Assembly: GCA_934045075.1 (NCBI GenBank)
Contig: OW203722.1
Span: 14,384,796 to 14,448,795 of the forward strand
From: Yponomeuta sedellus
Taxonomy: Eukaryota > Arthropoda > Insecta > Lepidoptera > Yponomeutidae
Reading direction: 5' to 3'
DNA length: 64,000 bases
Under the pieces are notes generated by a model. The model had not been told where the DNA came from and searched no databases. It saw only the letters and a list, made by a program, of their open reading frames with translations. A program made the position numbers and the translations under genes. Positions 1-64,000 of this stretch are shown piece after piece. Position 1 is the first letter of the stretch; each line of letters begins with the position of its first letter.

Positions 1-334
1 TCGATTATTATAACCGTGCGCCTGTCGGCTCACAGGGGATATTTGGAAGGGATTAATTTTATCCGCACGAGCCATGACAATGGTCAATACACATCCGCTT
101 GTTATACAAAAATAATGGAAGCCAAAGAAACTGTAGCGTGACAATGTCGATGAGCTGTTTGCGCTTAAGTCGCTGTTTACTATTAATCTGGTATTGGATA
201 ATTAATCCTGAAGAGGACTTATGTCGTGGATTTTCTTCTTCTTCAGGCTATATTATGTAGTCCACTGCTGGACGTAGCCGGATTTTATTGATAAAAGCTA
301 ATGTAGATATTACAACTCTTAATTTTGTACGCAG
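1..334. other. Non-coding DNA upstream of the LRR exon (probably intron)
   Basis: No coding signal is visible. The stretch ends in a plausible splice acceptor (pyrimidine-rich, AG at 333-334) directly before the LRR reading frame, so it is best read as the end of an intron. A short relic at about 228-283, a TTC run followed by 'ctatattatgtagtccact', matches a longer repeat at 45067-45260. Confidence 0.5.
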
Positions 335-1381
335 GTGGTGTGCAACAGCGCGACACTGCGTGGTGTGCCGTCAGCCCTGAGCCCGACAGTGACTCAGTTG
401 TCTCTCTCCCGAGCCGATCTCCGCGTGTTGCGTTCGGACGCCTTTGCGCATCTCCGGCAGCTGCGGCGACTCTCTTTAGATGCGTGCAACCTCACGCGCA
501 TTAGACCGTTTGCGTTCCGAGGCTTGCCACGTCTACGTGAACTTTACATCCAACACACACCGCTCGCTACTGTCGACGCATTCGCTTTCGCGGCTCTACA
601 GAACATCACCACCATCGTGCTCAGTCACAACAGAATAGCACAGATAGAGGGCTATGCTTTTGCTGGCACCAATTTTCTTCGTCTGATATCGCTGCGTAAC
701 AATCCGATTAGGAGAATTCTAACTCACGCGTTTTCCGGTTTGAGCGACGTTAATCAGATTGAGCTTCCATCTGGGATTCGGCTTATAGAGCCGATGGCAT
801 TTGCCGGACTGGAGGGTGTCGGAGTGCTAGAATTGGCATACATGGATCTCCCTGCACTTCAAGCGGACACGTTCCATGGCCTCGTGCGCGTGGGCCGTCT
901 AGCGCTTCGGGACTCGGATCTCGGAGTAGTGCGAGTCGGCGCTTTCGACGGTCTTCAGCGAGTTGACCAGCTAGAAATGTGCAACAACAAAATAGACAGA
1001 GTTGAGGAACTCTCTCTCGTGCAGAATAATAGTGTTCGTATCTTCAGACTGACCGGAAACCATATGTTAGAGACACCCGAGTCGGTGATACTGGAGGTGG
1101 ATGATATCGTTATCAGCGGGAACCACCTGCCTTGCGAGTGCGGTCGCGACCCACTGGCCAATCCACTCGCGTTGACGCAGGATTTCGCTACTGAGAACTA
1201 CTGCATCTCACCGCTGAAGGTCCGCGGCCGTTCGCTGGCTAGCGTGGCAGGCGGCGCGTGCCGCGGGGAGGCGGGCGGCAGCGCGCGCGCTCGCGCCGCC
1301 GCCGGCGCCGGCCGCGCGCGCGACCCTATATTCTCCACACTCGCCGTCGCCGCCGCATTAGCTTTCCTTGCGACTAACTAA
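335..1381 (+). CDS. Leucine-rich repeat surface protein, terminal exon (5' exons outside window)
   Basis: The frame is open for 348 codons and encodes roughly eight tandem 23-24 residue leucine-rich repeats (pattern LxxLxLxxNxIxxIxxxAFxGL). It begins with the end of an N-terminal LRR cap (VVCNSATLRGVP). At about residues 258-305 is a C-terminal cysteine cap (CEC, then two further Cys). An Ala/Gly/Arg-rich linker and a short hydrophobic tail (FSTLAVAAALAFLATN) follow, which suggests a GPI anchor. Such proteins usually act outside the cell in adhesion or signalling. The frame opens with GTG immediately after an AG acceptor, so this is an exon start and not a translation start; the signal peptide must lie in upstream exons beyond the window. 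The linker (about 1255-1325) is far more GC-rich than the LRR part. LRR identity is firm; the orthologue is not recognised. Confidence 0.85.
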   Translation: MVCNSATLRGVPSALSPTVTQLSLSRADLRVLRSDAFAHLRQLRRLSLDACNLTRIRPFAFRGLPRLRELYIQHTPLATVDAFAFAALQNITTIVLSHNRIAQIEGYAFAGTNFLRLISLRNNPIRRILTHAFSGLSDVNQIELPSGIRLIEPMAFAGLEGVGVLELAYMDLPALQADTFHGLVRVGRLALRDSDLGVVRVGAFDGLQRVDQLEMCNNKIDRVEELSLVQNNSVRIFRLTGNHMLETPESVILEVDDIVISGNHLPCECGRDPLANPLALTQDFATENYCISPLKVRGRSLASVAGGACRGEAGGSARARAAAGAGRARDPIFSTLAVAAALAFLATN

Positions 1382-1493
1382 CCGCCCTCAGTGTTCACTT
1401 AATTTTTCTAACTGTAAATATTGTACTATACGTATGTTATGCAAAATTTAACACTGAAAACGGTCCGTTCATTGAGTATACGTTGGACCATTT

Positions 1494-1499
1494 AATAAA
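1494..1499 (+). promoter_or_regulatory. Poly(A) signal of the LRR gene
   Basis: AATAAA lies about 115 bases after the stop codon. A second copy of this 3' UTR, including the hexamer, exists about 2.08 kb downstream in the duplicated unit. Confidence 0.55.
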
Positions 1500-1627
1500 T
1501 TTTGCCTTTGAATTTCATGAGTTTCACTATTTACTATAGTTTTGACTAGTTCTCTTGAATCGATTTTGCCTTTGAATTTCATGAGTTACACTATTTACTA
1601 TAGTTTTGACTAGTTCTCTTGAATCGA
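1500..1627 (+). repeat. 64 bp direct repeat, two units, in the LRR 3' region
   Basis: Two adjacent 64-base units, starting at 1500 and 1564, differ at one or two bases. The pair recurs in the large duplicate at about 3581-3708. No function is apparent. Confidence 0.85.
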
Positions 1628-2959
1628 AGCATGTTCAATGATGGAACGATAGAAATAGTTATGCCTCATGGAGTCCATGGAAATAACGAAAAAAAAAAAA
1701 TGGAACCACGATAAAACAGCCGCTTAGTTTATCACCTTGCTCTTATAAAGTCGATGATTGATGCTGCGCGGAGCGTAGTATTTGGTACGCCGCCCTACTC
1801 GAAGCGACGCGACACGCCTGACGACACGGACGAAGGTTTGTATTGGATTTGCAAAATGTAAGGCTTAATGAAAAAGGGATTACGAAAATCAAACAAGCAT
1901 TGAAACGAGGGTCTCTCTCGATGTACAATAGACCCAACCGTTGGAGTGGACAGAGCCCACGGGTATAAGCTGTGAAATCGAGGACTCCGACCTACAAATA
2001 GTTTGACTCGATACAACAATTATATTTAAAAAAAAACTAGGGAGCTCCACATAACATTCTCCTGAGTCACTAATTTTCTTATATTAGACTACACTTTAGG
2101 GTGTAGGTGCTCATTCGCTAGAAGGTATCAAATTAGTCATAGCAGCGATAACTAAAGCAGTATCTTTGCAGTTTCTGGATTAGAATAGGGAAAACTTTGG
2201 TCTAAAAGAAGCTTCTGCTTTTAGAAGAATACTAAATATATGCAGACCCTGAGGTCTGCATTATTTTTAAAGTCAAGGTTTAGAAAACTTAAGATAGGAG
2301 AGAAAAACGATTTCTTAAGTTGTATTTTAAAGAAATCGTTTTTGTAGATGCTGTAGATTGTATAATAATTAACCTGTGGGATCAGAAACGCCCAAACTTG
2401 AAATATAGCCCAAAACCAAATAGTGATATTGTGTAGCCACAAGATGCACCCATTTTATCTTTTTACAATATAGGTTACCTAGAAAATCTTAGCCAGTAAA
2501 CCGCTTCGAAAATTTTATTCAATAGTTAATTATGCTTTATTGTACAAGAAACATTGAGAAGGGTATTACGTAAGAAATAATATGTAGAAAACGAGCTCAT
2601 CAGAAATTTGGTAACTCGGAAGATCAGTGAAAAACGGGTCTCGTACAAACAAAAATCGTCAATAAGAAGCTAGTATAAGCAAAAACAAAATAGTAGGTAT
2701 ACATGACTAAAAAAGAATATCTGTAAAACAATATAAAATAGTTAATAGTTAATAATACATAAATATATATTGCAGAGTTATAACAAAGATAGATAATAAA
2801 TACAGTGTTCTTTGAGTTAGGTGGCAATGAGTGAACTTGCTGGGCAGTGCTAAAATAACAATGTAAGCTTTTTGTAGCTCAGAAAGAGAGAGAGAGAGTA
2901 TAACAAGGAGAACTCTCACCAAATTTTGTTAAAACATCTACGGTATTTAGAAACACGAT

Positions 2960-3057
2960 TCCTTAGAGCATTCCTCAGATAGAGTTTAAATCGTCTATGG
3001 TAAAGGGAAAGACGCAACCGCAGACTATTTAAACTACCTCTGAAGAGTGTTTTAGAG
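2960..3057. mobile_element. Small hairpin (MITE-like) element
   Basis: Imperfect inverted arms (about 24 of 31 compared positions match) surround a short loop. The left arm contains 'cagatagagtttaaatcgtc' and the right arm its approximate complement. A related hairpin lies at 47149-47270. A second copy is at about 5042-5139 in the duplicated unit. No target duplication was resolved. Confidence 0.45.
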
Positions 3058-3192
3058 CAATAAACATAAAGAAAAAATAAAGATAAAGATAAAAAGAAAT
3101 TGTGTGTTTATAAATATCATAGAGTTGCCAGAATACTTAGAGCGATTTGTCAACCATTATAATATGCCCACTAAACAGTACATGTAAGTAGT

Positions 3193-3242
3193 ACCATTGA
3201 ATTTCAAATTCAATGGTACCATTGAATTTGAAATTCAATGGT
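3193..3242. repeat. Perfect 50 bp palindrome (in duplication copy 1)
   Basis: The 50 bases equal their own reverse complement. Each 25-base half is itself almost a palindrome, broken only at its central base. The same structure is at 5275-5324 in copy 2. It could extrude as a cruciform. Confidence 0.9.
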
Positions 3243-3282
3243 AGTACTTACACTATTACTGCACGATATATTCTTATGACTG

Positions 3283-3432
3283 TGTGGCGAGCACATGTCA
3301 ACTCTGCGCGCAAACTACAAACTCCAATATTCCTGCATCGCGCAATCAAAGTGTTTCAATAACATAAGACTTACAATAGTTGGACCGGCCGTCCCCAGGC
3401 ATACGATCTGCCTGGCGGGAAATTTCTCTTTA
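3283..3432 (+). mobile_element. Truncated LTR created by the tandem duplication
   Basis: Matches the first 150 bases of the LTR at 5365-5549, with the same ACTG flank (3279-3282). It ends at the duplication junction, so it is not a separate insertion. Confidence 0.85.
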
Positions 3433-3434
3433 AT

Positions 3435-5514
3435 CGCATTAGCTTTCCTTGCGACTAACTAACCGCCCTCAGTGTTCACTTAATTTTTCTAACTGTAAAT
3501 ATTGTACTATACGTATGTTATGCAAAATTTAACACTGAAAATGGTCCGTTCATTGAGTATACGTTGGACCATTTAATAAATTTTGCCTTTGAATTTCATG
3601 AGTTTCACTATTTACTATAGTTTTGACTAGTTCTCTTGAATCGATTTTGCCTTTGAATTTCATGAGTTACACTATTTACTATAGTTTTGACTAGTTCTCT
3701 TGAATCGAAGCATGTTCAATGATGGAACGATAGAAATAGTTATGCCTCATGGAGTCCATGGAAATAACGAAAAAAAAAAAAATGGAACCACGATAAAACA
3801 GCCGCTTAGTTTATCACCTTGCTCTTATAAAGTCGATGATTGATGCTGCACGGAGCGTAGTATTTGGTACGCCGCCCTACTCGAAGCGACGCGACACGCC
3901 TGACGACACGGACGAAGGTTTGTATTGGATTTGCAAAATGTAAGGCTTAATGAAAAAGGGATTACGAAAATCAAACAAGCATTGAAACGAGGGTCTCTCT
4001 CGATGTACAATAGACCCAACCGTTGGAGTGGACAGAGCCCACGGGTATAAGCTGTGAAATCGAGGACTCCGACCTACAAATAGTTTGACTCGATACAACA
4101 ATTATATTTAAAAAAAAACTAGGGAGCTCCACATAACATTCTCCTGAGTCACTAATTTTCTTATATTAGACTACACTTTAGGGTGTAGGTGCTCATTCGC
4201 TAGAAGGTATCAAATTAGTCATAGCAGCGATAACTAAAGCAGTATCTTTGCAGTTTCTGGATTAGAATAGGGAAAACTTTGGTCTAAAAGAAGCTTCTGC
4301 TTTTAGAAGAATACTAAATATATGCAGACCCTGAGGTCTGCATTATTTTTAAAGTCAAGGTTTAGAAAACTTAAGATAGGAGAGAAAAACGATTTCTTAA
4401 GTTGTATTTTAAAGAAATCGTTTTTGTAGATGCTGTAGATTGTATAATAATTAACCTGTGGGATCAGAAACGCTCAAACTTGAAATATAGCCCAAAACCA
4501 AATAGTGATATTGTGTAGCCACAAGATGCACCCATTTTATCTTTTTACAATATAGGTTACCTAGAAAATCTTAGCCAGTAAACCGCTTCGAAAATTTTAT
4601 TCAATAGTTAATTATGCTTTATTGTACAAGAAACATTGAGAAGGGTATTACGTAAGAAATAATATGTAGAAAACGAGCTCATCAGAAATTTGGTAACTCG
4701 GAAGATCAGTGAAAAATGGGTCTCGTACAAACAAAAATCGTCAATAAGAAGCTAGTATAAGCAAAAACAAAATAGTAGGTATACATGACTAAAAAAGAAT
4801 ATCTGTAAAACAATATAAAATAGTTAATAGTTAATAATACATAAATATATATTGCAGAGTTATAACAAAGATAGATAATAAATACAGTGTTCTTTGAGTT
4901 AGGTGGCAATGAGTGAACTTGCTGGGCAGTGCTAAAATAACAATGTAAGCTTTTTGTAGCTCAGAAAGAGAGAGAGAGAGTATAACAAGGAGAACTCTCA
5001 CCAAATTTTGTTAAAACATCTACGGTATTTAGAAACACGATTCCTTAGAGCATTCCTCAGATAGAGTTTAAATCGTCTATGGTAAAGGGAAAGACGCAAC
5101 CGCAGACTATTTAAACTACCTCTGAAGAGTGTTTTAGAGCAATAAACATAAAGAAAAAATAAAGATAAAGATAAAAAGAAATTGTGTGTTTATAAATATC
5201 ATAGAGTTGCCAGAATACTTAGAGCGATTTGTCAACCATTATAATATGCCCACTAAACAGTACATGTAAGTAGTACCATTGAATTTCAAATTCAATGGTA
5301 CCATTGAATTTGAAATTCAATGGTAGTACTTACACTATTACTGCACGATATATTCTTATGACTGTGTGGCGAGCACATGTCAACTCTGCGCGCAAACTAC
5401 AAACTCCAATATTCCTGCATCGCGCAATCAAAGTGTTTCAATAACATAAGACTTACAATAGTTGGACCGGCCGTCCCCAGGCATACGATCTGCCTGGCGG
5501 GAAATTTCTCTTTA
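3435..5514. repeat. Tandem duplication of about 2.08 kb, copy 2
   Basis: Direct repeat of 1354-3432 with an offset of 2081-2082 bases. It starts with the last eight LRR codons and stop (3435-3462), so it carries a stranded gene tail without a gene. The right border continues without a break into the rest of the LTR, so copy 2 keeps the original right flank and copy 1 the original left flank. Two non-templated bases ('at', 3433-3434) lie at the junction. Confidence 0.95.
5275..5324. repeat. Perfect 50 bp palindrome (in duplication copy 2)
   Basis: Second copy of the nested palindrome at 3193-3242. It lies 40 bases upstream of the target duplication of the LTR element. Confidence 0.9.
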
Positions 5515-5549
5515 TAGTGGAAGAGCACGATCACCCGCTCTTCCCTATA
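5365..5549 (+). repeat. 5' LTR of the small Ty3/gypsy-like element
   Basis: 185 bp, preceded by ACTG and followed by the primer-binding-like TGGTGACCCC. Compared with the 3' LTR it has a 16-base deletion in the 'cataaatataatgtcc' region and scattered substitutions. Confidence 0.8.
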
Positions 5550-5955
5550 GTGGTGACCCCTGACAGAACATTGTCAACCTTCCTTCGCTCTTGCAGCACC
5601 CCACATACATTAGTCTCAAAGCAAGGCTAGCAATCTTCCTTCTCACCTTATCAGTTCCACTACAGTCAACGCACCGACTACTGGGACTGATGGTGATCTT
5701 CATCCAATCCCCTCGGCACGGCAGCCACACAGCAACAGCACACGTTGCCAGTGGTACAACAGCCTTCACCGGTTCCTACCACATGCGCGGGCCCCATGGT
5801 ACTGTCGCCGGTGAAGTGACTGTTAGCCGCCGAACACTCTCAACCGCAAGTCGACTCACTGACTCAGCGTCACCTGGCACTTGCAGGCTTTAGAGCACAG
5901 ACTTCGATTCCTATCAGACCTAGCTATGCGTAGCTACGGTCTTGAAGGGGAGTGA

Positions 5956-6156
5956 TGTAGCGAGCACATGTCAACTCTGCGCGCGCACTACAAACTCCAA
6001 TATTCCTGCATCGCGCAATCAAAGTGTTTCAATGACATAGCATAAATATAATGTCCGACTAACAATAGTTGGACCGGCCGTCCCCAGGCATACGATCTGC
6101 CTGGCGGGAAATTTCCCTTTATAGTGGAAGAGCACGATCACCCGCTCTTCCCTATA
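5956..6156 (+). repeat. 3' LTR of the small Ty3/gypsy-like element
   Basis: 201 bp, starting TGTAGCGAGC and ending CCCTATA, then ACTG. It retains a 'cataaatata' segment, a possible TATA-like core, which the 5' LTR has lost. Confidence 0.8.
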
Positions 6157-6224
6157 ACTGTTTAAAAATAATCATTAAAATGTACCCCTTAATAATATTA
6201 TAAACAATATTCCGCAACGCTCAC

Positions 6225-6396
6225 GTAATGGCATTGTCTGAGAGAAAAATTGAATATGGGAATCTTAGTATGTTCAAGTGGGTGTATGTAGTTGTGACTT
6301 GTGCAAATAGCACAAGTCACCACTACATACACCCAGTTGTTCTGTTCCTATACTATGATTCCCTGTGGTATGGCAACCAGACAACGACATTACACT
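6225..6396. mobile_element. Fold-back element with a 57 bp near-perfect hairpin core
   Basis: The centre (6279-6335) has 26-base arms with one mismatch and a 5-base loop (aaata). Complementarity continues more weakly outward on both sides to about 6225 and 6396, for example 'gggaatcttagtatg' against 'catactatgattccc'. This looks like a snap-back MITE. The 84-codon frame across it is a by-product. Confidence 0.65.
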
Positions 6397-6424
6397 CAAG
6401 GAAAACACACACAATAAAGTCATT

Positions 6425-6515
6425 ATACAAAGCAAATCACGTCGGCCCTCAGAGAGAATCGAATCCACGACTTCTGCCTTGAAAGTCGCTAGACCATCAA
6501 GGCAGTCTACAGTAC
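6425..6515 (-). mobile_element. tRNA-derived SINE relic
   Basis: On the minus strand 'gatggtctagcg' resembles an A box and 'gtggattcgattc' a B box, spaced as in a tRNA. It is diverged and embedded in repeats, so I read it as a SINE head and not a working tRNA. Confidence 0.5.
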
Positions 6516-9198
6516 CTATGTAAGTAAAATAACAAACGTCATTGGGATAAATATCATTCTGTGCAATTGACAACTGGCACTTGACGGGGGATTAGCTTAG
6601 CTGAATGATCACTCAACTAAGTTAATCCGCCGTCGAGCTTTGATTAATCATTTTATTCATAGCATCATCGTGTTTCATAGCGTACAACGAAATGTAATAA
6701 AAACTAGACATTATTTTTAAGACAAAAAGTGAATATAAAAAAGCGGCAATGCCAGAAACAGCGAGACACCCGTTTTATTTGCATAACCTTTGTTGGTTCA
6801 CAAGTTGTGAATCACAACGACTAAGTTGCCAAGCGATGCAATCATAAAAAAGTTTACCTATGTCTCTGAAGTCTTTTCATATCAAACCCAGGACTTAGTT
6901 CTTCAATCTCTTCCTATCTGTTTGAGATCGATTTAAGTTTGATTTACTAGAAAATTAAGTGGCTGTCAATCTAAGAAGAGTTTCATTTCTCTTTGGCTTT
7001 AGAGTAATGGACCTCTGATACATACTAAGACTTTGCTTATATGAGAATTTGCAACAATGGCTTAGCAAACCAAAATAATATTAGGTTCCTAATCACTAAC
7101 TTTCGGCTAAACGACAATAGTAAAATATCGAAACACAAGTTAAATATAAGCTCAACATTATTACAGACAGAAATGTAAGTTACATAAAAAGATAGATAGA
7201 GAACACTTTATTGCACAACAAGAATAAAGAATACAATCATGACTTCTTTAATCTAAGTAATGTTACACAATTGGCGGTCTTATCGCTAAGAGCGATCTCT
7301 TGGATGGAGTGAGTTACATGAATACTGTAATCGGTATTTTATGGCATTTACATAAATAAACAAATCGAAAATCTATTGATACCAAGTAGCAAAAGAGTGC
7401 GAGAAGATATTACAAATATAATAAATGGAGCTTTTTATAGAAAACCTATTTTGTAAGTATATTAATACGTAAATACTAGATAAGTTAATAAGCATTAGTT
7501 GTTATTCATGTAAGTTTTGTAGATAGTATTATTCTCTATTGAACACAATATTCATAAAAATATACAGATATATAGTCTGTTAGCTTTTAGAATATACCTC
7601 GGGCTTTAGAGTAGGCTTCGGTTTTCGACGAAAGCACACGAGTGTAATACTACTTCCTGCTCTGTATAAATGTAAATGTGTCATATTAGTTCCGATATTT
7701 CTATTACACAAATATATCCGATTCTATCCGATAGACTATACTAAACATAATCTACAAAGACGAGTAGGCATTGTTACATGTCTGAAAGAAATCAAATGAA
7801 AACCTCAGCATATCGGCAGAACTCCACCAGCAAATAAAAGGCAAACAGGAAAAGAAACCTACCATTCGTAAATTCTTAGGAATCGACACAGAGCTTAGGT
7901 TCAAGGGACGAAAATAGGCTTTTATCTGAACTTCCAGTCAATTAGCAGACGACATCAGATAGCCGCTGAGTAATGTTCCGACAACTTGCGAGCATTGGCC
8001 GGGATACGGGCCGCCTGATCCGTTGAAGCGGTTGTTCTACACGCCTTTGTGATCAGACAAATCAATGAATTGCACTTTATTCAAAGTAACTAGTAAATCA
8101 CATTGTTCGAAATGATATTTTTATTACGTACGGGTACGTCGCAATAAATTAAGTGCGGTCATTGAAGCGGATGATTTTGATTGTTGTTTGAACTGAACGG
8201 TGTGAAATATTACTTGATCAAAGCTATGTGCTACCCCAAAAGTCATTATCATCACTCTTTGTACTCGTACTTATAGTAAAATGGTATATGTATTTATTTA
8301 TTTATTTACAATTATACTTAATAAAATTATAAATATTCCTATAACTATAAACAATATTAATACTTATATACAAGATTTATATATTTACAAGAAAGCTATA
8401 AATAAAAAAGTATACACCTCTGCTGATGGTGAGAGAGCCCAAGACGCTGGCAGCATATCCATAATATATTAAATATAATTTTAATTCAGTCTATACCTGA
8501 TCCATTAACATCTGGTATTAATTTACTCTAATACTCTTCCTAAAAACAACGTACTCCCTGCATCACTAGAAATATTTTTTTCATCAATGTCTGGAAAATT
8601 AACAGTTTTGGAGGTAACGAGGTTCAAAGTCGCACTTTTTCAATATTTTTGCACAGATGCATCGATATCGTTATCGAACATTGCTATCTAAAAAAATCTT
8701 ATCAATAGTATCAAGCTCTCTTTTTGATCTCAAACAAGCTTGCAGACAAATATAGAAAAATCCATTGCGTAACAATATAAGATTTTTTGACTCCTCACAC
8801 TTTTTATTGATGTTGCAATTTGTATTGGTAGTTTTGCTTATTTTTGGTATAACTAGCAGTTTTTAAACTGTTTAAAGATAATCAAAGATTATAATAGAGT
8901 AAAAAAACTAATTGAGTCAATCTATTCAAAATAAAAGAGCGAATAATTCGTCTATATATATGAAGTTTCTTATCGGTAATATATTATCTATATATAACAA
9001 TAAGGTATAAAAAAATTATAAACACTTTCATTATCATCAGTTCAGCACACGAAATTCATAAAAATCGGAATGAATATGAAAATAAACCTGTTGATAGTTG
9101 AAGTTTGACAGTTTTGCCATACAACTTGTATTTAATATTAACTAACGGTAGGCTTATTTGTCGACGGAGTGGTTGCTAGGTTAGGACACGTTCATTGT
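6516..9198. other. Gene-free AT-rich stretch
   Basis: No convincing coding frame. At 7190-7250 is a minus-strand LINE tail (GATA-type microsatellite followed by 'gagaacactttattgcaca'), the same kind as at 49480-49592. At 8292-8310 is a short (ATTT)n run. Confidence 0.5.
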
Positions 9199-9451
9199 AA
9201 GGTGCTTAGGGGTGCTAACCAGCGCCACCAATGGAATAAATATCATAAGTTGTATTATAATACGTTTTTTTTTTCAAAAATAAACATGTGAAATCTTTAT
9301 ATCTGTGGTAACTATTTTTGAAACATACAGCCTAGAATGTAGTATAAATATTCTAGGTTCTAGAATGTAGATTCTAAAAAAAGTTATAACAGTTGTTAAG
9401 ATTTCTTATAGTAGACGAAACCTGGTCGCACTCTTCCGATATAACAACACC

Positions 9452-9660
9452 TTTGATCGTCTCGTAGCTATAATAATAATAAAAGCTTGACCAAATGTTC
9501 TTTATAAAATTTCATCGTTTTTATTCGTACGAATCAGAAAATTAAGTGACATACATATTCAACCAAAAAACGTTGCCAAGCAACTAGAAAAGGTCTATGA
9601 AAAAATATAAATCTACTTGCAACAAAAAGACTATATCCTCATGCATAGTAGTCGTGCACA
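9452..9660 (-). repeat. 3' LTR of the BEL/Pao element
   Basis: 209 bp. I found no difference from the LTR at 15646-15854. It is preceded on the plus strand by the ACACC target duplication. Confidence 0.95.
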
Positions 9661-9675
9661 CTCTCCCCTTTTTTT
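9661..9675 (-). promoter_or_regulatory. Polypurine tract of the BEL/Pao element
   Basis: Read on the minus strand this is AAAAAAAGGGGAGAG directly before the 3' LTR, the usual primer site for plus-strand DNA synthesis. It abuts the pol stop codon. Confidence 0.8.
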
Positions 9676-12600
9676 CAAAGTAGAATGATCTTTTTGAGCG
9701 GCCGGCGCAAAGTACCAGCGGAGGTCCTCACATCCACCACTCTGATGATCCCGTCGCGGCCCGGAAACAGCGCCGCAACCACTCCCCGTGGCCAGGTCCC
9801 TCGTGGCAGGTTCCCGTCTGCAACCAAAACAGGATCGCCGACCTTTACAGTTGGCTGTGCGGCACCGCGAACACGCCGGGGGGCCAGACTTGGCAGGTAC
9901 TCCCGCACCCACCTCCTCCAGAAATGGTCCGCCAGCCTGACGGCTCGACGCCACCCGTTCCTATTACAAAGGTCCGCGTCAGTGAGCTGTGCTGGGATTT
10001 GCCGACCCGATGATGTTCCCAACAGGAAATGGAACGGCGTCAGGGCTTCAGGGTCTTCCGGATCGGGCGAAACGTGCGTAAGTGGTCGTGCGTTGACAAT
10101 AGCTTCCGCTTCCGAAAGAAGCGTTCCCAGGACTTCGTCAGTTGGTGTTCGATCTCTGAGTGTAACACGAAGCGCTGTTTTCACGCTCTTCACCAATCGT
10201 TCCCATGCACCGCCCATAAATGGTGCCGATGGAGGAATAAACTTCCATTCTATTTTGCTGTTGCTTGCAAAGTCCGCCACCTCCTGGCCGTACAGCTCAC
10301 GCAGCTGTCTGTTTGCTCCAATGAAAGTCGTGCCGTTATCCGAGATGATTTGGTTTGGAGTCCCTCGGCGCGCAATGAAACGGCGAAGGCACATTATGGC
10401 GGCGTCGGTTGATAGGCTGTGGACTATCTCCAGGTGTACGGCCCTTGAAGTCATGCATGTGAAGAGGGCTACCCAGCGTTTTTCATGCCTGCGTCGAACG
10501 GCTGTTAGCAGTGGCCCAAAATAGTCCAGACCCACGAACGTGAATGGCCGTTTTCCAAACGACAGGCGAGCACTCGGCAAATCCCCCATGGGTGGTTGAG
10601 GTGGTGCCCCGCGTACTAACTTGCAGAGCTGACAGCTGCGTACAATCGATCTGACAGAGTTCCGTAGTCCCAGGATCCAGTATTTTTGTCGGAGTTCGTT
10701 GATCACGGTTTCCGCGTTGGCGTGCCCGAACTTGTCGTGGAAGTGTGTTATGAGAAGGCGAACGGCTGGGTCTTTTCCATCCAATATGATAGGCCTCGTG
10801 TCTGTCGAGACAACTTCTATGGCAGCAGCGCGTCCTTGAACGTACAACAAACCTTTCTCGTTCACACGTGGGCTGAGGGTAGCGAGCCGGCTTTTCGGTG
10901 GGATTGGATTCTCTCGTCGAAGGCATTGTAATTCTTGTCGGAATGCATTGTTCTGGCTGTTGCGTAGAATGTGGACCTCCGCGTATTCTATATTTTGAGC
11001 AGTCAGTACTCGTAAGGGTGTTTGCGTGGGAGTGTGCGACGACAAAGAGCTATGTTGGGTAAGAACAAAGTTATTTGAAGCACCCCTCACCCTGGTGATG
11101 CATGCGGCGATAAACTGATGCGCTCTAGCGGTTGCCCTAACCATTCTAAGCCATGAACTAAAATGAGCTGGGTCAGCTGAAACTGGTGATGATGACTCAA
11201 CTGTGCTAATACAGTTGCAGCTAACATAATTGCATGACGACGGGATGGATGTTGTTTTCGAATGCAATAATGTTGATGGCGCTTTATTAATACGTGCAGA
11301 TGGCTTCAGTTCCAGACCAACTAATGATTCTACCTTGCCACCTCCCGCTGCTGGTTCTGTTGGCCACTCGGCGGGGGGAGACAACAAAAATGACGGCCCG
11401 CACATCCAGCGCGATTCTACGTTCAACACGGTTGTATCTAAACGTGTCGCATCATCAGCGACGTTCAGTGCAGTCGGAATCCAGTGCCATTCTGTAACGA
11501 CACTATTTTCTAGGATCTCTCCCACACGATTGGCTACAAAAGGTTTATATTTTCGAGCATCGCTACGTAGCCAACCTAAAACGGTCATGGAATCGCACCA
11601 GAAATAACGCCGAATCGGTTTGTTACGATGAGTGTCACAGATGAATTGAGCGAGACGTGAGGCTATCAACGCGCCTTGCAACTCGAGTCGCGGTATTGAC
11701 ACGGGCTTCAGAGGCGTCACACGAGCTTTACTTGCTATCAAAGCTAAGCTAGATTGGCCTGAAATATCACAAAACCTCCAATAAGCAACCGCAACATAGG
11801 CAGACTCACTCGCATCGCAAAACACGTGCAGTTCACGCTCTGAAATCCGTGAGTTACCCAAAAAATACTGCCTTGGTATGCTTAATTGTGAAATTAGTTT
11901 TAAGCTTTCAAACCACTCACACCACGTATCGCAATCGACTACGTCAAATCGGTCGTCCTATCCCAAACCTTTCCGCCACAAGTTTTGAAAAAGAATACGA
12001 CCTTTTATAATAATGGGCATTAGAATGCCCAAAGGGTCGTATATTTGCATAACCATTGTTAGAGCTTGGCGCTTAGTTGCTGGAGGCGATGAACTACTCA
12101 AAACGCCCCCTCCAGAACCACCAAAACTAAACGTCAACTCATCGCGGATTGGCTTCCAGATGAGACCTAGTGTTCTAGTAGCGGCGTCGCTAGACAACTC
12201 TACGTCATTACTACTAACTACGTCTGATACCAGCTCGGCTGGCAATAGGGCTAGAGCCGCGGGATCGTTTGCTATCCAACCTCGCATTTCGAAACCTCCG
12301 CGTTTATGAATCGTCACGACGTCGGAAGCCAGACGAGCCGCATCGTTCAGACTATCTAAACTACTAATAAAATCGTCCATGTATGTGTCGTTCTTGATTG
12401 CCTCCACGGCCACGGGAAATTCCTTTTGGAATTCTGATGCGTTAAGATTTGTTATGTAAATTGCCGTCGATGGGCTGGAGCAAGCGCCAAACATCATCGA
12501 CGACATTCGATATACTTTTAGGGGACTAGAAGGATCGTCCCGCCAGAGGAATCGCTGAGCGTCCCTATCCTGCTGTATTATTTTCACTTGTGGGAACATT

Positions 12601-14288
12601 TCCTTAATATCAGCGGTGAGGGCGATCCTTCCTTCCCTGAAACGCATCAGTATTCCCAATAAAGGTTGTAAAAAATCGGGTCCCGGTAATAGCATTGAGT
12701 TTAATGAAACTCCCTGCGATCGAGCTGCGGCATCATGAACGACGCGAAGTTTGGCCGGTTTGTTAGGATTTATCACACCAAAGTGTGGCAAATACCAACA
12801 AACACCTTTAGGATCTACCCCGGTACACTCCTCGGCGTAGCCCTTAGTTATCGTGTCGTGGATATTATTCCTATATCGTTTCGCATACTCGGGTTCCCTT
12901 AACATCTTTGCCTCAAGGCTCCTGAACCTAGACAAGGCTAAAGGGTAGCTATATGGAACATGCAAATGATCTGCCCTCCAAAGAAGTCCCACCTCGAAAC
13001 GTCCCTCGGGGAGTCGGCGAGCCGTACGTTCGAGTATACTAAGCGCGCGTTGGTCATCGGTACTACGTGCTTCGTGCTTAGATATACCTATTGCGTCTAG
13101 CTTATACTGGGCCTTAATAAGATCCTCGAGCTCAGACCTAACATCAGTTTCTGTGACTTGGGCATGATACGCCATTTCGACGGTTTCAACGGGTCTAGTC
13201 CTACTACTAGCAAATCCGAAAAGTACCCAACCTAACGCTGTTCGTATGGCAACTGGCTGTGATAGTTTTCCTTTTCTGGTGGCCGAAGCTATGGACAAGT
13301 GCCAGTTGTCCATACCTATTACTAGCATTGGCTTGGCACAGTCATAGCAAAGCTCTGTGGTTATGTCCCCTAGGTAGGAGTAGCTACGCAAGTCGGTACG
13401 CCTAATCGTTTGTTTGCATACTATGCCTAAATTTTTAATTGAACGTGCTCTATGTACCCGGAAAGTTTCGGTTGCATGTTTACCACGAATCACGAAATCT
13501 ACGTACTGTACTGCAGTCTGTCTACTTAATCCACCTACACAGTCTAAATGAATTTGCCCCTCGCGTCCGGTGGCGCCAATACGATCAGAAATTGCAGAAT
13601 CGATAAACGTCGTTGAAGAGCCATCATCTAATAACGCGAACGTGTCTACCTTGCCTGCTGGTCCTGAAACCGTTACCGCGACTATCTTCAGATAGGGGCT
13701 GAAGCTGGGCCGGTCACCCGTCTCGCTCGTAGAGTTCGGCGTCGCGGTCGTGTGAGCGGCCACCTCGCGTGTCGTGTCGCCCCCCGAAGCGGTCGGAGTA
13801 GAGGCCCCCAAGGAAGACTCATCATGTGCAGAGATGACGTCGCATTCATCAACATGAGCTGTAGTGGTGGGAGAAAAATCAGGATCGTGAAGCAAAGTGT
13901 GATGCTTGCGATTACAATTTCCTACTTCGCATTTGGTTTTATTTTTATTACACAGACGAAAAACGTGAGAACTCTTCGTCAAACAACGATAACAGATTTT
14001 TTCTTTTTTAATGAACTGCCACCTGTCACTCACTGACAATAACTTGAAGCTGTCACAGATCGATATGTCATGAGATTGATTACAAAACAAACAAGAGATA
14101 TTTTTGTAATTATTATTGGTTTGAGCATGTTTTTTAGGTGCGGCCTGATGATATGATTGACTAGGTTTGTATGAAGCTTCTGATACAGCATGAGTGCGCT
14201 CCCGTAGCACGTAGCCGTAAGTGGTTTCCGCGACGCTGTCGAACCTCGCGTGTAAGTCTACTTCGCGAGCTAGAAAGTTGGACAGCAT
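9675..14288 (-). pseudogene. pol: BEL/Pao Pol polyprotein with an in-frame stop
   Basis: One frame covers the end of Gag and all of Pol, broken only by TAG at 11958-11960. In order: zinc knuckles (CLFCNQSH.., CYRC.., CEVGNC..), an aspartic protease with a DDGS active-site motif (LLDDGSSTTFID), reverse transcriptase (LTADIKEMFPQV and YMDD), RNase H-like region (HVFCDASESAYVAV), an H2C2 integrase zinc motif, the integrase core with Asp, Asp and Glu in GLDYFG, SDNGTTF and GGAWERLVK, and a C-terminal DUF5641-like domain ending KKIILL. The stop falls between RT and RNase H, where related elements usually have tryptophan, so a single-base nonsense change is likely. The N-terminal 43 codons overlap gag in another frame. 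Confidence 0.92.
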
Positions 14289-15579
14289 CTCTACTCTCCC
14301 GCTGCTGGAGGCAGATCATGGGACCATCTGTTTGTGTCGCAGCGTAGTCCATCCATCTCGTGCGTAGCAGCAGGGGTAACTTACTCATAAGGGCCGAGAA
14401 CAACTCTGGGGAACACAAATAGTCAGTAGCATCTAACAACTTAACTACCTCTACACAATTGCGTACTCGAGACGAGAAAATCGACAGCTCCTTAAGCTCA
14501 CTATTAACCTTTGGCAAGTTTCGGATCGCTGCAACCTCTCTCAGCACGATTTGCTCCGGGCGTCCAAAACGCCGTTTTAGTTCTTTCATGATAACATGGG
14601 GTCCCTGAGCTGTTGCCAAGAGTACACATACCGCCTCTCGTGCTGTTCCCTTAAGAGCTACGCTAAGCCGGGCTAGATTTTCAGACGGCGTGTATCTCTT
14701 TTCAGAATCGTAATAAGATCGTTCAAAAACTAACCAATCGAGTGGCGACTTACCATCAAACATTGCTAGGTTAATGTTAGGCTTCTGGCGGTTTTCATTG
14801 TTATTACAAAAAACCAAACCCTCTATCGCAGAAGCCAGTTTGAGCACAGGGTCTGCGACGTCTCTGTGCTGATGTCCCACGGGAGCCTTCGGGTCGTACG
14901 AGTAGTCTTGCTGAAGGCCGGCCTGGGTATTGAGCGGCGTTATCGTCTGTTCTGCTCTCACATAATTTTGCTTATTATAATGAGAATCCTGAGGAAAATC
15001 AAAAATATTAGTATAGTCAATTCCAGCTTGTGGGCTTGCTTGTGGGTTGACTATTTGTGTGGCTGCTAGTGCATTATCTCGGCGGTCGTTTGGTAAAATG
15101 TCGATGTCATCGTCGGCGGGCAAATTGACATTTTCGTCACCTTTCTGAAGCCAACTTTCAATACTACCAGCACTTCGGCGGCTACTGGGTGTGCCACGCT
15201 GGCTGTATTCGGCCTCAATTGCGGCCAAATCGGCTTGGTGCTGTAGCTCAGCGGTATTTCTGTCAAGCTGTAATTTTTTGGCCTCTAACTCTAGCGCCTG
15301 CAACTCTAGTCGTGCGAGGTGGCGGGCGTGGTGTGCCTCGGCGGCGAGTTTCCTCGCAGCCACCACGGTCGCGGAGGAGCGGCTCGTGCGCGTGGAGACG
15401 GAGCGCGGCCGCGAGGCGGAGGGTGCGCCACCGGTGCTCGTGGTGGGCGTCTCACTTTGGGCCTGCGGCGGCGGCGCTACATTCGTGTCAACAATTTGCG
15501 CAGCGGGGACAGCGCTAGTATTTACAGCGCCTGTACCCGTTGGTGGTATAAGCCCCGATTGGCTTCTGGTCACAACCAT
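14161..15579 (-). CDS. gag: BEL/Pao Gag
   Basis: 472 codons starting MVVTRSQSG, about 65 bases inside the 5' LTR. Residues of roughly 85-130 form a charged Ala/Glu/Leu-rich segment that looks like a coiled coil. From about residue 265 comes a region typical of BEL gag (FDGKSPLDWLVFERSY, then GTAREAV and LKRRFG; DUF1759-like). The frame then runs out in Ser/Arg-rich sequence that does not look like Gag; the expected continuation (FLAREVDLHARF and the zinc knuckles) is in the neighbouring frame. Gag would normally form the cytoplasmic particle packaging the element RNA. The switch is either a mutation or a frameshift signal; I favour mutation because most BEL elements encode one polyprotein. 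Confidence 0.85.
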   Translation of the reverse strand: MVVTRSQSGLIPPTGTGAVNTSAVPAAQIVDTNVAPPPQAQSETPTTSTGGAPSASRPRSVSTRTSRSSATVVAARKLAAEAHHARHLARLELQALELEAKKLQLDRNTAELQHQADLAAIEAEYSQRGTPSSRRSAGSIESWLQKGDENVNLPADDDIDILPNDRRDNALAATQIVNPQASPQAGIDYTNIFDFPQDSHYNKQNYVRAEQTITPLNTQAGLQQDYSYDPKAPVGHQHRDVADPVLKLASAIEGLVFCNNNENRQKPNINLAMFDGKSPLDWLVFERSYYDSEKRYTPSENLARLSVALKGTAREAVCVLLATAQGPHVIMKELKRRFGRPEQIVLREVAAIRNLPKVNSELKELSIFSSRVRNCVEVVKLLDATDYLCSPELFSALMSKLPLLLRTRWMDYAATQTDGPMICLQQRESRDAVQLSSSRSRLTREVRQRRGNHLRLRATGAHSCCIRSFIQT

Positions 15580-15645
15580 AATAAATATTTTTTATTAACA
15601 CTTTTTAAATAGACACTGTTTCATTTCACCGTAAAAGGACCACTA

Positions 15646-15854
15646 TTTGATCGTCTCGTAGCTATAATAATAATAAAAGCTTGACCAAATGTTCTTTATA
15701 AAATTTCATCGTTTTTATTCGTACGAATCAGAAAATTAAGTGACATACATATTCAACCAAAAAACGTTGCCAAGCAACTAGAAAAGGTCTATGAAAAAAT
15801 ATAAATCTACTTGCAACAAAAAGACTATATCCTCATGCATAGTAGTCGTGCACA
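15646..15854 (-). repeat. 5' LTR of the BEL/Pao element
   Basis: 209 bp, followed on the plus strand by ACACC (15855-15859). Identity with the other LTR implies little time since insertion. Confidence 0.95.
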
Positions 15855-16020
15855 ACACCCATAAGTAGATACGGACTAAAAGTCTACAATGTGTTGTGCT
15901 TACGAAAGTTTTAGTTCAAAAAAAGATTTCTTATGTTCACTTTTAGATAAAAAGGTATTATAAAACAAGTTACGATTTTTGTTCCATTCGTGGCGCTAGA
16001 TGGCGCCCCCTAAGCGCCTT

Positions 16021-17180
16021 AAGATATTTAGGCGAATGACGTGATACAAAGTACTAAACGTTACGAACGGACCAAAAAACAAGTAACTCACTAGATGTCC
16101 AAATGATTTCATTGTTTTTTTCAGCCTATAAATGCCCCACTACAGGGCACTGGAGTCCTTCTCTGAGAGAGAGAGAGAGTATGGGCTTAATTACCACGCA
16201 TGCCCACTGCGGAATGGCAATTTCTAACGCTGAGGTATTTGAACAACTCAGACATTCAGGTTTCCTTACGATGCTATCCTTAACTGTTAGCGAGTGGTAT
16301 TACTATATAACTTCACAAATTTACATAATTTACAAAACAAAGAAATCTTAGAAAATAAGTTCCCTGTCCATTGTACCAAACCTCATATTCGATTGAATCT
16401 AATGATTCCTAGTGCGAACCACACCCTGTACCAGTGCCACAGTGTAGTGCGCACATCACGGCATAGCGGCCCGGGAATGGCGCAATGATGCGGAGGCTTG
16501 CAATTCAGTGCCGGATTCACATTCATTCACACGCGTCGGAACGTCACGTCGCGGCTCATTAGCGCTCTATCGATCGGTCCACTGGCAAATGGGCTTGCAG
16601 CAAATTAACAAGCGGACTTCGAGCTGTAACTTTTGTTCTATTGCACTTCACGCATCACCATAAAGCATAATACGCTTTTGCCCCGGAGGGGTAGACAGAT
16701 ATTTTGGTCTGTCACTAAATCGCCTAGGGGTCCTATTCAATGGATTTACGTTTACTGAACATAGTAAAGCAAAGAAAAATCTTTTTACTTAAGTCTTTCG
16801 ACCGATGCCCGTTCTTTGTGAATTGCGATTGCGACTTGCAAATAAGACGCGCCCGCCGGTCGCAACACTGAAAATATTTTTCTTTAGGGGTCATTGAAAA
16901 AATATTTCTAGGAAATTTAGAGTAAAAAACTTACTAGGCAATTTCATTATTTAATAATCGCCTAGTAACTTTTTTAAGGATCAGTTGACGTAATAATTAC
17001 TGCAGAATCTAATTTGAGATATTTTGACATGATATTTAATGCAGAATCTTATTTCTAACGCGTTGAATTTAGTTTTCCAACAGTATCCTATATGAATATA
17101 TGTCGAATAACTGCGAATTCTTAAAAAGTTTCTTTCCAACTTTGAACTTACTATCAGCCAGGATTGCGGTGGAACCCCTT
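16021..17180. other. Gene-free stretch between BEL element and palindromes
   Basis: Nothing coding is supported. It includes a short (GA)n run near 16167-16178 and two low-value frames at 16103-16488 that overlap each other. No repeat family was recognised here. Confidence 0.4.
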
Positions 17181-17232
17181 AAGGTTTGTACATTATAATG
17201 TACAAACCTTCCATGGCGTATACGCCATGGAA
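17181..17232. repeat. Two abutting perfect palindromes (30 bp and 24 bp)
   Basis: 17181-17210 is a perfect 30 bp palindrome ('aaggtttgtacatta' and its complement). 17209-17232 is a perfect 24 bp palindrome ('ttccatggcgta' and its complement). They share two bases. No loop is present in either, so they would form adjacent cruciforms. Confidence 0.9.
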
Positions 17233-17844
17233 GTAGGATTACAGGAAAGCCAGTGAGACAACCTACCAAAAGTGGCTAGCCTAGTGGCGCAATATTTAAT
17301 TAAAATTCCACTAAAATAATCCTAGTGAACTCTTACATCAAAATGATCTTCAATCTACACCGCAACAGTTTTAGGTCCTAGTGAATCTATTTTCTTCTAG
17401 TAACTGTCATCTATTTCTTTCTGGGCATTGGAACCTCTGCCGCGTAAAAAACAGCTTTTCCTTTGTTTTTAGATTTGAATTAAAACACTGACCCACGACA
17501 CAGTATTAATGTTACATTTTTAGAAGGTATCCGGATGCGCATTATCAAAATGTTACGCAAGCGCTAGCGACCAGTGGACAAATGGGAGCACCCCGCCTGC
17601 CGGCCGCACAGAAAAGCCGTGTTGTCATCAAGCGATCGAGAGTTGTTCGCGTTTTAAAATAATTTCAAATGAAATTGCGCACTTCAATCCGAAAAAATGT
17701 AAAAACACAGTTATTATTGTAACTTTTTTGGCATTTGTAGAAAAAAAGACCATTGTCTTCTCCATTGTCCTACGCGTGATTGTCATTCGAGGTAATATTT
17801 TGGGCCTACGACGCTAGGCTCTGCCACAATTTTGTTGAGAAGAG

Positions 17845-18012
17845 GTTCGAAATTTCACTGGTGCCGGTGAGTCGCCCATTGGCTCAGTTGGAAAGAGCGC
17901 TGGCACGGATAGCCAGAGGTCGCGGGTCCCGGCGTGGCTGGAATTTTTAGCCTCTAAATAGGTTTTTAAAATTGTCCTTAGCACGGGTTAGTGCATTAAA
18001 AATAAAAATAGT
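17845..18012 (+). mobile_element. SINE-A copy a: tRNA-derived SINE, sense orientation
   Basis: Contains the family's short 5' body end (gaggttcgaaatttcactg), a tRNA-like head from about 17876 with an A-box-like 'tggctcagttgg', and the 3' tail (tagcctctaaataggttttt, then 'gcacgggttagtgcatt' and an A-rich end). The B box has lost a few bases ('gcgggtcccggcg'). The head most resembles tRNA-Ile by memory. Target duplication not found. Confidence 0.75.
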
Positions 18013-18258
18013 ATAACTATTTTTACAAGACAGGTCGGACCTAAAAGGTATTTCGCTTGCATGAAAGTAATATACTCGTGGCTTGTAGACTGTCTACTTG
18101 CGAATGCTGTAGCACATCTGTTAGTAGTGCACAGATCAAGTCAAATAGTATTTGTTTTTTTATTTGTGTCCAGTTAGTCCAATCATAATCAATCAAAAAA
18201 AGTAGCAAACCGTGGTATTTTTCCGGGATATAGGCGCGAGTTTAAGTATGATGATGCT

Positions 18259-18692
18259 GATATCAACCCTTTGTATGTCCCCATTGCTGGGACACGCTTT
18301 TCCTCCTGCATCGCAGAAAGGTTAGGCCATACTCTATCACAGGGGCCAAGTCCGGGTTGGTGGAGGACTGTAAGGCAGTTGCAAGCCTTGCTGTCAGAAG
18401 TTATCAAGCCGCCCATGAGGCCTCAAACATGAGTTAATGACTGCCATTTCACGTCAGCCGGCACCGACGGCTTAGCATGCCTTGCATATAACATAACATT
18501 TACATACAGGTACATACATTGCTTCTGACCCCACATATCATGGAAGCACATGGAAAAAATGCCACTAGCATACCACACGGTAGTCACGGGATAGTCACCC
18601 ATCCAGCAACTGACCGCTTCTGTTGTTGCTTAACCCAAGTGATTGATTCCAATCATTCGGTTCCATTAGGCCACGAGCGCTTCGAGCGAGCT
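18259..18692 (-). mobile_element. SINE-C copy 1 (lepidopteran tRNA-headed SINE)
   Basis: Minus orientation. The head 'aagcgctcgtggccta' is at the right end and the 3' end 'gggttgatatc' at the left. The same family occurs at 23780, 41121, 42332 and 58326. This copy carries extra sequence between body and head (about 18484-18550). Confidence 0.7.
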
Positions 18693-18723
18693 ATTTTAAG
18701 TATGCATTTGCGCAATGTAAGTA

Positions 18724-20401
18724 CAGTTGACGACAGGTCGACATGGCAATTCTCTAGTGACGTGACGTTTTCAATATCGATATATTTTTATTATGTATGT
18801 AACAAAATGTGAATAAAATAATACCACGTTTTCATTTAAGTTAATATTTATTTATCTGAGTCATCTAACGTATCGCTACAAAAACTTAAAGAATCTTCGT
18901 CACTGGTATCTCCGACTTTTATAATAAAATCTTCCATTTCATTTTCCATTCCCATGTCTTTTTCCCAACATTCATTTTCAAGGTTCTGGACATGTTTTCG
19001 AAATTGCTCCAGTTTTCTGCCTTGACTGACAAAATTGCATTCGTTGTTATCTCTTTGAGCTTTGTCAAACACAAATCGCTCTTTATGCTGTGTTCCCTGA
19101 CGAAGCGTTTAACGGCGGCCCAGGCTGATTCAATAGGATTTAAATCGCACATATATGGAGGTAATCTAATAATATCATGACCATGTCCTTTAATTATATG
19201 GTCAATTTTATAATTGATATCAACGGGTTTATGTTGTTCTATAATTTTAAATAAATCTGGCTTTCTCATTGATCTATCGCACGATATATTGTTGTCTTCC
19301 AGCCAATTTATCATAACTGATTTAAGAGAACTTTTTGTTGGGGGTTTATTGAGCTGGACACTATGGTAAGGTGCGTTATCCATTACCACGACACTGCGTT
19401 CAGGAAGAGACGGCAAAAGTTTTTCCGTTACCCATTTTTCAAAATTCTCGCCATTCATTTGACCATGATAGTCGCCAGTCGTAGTACCGGCCTTAAAAAT
19501 TAAAGAAGCTCCAGGTATAAATCCGTTTTTCCCTCCTGCGTTAACAACTATAAGTCTATTTCCAGAACTAGTATCTGTGAGAATTCCTTTTGTTCCAATC
19601 ATTTGCCAACACTTTTTGAAAGTTAAATTATTATCCACCCATGTTTCATATAAATAAAAAATATTTCTATTTTGTTGTCGGAATTCTCTCATTTTTTTAA
19701 AGTATTGATACCGTTTGAAAACTATATCTGGCTTTTCAATTAAAATAGATCGTTTATTTTGACATTGACGCCATCTGTATCCTATTTTCTTTAACAACCG
19801 TTGTAATGTACGAATACCCCAAGGAAAAGGTATTTTTTCACGTAAAGCAACGTGTAACTTAGGACATATCGGAACGATCTTCTTTTGTAAATTAAATTCT
19901 GTTATGGTGTTGTGAATCACTTTACGATCAAAATCATCAACACAAAATTTTAGACCTGTCTTCTTCCGTTTTTTGGGTGATTTCAACTTTTCCTCTGCTC
20001 CCACTGATTTTAATTCTGATTTTATCCTAGACATAGTTCTTTTCGATAGACCTGTATAATAAAACACAGCCCTGTCTAATGTCTGATTGACAGAAAATTT
20101 GTAACAATTATTTTTCCGTTCAATGAAACAATTTTCTAACACTTTTCTAGCTAGTTCTCGAGCTTGAGAGTGAATTATTGGTTTTTTTGCTTGAACACGG
20201 GACGAAGATGCAACGGTAGCCATTTTTAAAACACAATAGTAATAAATTATGTGAGCGAGATTATAATCGATAAACGCGGTCGATACGGACTCGTGCGACA
20301 CTAAGACTAAGACGACGCGGGGACTGTGCGGGTGTGCGGGGCGACCCCGCCTTCGCGGCTCACCTCATGCCCCGATTGCCATGTCGACCTGTCGTCAACT
20401 T
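18724..20401 (-). mobile_element. Sailor-type (DD82E) Tc1/mariner-superfamily transposon
   Basis: A perfect 26 bp terminal inverted repeat (18725-18750 and 20375-20400, beginning AGTTGACGACAGG) is flanked by TA on both sides (18722-18723, 20402-20403), the normal target of this superfamily. It encloses one transposase gene with 82 residues between the second Asp and the Glu. The perfect TIRs argue for a fairly recent insertion, but the transposase is broken, so it now depends on another copy. Confidence 0.9.
18848..20223 (-). pseudogene. DD82E transposase, inactivated
   Basis: About 458 codons from ATG at 20221-20223 (MATVASSSRV). The frame is also open upstream to 20301, but that extension lacks family character. 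It has an N-terminal helix-turn-helix region and a DDE_3-type catalytic domain. The first catalytic motif reads YLYETWVD, with Tyr where DETW is expected. The second is VVVMDNAPYHS. The third is LPPYMCDLNPIESAWAAVKR, with exactly 82 residues between Asp and Glu. A one-base deletion at about 19001-19003 throws the end out of frame; the acidic C-terminal tail continues in the next frame to 18848. Both defects would prevent cut-and-paste activity. Confidence 0.88.
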
Positions 20402-20403
20402 TA

Positions 20404-23400
20404 TCTGTTTCAGTAACAATTCATAAATACTAAGAGGAGAACTGTTAATCTTTTGATTGGTGGAGTTTTCCTTCAAAACTCACGAGATGCTGTTTTATAT
20501 TGCGATTGTTTTTGGGCAAAGTTTGGCATCGTTGCAGTTACTGAAGTCAGCGTCATGTGATAAAACTAATATTTTTTTAATTACTTAATAATATTAGACA
20601 CTGTGCGACATAACTACGTGACAACGTGACAACTGACGGACTACAAATAGCAGTAGAGGAAGTTTAAGAAATTATTTTAAAACCGCTTGCTGTGCTCTGT
20701 GAAACTGCAAATAATAAATCTTAAATTGTGCCAGCTGTAAAACTTACTTTTTAAATCTTCCAAAGGCGAAATAAACAGCAAATAATGTTTTTTTTGGATA
20801 AACAGTACACTGTTATTAGCGCAGTTCTACGCGCTACGGCGTAGCGAGTGTCGTAGCCGCCTACGCGGCGGCGTGGCAGCTACAAGACCGACTAATGACC
20901 GGCACACCCACCTGCAACTGACGACTCAATGCGAAAAATGAGAAAAAGGAATAAAAGAAAATATTATTATTCGCGCGTCCGTTTGTTGATTTCGCAAAGT
21001 AACGACGAAAAACAGATCCACTGAAATGGTAATCAGTATAAAGGATAACGGACGCGGGAAGGGGTGTTTCGAATATAATGACTAAAATTTCAATCATGGG
21101 AAAAGGTGAAATGGGACAGAGTATTATTTATTGTGATGATCTTGGAAATATTTACCTGCTAGCGGCGGCGGGGTTGACAATCGGGGCCTTGCTATTGCTT
21201 CAGTAGATTGGGCGTATAGTAACAGCGTGTTATTGAAATGTTGCAAAACCTAAAAACAATGTATTTAGTAACTAAATAAATTACTTCCAGTACATAAGAG
21301 GAGTGTAAATTTTACTTTGTACGAAAAACTAATACAAAATTGGAAATTTTGAACTTTTGCTTATTGCTAGTGGTTTAACAACGTTTTTAGGGTTTGAGTT
21401 ATTTTAAAGACACGTTGATTAAACCTTTGTTACATTTCTAAATCATAACCAACTCACGCCTGTATCCCAGATGTGTAGGCAGAGAACAAGTGCATTTACC
21501 ACGATCCTGTCAAAACTAATATTTCTAAATGTCTTTACTAATTTATATTTCATTGACTTCAGATCACAAAACTTCGTTAACAGATACAAAGTTACTAAAA
21601 TGATAGACTTATTTATCTAGGGTTAAAACAATCAAATAACGGTAGTGTACATTTAGCTGTGTGGCAAACTATTAGAAACGAAGTTCCGGCTTAAACCGGA
21701 AAACACATATTTAATGAGGTGAATCGTTCCGGCAAAAACAATTATAAGCGGCCCATTCTAGCCCAAACAATGCCAGTAATAATAAAATACTAAATAATAA
21801 ACCTTTTAGTTAATGAATGGCTAAACGTATTCATCTAATAAAGTAATTTGAATGTTGTTGAACAGCCGTATAATTTACCTCAATTAGACTTTCATGAGCA
21901 ATCTTGTTCGAGATTAACCCTAGCAGTACAAGGTACATAGTAAAAGCGCTCAGTCTTTAGTGGCGATAGGGGGAATAGCCCGGCGGACCGAGCCACTGAC
22001 AATGAGAACGCTGTACTAGGCAACGAGTGGGACGAATCAATTAATATAGAGGACTACTTTCTAGACTAAACGAATAACAATAGAGCTCCGGCTCAATAGA
22101 AGGTCGAGTCCCATTGAGACAGATTGACAGTTAAATGGCTACTTCTAGCTACCCTTGTTAAGCAATTAGGTTTAATTCTTGAAAATTCCGAATCTATCTT
22201 GTCAGATATTAAAACCAAAGTTGCCGAATGTTACATAAAAATAGGTATGAAAAAAATTACATTAGTCACGCTGTCGTTGATTTGGAGTCACGGTAACCTC
22301 CCCATCTATCTAATACTCTTTTGATGTGAAAGAGAGTCTCTGCTTTACAAGTTTTATCAGTTGCTATAGTTACACGCGTGAGCTTATAATAATGACTACT
22401 TTCAAGGAATATATCTTAAAAAATATATACTGTGTCTATTACATCACTGGGAAAAATAAAGTAAAGATCTAGTCTCTTTCAGCAATGCTTACTGAACGAG
22501 AACCGTCTCGTACGTGTTTTCCCCAGGAACATATTTATCAGACGACAAAGCAAGGATGAAACTAAGTTATCATTTTACTGGTAGAGAATATTAAGTTTTA
22601 GCCTCATGGTGACAAATTATATTACGCTTTGTCGCAGCTCCGTGGGAGAGTTATACTTTTGGCGGCACAAAGAGAGTGCCGCAAAATGATATGATAATGA
22701 CTGAATGACAATGAGCTCTATCAACATCCATCAGAGCCTAATATATGCTGTTATTATTACGTATTTCTTCAATATATTTCATGCACTTGAGTGCGTACGT
22801 GTATTCTGCTTGCTAAAAACTATGCTTTAAGGATTTCCATTTGAAACCGGAAAAATATTTTGTTGCCTCTTTTAGTTTGAATTAATTTAATTCACTTCGA
22901 ATGTACAGAGTCTGTTTTCCACAGCTTTGTAATCCCTAACTTGATTAGTCCATCCGCAAAGCCTAGCTGGGCTTGATGGCGGGCGGCTTTTTTTAACTTC
23001 CACTACTAAATTTATTTGTCTAACTTGTGAATTTAATGTTGTTAAGGATATAATCCCAAACTGTCAAAAAATTACAATATCTTCAAAGGTTTTATTGATG
23101 TATACAAATTTGACTTTATCTAAGTAAGTGAGAGAAAGTAATGATTAATTATAAAATATAATAAGGTTAATGACATGACACTCAGTTGGCTTGTAATGTT
23201 TATTAAGCCGCAGTTTCTGCGCTACTTTGAATAAAACCTTTTCATTTTATTTCGTTTCAATGTATTTCTTATATTGATTGGTTCTAGTTACCGGAAATAA
23301 ATAGTTTATTATTATTTGTGTTCAAGAATCGGCGAAGGCCTGTAGATTACATTGTTGGTTTCTTTTCGTTTAGGGATTCAATGTAGTGAAAGTAAACAGT

Positions 23401-23779
23401 GATATACAATGGTCAACCTATTTGTGCCCGATTGTCTCGCATTCTCTGTGGGCCCTACATAAAAGCAAAGTGAAAAGGGTCGCAAACAACGCCACTCGTC
23501 TGTTCCAAGCAAAAAGTTACTTTGCATGAGTTACTATGAGAGTATTTGATTGGAAAAATCGATATTAGTGCTGTAAAAGATTCGGAATGACGAGTTTATA
23601 TACTAAGAAAAAAAACTGAGATGTTCTGGTTCTGACTACTAAACAGGCGGGTCCCGAATTCATCAATGTCGTCTAACTAGGTTGGTCCCGCCTGCTTAGT
23701 AGTTAATGCTCAGCATTAGGGTTATTGGCTATGTGAAAAAAATCAGGGCAGCAGCACAAAACAATATTAGTTATTGTAT
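20404..23779. other. Gene-free AT-rich stretch
   Basis: Nothing coding is supported. A repeat at about 21445-21515 ('tcacgcctgtatcccagatg') is shared with 47310-47392. A small GC-rich patch lies near 20830-20880 and another near 21160-21190. The remaining sequence is unrecognised. Confidence 0.45.
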
Positions 23780-23996
23780 TCGATATCAATCCTTGTATGT
23801 ATGTCCCCACTGCTAGAGCATAGGTCTCTTCCTGCATCGCAGGAAGGTTAAGCCATTCTCCACCACGGGGGCCAAGTCCGGGTTGGTCGAAGATTGTGAG
23901 ATAGTGGCGGGCCTTACTGTCAGAAGTTATCAAGCAGCCCATAAGGCCTTTGACATGGCTTAACGACATGACAGCCGATACCTACGGCCTAGCGGC
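23780..23996 (-). mobile_element. SINE-C copy 2, 5'-truncated
   Basis: Matches the 3' two-thirds of the family (ends near 'cgatatcaatcc' on the plus strand; contains 'ggggccaagtccgggttgg'). The tRNA-like head is absent. Confidence 0.7.
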
Positions 23997-24415
23997 ATAA
24001 GTTATTGTAAACCACAGAACAATAATTACGTACAGACGACCGATTTATTTAAGAAAAACTTCGTACAAATTCTAATGAAAATTACTTTTACGAAGTTGGT
24101 ACGAGTAGTTTTGTAAAGCAGGTAATGAACTCTTCCTTCTACGGAACCTTACACTGCGCACTGCGGCTAAACTCACACTTGGCTGGTTTTATTTTTGAAA
24201 AACTTTAGGAACAGTTTAAGAAACCCTATTCCTGTAATATTATGCAATTCTGTGATATCTGATCACATGCCAAGATATATAATGGCGCAGAGTGACAAAA
24301 TATCAAACCATCTCATAGTGTAGTTACCTACGAAGCATGGACCTTCTTGTGTTTTGTGTGAATAAAACTGATTTCCATCATCGTAGGCGGCCGGGGGCAA
24401 CCAGCTATTTTTAAC

Positions 24416-24605
24416 CCTAGCTGATCCAGCGAACTTCGTACCGTCTAACAGTCGCTTCTTTAATTTTTTTTTATTTTTCTCTCCGTAAGAACCATCCTCG
24501 TCAAGGAATATTCTAAAACAAGATTTAGCGAAATCGGTTTAGCTGCTCTCGAGATTTGCGCTTACCAACACAGTCAGCGATTCATTTTTATATTTTTATT
24601 AATAT
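24416..24605 (+). repeat. Dispersed lepidopteran repeat (LINE or Helitron-like tail), copy 1
   Basis: Aligns with 59433-59612 over about 180 bases with high identity, including 'tccgtaagaaccatcc' and 'ctctcgagatttgcgcttac'. I know this type as a common lepidopteran dispersed repeat but cannot assign its class. Confidence 0.7.
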
Positions 24606-24954
24606 TACATAATTCCTGATTCAATTATTTGATTTTTCGCAAAGCTTAATCATGGTGAGTAGAGATGGAGCTCGCGGCACTGCTCGTTTTAGTTGAAAGA
24701 TCAGAGAAATAAGAAAATAATTACTTTTCCATTGGCTTAAAGTACCAGGAACGAAATGTAAGCACAATCTCTGCAAACAACAGAAAATAAACAAGAGACA
24801 AGCTCATACTAGAACAGTCACCGCGAACAGTAGAGATAAAACCCCTTGGGCCTTTTAGTGATTCGTTAGTGGGAGCGACTGATCGAGAACTGCAACAGCA
24901 AGAGCAGAAAAACGGTTCGGTCTCTTTTTAGGGTTCCGAGGTCTTAATATCTTG

Positions 24955-25012
24955 TCTTTTAGATATAAGGTCAGATTAGATATAAGGTCAGATTAGATAT
25001 AATGTCAATTGG
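24955..25012 (+). repeat. 17 bp tandem repeat, about three units
   Basis: Three units of 'tagatataaggtcagat' or close variants, the last one degenerate. Confidence 0.75.
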
Positions 25013-25194
25013 ATATTACAGTTAGATAAAAATAAAAGTAAAAGTGGTTGGCCTCTTAATGGGATTATTTTGTGCTCCTAAACATTTTTAAAGTAGTTTT
25101 TGACATTAAGTTTAAGATAATTTGTTAAAAGATGCTTAGAGTATGGTTTTTTCCCTCCGCATTCTCCATTACACTATGGCTCGAAATCAGCTGC

Positions 25195-25275
25195 CTACAT
25201 TTTATATACATTGTACTTTGACATTCAGCAAACAAAATGTAAATTATTTACGGTGAAATATTTTTTTGATTTGAT
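25195..25275 (+). repeat. LINE 3' tail repeat, copy 1
   Basis: Shares 'gacattcagcaaacaaaatg' and flanking bases with 54305-54390, and ends in (TTTGA)n-like sequence, as LINE tails often do. Confidence 0.6.
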
Positions 25276-25597
25276 TTGTCGATAAGATGATCTTGACTTT
25301 TTTGAACTAAGTATTTCGTAAGCATTCTTTCCACAAAAAATTAAGTAAGTTAATCCCACGGATACGTGGTTAATCCAGACTTCAGACAATAATGATCGAG
25401 GGTCTTTATTATTTACGCAGTAAAACATTTCACCAAAAGATTGCATACAATCTTTATAGTATCAAATATTAAGAGCACGAAAAATCAAACCCATTTAGAG
25501 ATAAAACAAAATTTTATGTTGTCCTTGATAGGTACACTATTTCTAATTGTTATTGTTAATGTCTATAATAATAAGACTACGTACTTTATCATAGACT

Positions 25598-26213
25598 ATA
25601 CGGGCCTTATTAATAAAAATGACCTATAGTGTGCTCGTAGTGCATTTTAGCTAAAATCCTCTATTAGACATAATAGTACGCTCTAACTTTTCCTTATTAA
25701 TAAAAGTACAACAATCCTACTGTAACTAAAGTGCTCTTTTACGACCTGTCAATTTGGCAACGTCACGTTCTAAGATTCGTTCATTCTTTTAAGTCTGTGG
25801 AAGTGTCAAAACACGCAGATTGTATAATCTACGAGTATGTACCTACCGAGAAGTTGGTTTTCAACTTTTCGTTTGAAAGTTTCTGAAGAAGACAATATGG
25901 AAAATCAGTTATTATCACGATTTCACGAAAAACCACTTCACTGACAGTCAAACCACTTCAAACAACAATTTGACAGTTGCATACTTTTGTAATCTGTGGT
26001 TTTGCAATCACAGATTAAAATATCGCTTATAATAAGTTTGTAGTAGAGTTAAAGTAGGGCCATATCAACTTTAAGTTATAGCAGGTTTGTAGCACAGTTA
26101 TAATGGGGATTTTGTTTTATTAATGACGTTTTTGTTTAGACCTATTATAAACATCTCATAAGCTCACTTTAACATTGTTTTTAGTGAATTGACTTTTTAT
26201 TAATAAGGCCCGT
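25598..26213. mobile_element. MITE with GGGCCTTATTAATAAAAA inverted ends
   Basis: The left end reads 'cgggccttattaataaaaa' and the right end is its reverse complement ('tttttattaataaggcccg'). The 0.6 kb interior has no gene and holds extra inverted segments. Target duplication not resolved. Confidence 0.65.
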
Positions 26214-29200
26214 CTTTGACTACGGAACCTTAAAAAGCAACAGAAACTTTTTTCTACTCTTGCATAGTTCCTTGTTGCTCTACGTATATACAGGGTGTCA
26301 AGAAACTGCTGAAAGCAACGTAAACCGACAGCTACTGCATCACTATCCTTAAATAATCTGATAAATGAATGATATTTTTTTTGGCTTATTAAAATAACAC
26401 ATGTTAGCGCACGAACGACCGCAACAAGCGCGGCATCCCCCTGGTGCTAACTCTTCTTTAAGGCAGCAGTATTTATGTACTGTGTAAACTCTCAATATGA
26501 CCGAGACCGGATCGGGAAAGAACGACTAGTGCTTTTGTGTTTGTTACATTCGTGTCCGCAACGGCTTAAAATCTTCTATCAGATCGACTATTCGTAATAA
26601 TCTTATTTTGTAAAAGAGAACCCAAATGAATGTTAAATATAAATATAGCTTTCATGAATACAACTTTGTGGATAAGATTCGCGTTCGCGTATCCCAATTT
26701 GCCTCTCTGATATTCAGCTTTGATACTCAGCTTTCATTTATATCCTTGCTGAGTTCCTCTGAGATAATTGAATTTCGATACAATTCAAAGTAGACACCTC
26801 AGCTCAGTGCTGCAAACTCTACTGATTAAACAGGAGATTTCCTGATTTTAGGCACTGTCTCCTCATCTACTGTTTTATTTGTAGAATTGAGTAAAATCTC
26901 CTGAATTTTGACAAGTAGCCACTACATTTCTGCATATACCACCTTTGTTAACTAACTAACGAACACTAACACAATCTCAATGGCTAGTTCTACGAAAAAA
27001 AGAAGTACCTATTCGTAACATTTTAATAGCCTAAGAAATAGAAGCATTTTTTTAGTTAATGTCACCTCAAATTACTAACTTCAATCTACCTAACTGTCAA
27101 CTGTCAAAAGTCATGAGTGTCAAAAGTTTTTTTTTGGTATTTTAACCTTTAAACCATAACTTTATTGAATAAATAGCATGTGTTTTTTGTGTTGTGTTTT
27201 TCTGCTTCACTAACTTAATTTACTTAATCTAAACTCATAATTGATCAAAAAGGTATTTTTTGGTTTTCTTCCGATTTTTTTGGCGTATCCTGATTTTTTC
27301 TTCAGTCTCCTTTTTTCTTCAGCTTCTAATTATTTACGTTTTCAAAGTAGTCATATATGAAAACGAGAAAAAATCCTTTTTGTAATGTAAAGAACAGCAG
27401 CATCAAATTAACTCTCCATACATAAATCTAACCAATTCTTGCCTAAACGCCAATGTGAAATTGAATCTGATTTATACAAGTCCCAGAAGAGGTGTACACT
27501 TATTTTGGTTGTTTGTATTTATGGCTCCCCATAAAATTCCGCACCATACAAAAGGTAAAAACCCAAATGATTTTCGGCCATGTTCCAACTTTTTATTTTG
27601 TAAACCCCCTAGAGCAATTCCTACTTTGTTTACAAATAAACTTCCCGTTGAAATTGGGAAGGAAAAATGCCGGCTTTTTGAAAGAGGATAAATCGATTTA
27701 TGCAAAACAGATAGCGCTTTTTGTATGCAAATTTTTGTTGATTTCACAAAGATTGAAATCGTGGTATTGTGAAATGGGCTTTATTGATTACTTTCGATTT
27801 GTGATGGTTATACTGATCACTCTATTTATTATGTAAGTGGGTATTATTAGCATGTTTTTTCTTTACAAGCGTCATTGATGAGCAGCTCTATAAGGGTTGA
27901 AAAGTATTTGAACGCTGGCGATAGTTGTATAGTTTTCATGTACTTTTTATTATGTATTGGTGTGTAATTTTAGCACGTCTTAAAATTTAACATTAATCAG
28001 GTTGATAACCACTACTGAGTATTGTAGTATCCTTCCTTTTATTTATAGTACAACAAAGAAACAAATAAATATGTGAGTAGGAAATATTAAATTCGTGTTC
28101 AGTTGCCAAACTAGTAAACATATCACCAAAATATCATCATCAATCACTGTGACTAATCAGCTCTGTCACCGATACGCCGCGCCGCTGACAGAAAGAAAAA
28201 AGTTAATTTTAAAGAAATCTCAAAGAATATTCGAGTTTTCAGGGGCTCTCCCTTAGTAAATTAGGAACCGCTAAGATCTCACAAAAGCAATAAATCTGTG
28301 TCGAATTCGTCAGCCAACAGTTTTATTTCTTTTTCCTTTTACACCGGGAATCTTCGCAACAAAGTTGTTCACCCGGCACTGACTTGGATACTTTTAAGTC
28401 TTGACAAAGCCTGAATCTAAACCGAATAGTAGGAGAAAATTAGCTCTTAACAAATACAAAGAAAAAAATACTGAAAACCTAAATATGTATTAGATACAGT
28501 AGACCGTTAATACCTTTATACAAATATTTATGCAAATTTTTTTAGTCACTCATGTCTATACTATTTTCAAAATAACATGATATATGACATGTGACTATTG
28601 ATAGTTGGCAAAACTAAGAAACTATAGATTTTATCATTCTTACTCTACGCTTTAGCCATACGCATACGAAACGCTTTGCGATGAGAAGAACGCAAAACCA
28701 GAGCTTTTAGATACGATAGTGTTTTATATACGATAGAATTTAGATAATTAATCATCCATTTATCCATCAAATCAAATATTCATTGTCTGCTAAGATTTTG
28801 AAACCTACAGGAACTGTGTGTAAGCCCTTTCTACTGCAAGTTGAGGATAAAACCGTCGTATCCTAGAATCTCAAGGATGTGCCTTGCTACACAGCTTTAC
28901 AAGAAGCTTTGTGAAACAAAACACTGCGCAACAAAAGCAATAGGAATTGCGAGGCACCGCCGCGCAGCACACCGCAAATGTTTGGCATTTTAGAGGTGTT
29001 TGGTATTCCCTCAAATCCGCACTTTGAACGCTAGACGACAAAGAACTACTTTAATCCGTTTTCGGTGTCTTTCAATATAAATTTAGTTTTTATAGATACA
29101 CCCTTGTTTATATACATATTGATTTGACTGAACGAACGGGCTGAAAATGGAACCGGTATGAGCATGCATGATATTATTTGCCCGTCAAGAAAGGACTGGG

Positions 29201-32200
29201 AAACGCGACGGTTAGGTGAGAATAGGGTGCTGCGCCCCCGGCGCCCGCGCCCCGCGGCCCGCCCACGCCACAGCTTTCAGCGGCGGAGCGACAATTTGTT
29301 CCGGGATTGCATTGTCCCGCCGACACCTGGAATCTGGATTCGGTTAGTAGGACTCCTCCGAACAAGATTTGTAGATACTTTATTCGCATGAAATTGCAGT
29401 CTACGCGATAAGAAATCTTTTACAATATTTACAGCTAAAATAAATTCCATCCTTAGCACTGACTTTCCTTTGAAATTCCGAAGCTCTAGGAGATTATTTG
29501 ATACGGCTTCTTTGGAAATTGCGAGCCCGTAAGATCATATCTAAGAAAACTTGTAGAAAATTTGTTGAGACATCGACAAGGGATTAGGAGCGAAGGGATC
29601 AGAACTTTGGGTGGAATTATTAACTTGTTCATGTCCGAAAACTTATTAGTTATCGCATTTTGCCGTCCTTTACCGAGATAGATGCTATAAAATGTTTATG
29701 TAGATATGTAAATTACAGAGCGATACTTTATAGCGTCTCTTAGGTACTTTTTCAGTTAGAATAATGAATAATTTCATTTTGCACGTATCCACTGTCAGAC
29801 GTTCGAGTCAGCAGTTTAACAGAGAACAGCCAGCTGTGTAACAAAAGGATTTATATATCTCGCGATTGTACAGAGACATTAAGCGCACGGGCGAGCGCGA
29901 AGGGCGTTCGGTATGCTACTCTACGACTGTTTACTACTACCTGGATAACTTGGGGCATTTGTCTATGCTTGGGGTGCGAAGACTCCATTCTTGAGTCACG
30001 CTTTCAGCTTAAGAATATTGTACAAAACAATTTGATATTATTATTACTGTTGGGTGAAGGACCCACTTAAAAAGTAATAAAACAAACAACTTACAGTCTG
30101 TCTGTGTCGACGCCTGGGTGCACTGAGGTTTGGGGATCCCTAGACTTCCCCGTCTGCCCCCAAGAGCTCTTTCCCCAGAAAGCTACGTACCTGTAGTGCA
30201 CTTTCACGACACCACGTTTCACCACAATATACCTATTTGTCCACTATTTTGGGCGATCCGTCGCCCAAAACCAAAACGGTTAACACGTGATCCGTCCCGG
30301 AACGTATCTGACACTTCACACGAAGATACAAGCCCGGCAATCTAATTGCCACACCAATTTGGGCCAACAAACGCTCCACACGCTTTTCAATCAAAAACAA
30401 GGGGTCCAAGTGTGACTCATATGACAGCTGTCAAGTACAGTGTTGCCAAAATCACACTTGTATTCTAAACAATTACTTTCATTGAACAGGACACTTCACT
30501 TAAAACAGTACATCAATCTATAATATATTTTTAACGCGTAAAAGTTTTCCTTGCTAGAGTAAGCAAAAAAACTATTATTGCCGCATTGAAAACGGATCAT
30601 TTGATATAATGTCCTCGAATAACAAAAGTTACCGTGATGAGTAAATCCAAAAAACAATCTAGATCCTTGCCATAGTATGAGTAGGTACATGACATTCATG
30701 ATTTTAAGACGGCAATCTTTATCATCCTAATATAGAACTTACAAGTATTTTTTAAATCAAATTAAAATAAAAAAGTTAAGTAATCGCCCGAGCATCGTTT
30801 TACTTAGGAGTAGGTCGGGTGAGTTTCGCGAACGTACCGCTGCGTAGCGAGATAGGAGAGGTGAGGCTAACGAGTTTCACTGGGTGTTTGTGGAAGTTAG
30901 TTCCAGGTCAAGCCGGAGTCATATAGCGATGCGAGCAGCAGCTCCGATTCATATCCGCTCGTTTCTGATGCAGAACATAATGTAGTTTTCTTTAGTTTCT
31001 CCTCTACAGACGTGCTCTTTAAGCTATCATTTTTATTTAAGTAGAAAGCTATTATTATTATAAACCGTGGGTAAATAAAACAATCGTCCACAAGAAGATA
31101 ATAACCGAATTATCACGTAGAAGATACTCGTATCTTATGGTTCCTATCCAGTAAAGCGCGGGTCGGGGCTGGGCAGTTGGAAATTGAAACTTTATATCTG
31201 AGCGCACTTTATCTGACCGAGTCGCGGTCGCACCGGAAAATACTTAGTCGTTATAAAATAAAATGAATCCCCTCAATATTTCCAGCAGTTACACTGCTAG
31301 CGCCACTCTATAGTTGCTTACATGTTTTAGTAGCATCCTCTCGTTCTTTAAAATGATGTTTGTCTAGGAGTGTGATGTTAGTATAAAGGCTGCTTAGATC
31401 ATAAGTACCCTAAGTTTCACTTTACATCGCCGACTTACTTTCTGAGAGGTATAATCACCACGATTGTCCATTGCGCATTGGCGCTTTCAAGCGCTAAGCG
31501 CTCATATGAACATTCCTATGCTTGGGTTTCCCTTCTCTTCTGTCACGTGCGGAAAAACGAGTTTCAGAAGGTCCTTCAGTAATTGTTTTTGCTATTACGA
31601 ATTTCAAATGTATGTAGCTTAGAAAACAAAGTCATTGGTACATGTCGTCCAAACGCAATACATCTCGTAGTAGCGGTTAGGAGTATATAGCTTATATATA
31701 TATAGAAGGCTGATACAATAATAGCTGCCAATGTGTTAATAGTTTGTGAGTAAAAAGGATGATATTTTCTATAGATGATATTTTGTATTTTACTTTGTTT
31801 TTTGTATTCACAGTTTCGAAAACATGTCGGTTGGAGTTTGTCAATTACAACAACTTTAGAAAAACTCATGAAACAAAAGTGTTTGTGAAATACAAACTCC
31901 AGGGCCTCAGCAATTGCGCATTGTAGAAATGACCCTGTATTATTACGATATTTTCCTCTTCGTTGGCGTAGCATAAACTCTTTACTCGGTACAGTAATAG
32001 AGGTAGGTAGAGTCGCGCCTTCTCTTTCTTGTTCTTGTTCTTGGATAAAGCAAGATGGCACTGCTACTATCGTCTTCTAAATTTTTATCTGACCGATAAT
32101 TACCTTCGTGCCTGTAGAATTCTTAATGTTTCATATATTGACCGGTCGGTTTACGGTTCAAGCTTGCAAACCTCTTTGATCTTTTCAAAAATCATACCAA

Positions 32201-32890
32201 ACTGTCATGAATAATTCTTCAGGATGATAACCCGAAAATTCAATCCCCGAACAATAGGATCGTATTAGCATACAAAAGGGTTCACATATTTTACGCAAAT
32301 CCGTTATATTTTGAGTTATCTTCTCACAAAAAGGCAACATTTCTCCCCCTGACCTGTGAAATAAATTTTATTCGACTTGAGGTAACAAGATATAGATAAG
32401 TTTCAGATGTGTTATGATTTTATGAATTATTAACCAAAATTGGTGAAACATTTTTATTCGATAACAAAAGATTGTGCTTTTCTTATTTCCATAACCAGTG
32501 TTTTTTAGGGTTCCGTGCCTCGTAAAAGAAAAACGGAACGCTTAAACCTTACTCTTACTTTATTGTCTGTCAGTCCGTCTGTCTGTTACAACGCTTGATC
32601 TCAAGAACGCGCGGAGGTATCAATTTAATAAATAATTTAATTGAAGTTGAAATAAATCAAACTAAGTAAGCGCAAAAAAAGTTACTGTCGTTTATGCCGC
32701 AAAAAATCTAATTTCATTGAATACTTCCAACTTGATCAACATCTAGAAGGCAAGAAATTGTTTGAAAAGAATTGTTTGAAAAATTGTTTGAAATATTTGG
32801 CAAGTAATCGTTTGAACATCGTCTTATACTAAAATAACAGGAAAAAATTCTGATAACTTCACGGTTAAGTCATAAAAAAATTGCATTTGG
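26214..32890. other. Long gene-poor stretch
   Basis: No gene is firmly supported. Features seen: an 'acagggtgtcaagaaact' motif at 26291-26308, resembling mariner-type ends; a GC-rich patch at 29225-29290; a region at 30047-30420 that may be an old solo LTR (starts 'ttgggtgaaggaccc') with a perfect 10 bp hairpin at 30247-30270; and a dispersed lepidopteran repeat at 32505-32615 ('agggttccgtgcctcgtaaa'). A possible terminal exon is listed separately. Confidence 0.4.
30897..31010 (-). CDS. Possible terminal exon of an unknown gene
   Basis: On the minus strand a frame ends with a Ser/Thr/Glu-rich, protein-like stretch (SASETSGYESELLLASLYDS, then GLTWN and stop) whose composition differs from the AT-driven frames around it. 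Possible acceptor AGs precede it near 31005-31045. No family is recognised, and no partner exon was found, so this may be chance. Confidence 0.2.
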   Translation of the reverse strand, partial: SVEEKLKKTTLCSASETSGYESELLLASLYDSGLTWN

Positions 32891-32903
32891 GATATTAAGA
32901 CAT

Positions 32904-33315
32904 TATATTCTTTTTTTTTAATGCACTAACCCGTGCTAAGGACCATTTTAAAAACCTATTTAGAGGCTTATAATTCCGCTCATGTCGGGATTCGAACCCG
33001 TGACCTCTGGCTATCCGTGCCAGCGATCTTGATCTAATGGGTGACTCACCGGCATCAGTGAAATTTCGAACCTCTTTAGAATACTTTCTGTATTACGTAC
33101 AGGCAGCGACATCTGGCTGAAGTAATTTGCTTCACTGGGAGCCCCGAGTACCTACTTTGTAGTTAGGTTTTTTACATCGGAATGATATCGCTGTACCACA
33201 AATTTCACTGATGCCTGTGAGTCGCCTATTAGCTCAGTTGGAAGAGCGCTGGCACGGATAGCCAGAGGTCGCGGGTTCGAATCCCGGCATGGGTGGAATT
33301 TTTAGCCTCTAAATA
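32904..33315 (-). mobile_element. SINE-A copy b: inverted-arm (hairpin) SINE
   Basis: Read on the minus strand: antisense tail and tRNA-like arm (33315 to about 33205), a sense body of about 150 bases, a sense tRNA-like arm, then the 3' tail and A-run (to 32904). The two arms are about 110 bases each. The whole is flanked by a 13 bp target duplication, GATATTAAGACAT (32891-32903 and 33316-33328), so it inserted as one piece. The arms differ at several sites, so it is older than copies e and f. Confidence 0.85.
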
Positions 33316-33954
33316 GATATTAAGACATGTGCGGGAATCCATTGTTTTTTTAATTAAATAAACCTACCCTATATTCCCTCGGGGTAGACAGTGAGGTTTG
33401 TCACTTCCCATGATACTGACAAACCTTTTTCATATACTTAAAGAAAAAACATAGAAGATTATTGCGTGTAGTCAGCCGCTCACCATCTACATCCATTGTA
33501 TCTATTACAAAGTGGCGTGTAATGTAATTGATCCCCGGTTTCTCGTAAACTATCAATTTATTAGTCTCCTGGTGTATTCTACAGCTGGTAAAAGTGGTAA
33601 GCTGATTGCTAGATAAACAAAACTTGGGGGTTAGCAGAGCACCGGCTACCATTTTTTTTGTTCGTGGAGCACTTACAAGTTTACTACTTCGTCACTTACT
33701 ACTTCGTCACGGCGCTTCGATCAAATATTGTGTGGAATAGGCTAGTAATTAAAACAATTTTTTTGTTTCCGAATAAGAATTATTTAAACATGTATATAGG
33801 ACAAAATATAGTAATTCCTTGTACCCACTATGGGCGTGTGAATTTTAATGGAGGCATTTGCACACGCCTTATTATTATTTTTGTCAGTCCTACTAATATT
33901 ATAAATGTGTACATTTGTGAATATTGGCGAATGTTTGAATGTGTACATTTATGA

Positions 33955-34290
33955 ATATTGTAGAATGCTGGGCTTGCGGGTTGGGGATTGCAGTTTGGTG
34001 GAATTGTACTGCAGGGGGCGCTGCTGCCCACTCCTCGGTTTGTGTCCCTTAGTCGCCTTTTACGACACCCGCGGAAAGAATTTGGGTTGGTGCTATTCTC
34101 TAGACCGACACCACACAGCACAACAAGCTAGTCTAATAAATACGAACCTAGTGTCACGGTGTTTGTTATCGAACTCCTCCGAAACGGTTTTACCGATTTA
34201 TATGTTTTTTTGTGTTGATTTGTTTAGGTCTGACAATAGGTAATTAATATAGCAAAACACGTTTGCGGGCTAGTAATGTCAAAGGTTACA
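33955..34290. repeat. Two abutting dispersed lepidopteran repeats
   Basis: 33955-34110 contains 'gtcgccttttacgacacccg', typical of a common lepidopteran element tail. 34150-34290 ('gaactcctccgaaacggttt', then 'ggtctgacaataggta') is also present at 36241-36370. Class uncertain. Confidence 0.55.
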
Positions 34291-34524
34291 ATATTAATTA
34301 CATATATAAGAACCAATTTGTCGTGTATTCTTTATTCCGGTTGTGCAATAAAGTATTCTCTAGTATATTAATGAGTCCAAGAGAGGAGAATGATTATTAA
34401 AATATCACTAAAATTATTAATACTAAGATTAGTATTATGTTGTTTTGTCACACAGGAAGTCGTTAATGATGCAACATTTTCTATAAGTAATGTATTTTTA
34501 ATTGTCTTAGCTTCATGTTTTTAA

Positions 34525-34732
34525 AGACGACCTCTGTGGCGTAGCGGTAGTGCATCTACCTACCATGCAAGAGGTCCCGGGTTCGAATCCCGGCTGGAAA
34601 ACAAAAAAAAACCCCAGGTCTTGGATGTTTACATGTTTGTGATGTCGCTGTTTCTGGTTCCCACGACACAGGGTATCCTAGTGTGGGGCCAGAAGCAATG
34701 TATGTGCCTGTATGTAAATAAAAAAAAAAAAG
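34525..34732 (+). mobile_element. SINE-B copy 1 (tRNA-headed)
   Basis: The head 'ggcgtagcggtagtgc' (A box) and 'gggttcgaatcccggc' (B box) is followed by a body containing 'ggttcccacgacacaggg' and an A-rich end. A second, 5'-truncated copy lies at 46796-46940. It differs in sequence from SINE-A and SINE-C. Confidence 0.8.
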
Positions 34733-37071
34733 GTATAAAGATTTTTTTTAATTCTAATGGAGCCATACATACTACAATCTTTCTCACGGGAATTGGATAG
34801 AATTGCAAAATACTGTGGTCAACCTCACAAAGACAGCCATTAAATAGAGAGGGAAAAAATAACAGTTTATGTTTTTTTAATACACTTTGCAATCCCTTTT
34901 TAGACCACACACCCAAAGCTTCATTTCTTGGCGCTAAAATTATATCTTTATTTGTAGAGTTGCCGGAAAAAAAATACCTAAGGGGGTTGTCACAAATTCA
35001 TGGTACGCAGTGAGACAATTTTATGACCTTAGGATTAGGACAAGGAATGCATAACGTAAGTTTATTCACTACAGAAGAAAAAAACAGGAACGTCTCATCT
35101 TCACATCCGCCAATCTCCACGGCGGCGGGGCGCCCCGGCGCACAGTTTGGGTTCGGCTGGTATAGAGACGTACTGAGATTGGCTAGAAAATTTCTACTTA
35201 TGCAGCAACCACTTTTGCGAATGTCACATGTATTAATGGGTGCTCAGTTATTTGATTTCACGATTCACCGAATCTCAATCAGCGCTGCATTCTGAGTTAT
35301 TCTGACCAAAAATTCGATCGGCATGTCGGTAATTGCCGTTTATCGTATTAACTTTGTACGTGTCTCGTTAACGCCTGCTGTTGATTTTCGTTACAACGCG
35401 TAGGTTTAAAAACGATTACTTTAAATCAATGGTGATTAACCATGGTGAACCCCTGTTAATATGCAAGTAAATTTTGAACATGTGTAAAACGTGTAGTTTT
35501 CTTAGTCTATAAACGTTGTAGTGGACATCGAACACAGTTATTTATCGGTCCTTAAAAAAATTTAAAACCTATTTAAAAAAATAAAATGTTAAAAAATTAC
35601 CTTAAAAAATGTTTTTAAGTTTAGTGTTTTTAAATTCCACGTTGTACCTACCTATATAACACAGAATATCCATTTCACTCCTTGAAAGTAAGCCCGAGTC
35701 AAGAGCTTTTGGGACGTATACAGAACTGAATACATAGTATCTGGAAGATAATTTTCATAGCTGAATGCTGCTGTTAGATTTAAGTTTGCCTTTGCGTTTA
35801 AAAATAGTGCAATAAATAATATTGGTGCTAGGCCGAGGCACTGAGGCTTAGACAGCAGCCGGAGAGCTGGCGCATACCTCGGCCAGACGAAAAGGCTGGC
35901 CGTCTAAAGGGCGCTCGTTGCCAGCATACTGGGCTCCCTGCCGTGGGATATCTCAGGGACCTGAGGCGAATTTTTTTCTTATAATTATATGTTAAGAAAT
36001 TATTCACAGTAGAATTAGTTTTTATTTGAGTACTTTTGATAAATATTCCAGTTAATTGATTGATTGAAGCCGGATTGTTGTTGCCGTTTGTTTCTTTATT
36101 GTCTATTTCACTTATTTCTGTTTTACTCATACTATGTCAATTTCACACATTATTTTTTTGTTTCTGTGATGTGTCTTTTTGGTATAATAAATGTCTTTCT
36201 TTCTTTCAATAATAATTATGATAAATAATAGTCTAAAATTTAAAAAAGGAATGGAGTGTTATGGAATTCCTCCGAAACAACATCGAATTTTTTATGTACA
36301 TTTGGTAAGTCTGAGAATAGGTAGTAAGCTAATTAAATGGCAAAACAACGTTAGCGGGGTCAACTAGTAAAAGTATAGAGGGTGTACCGAAATTCCCATA
36401 AACACCAAAAAATACTTGTCATTACTAACTACTGTTAATATGGGGATAGCTTCGTAATCGCGAAAAAAAAATTGCTGTTTGCCTCTTTCCGAAAGTTACA
36501 ACCTGCGTTCAAATGTATGTAATTTGCTGGTGACCTTGCCCAAAGTCCTAAAAATCCTAAGTCAAATACTCCTTTGATAAGATCCGAAATACGTCCATGC
36601 GAAGTCAAAGTAATTTGGTGAAGTTATTTTTCGAAAATAGCACAGCGGGACAGGAACAAGTCCGCAAAGCGGAGCTTCGTAAAGTTTACCCCACTAGTCC
36701 CAGTCTCGCAAGGCAGTCGCTGTATGACACGAGAAGCAGTTGAGGAGTAATCCGATCCGTCGAACTTCGTAACCTAATTCATTATAGTGCGCCTTGTTTG
36801 AGTTGGGAGTAGACGCTTGTTCTAGAACAAACGAGACTGCTCCCCGTCTGCTTCTAAACAACACCTGGCTTGCCGCCACACGTCACAAGGCTTTACAACT
36901 AGTTGGAAACGGAATAGACAACATTCTCATCTATGTTTCGAGTTCAATCATAAATTTCAACAACTGTAAGGAGTGCTACTACACCAGCTGATACCCGCAG
37001 CTTCACTTGCGTTTGGATTGTTAGTAAATGAGATATTATGGATTAATTTAGCAATTTCTCTTACTAGGTAC
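34733..37071. other. Gene-free stretch
   Basis: No gene supported. A GC-rich patch lies at 35115-35160, and the repeat at 36241-36370 is shared with 34150-34290. The rest is unrecognised AT-rich DNA. Confidence 0.4.
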
Positions 37072-37121
37072 AGTAGTAAGCTTAAGTGCATGTGTGTACA
37101 CAGGCACTTAAGCTTACTACT
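37072..37121. repeat. Perfect 18 bp inverted repeat, 14-base loop
   Basis: The arms 'agtagtaagcttaagtgc' (37072-37089) and its complement (37104-37121) are exact. A stem-loop or small fold-back relic. Confidence 0.85.
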
Positions 37122-37312
37122 TGATGTGGGTCGCTTTGCTTTGTCTAATACAACCGGTACCTACCTAGACTGATCCATAATTACTTATGTTTAGAGGATT
37201 GTGCAAAAACAGAGTGATGTTTTCAAGATTTCAGTTTCATAATGCATAATAGTTTCTGAGGGATTTAAACAATTTTAAAAATGCTATTTGCAGCAAAAAT
37301 CTCTGTCTGCCT

Positions 37313-37376
37313 CGTTGGTCTAGTGATATCACGTCTGATTGCTATGCCAAAGGTCGTGGGTTATTAATGCGACCCT
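37313..37376 (+). mobile_element. tRNA-derived SINE head (SINE-D)
   Basis: 'tgcctcgttggtctagtg' resembles a tRNA A-box region and 'ggtcgtgggtt' the start of a B box, which then decays. Similar heads occur in lepidopteran SINEs. Not a functional tRNA. Confidence 0.45.
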
Positions 37377-38518
37377 AAGTAAGCATTTACCTATCAAACT
37401 ATCGTGTGATTATAGGTTGACACATATAGAACACACTCCGTTTACGACAGTGAGCGTGTCCATAAAATGTGCAAAATAATCCCGCTAATAAATTGTTGGC
37501 CGCTAGAATACTGGCCATTGAAATAATAAAACCGTCAGTCTAAGCCACGTTGATTTAAACATGCTTTTACTTCCTTCTCCTACGTTATGTGTATCTACGG
37601 CATATTCGTACACAAGACGGAAAAGTAAATGGACCTTTTAATTCTTTTCTAAATTATGATACATATTACAACAAAAGTTGTCAAGTTGTTGATATAAGTT
37701 TGGGAGTTAAAGCGAATGCCTCGATGCCGGACATCTAAGCAATCCATAAGTTTGGCGACAAGATATCTGTAAGCCTCAACCTCAAAGGTGTATTTATTGG
37801 ATGAGAAGATCAAAAAGTGGAATATACCTTTAAATAACGACTTAGAGATTGCTTTTCTTTCTAGAGGTTATTATTTAATGTTTATATGGAACAAGACAAA
37901 TATTGTACCATAGTAAGGAACTAAAAACATTAACTACTAACAACTATAGGTAAATGTTTCTAATATTAATCTTGCAAAACGAGAATTCAGTTTGAGGAAT
38001 ATTAGAATAGAAGCAGTTTAGCCGACGCGACGGTAACGTGGGTCTAATGAATTAAACTTTCCCTGCAACAACGACTCGAAAGCTACAGGTATAATGTGCG
38101 CCTGGACTCTGTTCCTCCTACTAAAGAGATTCAAAGGGGTGGAATGAATACTAAAAATAAAATATATTAACAAACATCTGAATCGTTTGACACTATCCCC
38201 ACCTTCTCACGTCACCTGTTGGTTGGCTAGAATAAAATACTATTTAGTACTAAGCAATCCAAATGTACAATCTTTACTGATACAATAAAGAATTTAATAA
38301 TAATAGAATCCAAGGAATATATAGATTTGTAAATTGTACATTGTAATGTGGTGAATGTGGGAAATCGTTACAAATCGTGCGGCTACGATCATATGACTTT
38401 ATAAATAAATGATAAATAAAGTGATGCTCGACTATGCTTGACTCGCGGTAAAGCGCAGGCCAAGTTCTCAGCCTGCCCGCGCATGCATACATTACATTTG
38501 CACGAACTCATAAGAATC
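37377..38518. other. Gene-free stretch
   Basis: Nothing coding or repetitive was recognised beyond short low-complexity runs. Confidence 0.4.
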
Positions 38519-38643
38519 GCAAAAAACCTATTTAGAGGCAAAAAAATCCATTCACGCCGGGACTCGAACCCGCGACCTCTGGCTAACCGTGTTTTGAAAA
38601 TTGCTCTAATCACGAGTTTATGCACTTAAAAAAAAAAAAGAAT
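38519..38643 (+). mobile_element. SINE-A copy c: 5'-inverted insertion (twin-priming signature)
   Basis: Starts with the antisense tail and half of the antisense tRNA-like head (aacctatttagaggc to 'ctggctaaccgtg'). It then switches to the sense 3' tail (from 'ttttgaaaattg') and ends in a 12-base A-run. The inverted and sense parts are adjacent segments of the same element, meeting at the TAGGTTTTT site. A 9 bp target duplication, ATAAGAATC, flanks it (38510-38518 and 38644-38652). This is the pattern that twin priming gives in LINE-driven insertion. Confidence 0.8.
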
Positions 38644-38652
38644 ATAAGAATC

Positions 38653-41120
38653 CTTTTCTACCTCTCTTTGTCTTCGACACCAGATAAGAAAACATTACTT
38701 TGAAGTTCATGCAGCCAGCTAGCATAGTTTTTAAGCCTACGGGGCTAAAAAAACTTGTGGCCCGCTTTGACTATCTGAAACTTGGGACATATTATAGGCA
38801 ACATTAGGGTCATAATTCTTTACGGCGCGGCGTACTAAGAATAATTATAAAACTATTCAACATCCTCTAAAGACTTTCCAAGTTCGGTCTGAAAAAGGCA
38901 CATTATTATTATTGTTTATCAAAACACTACTAATTTAGTATAGGCATGGACCTTAGCAAGTATCAAAATATGTTGTATTTTTGAGTATAGAAGTTGGCAT
39001 GTTTTTTACGTTTATGTGGGAACGGAATGGAACGGATCGGAGCCCTTCGAAGCGGAGCAGAGCAGAACATTTAGATATTAATTAAAATTTTGTTCACAAA
39101 TTGAGACAATTTTCTTTAAAAGTTAAATAGAAGCTGATGGATGCATTGCAATTTGCATGTTTTATTTGACTTATTATGAAGAACCAAATTATGTTTCTGT
39201 ACGTGAATGTGCAATGCAAAATAAAGATGTAGCCTCTCGGGAAATTACTGCCGAAATCTCGCCGCCACGCCTATAGACAGTTCGCCCGCTTCCTTTGTGC
39301 CCTGAATCAATTCCCGTAACTTATCTGCATATTTTATAATGCGAAGCGAAGTGACGGTGCAGTATTGGGAATACTCTTTAGGGACAAAATTTGCTTTAAG
39401 TTCTAATTTTGCACAGGGTTTTTGCTAGTTTAACTTTAGCAATATTGGATAATACTGGTCGTAGAGAACAATGCGGCCGTAATAGAGCTTATAAAGTTTT
39501 AAGTTAGCATTGTACGGCTACGCACATGAGGCGAGCCCCATCCCTCTTGGTGGAGTAAAAAGCCGCCGAGTGTGCGGTAAGTCGGGGGGCGTTAGCAGCG
39601 TTTTGTTGGGAACCCGCTCTCTAACTTTTAGGAGCCAACTGGCGCAAGCGTGAACCGCAATAGGATTAGCGAGAGACTTAGGCTCCGCGAGCTTCCACTT
39701 TGTACACTGACTCCGGCTGAGAGAGACTAATTCGATTAAACTCTACACCATCAAATATACAAAACATGAAATATAATAATCATTGAGCTGAAACGGATAG
39801 ACAATCAACATTGAGCAGTGTTGTACTTGGCAATAATAATAGCAAATACTAGAAAAGTGACGATGTCGTCGATTTTTATAGAGCATTTGCCGTCGAGCTT
39901 TATAGAGCTGACAGAAGTCCTTCACAGGTAATATTTATTGGGACATTTAACGTTGTGATCAATTTGATACTCAATTTAAATTCACCACGGCGACGATTCC
40001 ACCAGGCTGAAAATAAAAGTGCACGACTCTCGGTTCATTGTCCTTTTTGATGTCCAATTTTAGACGTAGCTTGGATGCGCCTTTGAATTCAGCTAGAGAG
40101 AATAGCGTAGCTTGCCGATTTGTTCCAGCTCTGACTGCAGCCAATCAAACCCTTTTAAATTTTCGAGCGTTGCTGACGAATTGCACGTAAAACAAGAGGC
40201 GCAATCGATTGTCTCTGTTGCCTGCCGTGCCTGCAGTTAGTAACCGAGCCTTTGCTTTCCTATAGTCAAAATCCTCTCGTCTGATGCTGGGAAATTCCTA
40301 CTAATTATAAATGTGAAAGTTTGTGAAGATGTTGTTTGCTACTAAGTACTCAATAACGCAATAACGGCTGAACGGATTAACGTGAAACTTGGCATACAGA
40401 TAGATACACTAAGATCTGAATTGAGATTCTAAACGGATAATATATTGATATCCCTGTAATGCGTTCCTGCTGGATAATATTTTATTGTTATCGTTCCCTT
40501 TTTTCAAGTGAAACTTTTAGATATTTATTAATATTGTGTTGCCATGGTAACGAGAATCGTATAAAAGCATTCTGTGGCGGTACAAAGTTTGCCCAGAAAG
40601 CTATCTAAAACGTCGTGGTTATATACTCTTTGATATAAAGTAAAAGCAAAAATGTAACGTTCATAACATATATTTCCAAAACGATTTGTAGGTAACAAAT
40701 AATTTCTGAAAACGGCAAGTACGGGTTAAGTAAATATTTTTAAATACAAACAAGACATGTTGGCCTTTAAAAACTTACTAGTACCGAATACTTCTGCAAA
40801 TCAGTTAAAACGTTTATAGAGTTTGAAACAAATACCCACGATGAGACTGAAATGAAACTTTATTTTTACGAGTGTCCTAACGACTTTCGGTTAAGATTTC
40901 TGATAAAAGTCTCAAGTGCGTAGCCTTATCTCAAGGGATTGTGAATCCACTTTGACTTATTACACCATTCTGTTGAGAAAGTAAATGTATGTAGCTTGTT
41001 ACAGTTTTCCGAGAAAGCGTTACCAATTAGAAAAGAACCAAATTGTGTTAAGTTCCTTTTTACTCAACGGAAATATAAAATAAAAACTTAGTTAAACGAT
41101 CCAAATCTATGCATATAGTG
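38653..41120. other. Gene-free stretch with one dispersed repeat
   Basis: At about 40295-40470 is a common lepidopteran repeat ('actaattataaatgtgaaag', then 'acggctgaacggatt'). GC-richer sequence at 39520-39720 was not recognised. No gene supported. Confidence 0.45.
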
Positions 41121-41560
41121 TTTTCATTTCGATATCAACCCTTCTATTGATATCGAAATGAAAATATCGTTGGATGAGGATGACCGAGAACAGAAAGATA
41201 TGACATGGCCAGGTAAGGCTTATGCCCAAGATGATTATTCATCCTGGAATGATAGATTATGCACGGGCGCCTCGGGTTGGTGGAGGATTGTAAGACAGTG
41301 GCGAGCCTTACCGTCAGAAGTTATCACGCCGCCCATAAGGCCTCTGACCTGGCTTAACGACTGCCATTACATGACAGCCGGCACCAACGGCTTAACGTAG
41401 GTGCCTTGCGAAGCACGGAAGCGCTCGGAAAAAATGCCACTAGCGGTAGTCACGGGACGGTCACCCATCCTGCACCCGACCGCGCCTGTTGTTGCTTAAC
41501 TCAAGTGATGGATTCAAATCACTCGGTTCGACCAGGCCACGCGCGCTTCATTTTCATTTA
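41121..41560 (-). mobile_element. SINE-C copy 3, chimeric with an RTE-like LINE fragment
   Basis: The right part (about 41265-41560) is SINE-C in minus orientation. The left part (41166-41263) is a relic of an RTE-type LINE ORF end, of which another copy lies inverted at 42690-42800. The left edge holds a perfect 18 bp inverted repeat with an 8-base loop (41121-41164) built from the SINE 3' end. Confidence 0.55.
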
Positions 41561-41833
41561 ATGCGATTAAATTCGCTCGAGGAACAGTCTTCTTCGTGTA
41601 CCCGTATTATTATGTTGTTATCACAATGAGTGCATCAATTGTAACGTCAATGAATTGATTTGCAATATAACGACACGCAACATTTTACTGCCGCTATTTT
41701 TGGTGCATCACTATAAAATAACCTTGTAACTCCATAGTATGGATTTTAAGTATAAACATTAAAGTTTGGTTTCTTTATAATTTAACATTTAAAGGTGCCA
41801 GGTAGGTCCCAAAATTATAACTTTGTGCCATTT

Positions 41834-41948
41834 GTACTATTTTTATTTTTAATGCACTAACTCGTGCTAAGGACAATTTTAAAAACCTATTTAGAGGCTA
41901 AAAATTCCACCCATGCCGGGATTCGAACCCGCGACCTCTGGCTATCCA
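41834..41948 (-). mobile_element. SINE-A copy d: simple 5'-truncated insertion
   Basis: Minus orientation. The 3' tail and the 3' part of the tRNA-like head are present, stopping inside the anticodon arm. A 12 bp target duplication, TTTGTGCCATTT, flanks it (41822-41833 and 41949-41960). It defines the family 3' end (gtgcattaaaaataaaaata) and shows normal target-primed insertion. Confidence 0.85.
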
Positions 41949-42331
41949 TTTGTGCCATTTACTTTTTGCTATTCTATTTATTTAATTAAAACTATTCCAA
42001 AGACAACGCCACTACAAAAGTTACTCCGTTCGTTCGATCTCGACCTGTCTGGATAGCATTCTCTCAGGGCCAGTTTCTGAATTGAGAATTCGCTAAGTAA
42101 ATAGTTAACCGTACTGCGGTCTCTTATAATTTCGCGGAAAAGAGCGTGAAAGAACGTTACTTAAAAACGTAATTTACTTAGTGATTTTTTTAATTCAGAA
42201 ACTCGCCATCAGCGGTCGAAGTTTAATTTTTATTACTGTTCGTGGAGGTACAGAGTAAAGAAATAGTAGTAAGTATGAATAATATTTTTGGAGTGATAGC
42301 TTAGCTTCCTAGAATTTTTGATTCCTTGAAT

Positions 42332-42652
42332 GAATCACTTGAGTTAAGTAACAAGGCGCGGTCAGGTGTAGGATGGGTGACCGTCCCGTGACTACCGCTA
42401 CCGAGCGCTTCTGTGCTTCGCAAGGCGCATTAAGCCGTTGGTGCAGGCTGTCATGTAATGGCAGTCGTTAAGCCATGTCAGAGGCCTTATGGGCGGCTTG
42501 ATAACTTCTGACAGTAAGGCCCGCCACTGTCTTACAATCCTCCACTAACCCGGACTTGGCCCCCGTGGTGGATTATGGCCTAACGATCATGCGATACAGG
42601 AAGAGACCCGTGCCCGGGCAGTGGGGTCATACAAGGGTTGATATTGATACGT
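42332..42652 (+). mobile_element. SINE-C copy 4
   Basis: Plus orientation from 'gaatcacttgagttaagtaa' to 'caagggttgatatt'. It is more complete at the 3' end than copy 3 and shows the shared block 'cccggacttggcccccgtgg'. Confidence 0.7.
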
Positions 42653-42689
42653 AAGTTTTGGATTAGAAATAGTGAAGTTTTATGTTCGG

Positions 42690-42800
42690 ATGGTTCAATC
42701 CAATGTAATCTATCATTCCAGGATGAATATTCATCTTGGGCATAAGCCAAGGCATGTCATATCTTTCTGTTCAAGGCCATCCTCATCCAACGGCTACCCG
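42690..42800 (-). pseudogene. RTE-type LINE ORF fragment
   Basis: On the minus strand the translation reads SRWMRMALNRKI, stop, then after a small gap AYAQDEYSSWNDRLH. This resembles the C-terminal end of RTE-clade LINE proteins (recalled pattern: W-M-aliphatic..NR..W..LGEAYAQ). It contains a stop and a deletion. The same fragment is inverted at 41166-41263. Confidence 0.45.
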
Positions 42801-43144
42801 CAATCTACCTTAGACCTTCGAGTGAGCTGATCGGTGAGCTGCGTTTTGCAAACAGACATGGGCCTAGATTCTGCTGATGCATTCTAGTACAATGATCATT
42901 GCATGAACATCGCGATTTAATTTCGTTACTGCATCAAGTTTAGGCGCGCATATACATAAACCCTTTTAGGCATCAAAGGTATGAAAAAAACACGTCACGT
43001 GACCTGACCATGTATTTATCATGGTACTATAATGCACTAACAGAATCGAGGCCCCTGATTGAAAAATCACTGTATTATATCTTAGAGTATAAAGTACTAT
43101 AAATACTTAGAGTATAAAGTATGAAAGTACTTTATACTCGAAGT

Positions 43145-43515
43145 ATTTTTTTTTTTTTATTTAGCCTCGATTGTGTTCCACTGCTGGGCTAAGGCCTTTT
43201 GTCGTCCATTCCTCCCTGTTCATGACCACTTCCTGCCAGTCCGGCAGAAAGGTTGTAAGGTCGTCCTGCCATCTCCGCTTGGGTCGGCCACGTTTGCGAT
43301 ATCCGTCGCGCGGAACCCAGTCAGTGACGATTTTTGCCCACCTCTGGGCCCATACGGCTTAGATGACCCGCCTAGTTCCACTTCAGCTTAGCGGTTGCAG
43401 CTCCAACATCGACAATTTTGGTTCTGGAGCGCAGCATTGTATTACGAGTCCTGTCAATTTTTTTTACACCTAGAATACTGCGCTCCATTGCCCGCTGGCA
43501 AATCTTAAGTCTCGA
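43145..43515 (-). pseudogene. RTE-clade LINE, C-terminal ORF relic with poly(A)
   Basis: The minus-strand translation includes QRAMERSILGVKKIDRTRNT and AATAKLKWN, then a stop, AGHLSRMGPEVGKNRH and a frameshift. This is the typical end of an RTE reverse-transcriptase ORF. A T-run at 43147-43160 (poly(A) in element sense) marks the 3' end. It is strongly 5'-truncated and inactive. Confidence 0.8.
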
Positions 43516-45066
43516 CTTGAAGTATTATATTGAGCATTATAAATGAGTTCAAGCGGGCGACCAATTTCGCCGACAGGAGACGACATGGTTAGGTAGAATA
43601 ATAAAATACTTAATACAACCGCGAAATGGTCCCTGGGGACGAAATTTAGAAAGGAGGTATACCTTGATCGGGATTAAGGGCTAAGAGCACTTGATATTGT
43701 AATTAAACGCAAAACGCTAGTTTAATAAATATTTAACGTATAAATACCGCTGATCAGAGGTTGCATAACTAGCTTAGTAGTCAATATGAAATCTCTAAAT
43801 CAAAAATACTCTCAAAAGAAATGAATTCTGATTAGTATCGTTGTCGTGAGCAGTCAATTTTATTAGCACGTCAATTCTTTAAGAGTAGATAAAGCAAAAA
43901 TTTGAAGATGGCAGCCTTATCGTCGCAGGCCGTGAGAGAAAACTATTCCAATTAATCAAGTATTTTCTTTCGGTATTTTTTCAGTGTTATGTGTAGGTCA
44001 GTAAACAACGAGTCCGACGGAAAAAGTCGAAGCGGAATTTTCAAGTGAAATTAACTCCGAAATCAAAGAATCTCGGAGAATACTAGGGAAGTTACTGAAA
44101 GGATTTTATTTACAAAGTTAACGTCGTGCCGAATAAAAATCAGCTCCGTTCGGAAATCCGAAGTCAAAGTAACTGGGGTACAGTCGACAGCACGTGAACT
44201 ATTCCACCCATGACTTCTACTTAGTTACGTTATGGACAACTGTGCCCCTAAATTGTATAGGTTGATGTGATGTCGACGGTACGTAGTTGGATCTTAAACA
44301 CGTCTGTGGGCTTGCATTTCACTAAAAATATTATTAAAAACAATTGCACAATATGTAGAGTAGTCATTCTTTTATGATTTATACGTTTGTAAAATATAAC
44401 GTTAGGGAAAGTGAAAGTGGAAAAATGTCCAATATGTTTTCAACAGGTAGTTAAAAATGATTGCTCGATAATTTATGAAACACGAACCAAGTAACAAAAA
44501 ACATAATTTTACGAGATACAATCAAATATTATTGCTTCAATAAATTAAACAACGTATTTGAATATACGAAAATAAACCTACACGTTGAAATAATACTTTC
44601 CTCTTCCTAATGTCGAATTTGGTTTTATAGAAGACTTTTTAGACCTAAAGTAAATAGTATAAAAATTGTCTGATGACAGTCGAATGAAACTTATCTTAAA
44701 TCCTCACAGAGGGTGGTGAACAGTCCAGAGTACAGACACTAATCCTAGATATCAACTGACAGGAACTGTCCCGGCAATCCTGAATTTAAATACCTAGGTC
44801 ATAGGAGTTTTAGAAGGGTGACAAACGTTTAGGCGATACCTAGCATTGCTATATCACTTGTGTCAAGGAAGTAAGCTTTACCGCGCTTTACTACTTAGTA
44901 AGTTGGCGAGCGTCTGATCTAATGAAGCTCATTCCAACAATCGTAAAATCTTACTCTTGTTCCGACTGTTTTTATTATGTAATCAAATATCTTAAAGGCA
45001 CGTTAGTTAAATAATTTTGACATGAGAATATTGAGTAATACTTAGCGCAAGTTTTAGATAAACTGC
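43516..45066. other. Gene-free AT-rich stretch
   Basis: Nothing coding or repetitive was recognised. Confidence 0.4.
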
Positions 45067-45260
45067 AATCTTCTTCTTCTTCTTCTTCAGGCTATATTAT
45101 GTAGTCCACTGCTGGACATAGCCCTCCCCTAATGAGCGCCATAGCGCCCTGTCTTCAGCTTGCCGCATCCAGCATCTGCCGGCAGTTTTTCGCAGATCGT
45201 CATCCCACCCGGTCGGAGGGCATCCTACACTACGATTGCCGAGTCGCGGTCTGCAATGTT
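45067..45260 (-). repeat. LINE 3' region relic
   Basis: A TTC-rich start is followed by 'ctatattatgtagtccactg' and a GC-richer body, in the style of lepidopteran RTE-like tails on the minus strand. A fragment is shared with 228-283. Confidence 0.5.
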
Positions 45261-45318
45261 TTCCGCTAATGTTATTGAGAGATACTATAATTGCAAATTA
45301 GTTTACATAAAAAATTGT

Positions 45319-46675
45319 AAAAACCTATTTAGAGGCTAAAAATTTCACCCATGCCGGGATTCGAACCCGCAACCTCTGGCTATCCGTACCAGCGCTCTAC
45401 CAATTGAGCCAATGGGCGACTCACGGCATCAGTGAAATTTCGAACCTCTTTACAATACTCTCTGTATTACGTACAGGCAGCGACATCTGACTTAAGCAAA
45501 TTGCATTACTTAAAGCCTCGACCACCTACTTTGCAGTTAGGTTTTAACATCGGAACGATATCACTGTACCCACATGATTACACTATTTTAATTTTTAATG
45601 CACTAACCCGTGCTAAGGAACAAATTTAAAAACCTATTTAGAGGCTAAAAATTTCACCCATGCCGGGATTCGAACCCGCAACCTCTGGCTATCCGTACCA
45701 GCGCTCTACCAATTGAGCCAATGGGCGACTCACGGCATCAGTGAAATTTCGAACCTCTTTACAATACTCTCTGTATTACGTACAGGCAGCGACATCTGAC
45801 TTAAGCAAATTGCATTACTTAAAGCCTCGACCACCTACTTTGCAGTTAGGTTTTAACATCGGAACGATATCACTGTACCCACATGATTACACTATTTTAA
45901 TTTTTAATGCACTAACCCGTGCTAAGGAACAAATTTAAAAACTTAAAAACCTATTTAGAGGCTAAAAATTTCACCCATGCCGGCCTTTTAGCCTCTAAAT
46001 AGGTTTTTAAATTTGTTCCTTAGCACGGGTTAGTGCATTAAAAATTAAAATAGTGTAATCATGTGGGTACAGTGATATCGTTCCGATGTTAAAACCTAAC
46101 TGCAAAGTAGGTGGTCGAGGCTTTAAGTAATGCAATTTGCTTAAGTCAGATGTCGCTGCCTGTACGTAATACAGAGAGTATTGTAAAGAGGTTCGAAATT
46201 TCACTGATGCCGTGAGTCGCCCATTGGCTCAATTGGTAGAGCGCTGGTACGGATAGCCAGAGGTTGCGGGTTCGAATCCCGGCATGGGTGAAATTTTTAG
46301 CCTCTAAATAGGTTTTTAAATTTGTTCCTTAGCACGGGTTAGTGCATTAAAAATTAAAATAGTGTAATCATGTGGGTACAGTGATATCGTTCCGATGTTA
46401 AAACCTAACTGCAAAGTAGGTGGTCGAGGCTTTAAGTAATGCAATTTGCTTAAGTCAGATGTCGCTGCCTGTACGTAATACAGAGAGTATTGTAAAGAGG
46501 TTCGAAATTTCACTGATGCCGTGAGTCGCCCATTGGCTCAATTGGTAGAGCGCTGGTACGGATAGCCAGAGGTTGCGGGTTCGAATCCCGGCATGGGTGA
46601 AATTTTTAGCCTCTAAATAGGTTTTTAAATTTGTTCCTTAGCACGGGTTAGTGCATTAAAAATTAAAATAGTGTA
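45319..46675 (+). mobile_element. SINE-A copy e: giant palindromic SINE array
   Basis: 1,357 bases forming a near-perfect palindrome centred at about 45972. The left arm holds two antisense SINE units and the right arm two sense units, period 309 bases. tRNA-like heads lie at about 45347-45417 and 45656-45726 (minus) and at 46219-46289 and 46528-46598 (plus). Four 65-codon frames, one per unit, translate identically. The block starts with 'aaaaacctatttagaggc', ends in the sense tail, and is flanked once by a 12 bp target duplication, ATAAAAAATTGT (45307-45318 and 46676-46687). An 8-base asymmetry and a loop of about 20-26 bases lie at the centre. Sense heads keep A-box (tggctcaattgg) and B-box (ggttcgaatcc) promoter motifs. 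Confidence 0.92.
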
Positions 46676-46795
46676 ATAAAAAATTGTGTAGAAATTTGTC
46701 AAAATAATTCAAATCAATCAAACAAAAACGCTGTTCTCGTGATCGTTCACCACATGATTTATAAAGTTTTTTTTTTAACTTCATTCAACTTGATT

Positions 46796-46940
46796 GATAA
46801 GCGCATCTGCCTTCTATGTAAGAGGTCCCGGGTTCGAACCCCGGCTGGGGAAAAAAACCCCAGGTCTTAGATGTTTACATGTTTGTGATGTGGTTGTTTC
46901 TGGTTCCCACGACACAGGTTATGTATGTATGTAAATATTG
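46796..46940 (+). mobile_element. SINE-B copy 2, 5'-truncated
   Basis: Matches 34550-34700, including 'gaggtcccgggttcgaa' and 'ggttcccacgacacagg'. It begins inside the head. Confidence 0.75.
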
Positions 46941-46995
46941 TGTTACGTTACGTTACGCTACGTTACGCTACATTACGTTATGTTATGTCATGTTA
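46941..46995 (+). repeat. Degenerate (GTTAC)n pentanucleotide run
   Basis: About eleven units of TTACG/CTACG/TTATG type. Not the insect telomere unit TTAGG. Confidence 0.75.
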
Positions 46996-47148
46996 AATCC
47001 TTGAGTACGATATGTTGGGTAAGTACTACGAGTACAGTGATACCTTCTAATAAACTTATAGGCCGGCGTAGCCGAAGGTATATTTGGATACATTGCTACA
47101 AGTTTGTTTAACGATGTCGGTCGCGTAGAGAATAACAGTGTTATTTAT

Positions 47149-47270
47149 AGAAACACGATTTAACCACTTCAAAAATAAATAGTCCGCAGTAAAGCTTTTT
47201 CCTGTACCACAGACTGTTTATACTGCATTTAAGGAGTGTTTTAAGGAATCGTTTTTTATAAAAACACATT
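47149..47270. mobile_element. Hairpin MITE related to 2960-3057
   Basis: The left end 'tttatagaaacacgattt' and the complement of the right end ('tttataaaaaacgattcc') match imperfectly. The interior shares 'agactgttta' with the relative in the tandem duplication. Confidence 0.5.
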
Positions 47271-47309
47271 AGATTTATTAAAAATATAATTTATTGAGCC
47301 TTATTAAAT

Positions 47310-47480
47310 ATAACATAACCTCACGCCTGTATCACAGAGAGGTAGGCAGAGACCAGGGATTGCCACTTGCCACGATCCTGAGAGACCACCTTCTCTTCAT
47401 TAACGTTCATTAGTCGTTGCATGCACGCATGCCGGTTTCGGATACTTTCTACCTTGCCCTTTGCTAATACATCCCCTGTT
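47310..47480 (+). repeat. Dispersed repeat shared with 21445-21515
   Basis: Shared blocks are 'ctcacgcctgtatcacagag' and 'ccacgatcctg'. Common in lepidopteran DNA by memory; class not known. Confidence 0.5.
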
Positions 47481-47530
47481 TAGTCGAAGTATGTACGGCT
47501 GAGACGTCCCTTACTGAGGTTTGCTTACAG

Positions 47531-47623
47531 TATAGTCAATTTTATGTAGGTAATACGCCCTATCTTAACAAAGGAAAGGTCCTTTATTTAGATAGGTCAT
47601 TACAGTACACAAAATTGACTATA
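47531..47623. repeat. Imperfect hairpin of about 93 bases
   Basis: Arms of about 43 bases ('tatagtcaattttatgtagg' and its approximate complement) surround a very short loop. Probably a small mariner-like MITE relic. Confidence 0.6.
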
Positions 47624-48031
47624 TTCACAGATGGGAGGCATACCTACTGAAATGTTAACAGTATAACACTCAGCAATAACTTGACTAGTCAGTAGTCACG
47701 TAGTCAGAATGAGTTTGCACTGAACAAATGACTGTAAGACTTTTTTTACTATTGGTTAATTTGACTAAACTAAGAGCGCTCGGGGTGACTAGCTCATTTC
47801 CAATATGGATTCCAACGGATACACATTGTTACTGCTGCTCATTTTGTTCCTTCTCCGACAACATCGTTGTCGAATACGAAGATGAAAGAGGTAGCACTGG
47901 ATAGATTACTTAAAAATCTATGTGTAATAGATTTGTACTCGCCATACCACTGTTGTGTGGTGATTACCATTGACACATAGATTTTGGAAAGATCAGATGG
48001 ATCAAAGTGATATAAAACAATAATGGATTTT

Positions 48032-48903
48032 ACTATTTTTATTTTTAATGCACTAACCCGTGCTAAGGAACAAATTTAAAAACCTATTTAGAGGCTAAAA
48101 ATTTCACCCATGCCGGGATTCGAACCCGCAACCTCTGGCTATCCGTGCCAGCGCTCTACCAATTGAGCCAATGGGCGACTCACGGCATCAGTGAAATTTC
48201 GAACCTCTTTACACTATTCTCTGTATTACGTACAGGCAGCGACATCTGACTTAAGCAAATTGCATTACTTCCAGCCCCGACTACCTACTTTGCAGTTAGG
48301 TTTTAACATCGGAACGATATCGCTGTACCCACATGATTATACTATTTTTATTTTTAATGCACTAACCCGTGCTAAGGAACAAATTTAAAAACCTATTTAG
48401 AGGCTAAAAATTTTCACCCATGCCGGGATTCGAACCCGCAACCTCTGGCTATCCGTGCCAGCGCTCTACCAATTGAGCCAATGGGCCGTGAGTCGCCCAT
48501 TGGCTCAATTGGTAGAGCGCTGGCACGGATAGCCAGAGGTTGCGGGTTCGAATCCCGGCATGGGTGAAATTTTTAGCCTCTAAATAGGTTTTTAAATTTG
48601 TTCCTTAGCACGGGTTAGTGCATTAAAAATAAAAATAGTATAATCATGTGGGTACAGCGATATCGTTCCGATGTTAAAACCTAACTGCAAAGTAGGTAGT
48701 CGGGGCTGGAAGTAATGCAATTTGCTTAAGTCAGATGTCGCTGCCTGTACGTAATACAGAGAATAGTGTAAAGAGGTTCGAAATTTCACTGATGCCGTGA
48801 GTCGCCCATTGGCTCAATTGGTAGAGCGCTGGCACGGATAGCCAGAGGTTGCGGGTTCGAATCCCGGCATGGGTGAAATTTTTAGCCTCTAAATAGGTTT
48901 TTA
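48032..48903 (-). mobile_element. SINE-A copy f: palindromic SINE array
   Basis: 872 bases, palindrome centred near 48490, with arms of about 410 bases. tRNA-like heads lie at about 48106-48176 and 48416-48486 (minus) and at 48495-48565 and 48804-48874 (plus). Reading the minus strand, it starts with 'aaaaacctatttagaggc' at the right and ends with the sense tail and A-rich end at the left. A single 13 bp target duplication, AATAATGGATTTT, flanks it (48019-48031 and 48904-48916). It differs from copy e at shared sites (for example 'tccagccccgac' against 'ttaaagcctcgac') while its own two arms agree, so it arose separately. Confidence 0.9.
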
Positions 48904-48916
48904 AATAATGGATTTT

Positions 48917-49479
48917 TTTAACTATGTCCAAAGGTCCAAAAAATCAGTCTACAAATTATGGCGTCTTCTTCTTGAGAATACTATCTACCTGCGGTATTTT
49001 TTCTGCTGAGGTTTTGTTTTCAAATCGGACAAGACTGACCGAGATTGGATTTTAACTATAAATTTCAGTTTCATTTTTTGATATTTCAGTAGGTATCAAA
49101 CATGTCGTTGGTATGTAATTTGCAACTTGCTACATAATACCCATGTGCTTGCAACACTAATCTAACGCCGTCTGATCGCACGCGACTAGGCGTCGTACAT
49201 GCCACCGCAAGCTTGGAACGCTGCAGCCGTGCTTCTGACGCGCGACCACCACGCGGCTGTATAAATATGTATGGATTACGGGTCGCGCTACTGCAGCGTG
49301 ACTTAGAAGCGCTACTTTCACGAGGCAAAAACGCTTATTTGTGAAAGCAATCTAAAGCCCAAAGTATTGTAAGTCACTTGCCGCGTCCACAGCCCATAAA
49401 ACCTAAGATAAATCCGAAAATCAATCCATAATGTGAAGTCTAAGTAATTTATTCAAGTTATTACCCCACATTGTACTTT
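48917..49479. other. Gene-free stretch
   Basis: No gene or repeat family recognised. GC content rises at 49160-49260 without a convincing reading frame. Confidence 0.35.
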
Positions 49480-49592
49480 TTAAAGCTTTATATTTGTAGA
49501 CTCTAATCAGGTTACAAAAAGGTATTTCTCTGTAAAATCTGTGTAATTTCCATTTTTATATACAATAAAGTGTTTTCTATCTATCTATTTAA
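49480..49592 (+). repeat. LINE 3' tail with (CTAT)n
   Basis: 'acaataaagtgttttctatc' followed by a short CTAT repeat, as in RTE-type LINE tails. The inverse of the tail at 7190-7250. Confidence 0.55.
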
Positions 49593-49902
49593 ACTTTAAT
49601 ATTAGAAGGTATTTACCTACCTACACCCATATATCACGTGCCACCATGATATGATACGTACAAGCATGATGAGATTGAATCTTTTAAAATGAACATACTG
49701 TCTATAACGTGGGAAGCAAGTAAAATTGTCTGACTGATGTCGGCGGAACTAATCTTGGGATTACCACGTTGACCGGAGGCAGGCGGGTAGCGTTGCGTCG
49801 TGAGTTGTGGCGCGCGCTGCTGTCAGGAGCCATGCCCGATGCCCGTTCCTCCCGTAAAATGCTAAACGATTAAGGTACAATCACACTGATCCTACACACC
49901 AG

Positions 49903-50207
49903 AGTGCTTAGTGCGAGTTTTTTAACTACTCGATCGCGTTAACGTAAACTCATATTTCTATGGCATCGAGGAAGCGCCACCTAGTGACAAGTATGGAAAT
50001 TAAAATTGCTGAGTGCGAGTTGTAATGGTTTACGTTGAGAAGTGAACACGTTTACCAGCCAAAACACGAATAAACGCGAATGCGAGTTGTACTGTGACAG
50101 CTTTTTGCCAGTTCGAACGGTTAACTTACTCATACTCACCACTCAATGCTCGATTAACGCGGTAGTAAAGTCATTCGATTGGATCTGTCAAACTCGCACT
50201 AAGCACT
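49903..50207. mobile_element. MITE with AGTGCTTAGTGCGAGTTT ends and CAG target duplication
   Basis: A perfect 18 bp terminal inverted repeat (49903-49920 and 50190-50207) is flanked by CAG on both sides (49900-49902, 50208-50210). No coding capacity. Confidence 0.8.
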
Positions 50208-50677
50208 CAGACGCATGCGATGCGACATCGGAAGGTCCGTCGTATGTGATGCGCCACACGTCAGATCCAGAACCACACTCGTCTTACGCCTCGGACATCG
50301 TCGTGAGGCATCGGGCGACTCCCTCCACCTTCCGATATGGACCTGTCGTGTTTTATGCATAGCATAAGAAACGTAGGCTGAGTTAGCTTCATACTCAAGC
50401 GGCCATATCGCACGTGACGTCTAGGGATGTAAAGCGGTAATATTACTTTCGTAAAATTCGGTAATTTACCATATTTTACGTAAAATATTATATTTTACGG
50501 TAAGCTACGCTAAAATTGGGTATAATATGATTTAACTCTTACTAAGAATACTATTGCGACCGCACGGCTGCAATTTTTGAAAGTTTCGAGTCCGTGCAAC
50601 AGATGGAGCCAGTCACTCACTGCGACCGATCATCACTATTTTTTTTCTCTTCTTCATGGCTTGTGCGGTTTGTACAT

Positions 50678-52768
50678 TACGATGGCATAAGTCTAGATAT
50701 GATCATTGCTACACTGCCATTTGCGTTGACTACAATCACTGAAATTATAAACAGATCCATTACCACATCTACTTTCCCAGACTACTGGAAGACGGCTGTT
50801 GTCCGACCAATTCCTAAAATATCCAACCCTGTTGAAGTTTCTGACCTCCGACCGATTAGCTTATTGCCTGTAGTATCTAAAATTTTGGAAAAAGTTATAT
50901 ACGATCAGGTAATCCGCTACTGCGAGGAGAACTGTATCCTTCCAAAAACCCAATCAGGTTTCAGGAAAAGTCATAGTACAGGGACTGCTCTGCTGGACGT
51001 CGTAGATAATATTTTATATGCTCAGGACTCAGGAAGTGGAAGCATTTTAACTTTATTGGATTTTTCACGTGCTTTTGACTCAATAAATACGGATCTTCTA
51101 TTGTCAAAATTATCCTATTATGGTTTTGACTCGGATAGCGTCAAGTGGTTCAAAAGCTACTTAACAGATCGTAGGCAGCGAGTAATCCTACATGAGTCAG
51201 ATGGTACTACGAAAATATCCGAGGATAAGGCCGTTCTATTATAGGGCCTTTGCTTTTCATTATATATACCTCAGAAATAACCGACTGCATTAAAAACTGC
51301 AAGTATCATATACTCGTATATGCAGATGATTTGCAAACGTATACGAAATTAATTCCATCAGAGGCTGATGCTTGTGTACTGCGTCTGAATGAAGACCTCG
51401 AAAGAGTTGCACTGTGGGCCGAAAGAAACTGCCTCGTACTTAATCCGAAAAAGTCCAAATATATGATATTAGGCTCAAAAAATCAAATTGACAAATTAGA
51501 AAAATGCAATATTCGTATACAGTTAAATGGAAATGACATTGAACGTGTTATGGAAGCACGTAATCTGGGTGTTTTAATGGACGGTGAATTACACTTTGAG
51601 CACCATATCCAGGAAGTGGTTAGAAATTGTTTTTATCGGCTGAAGACACTTTATCGTATTCGAGGTTTTATTAGTGAAACGCTCCGCATAAGGCTATGTG
51701 AGACCTTAGTTTTGTCTAAATTAAATTACTGCGCCACCGCGTATGGTCCCTGTTTACTAAAACGGACTCAAAATCTGATCCAACGGGTGCAGAACGCCTG
51801 TGCTCGTTACTGTTTCCATGTTCCGCCTCGCTTTCATGTGACTCCCTTCCTTAACGGCGCGAACATACTAAAGATGGAAGCGAGACAAAACCTTCATTTA
51901 GCAACACTATTGTTCGGGATCATAAAAACATGCACGCCTCCCTATCTGTACGAAAAACTTACCTGGAGACACTCGCGTCGAGCAGAAGGGGTGAGAACAG
52001 TTTCTGCATTGCTCAGTGTACCGAAACATAGGACAGCGGCCTTTCGTGGCAGTTTTAGGTACGCAGCAACCAAATGCTGGAACAATATACCACCGCCATT
52101 ACGCAACAGTAAAAACAGAACAATCTTCAAGCACCACTACAAAGAATATCTGATTCAAATACAAAAATCAAAATATAGTTGCAACGTACGCGTACCTCTA
52201 AGCGTAGCTGGTCCTTCTATAACTCGTTTGCACTAGGTAGATATTCCTCGATGAATCGGCGACTGCGCCTACCGCACCGGCAAAATACAAATCACCTCTC
52301 ATTATATTTGCTTGCTTCACAATTATTCACCCAGTTATTTATTTATTGCATACCCACACACTTTGTTACATTATATCGCAGTACACTTTACATACCAACT
52401 ATTAGGCATGCATTTATTTGATTTTCTTTCTGTTTTGTAAGTATTCAATAATTTTTGTTTTTTTTTTATTTTCACAAACACGCGACTAACTCGCAACATG
52501 GTCTCGACAGAATATCAGCGTTGTGGTTAGATACCTCGGTGGCTGCTTCAACACATGCTGAGTCGGGAATCATTTTAGGGGCTCAATACTTTAAAACTTT
52601 AAATAAATTACTTCTACTAGGTCTACATATTTTTCTGTGCTGTTCTATTCAATTGTTTTTTTTTTTGTGTTTTGTTAAGATTTGCGTTTTTTATGTTTTT
52701 TGTTACCGTTTGGTTTTGTTTTTGAAGTATTGTACCTTTAAATAAATTGTTTCTCTCTCTCTCTCTCA
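50678..52768 (+). mobile_element. 5'-truncated CR1/Jockey-type LINE inside the hAT element
   Basis: Reverse-transcriptase ORF, then a 3' UTR with AATAAA (about 52740) and a TC-repeat tail (52752-52768). There is no endonuclease domain, so the copy is 5'-truncated in the usual LINE manner. The exact 5' edge and target duplication are unresolved. Confidence 0.85.
50690..52236 (+). pseudogene. LINE reverse transcriptase, frameshifted
   Basis: The first frame (to 51244) has the N-terminal RT motifs: FPDYWKTAVVRPIPK, LRPISLLPVVSKILEKVI, SGFRKSHSTGTALL and LLDFSRAFDSINTDLLLSKL (catalytic Asp, motif A). The next frame (51250-52236) continues with GPLLFIIYTSEITD, VYADDLQTY (catalytic YADD) and a C-terminal region ending PSITRLH. 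Around 51225-51245 a few bases are missing, and the conserved GVPQGS block is damaged, so no active enzyme can result. The ATG at 50594 lies in hAT sequence and is not a real start. Confidence 0.88.
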
Positions 52769-53210
52769 CATTAGCCAGTGTCAAGTAAGATTTTTTGCGA
52801 AACTTTAATTATCATCAATAAATGGTAGGTAATGAATGAGTGATGATGATAGATGTCGAATGTATGTGATATTTAGTTCAATAAAGATGTGGTACTTTAT
52901 TGAAACTTCACACGGACTTCTTGAGAGAATATGAAAAGTGATGTTGCACTGTTTTGTTCTATTTGCTATATGGTGGTTAATAATCTACCATTATTACACA
53001 TTAATATTTGCTAAAACGCTTATTTCAGACAATTTCACGCTCGTCTTACCCCCCGCCATACTTTTCAGCATACATACGTAGCCGGAAATTTTACCGTAAT
53101 ACATATAAATTACCGTAAAATATCCGTATTTTACCAGCGTTTACGTAATTTTGCAACCCTAGTGACGTCTCGGCGCCATCGTGTACGTAGGATCAGTGTG
53201 GCTCTACCTT

Positions 53211-54628
53211 CATGCTCTGCGGACATGGATTGTTTTTCCTTGGGCCGGGCCACACTGCAAAATGTTGGTCACCTACTTAAATATTAAGTATGACTCAAAA
53301 TTGGTCGCTGGTAGTGCTTCTGCGGAACTCATCAGAAACTAGTGAACTCAATGATTTAAGTACAATATACTAAGAGTTTTTGATTCAAAACGTGTTTGAG
53401 TTTATTACGCTATGAGAACTGAACAGAGTTCACCGGTAAACTTATTGCATACATTATCTGTCATGGCTTCGAATCCTATTAATTCCAATTGCATTTAAAA
53501 GTGTCAGATTATCGGCGTAAAGTTTGGTTAAGCGGGTTGGGTCACAATTTATGTCAGTACTCGACCGCAGATGCGGTGCGAGACGGTCGCGCATTGCGGC
53601 TCGATGTGGAACAACAAAGACGATAATTAAACACTTGGACCGGAGCAGGCTCCGGCCCCGCCGGATAACGCTGATATCCGGATAACTAACCGACAAGTTC
53701 CATTATATCTGCACCAGCAATCCACGTAACTTCTAAACCTTGTGCTCTTGTATGACGCACATTGATACATCATATTACTACTAATTTTTTTTATGTTCTT
53801 AACTCCGGTCCGTAAACAGTTTACGAAAACAATGGTGATGGGTTGCCCGTGGTAGGAAACCAATTCCACTGCGCTTTTATTGTTAGTTAGGTATAACTAT
53901 AATATATTTTATATTACAAAGTGTGACTGACGATGTGATTGCATATTAATAACTATATGATACATTCTATAACTGACAAGAACTTAGCTGCGGGTTTGCC
54001 AAGGGACATTCGAATGGTGGCGTGGTGTTCGAGTCATATTTTGTCTCCCTCCAAAATGGTTGAGACTGCTGATGGCTGATAACTGCGTTGTGCTCATGAA
54101 CGGATGCTGTTCGTGTGTCTCTCCGCAGCACTTATGTTTGCCCTACTTTTGTAAGACTTTAACTAATGCTTTGCCATTTAAAGCTATTGATGGCAATCAT
54201 AAAATCTTATTAAGTATAAGTATAGATGGCAACTGATGCATTTGGCTTAAGATGACCTGGGAAAGGATGGTCAGAGTGGATTTTTTTCCTACTGCCGGCT
54301 ACAGCGGCTAACATTTTACATTGTATATTGACATTCAGCAAACAGAATGTAAATTCCTTACGTCGAAATAAATTGATTTGATTGTTTGATCCTCACTGCG
54401 AGGTAGCCGTATTGATTTGTACAAATGTGTGTTTATTCTAAGTCTGTGATGTTATTGCCTGATTACCGTAGGATGAGGGACTCCTAGTTTGGAACCAGTA
54501 TGGCTACCTATTTTGTATTGAAATTGTTATTGATATTATGTCTAATTAAAATTACAATGAACATACCTAACGAGGTTTCTCAAAGTGGTAGAACTGATGA
54601 AACCGCAAATTAACTAATAGTTTAGACC
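53211..54628. other. Intergenic stretch before the cuticle gene
   Basis: Contains a LINE tail repeat at 54305-54390 shared with 25195-25275. Otherwise unrecognised. No gene supported. Confidence 0.45.
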
Positions 54629-54635
54629 TATAAAT
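54629..54635 (+). promoter_or_regulatory. Probable TATA box of the cuticle gene
   Basis: TATAAAT lies 77-83 bases upstream of the start codon, allowing a short 5' UTR. No clear arthropod TCAGT initiator was seen at the expected distance. Confidence 0.45.
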
Positions 54636-54711
54636 ACGAAGATGAATATCGTTTTGCAATACTGTTAATGGGAAGCAGTGTACGAAACAAGTAAATTTGT
54701 GAGTAATTTAA

Positions 54712-55419
54712 ATGAAGGAATTTTCAGTGTGCATTATGTTTGTGTTGGGATCTGCTCTCGGCGCGCGGCGCCCTCATCGAGTGAGATTATTATCGCCGAC
54801 GACTACAGCGTCTCCTGCAGAACGTGATTTCATTTGCACTGAGGAGAATGCCTACTATCCAATGGTGAGACAATGTGACGCGTACTTTGAGTGCAGAAAT
54901 TGGAAAGCGACGGTGAAATTTTGCCCTGATGGGTTGCTGTTTAAGCCTGACCTGCCGTTCGTGAGCTATCCTTGCTTGTACCCACTCGACGTGAACTGTG
55001 AGGAACGCCCGCTAACGCAAGTGCCTCAGCCGACAGTGGAGTGTCCGCGCCGGTACGGGTTCTTCCGTGTCAACGACTCGACGGACTGCGGAGTGTACAA
55101 GAATTGTGTGGACGGCCGAGTATATACGCTTCACTGTCCGAAAGGCTTGGCGTACAACGAAAAGACCTACAGTTGCGATTGGGCGGACCAGGTGGAGGGC
55201 TGCGACGTGGAGTCGTTTGTCGGTTTCACTTGTCCAGGGCTATTCAGTGAGAACACAAACGCTCGACCTGTGAACTACGCGCACTCTACGGACTGCCGCA
55301 AGTTCTACGCGTGTGTTGCAGGCAAGCCGCGGCTCGTCTCCTGTGCCGAGGACGAGGTTTTTGACGAGTATACTAGCCGGTGTGAACCTCGCGACTATGC
55401 TATTTGTAATCTTGCATAG
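54712..55419 (+). CDS. Cuticular protein analogous to peritrophins 3 (obstructor-like), complete
   Basis: 235 codons in one exon. Residues 1-18 (MKEFSVCIMFVLGSALGA) form a signal peptide. A short Arg/Thr-rich stretch precedes three chitin-binding peritrophin-A (CBM14) domains, each with six cysteines: about residues 41-95 (CTEENAYYPM to LDVNC), 110-165 (CPRRYGFF to VEGC) and 173-232 (CPGLFSEN to DYAIC). Length, three domains and spacing fit the CPAP3/obstructor family, secreted proteins that bind chitin in the assembling cuticle. The aromatic residues expected in chitin contact are present (YFEC, YKNC, FYAC). A TATA box lies upstream and AATAAA downstream. Most family genes have introns, so a single exon is mildly unusual. 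Which CPAP3 subtype it is cannot be decided here. Confidence 0.92.
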   Translation: MKEFSVCIMFVLGSALGARRPHRVRLLSPTTTASPAERDFICTEENAYYPMVRQCDAYFECRNWKATVKFCPDGLLFKPDLPFVSYPCLYPLDVNCEERPLTQVPQPTVECPRRYGFFRVNDSTDCGVYKNCVDGRVYTLHCPKGLAYNEKTYSCDWADQVEGCDVESFVGFTCPGLFSENTNARPVNYAHSTDCRKFYACVAGKPRLVSCAEDEVFDEYTSRCEPRDYAICNLA

Positions 55420-55550
55420 ATTTAAATTAAAATGTAATAACCCAATTTTTTATGCAGTTGGATCGGTGTGACAAAGTCGGTTGAAACGACACTTGAGTGG
55501 ATTATGGTCATTACACTGTCGAGTTGACATGTATTTAATGATTAATACGA

Positions 55551-55556
55551 AATAAA
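55551..55556 (+). promoter_or_regulatory. Poly(A) signal of the cuticle gene
   Basis: AATAAA about 130 bases after the stop codon. Confidence 0.5.
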
Positions 55557-55559
55557 AAT

Positions 55560-56988
55560 ATAGGTATGTATTGGACACTACAAAATGAAGTGGTCATTAA
55601 TACCTACACATCACACATCTTATTTTTCCTAATCTCACCTTGGTTTGCTAATATCTCAACTATTTAATAGAATAAGTACCTACAGTAATTATGACTTATT
55701 TGATATTTTGTAACTACAAAGCGATACTTATAATTATTATTATTGTAGTATTGTGGTTAGTGGTTATCATACTTAGTGCTAGTGGCTATACAAAGATGGA
55801 ATCAACTATAACTGTTGACAAGGAGTTGGAAGCCGAAGTGGGCGCGTTGAATAAAAGTTTAATAATGGGTAAAGTCCGATGGCTAAAGTTCGCACTGTAA
55901 CGACGTTTTCCCGCAAGTTAGCCCGCGGCAAAATAAAACCAACAACTGATGCGAGCCCGCTGTCCGTACTCCTGGCTTCCCGATATCAATAACAGTTTTG
56001 AAACATTTCTTTACTTTATACAAGCGGCTATTTGGATCGCGATTCGAAGGAACCGAAGACGGGCTTAAATGATACACGAGTGTTATGAGGATTTTCCCGG
56101 ATCGGACCGGGACTAACTTTGGATGACTGCCTTTACGGTGCCTGCGCGATGAGGGGATCGCTATCCCTGCCTTCACCTACCCACAAACAAATTGTTTATT
56201 GGATTACCGCGAGCAATTTAACAACTACGTGCCTCGTTAATTCTAATAAACGGTCGGGATTTAACTACTGGCCTAGTGTCGGAAATAGTCTGCGCTAATG
56301 ATGTTGTAACCTATTAACACGGCGACACGTTTCGTTCGACAAAATTAAATTTGACCAAGTCCGAGGCGTATGGAGTAATTACACAAAATCGTGGGCCGGC
56401 CGGCCGGTAAATATTGACTATTCCCCGCACGCTCACCGGGAGCGTAGATCGCCCCAATCGGCCAGCAAATAAGATCACTTAAATTCCAACCCCGTACCCT
56501 TGCACCGAGATAGTGGGGCCAGTTAGTCAGTTACGTATGTGGGTCTCACCTACCTAGTAATTACACAAAGAAACTGAATCAAAGAAAACGTTAAGACAAT
56601 TCCTTCGCTCGCCATTACACTTGCAGCGATAAAGTCGGCGCTAACTTTAAATTTACAGTTCCTGACCGAGCCAGTTATTAAGTTCATAGTAGTTGGCTTG
56701 ATAGATAAAGCTTTTCCGGGACTTGCATCTAACGTAGGAGCGTAGCGGTTATCTTTTTTCACTATTGGATAAATGATAAAACGTATATTATCCACAAACC
56801 AAGGGTTGACTGGAGGAAAATGCTACTTAGCATTAAGTATCCCTTTGTACCTCATATGTTATGTTTTGTGGAATGAAGAATTTAATTATAATTTAATTTT
56901 TTTAATAATAAATAAGAAACCGGCTGACGAGAATCCAATGACCAATGAATGTAGATGAAATAAGGTATTTTCTAGACTTCTAGTACGG
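55560..56988. other. Intergenic stretch
   Basis: Nothing firmly coding. A hydrophobic 69-codon frame at 55691-55900 is AT-driven. A GGCCGGCCGGCC self-complementary motif lies at about 56394-56405. Moderately GC-rich DNA at 55900-56540 was not recognised. Confidence 0.4.
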
Positions 56989-57340
56989 GTATGTATGTAT
57001 GTATGTATGTATGTATGTATGTATGTATGTATGTATGTATGTATGTATGTATGTATGTATGTATGTATGTATGTATGTATGTATGTATGTATGTATGTAT
57101 GTATGTATGTATGTATGTATGTATGTATGTATGTATGTATGTATGTATGTATGTATGTATGTATGTATGTATGTATGTATGTATGTATGTATGTATGTAT
57201 GTATGTATGTATGTATGTATGTATGTATGTATGTATGTATGTATGTATGTATGTATGTATGTATGTATGTATGTATGTATGCATGCATGCATGCATGCAT
57301 GCATGCATGTATGTATGTATGTATGTATGTGTGTGTGTGT
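56989..57340 (+). repeat. (GTAT)n microsatellite with an ATGC block
   Basis: About 85 tetranucleotide units. A block of about seven ATGC units (57279-57308) interrupts it, and a short (GT)n run ends it. The long Cys/Met/Tyr/Val and His/Ile/Thr/Tyr frames through it are artefacts. Confidence 0.98.
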
Positions 57341-57647
57341 ATGAACGAATATGATCCTGATTTCACGATAGTTTATTTGTTGTTTTCGTTACACCATTGC
57401 TGGTTCGTCTCAAAGCAAGCTTCTTCGGATATTACAATGCCAATTACACTATCCATAGCTTGGACGTCCATAACCGATCGGTACACTAAAGGTGTCACAG
57501 AGTAGAGGCTGAGGTTTCATAAATGATCACGTAGACAGAGGCCAGTGAGTGACTCGCTGCGTCGATGACATTACTAAAGCCGTCCGGAATGCAATGGAAT
57601 CGATCTAAACGATACCAAATAGTAGGTCATTTCATATTCACGGGTAT

Positions 57648-58275
57648 TGGATTGATTGATTGATTATTGATTGATTATTGATTGATTGATCGATCGATCG
57701 GTCGGTCGGTCGGTCGGTCGTTCGGTCGGTCGGTCGGTCGGTCGGTCGGTCGGTCGGTCGGTCGGTCGGTCGGTCGGTCGGTCGGTCGGTCGGTCGGTCG
57801 GTCGGTCGGTCGGTCGGTCGGTCGGTCGGTCGGTCGGTCGGTCGGTCGGTCGGTCGGTCGGTCGGTCGGTCGGTCGGTCGGTCGGTCGGTCGGTCGGTCG
57901 GTCGGTCGGTCGGTCGGTCGGTCGGTCGGTCGGTCGGTCGGTCGGTCGGTCGGTCGGTCGGTCGGTCGGTCGGTCGGTCGGTCGGTCGGTCGGTCGGTCG
58001 GTCGGTCGGTCGGTCGGTCGGTCGGTCGGTCGGTCGGTCGGTCGGTCGGTCGGTCGGTCGGTCGGTCGGTCGGTCGGTCGGTCGGTCGGTCGGTCGGTCG
58101 GTCGGTCGGTCGGTCGGTCGGTCGGTCGGTCGGTCGGTCGGTCGGTCGGTCGGTCGGTCGGTCGGTCGGTCGGTCGGTCGGTCGGTCGGTCGGTCGGTCG
58201 GTCGGTCGGTCGGTCGGTCGGTCGGTCGGTCGGTCGGTCGGTCGGTCGGTCGGTCGGTCGGTCGGTTGGTTGATG
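57648..58275 (+). repeat. (GGTC)n microsatellite with graded edges
   Basis: Starts as (GATT)n with ATT interruptions, changes to (GATC)n at about 57688-57699, then to about 141 units of GGTC up to about 58264 with one variant unit (57720-57721). It ends GGTT, GGTT, GATG. The Ser-Val-Gly-Arg frames are artefacts. Confidence 0.98.
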
Positions 58276-58325
58276 CTTGGAATGATATTTATAAGACCTA
58301 TTTTAATGTAAATTAGCTAATAATG

Positions 58326-58606
58326 AAGCGCTCGTGGCCTAGTGGTTAAGCAACAAAAGACACGGTTAGGTACTGAATGGGTGACCGACCGTGACTCTCG
58401 CTAGTGGTTTTTTTTCTGAGCTTGGTGCCGGCTGTCATGTAATGGCAGTCGTTAAGCCATGTCGGAGGCCTTATGGGCGGCTTGATTACTTCTGTCACCA
58501 ACCCGGGCTTGGCCACCGTGGTGGAGTATGGCCTAACCTTGCTGCGATGCAGGAAGAGTCTCGTGCCCCAGCAGTGGGGATCTACAAAGGGTTGATATCG
58601 ATGGGT
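58326..58606 (+). mobile_element. SINE-C copy 5, near full length
   Basis: The head 'cgtggcctagtggttaag' is followed by the conserved body ('gtcatgtaatggcagtcgtt', 'gccttatgggcggcttgat') and the 3' end 'gggttgatatcgatg'. GCTTGGAATGAT at 58275-58286 and again at 58611-58622 is a likely 12 bp target duplication, suggesting that the element includes about 35 bases before the head. Confidence 0.8.
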
Positions 58607-58647
58607 ATGAGCTTGGAATGATTTTGACAAGAACAATTTAAATAGAA

Positions 58648-58705
58648 TTTAAAAAAAAGATGATAACAACGTATTTGCTTACGTTGTTATCATCTTTTTT
58701 TTAAA
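58648..58705. repeat. Perfect 26 bp stem-loop, 6-base loop
   Basis: The arms 58648-58673 and 58680-58705 are exact complements (A-run plus 'gatgataacaacgta'), with loop 'tttgct'. Could be a snap-back insertion or a small-RNA precursor; no other copy is seen in the window. Confidence 0.9.
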
Positions 58706-59129
58706 GTGTTTTGCTTAGTTTTGCAGGTACGTTTTTCAATTAAGATTTTGATCTTTACCTGGTCCAGCCTCGCAAACTTATTCATTACAGTGGCATGAGT
58801 TTAGAGTTGCATGATAGGCAGAATATTATCTTTTTACTTTATCAAGATAGGTTAGAATAAAAAACAAAACTAAGTACCTGGATATAAAAAGCATTATATA
58901 TACATTTATTACAATATTTACTTGATTTTCAGTCATACTCAACGTTTTAACGTAGGAATGTATCGAGTAGTCTCCAACTCTCCCACGCCAATAGCCAATA
59001 CAATAACAAACTTGAGAGTTTCTCTTTTTTTCCCCATAACTATCTAGTAACACAGAGGAAACTAGTAAGGAATATTTCTTATACGGCCCCCTCACTTTAG
59101 AGTTGTTCAAAACGACTGAAGTTAAGAGA

Positions 59130-62100
59130 CTAGTCATAGTTTCTTGTTTTCAATCTAAGTTGCACGCCGTTGTCCGATTCAGTGATGATTCTGTGCGCGA
59201 ACAGTGGCTGCGTGCCCGGGCCTCCTTCCAGGATCTCAAACCGCCTTACGATGCTGGAGAGCGTTGCCTTCATGGCCACCCAGGCGTACTTAAAACCTGC
59301 AGTGAATACGTAAACAAGTTTATTAAGCCACAATTGTGATTTTGGTTTATTCCCGATGTCCACTAATATTCATAGGTAAAGGTATTTATTTACATAAGAA
59401 TGAACCAGTAAGTGTTTAAATATATTTTAATACTAGCCACCGAACTTCATACCTCCTAACAGTCGATTCTTTATTTTTTTTTATTTTTCCCTCCGTAAGA
59501 ACCATCCACCTACTTCAAGGAATATTCTAAAAAAAGAATTAGCGAAATCGGTTCAGCTGCTCTCGAGATTTGCGCTTACCAACACATTCAGCGATTCATT
59601 TTTATATTATAGAAGATAAGCCTTTATTTCTTGACTTTTGCTTACGTACTTTACGTAATTATTATTAAAGTGTTGATATTTTCTAGTTAAAATAGTAAAT
59701 ATCAACACTTTAAAAGCAATATTAATAGCTTTCCAGTTACCATGTAAAAAGCTAGTATAAAAATAGTTAATAATTAGAATTTCATTAGACATAAAGTAAA
59801 TATGAAGAGAAGTACATAAAGTTAAATTGGATAACTGTAATTTTTTACAATCATTATAAAATTACTTCTAAATAAGGCATTATCAATAATTAAGTAGCAA
59901 TCTTAGTTACATTATTAATGAGTAATTCAATGCAAGCTTTAGCTTAAACAAAATATAAAGGAAAATTTATTAGTGTTTGTTACAGTTGTATTATTACATT
60001 ATTGATGTAACTTTGTCGCTAGAAAAACGTAGTTTGACGTAAGTAACATTACCAAGTTACGTAGTTACGATGTAACAATAAGAGGCGACACCGTAAGAGA
60101 GTTCGAAATAAAACTGTTACTTAATTCACGTGTTTTAAAACCTGTGGCGCGTCGCGAGAAACCAGTTACTTTACATCTCGTGAAAATCACGTAACTGCCC
60201 ACGCCTAGTTATAAACTGTACTACCTAGTAAGATACATTTGGAGAAAATTAAATGACCGCGAATTCCAACTAACTTTCCAAATTTCATTAAGGATTTGGG
60301 CGTAATTTTCATGCGGGTGTCACTAATGGACGTAGGTGCGTTGTAATAAATTGTTTCTGATTTACAGAAACCATAGGATAACTTACCGATACAGTTTCTG
60401 GGACCGGCGCTAAATGGTACGAATGCAAACGTGTTCATGGTTTTCAGAAACCTATCGGGATTAAACACTTCTGGGTCAGGATATACATCTGGATTTTGAA
60501 AAATCGCTTCATAGTAAACCACGACTGATGCACCTGCGGGCACAACTCTACCATCTGAAAACGAAATATGATTATGTATCTATTACTATTTATTTAATAA
60601 TATATTAAATATTAGATTTATTTTGTTTTACTTTCGACTTAATTATTAAATTGTGTGTGTTACAGTTGTTTTCGGAATTTCCAAACTCGGCATTTTACTA
60701 GTTATTGCACTGCCTCATCGAATTGTTCGAAAATATAACAGGCATACAGATTGTTCAGTATTTAGGGGTTATTAGTGGAATTTGAGATTTAGGCAGTTAC
60801 CTCCATTTTCTTGTACATAACTCAGCCAAGCAGGTCAATCTTTACATTTTAGTTGCAAAGTTGCCCTTAACGTGTAAGAAATTGGGGGTTAGTGAATTTA
60901 AGTTTATTTCGTCAACAATCGCGGCCATGAAATGTTAAATATGTACGAGCAACGCGAGCTATGAAAAATATTTATTTCTTCCGTGTTTTCGGTAGTCTTC
61001 GAAGGAGAATGTACCTTTTAATGTCAAATCCTGTTGCAATTGCCTGCTTATTTTAGGAACTGTAGGTATAGTCCGTATTGTCTCCTTAATGACATTCTCT
61101 AAGTACTTCATTTCGGTTAGATCTTTAATTGTTGGGTTTCGGGACAAATTATCACCGAAAATGAATTTTTGCTCCTCAATGACTCGTTTTTGGACGTCGG
61201 GATACATAGCCATAGAAAATAAAGCGTGGCTCAGAGTCATTGTTGTTGTGTAGTGGCCCTGAAAGAAGGAAAGTTAAAGCATCGTTCCTTACAAAACAAG
61301 TTGGTTAACTTTTGTTTTGAACTTAGTAACTTACAGTAAAGGCCAAAAGATTTATCTCTTCATTGATCATTGAGTCAGGCATGGGATCGCCGTTGGCCAA
61401 TTTACTCATAATCAAGTCGTCTAATAAATATGAGGATTCAGTAACTTTTTTTTCTATTTGAGAAACATCTGCATGAGGGTTGTTACATTTCATATTATCT
61501 ATTAGTTGGTTTAGTATAGCTCGCCTTTTCTTTAGGATCTGAAAAACAATAAAAAATTAACAGGCATTTGCTACACACTCATACTTGTCAGTAAGCAAAT
61601 ACGTACATCATTACTATTGTCTTGAATTACTTTGATGGTATCCTTCATAACTTGGTAATCAGAAGTGAACCGAAAAAGAGTTTCTACATGCCTCCAGTAA
61701 GAATAATAGTTTGTAGTAGCGATTTTAATGACTCTGTAAATAATAAAAAACAACTCATATTAAAGCAGCAGCTACCTTACCTTATTATTTTTAATTTGTT
61801 AATTAAAAAAAATGTATTGGCAAGTATCGACCACTATAGCTAGCATATGGTTGGGTGAGATACAGTAACTTACTTGCGACTCGCATTCAAGTATGGGTGA
61901 TCTAGTTGATCAAGTAGATTGGTGTCCACTCCCATCAAAGTACCTAAAGTGAAAAGTTATTTTGAACCATAGTGTACGGTTTCATCGAGTATAATGTTTT
62001 GTTGACGCGGAAAAGTGTTTTTAGTTTTTATTAATAAATTTATTTCTCCACGTACTGTCAAGAGAATAAGTTACGTGTTTCATTCTACTTACTAACTACA

Positions 62101-63222
62101 GAGCTTTACTCAAAAATATATAGTTTAGGAAAAAGTGCCGTGTAATAGAGCGCGTATTAAACTTGTATGCACAAAATAATATAACAGGAAACCTGATTGC
62201 TTCGTTCCGGACTAATTAATAAAAGGCAAGACTGTTTTACTTACAACATTCTGGGTAGAACAGTTCTTATTTCATGGCGCGGGATTCACTTAGTAATCGA
62301 TATTAATTAGACTTATTTTCAAAAACCACCCAGTTGCACCGCTGCTGCTTTTGTAGTAAATACACCTGTACTTACTGCAGAAAAGGTCATACATAAACGG
62401 TCTGACGTAGAGATACAGGTCAACAGTTCCCTTGTTCTCGTAGCAGCTAAGCGAATTCAACAGTTTTTCGCCCAAAGTATTAACTGCGGCAAGTTTTCGA
62501 TCCAGAGTTTTAAAGTGGAAACTCGAGGACATTAATTTGCGCGTGGACCGCCACCGCTCACCTGCAACCGTAGACCACGATGTTAATGAAAATTGCCCTG
62601 AAGTGAATGCCTCGGAAATAATTTGGTAAAGTGAAAAGTTTATTTAAGATAAAGTGGACTGAACTTCATTTGTGTGCGTAGGACGTCAACGGAATATTAG
62701 GAAGGTAGACATACCGGGAACCAGTTTCAAAAAATCCTTGTTTCTTTTGCCATTGTTTTATTTGAGAACTAGCTGCCTGGCCCCGGATTACACGTACCTA
62801 TGTTGTTTAATTAAAAGAAACACAAACTGTTTTTTTATAAGAACCTTGTCCTGACAATAATCAAACGCAGCAAAAAAAAAATTGGCGTAATTGTTCCAAC
62901 CGTTCACGCGTGATGCCGTGACCAAGAGAAAAGGGATTCATTTTTGTTTATAGATTAGAGGATCACTATACTCGTATGTGCATTAATCTTCATTTGATCA
63001 TTAATTTTGAGAAAATTGTGCATAAAGTACCTACATGTATATCTACACAGATATGAAAAGTAGAAAAAACGTGATACAAAAATGATTTAAAGCTTAAGTT
63101 TACAAGGAGCTTTTCCCGGAAAAGAGACCTTGAGACGTAGATACAGAGTTGCCAAAGAAAGGCATCATCGCCGCGTTCCGCTCGTCTGGCTTCAACAGCT
63201 CCGTTTGATGGCTTAGGATTAT
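59130..63222 (-). CDS. Cytochrome P450, clan 4 (CYP4/CYP340/CYP341-like), eight exons, N-terminus missing
   Basis: Exons in transcript order: 63222-63129, 62561-62376, 61943-61874, 61733-61607, 61538-61335, 61258-61015, 60554-60387, 59296-59130 (stop). Every junction is GT-AG, and phases match throughout, giving 419 residues. Clan-4 P450s are about 500 residues, so the membrane anchor and first 80 or so residues must come from exons further right. Landmarks: GERWRSTRKLM (helix C), TGHYTTTMTLSHALF (helix I), ENVIKETIRTIP (ExxR of helix K), FNPDRF (PERF motif) and FVPFSAGPRNCIG (haem-binding Cys), then FKYAWVAMKATLSSIVRRFEIL. These ER enzymes oxidise lipids, hormones or plant and insecticide compounds; the substrate is not readable. 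Helix I has Tyr where the family normally has Asp (GHDTT), which is odd. The donor after the first listed exon (CAAG|GTCTCT) is weak. The last intron (59297-60386) is long. Confidence 0.92.
59433..59612 (+). repeat. Dispersed lepidopteran repeat, copy 2 (in the last P450 intron)
   Basis: Aligns with 24416-24605, including 'tccgtaagaaccatcc' and 'ctctcgagatttgcgcttac'. It lies within the long final intron of the P450 and may partly explain the intron's length. Confidence 0.7.
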
Positions 63223-63727
63223 CTGAAACATGTTATCTAAAATAATACTTTTATAGGACTGCTAAAAAAACCAGTGTGTGTGTGAGTTTCTTCTCCTCAA
63301 TACAAGCAACATTTACTGTGAGGAGGTACTACGAAATTTTTTAATCACGTCATAAATATCAATAGTTTTATTAATTTGAATGTCGCAAGTGGTAAGGAAG
63401 ATCGGATATTTTTTCTCGTTATTTAGAATCTTCTCCAAAGTAAAAGTTCTTCGTATTAACGAGTAAAACCATTTTCGATATATACGGCAATTTTGCTATA
63501 TCCTGTATACCTAGTATTTTTCTTTATGACTGGATTGAGACCAAAAGGCTGAAGCGAGTGTGACAAAAGTCGGGAAAAATATCAACTAAAACTGGTCTGG
63601 CCTGGAGTCGCCTGAGGTGGCGCAGGGTCGAAAGTTCTGGACTGAACTGACTGAATTTGCATAGCATTGGGACCTCAGATCATGATCTGAGATTGGGACA
63701 CAAACGTACATTCTACGTCAAAAATAT
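63223..63727. other. Upstream or intronic DNA of the P450
   Basis: No N-terminal P450 exon (hydrophobic anchor plus proline hinge) could be found on the minus strand. A perfect 18 bp palindrome (CTCAGATCATGATCTGAG) lies at 63674-63691. Confidence 0.45.
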
Positions 63728-63729
63728 TA

Positions 63730-64000
63730 GGGGTTAAATTATGAAATTGCCGTTTTATTGCAATAGGTTCTTTGAATTGACATATAATCTTCATGGTTTG
63801 AGGTTTTCGAATGAAACTTTTTTCAAATGGTTTCTATGATGTTCTTTTTTTAAAAAATGTGAAACATTTGAATATCGACTTTCAATTGTTTTTGTTATTC
63901 AATTTAGACAAGAAAGATGGATACTGCGAAAATTCGAGTGATTTTTGAATACGAGTTCCGACGCGGAACTAACGCGGCAGAAACAGCCCGCAATATCAAT
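63730..64000 (+). mobile_element. mariner-like transposon, left part (runs off window)
   Basis: A TA at 63728-63729 precedes GGGGTTAAATTATGAAATTG, which resembles a mariner terminal inverted repeat. A transposase start follows about 190 bases later. The rest is outside the window. Confidence 0.75.
63917..64000 (+). CDS. mariner transposase, N-terminal 28 residues
   Basis: ATG at 63917 opens a frame beginning MDTAKIRVIFEYEFRRGTNA and ending TARNIN at the window edge. This matches the N-terminal DNA-binding helix pattern of mariner transposases (IR-x-(I/V)-x-x-(Y/F)-x-F-x-x-G, then AAETARNIN). The frame is intact as far as seen; the catalytic domain is not in view. Confidence 0.8.
   Translation, partial: MDTAKIRVIFEYEFRRGTNAAETARNIN

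Follow-up and report, generated by a model that had tools for sequence, protein, structure and literature searches.

Between positions 45307 and 46687 of the window (the whole 64-kb stretch of Yponomeuta sedellus DNA that was analysed) lies an array of tRNA-like, 309-bp units arranged as a palindrome and bounded by 12-bp target-site duplications (TSDs). We number the unit so that position 309 is its common 3' end (AATAGTGTAAT), here called site A; the tRNA-like part then covers 158-233. The inverted arms (45310-45945 and 46000-46635) are 636 nt long and 99% complementary with a period of 309, which recovers the two antisense and two sense units of a preliminary description of this DNA. The single 12-bp TSD that it placed round the whole array was also recovered (ATAAAAAATTGT, at 45307-45318 and 46676-46687), and the outer edges are unlike, as it had stated: the right edge is the 3' end of the unit (site A), and the left edge is internal (site B), near unit position 259 and directly past GGTTTTT, with its T5 tract. 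We judge that it was right to treat the whole array as the product of one insertion event. Two details were missing from it, namely two additional bases at the array centre (CC, 45984-45985) and the duplication of TTAAAAAC in the antisense arm. The parts of the array are:

45307-45318, no strand: left TSD ATAAAAAATTGT, its last base common to arm B
45318-45983, minus strand: arm B, made of tandem antisense units; it runs from site B (unit 259) on the outside to unit 220 on the inside
45935-45950, minus strand: 8-bp direct duplication TTAAAAAC within arm B, copies 45935-45942 and 45943-45950
45986-46677, plus strand: arm A, made of tandem sense units; it runs from unit 236 on the inside to site A (309) on the outside
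46676-46687, no strand: right TSD ATAAAAAATTGT, its first two bases common to arm A
45344-45419 (minus), 45653-45728 (minus), 46217-46292 (plus) and 46526-46601 (plus): tRNA-like part (unit 158-233), from ARAGORN and Rfam

Six inserts of the 309-bp repeat can be defined in the 64-kb window, and four of them are two-armed. The three extra two-armed inserts, near 32.9, 38.5 and 48.0 kb, had all been overlooked before. All four have site A at one outer end and a position near B at the opposite one. The second arm of the small insert at 38510-38652 gave a local score of 24, against a maximum of 18 in 2000 shuffles; this arm is below the k-mer threshold, and the insert (38522) was entered as one-arm in the end-pair and arm counts given below. 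The further inserts are:

48019-48916, no strand: second two-armed insert with its TSDs (AATAATGGATTTT); its A arm (48032-48486) is antisense and its B arm (48485-48906) is sense
32891-33328, no strand: third, older two-armed insert with its TSDs (GATATTAAGACAT); its A arm, from 32911, is antisense and its B arm (33200-33318) is sense
38510-38652, no strand: fourth, small and old two-armed insert; its B arm (38522-38590) is antisense and its A arm (about 38592-38640) is sense, with TSD ATAAGAATC
41822-41960, minus strand: one-arm copy, A arm only (41836-41947), TSD TTTGTGCCATTT
17840-18016, plus strand: one-arm copy, A arm only, no TSD found

The window also holds other repeats. A direct tandem duplication of about 2,080 bp occupies 1354-5514 (1354-3432 against 3435-5514, 99.76% identical). 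A Pao/BEL-type LTR retrotransposon at 9452-15854, with Peptidase_A17, integrase and DUF1759 matches, is likely to be a young copy, because its 209-bp direct terminal repeats are 100% identical in sequence. Tetranucleotide arrays lie at 56989-57338 (GTAT, about 87 copies) and 57690-58270 (TCGG, about 145 copies), with 99% matches. A second dispersed tRNA-like repeat is present at 46800-46922 and 34549-34676, the two copies being 87% alike. A fragment of a LINE reverse transcriptase (RT), in two frames (RVT_1), covers 50546-52236, and the A-end 21-mer is absent near its 3' end.

The tRNA-like part of the unit is recognised by ARAGORN and by Rfam tRNA matches (36-40 bits). Over 46330-46700, the Rfam matches down to E 5 comprised this tRNA and one sub-threshold bacterial antisense RNA, HPnc0260, with no hammerhead among them, and the CTGANGA core is absent from both strands of the 309-bp unit. 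The unit is too short for an RT or GIY-YIG endonuclease open reading frame. Exact-pattern scans for relatives in viral contigs gave 0 matches. Unit positions 128-160 and 214-246 (e.g. 46496-46528 and 46582-46614) are 33-nt inverted copies (79%) that bracket the tRNA-like part and form a long stem in the predicted RNA fold; they are perhaps an old inverted segment absorbed into the unit. For one unit from region L047, the predicted fold compared with shuffles has a z score of -4.5 in the sense direction and -1.9 in the antisense direction. Since this unit is predicted to fold far better than shuffled sequence in the sense direction, the sense strand is likely to be the RNA form.

The genome searched (657.5 Mb, 57 contigs) contains 42,072 exact matches to a 28-mer from the unit, and 0 to the reversed control. 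A genome similarity search with the repeat gave 177 matches from the 40 of 552 candidates that were scored. Two sets of copies were analysed. Set one consists of the window and 36 regions from among the matches listed for those scored candidates, with 57 clusters; it is biased towards good, long matches, because it was drawn from 40 scored of 552 candidates. Set two consists of 16 sites chosen with structure ignored; they are the first 17 separate places in the 28-mer list less the one at 134,596, and all are on the plus strand of C1. Before counting, L033 was trimmed (three plus-strand runs left of 1480 were removed) and L056:1547-4791 was split in two. In region L038, two arrays (1462-2778 and 3437-3681) have a near-identical left flank and are of unequal length; this is a local duplication with altered array size.

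The preliminary description had suggested a genome search for further palindromes. In set two, every seed site but L068:1008-1058 is two-armed, with an A end on one side and a B end on the other (15 of 16). A scripted TSD of at least 7 bp is present at 13 of the 16 sites, and none was found at L071, L074 and L079. The array at 45307-46687 is a typical member of a large family.

Pooling gave 54 two-arm inserts. Their end pairs are A/B in 50, A/A in one and B/B in none, while three have an unassigned end (one of these, at L040, is truncated by the edge of the fetched region). Set one alone has 34 A/B against one A/A (binomial p 1e-9 against random pairing). A Foldback DNA transposon is defined by symmetric inverted termini; here the outer ends differ, A against B, in 50 of the 54. 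The ends are also sharply placed. Among the 36 A/B inserts with a TSD of at least 10 bp, the TSD is 12 bp in 20, B is at 261/262 in 23 and A is at 308/309 in 25, and the second (internal) start, site B, is at a nearly constant position among the copies read.

The TSDs are AT-rich (21% GC vs 31% in the flanks). Base matching to the target at B is 2.36, compared with 2.06 in shuffled TSDs (maximum 2.67), and priming at site B is not accounted for by such matching. At A, microhomology is slightly above chance (2.25 vs 1.56, shuffle maximum 2.08), as in ordinary target priming. A symmetric target motif at the TSD edges, AC/12 bp/GT, was considered and dropped: when the longest TSD is chosen, the flanking base next to it must by construction be unlike the element's AT-rich end, so the C/G excess at these edges is at least partly made by the method.

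The arms vary in length, with a median of 230 bp for A arms (67 arms) and 330 bp for B arms (63 arms). More than half of the B arms (36 of 63) reach past a unit junction, and the longest, in L047 and L050, extend for about 2.19 kb, or seven units. Unit junctions are precise, 135 of 136 (in 46 loci) being without an indel within 6 nt. The inner ends are scattered. At the unit junction they are no more frequent than chance predicts (2 of 96 against 3.7), so the unit shows no fixed 5' end there. Where two arms meet, they overlap by up to 7 nt or leave gaps of up to 33 nt, some of the gaps in old copies being decayed unit sequence. Inner ends do collect at unit 232-239, directly past the tRNA-like part, with 24 of 133 in this interval; by comparison, 99.9% of uniform draws have at most 14 ends in the best 8-nt window. 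One reading of this cluster is tRNase Z cleavage, and others are RT stalling or joining at an A/T run. Both arms end within 12 nt of each other in 13 of 54 inserts, where chance gives 4.4. The cluster and the near-coincident arm ends could mean linear templates with 5' ends.

At the multi-unit loci compared, except L042, the units of one insert derive from one template sequence. The comparison used full units only (83 units, 20 loci with two or more). There are 1.58 differences per 309 positions within a locus (1.59 in the same arm, 1.56 between opposite arms) and 5.0 between loci. Variants private to one locus among the 20 are present in every full unit, in both arms, of L033, L049, L050, L056 and the window array; in L037, L044 and L066, private consensus variants are missing from some units. 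Eight columns in total are part-shared (six in L042, one in L043 and one in L066) and 67 columns differ in a single unit, two classes that are indistinguishable in two- and three-unit arrays. Part-shared columns are absent from the six two-arm arrays, other than L042, that have at least four full units (37 units). In L042, the sole A/A insert, the arms carry different alleles at six columns. From this one locus, we read L042 as two RNAs, each primed at A, and the usual A/B case as one RNA primed at both A and B. Arms of the same insert are on average 97.84% identical and arms of different inserts 95.75%, with 0 of 10000 permutations as high; the mean alone was used. The partner arm is strictly the best match for only 2 of 39 arms, because many loci have a common subfamily and the overlaps are short.

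Given two arms at 15 of 16 sampled sites, A/B ends in 50 of 54 inserts, scarless junctions and one template per insert, we therefore conclude that the two-armed form is a regular integration mode of this family, and not a freak product of a LINE-driven SINE. The reading that we favour on balance is that the array at 45307-46687 belongs, as a regular copy, to an abundant tRNA-like retroelement of 309 bp whose copies start from the fixed sites A and B, both cut target strands being likely to have primed reverse transcription of one RNA. In such a scheme, an endonuclease would cut the two target strands about 12 bp apart; copying would begin at A from one 3' end and, on the same RNA but about 47 nt upstream of A, at B from the other; each strand would copy upstream over a variable distance; and the two cDNA ends would be united by end joining. 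The template would presumably be an RNA circle, with a homogeneous multimeric transcript as the less likely alternative; either would let the arms pass the unit junction repeatedly without a scar. It is the multi-unit arms without scars or unit-specific variants that point to a circle. The enzyme may be of the Penelope-like type. This partner remains putative, because a search of the genome for GIY-YIG (PF01541) gave one match of 37.7 bits (21 of 21 candidates scored), the profile's reach for Penelope endonucleases being uncertain.

Penelope-like elements (PLEs) are the nearest precedent for this integration mode. PMC3846280 (in excerpt) and PMC11167929 describe tandem and inverted head-to-head copies with a short 'tail' on one inverted end, internal RT starts, extension of both target strands, TSDs and AT-rich targets, all of which resemble the 309-bp repeat. 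In particular, the Anolis Penelope protein (Poseidon PAc) cuts and extends both strands, starting internally; its start site is not homologous to the cut DNA, and the genomic 'tail' spans the interval from one start site to another (PMC11167929). In the rotifer Adineta vaga, one pLTR of the head-to-head Penelope copies likewise carries a tail (PMC3846280, in excerpt). Head-to-head copies with two alternative ends are also what the 309-bp repeat shows (50 of 54 A/B). In contrast to PLEs, the repeat has no room for an RT or endonuclease, has a tRNA-like part and gave no hammerhead match. Its tail is about 47 nt, compared with 30-40 in Anolis Penelope (PMC11167929), and its TSD is mostly 12 bp, compared with 8-10 in rotifer Penelope (PMC3846280, in excerpt). 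A and B are used one per strand, whereas the PAc start sites are alike on both strands (PMC11167929).

Metazoan retrozymes are described in the excerpted parts of PMC7229834 and PMC7761336 as non-autonomous and of low GC, with tandem units of about 300 bp in dimers to multimers and TSDs of more than 4 bp when present, and RNA-circle copying is a proposed route to their multi-unit cDNA (PMC7761336, same part). The 309-bp repeat shares the non-autonomy, the size and tandem arrangement of the units, the low GC, the TSDs and the circle-copying proposal; it differs in having a tRNA-like part instead of a hammerhead match, and the A/B two-arm form is not described for retrozymes in those parts of the two papers. 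The tRNA SINEs of insects and Lepidoptera, as far as PMC8010984 and PMC6685494 portray them in excerpt, are short and very abundant, with a tRNA-like part and TSDs of about 12 bp. A tRNA-like part is present here (36-40 bits), but the SINE form of a single linear copy between TSDs is replaced by two arms at 15 of 16 sites, and the repeat is multi-unit with two fixed starts. The strings 'tandem' and 'palindrom' are absent from PMC8010984. The 309-bp repeat acts like a Penelope-driven retrozyme, yet fits the definition of neither. As a more specific proposal, plausible but somewhat short of probable, we suggest a Penelope-dependent SINE: a ribozyme-less, tRNA-bearing RNA circle of 309 nt would be copied by a Penelope-type enzyme from both cut strands simultaneously, at two fixed starts and in passes round the circle, and its insertions would be born as head-to-head palindromes of tandem units.

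The twin priming of L1 offers a different route to inverted arms. In 5'-inverted L1 copies, priming by the second target strand takes place within the RNA and leaves an inverted segment between the TSDs, and such copies are common in humans (639 of 2068; PMC2912911, in excerpt). A LINE-driven SINE with very frequent twin priming could prime its first strand at A and anneal the second to the AU-rich B, with end-to-end template jumps building the tandem units; the tRNA-like part and the TSDs suit a SINE, and the slight microhomology at A fits as well. Yet the same excerpt of PMC2912911 reports 5'-inversion in only 1 of 5554 Alu and 4 of 477 SVA copies, so that twin priming is near-absent for these trans-mobilised elements, and it is strongly microhomology-dependent, with 28 of 605 5'-inverted L1 copies lacking microhomology. 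Here two arms are usual, base matching at B is at shuffle level (2.36 vs 2.06), and the second start is almost at one place despite other AU-rich stretches in the unit. Repeated template jumps would be expected to leave scars, but the junctions are scarless and identical, and no LINE with the A end was found in the 64-kb window outside the repeat. We regard this route as unlikely; a LINE with an unusual, fixed second start is possible as the driver. Twin priming was among the routes that the preliminary description listed, and that part stands, but its picture of an odd derivative of a LINE-driven linear SINE is too narrow for a form seen at 15 of 16 sampled sites with a near-constant internal start. 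Two further routes on its list were rejected: snap-back synthesis, because the second outer end stops at B and not at the 3' end, and retrotransposition of a preformed palindromic RNA, because the array centres vary from locus to locus. Overall, its interpretation of the array is partly supported.

The circle itself could be dispensed with if linear multimeric transcripts of pre-existing homogeneous arrays served as the template, the dual priming at A and B being unchanged. For Anolis Penelope, transcription from repeats into a multi-copy mRNA has been described (PMC11167929), and the clustering of inner ends beside the tRNA-like part would suit a linear template. A source array, however, would give both arms unit-specific variants, and there are none in the 37 units of six two-arm arrays. 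Furthermore, the arms read never enter foreign sequence beyond the 33-nt centre gaps. Nor do the inner ends hint that transcripts begin at the unit junction, where 2 of 96 lie against 3.7 expected. We consider linear multimers somewhat unlikely as the template. Growth after insertion, in which single insertions are later enlarged by unequal exchange, inversion and gene conversion, seems highly improbable. Conversion could keep the arms similar, and L038 does hold two copies of one flank with arrays unequal in length; but A/B ends and TSDs of the same kind are found on small inserts with less than one unit per arm (38510-38652, L078, L082), and two arms are already present at 15 of 16 sampled sites. 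Fold-back palindromes are a known class of assembly and sequencing artefact. Judging from the assembled sequence, such an origin is very unlikely, and we give it next to no weight, because the two-armed form recurs at many sites with differing flanks. The arms are unequal, the inner ends, extra bases and TSDs differ at dozens of sites, and decayed old copies show the same form.

The novelty lies in the integration mode of the family, and not in the locus at 45307-46687. Within open-licence PMC papers, we found no account of a two-armed A/B architecture in a SINE. Nor did we encounter in that literature a tRNA-bearing, ribozyme-less family with mapped A and B ends; a Repbase name may exist. The concept is already in print, since a curation guide (PMC8969392, in excerpt) suggests that retrozymes may depend on PLEs and might be regarded as a new SINE type.

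The family bears on two open questions, the integration of Penelope-like elements and the identity of the enzyme that mobilises animal tandem-repeat retroelements. For the former, the authors of the PAc study leave the later integration steps for validation (PMC11167929); for the latter, metazoan retrozyme repeats have no conserved motif that reveals whose machinery serves them, according to the excerpted part of PMC7761336. With 42,072 28-mer matches, young copies and two sharp starts, the family provides natural products that show both the starts and the stops of the cDNAs. If the proposal above is true, Penelope-dependent SINEs would join LINE-dependent SINEs and LTR-dependent elements as a third kind of non-autonomous retroelement. 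Insertion itself can load a genome with inverted repeats, which bears on double-stranded RNA, on assembly and on repeat annotation.
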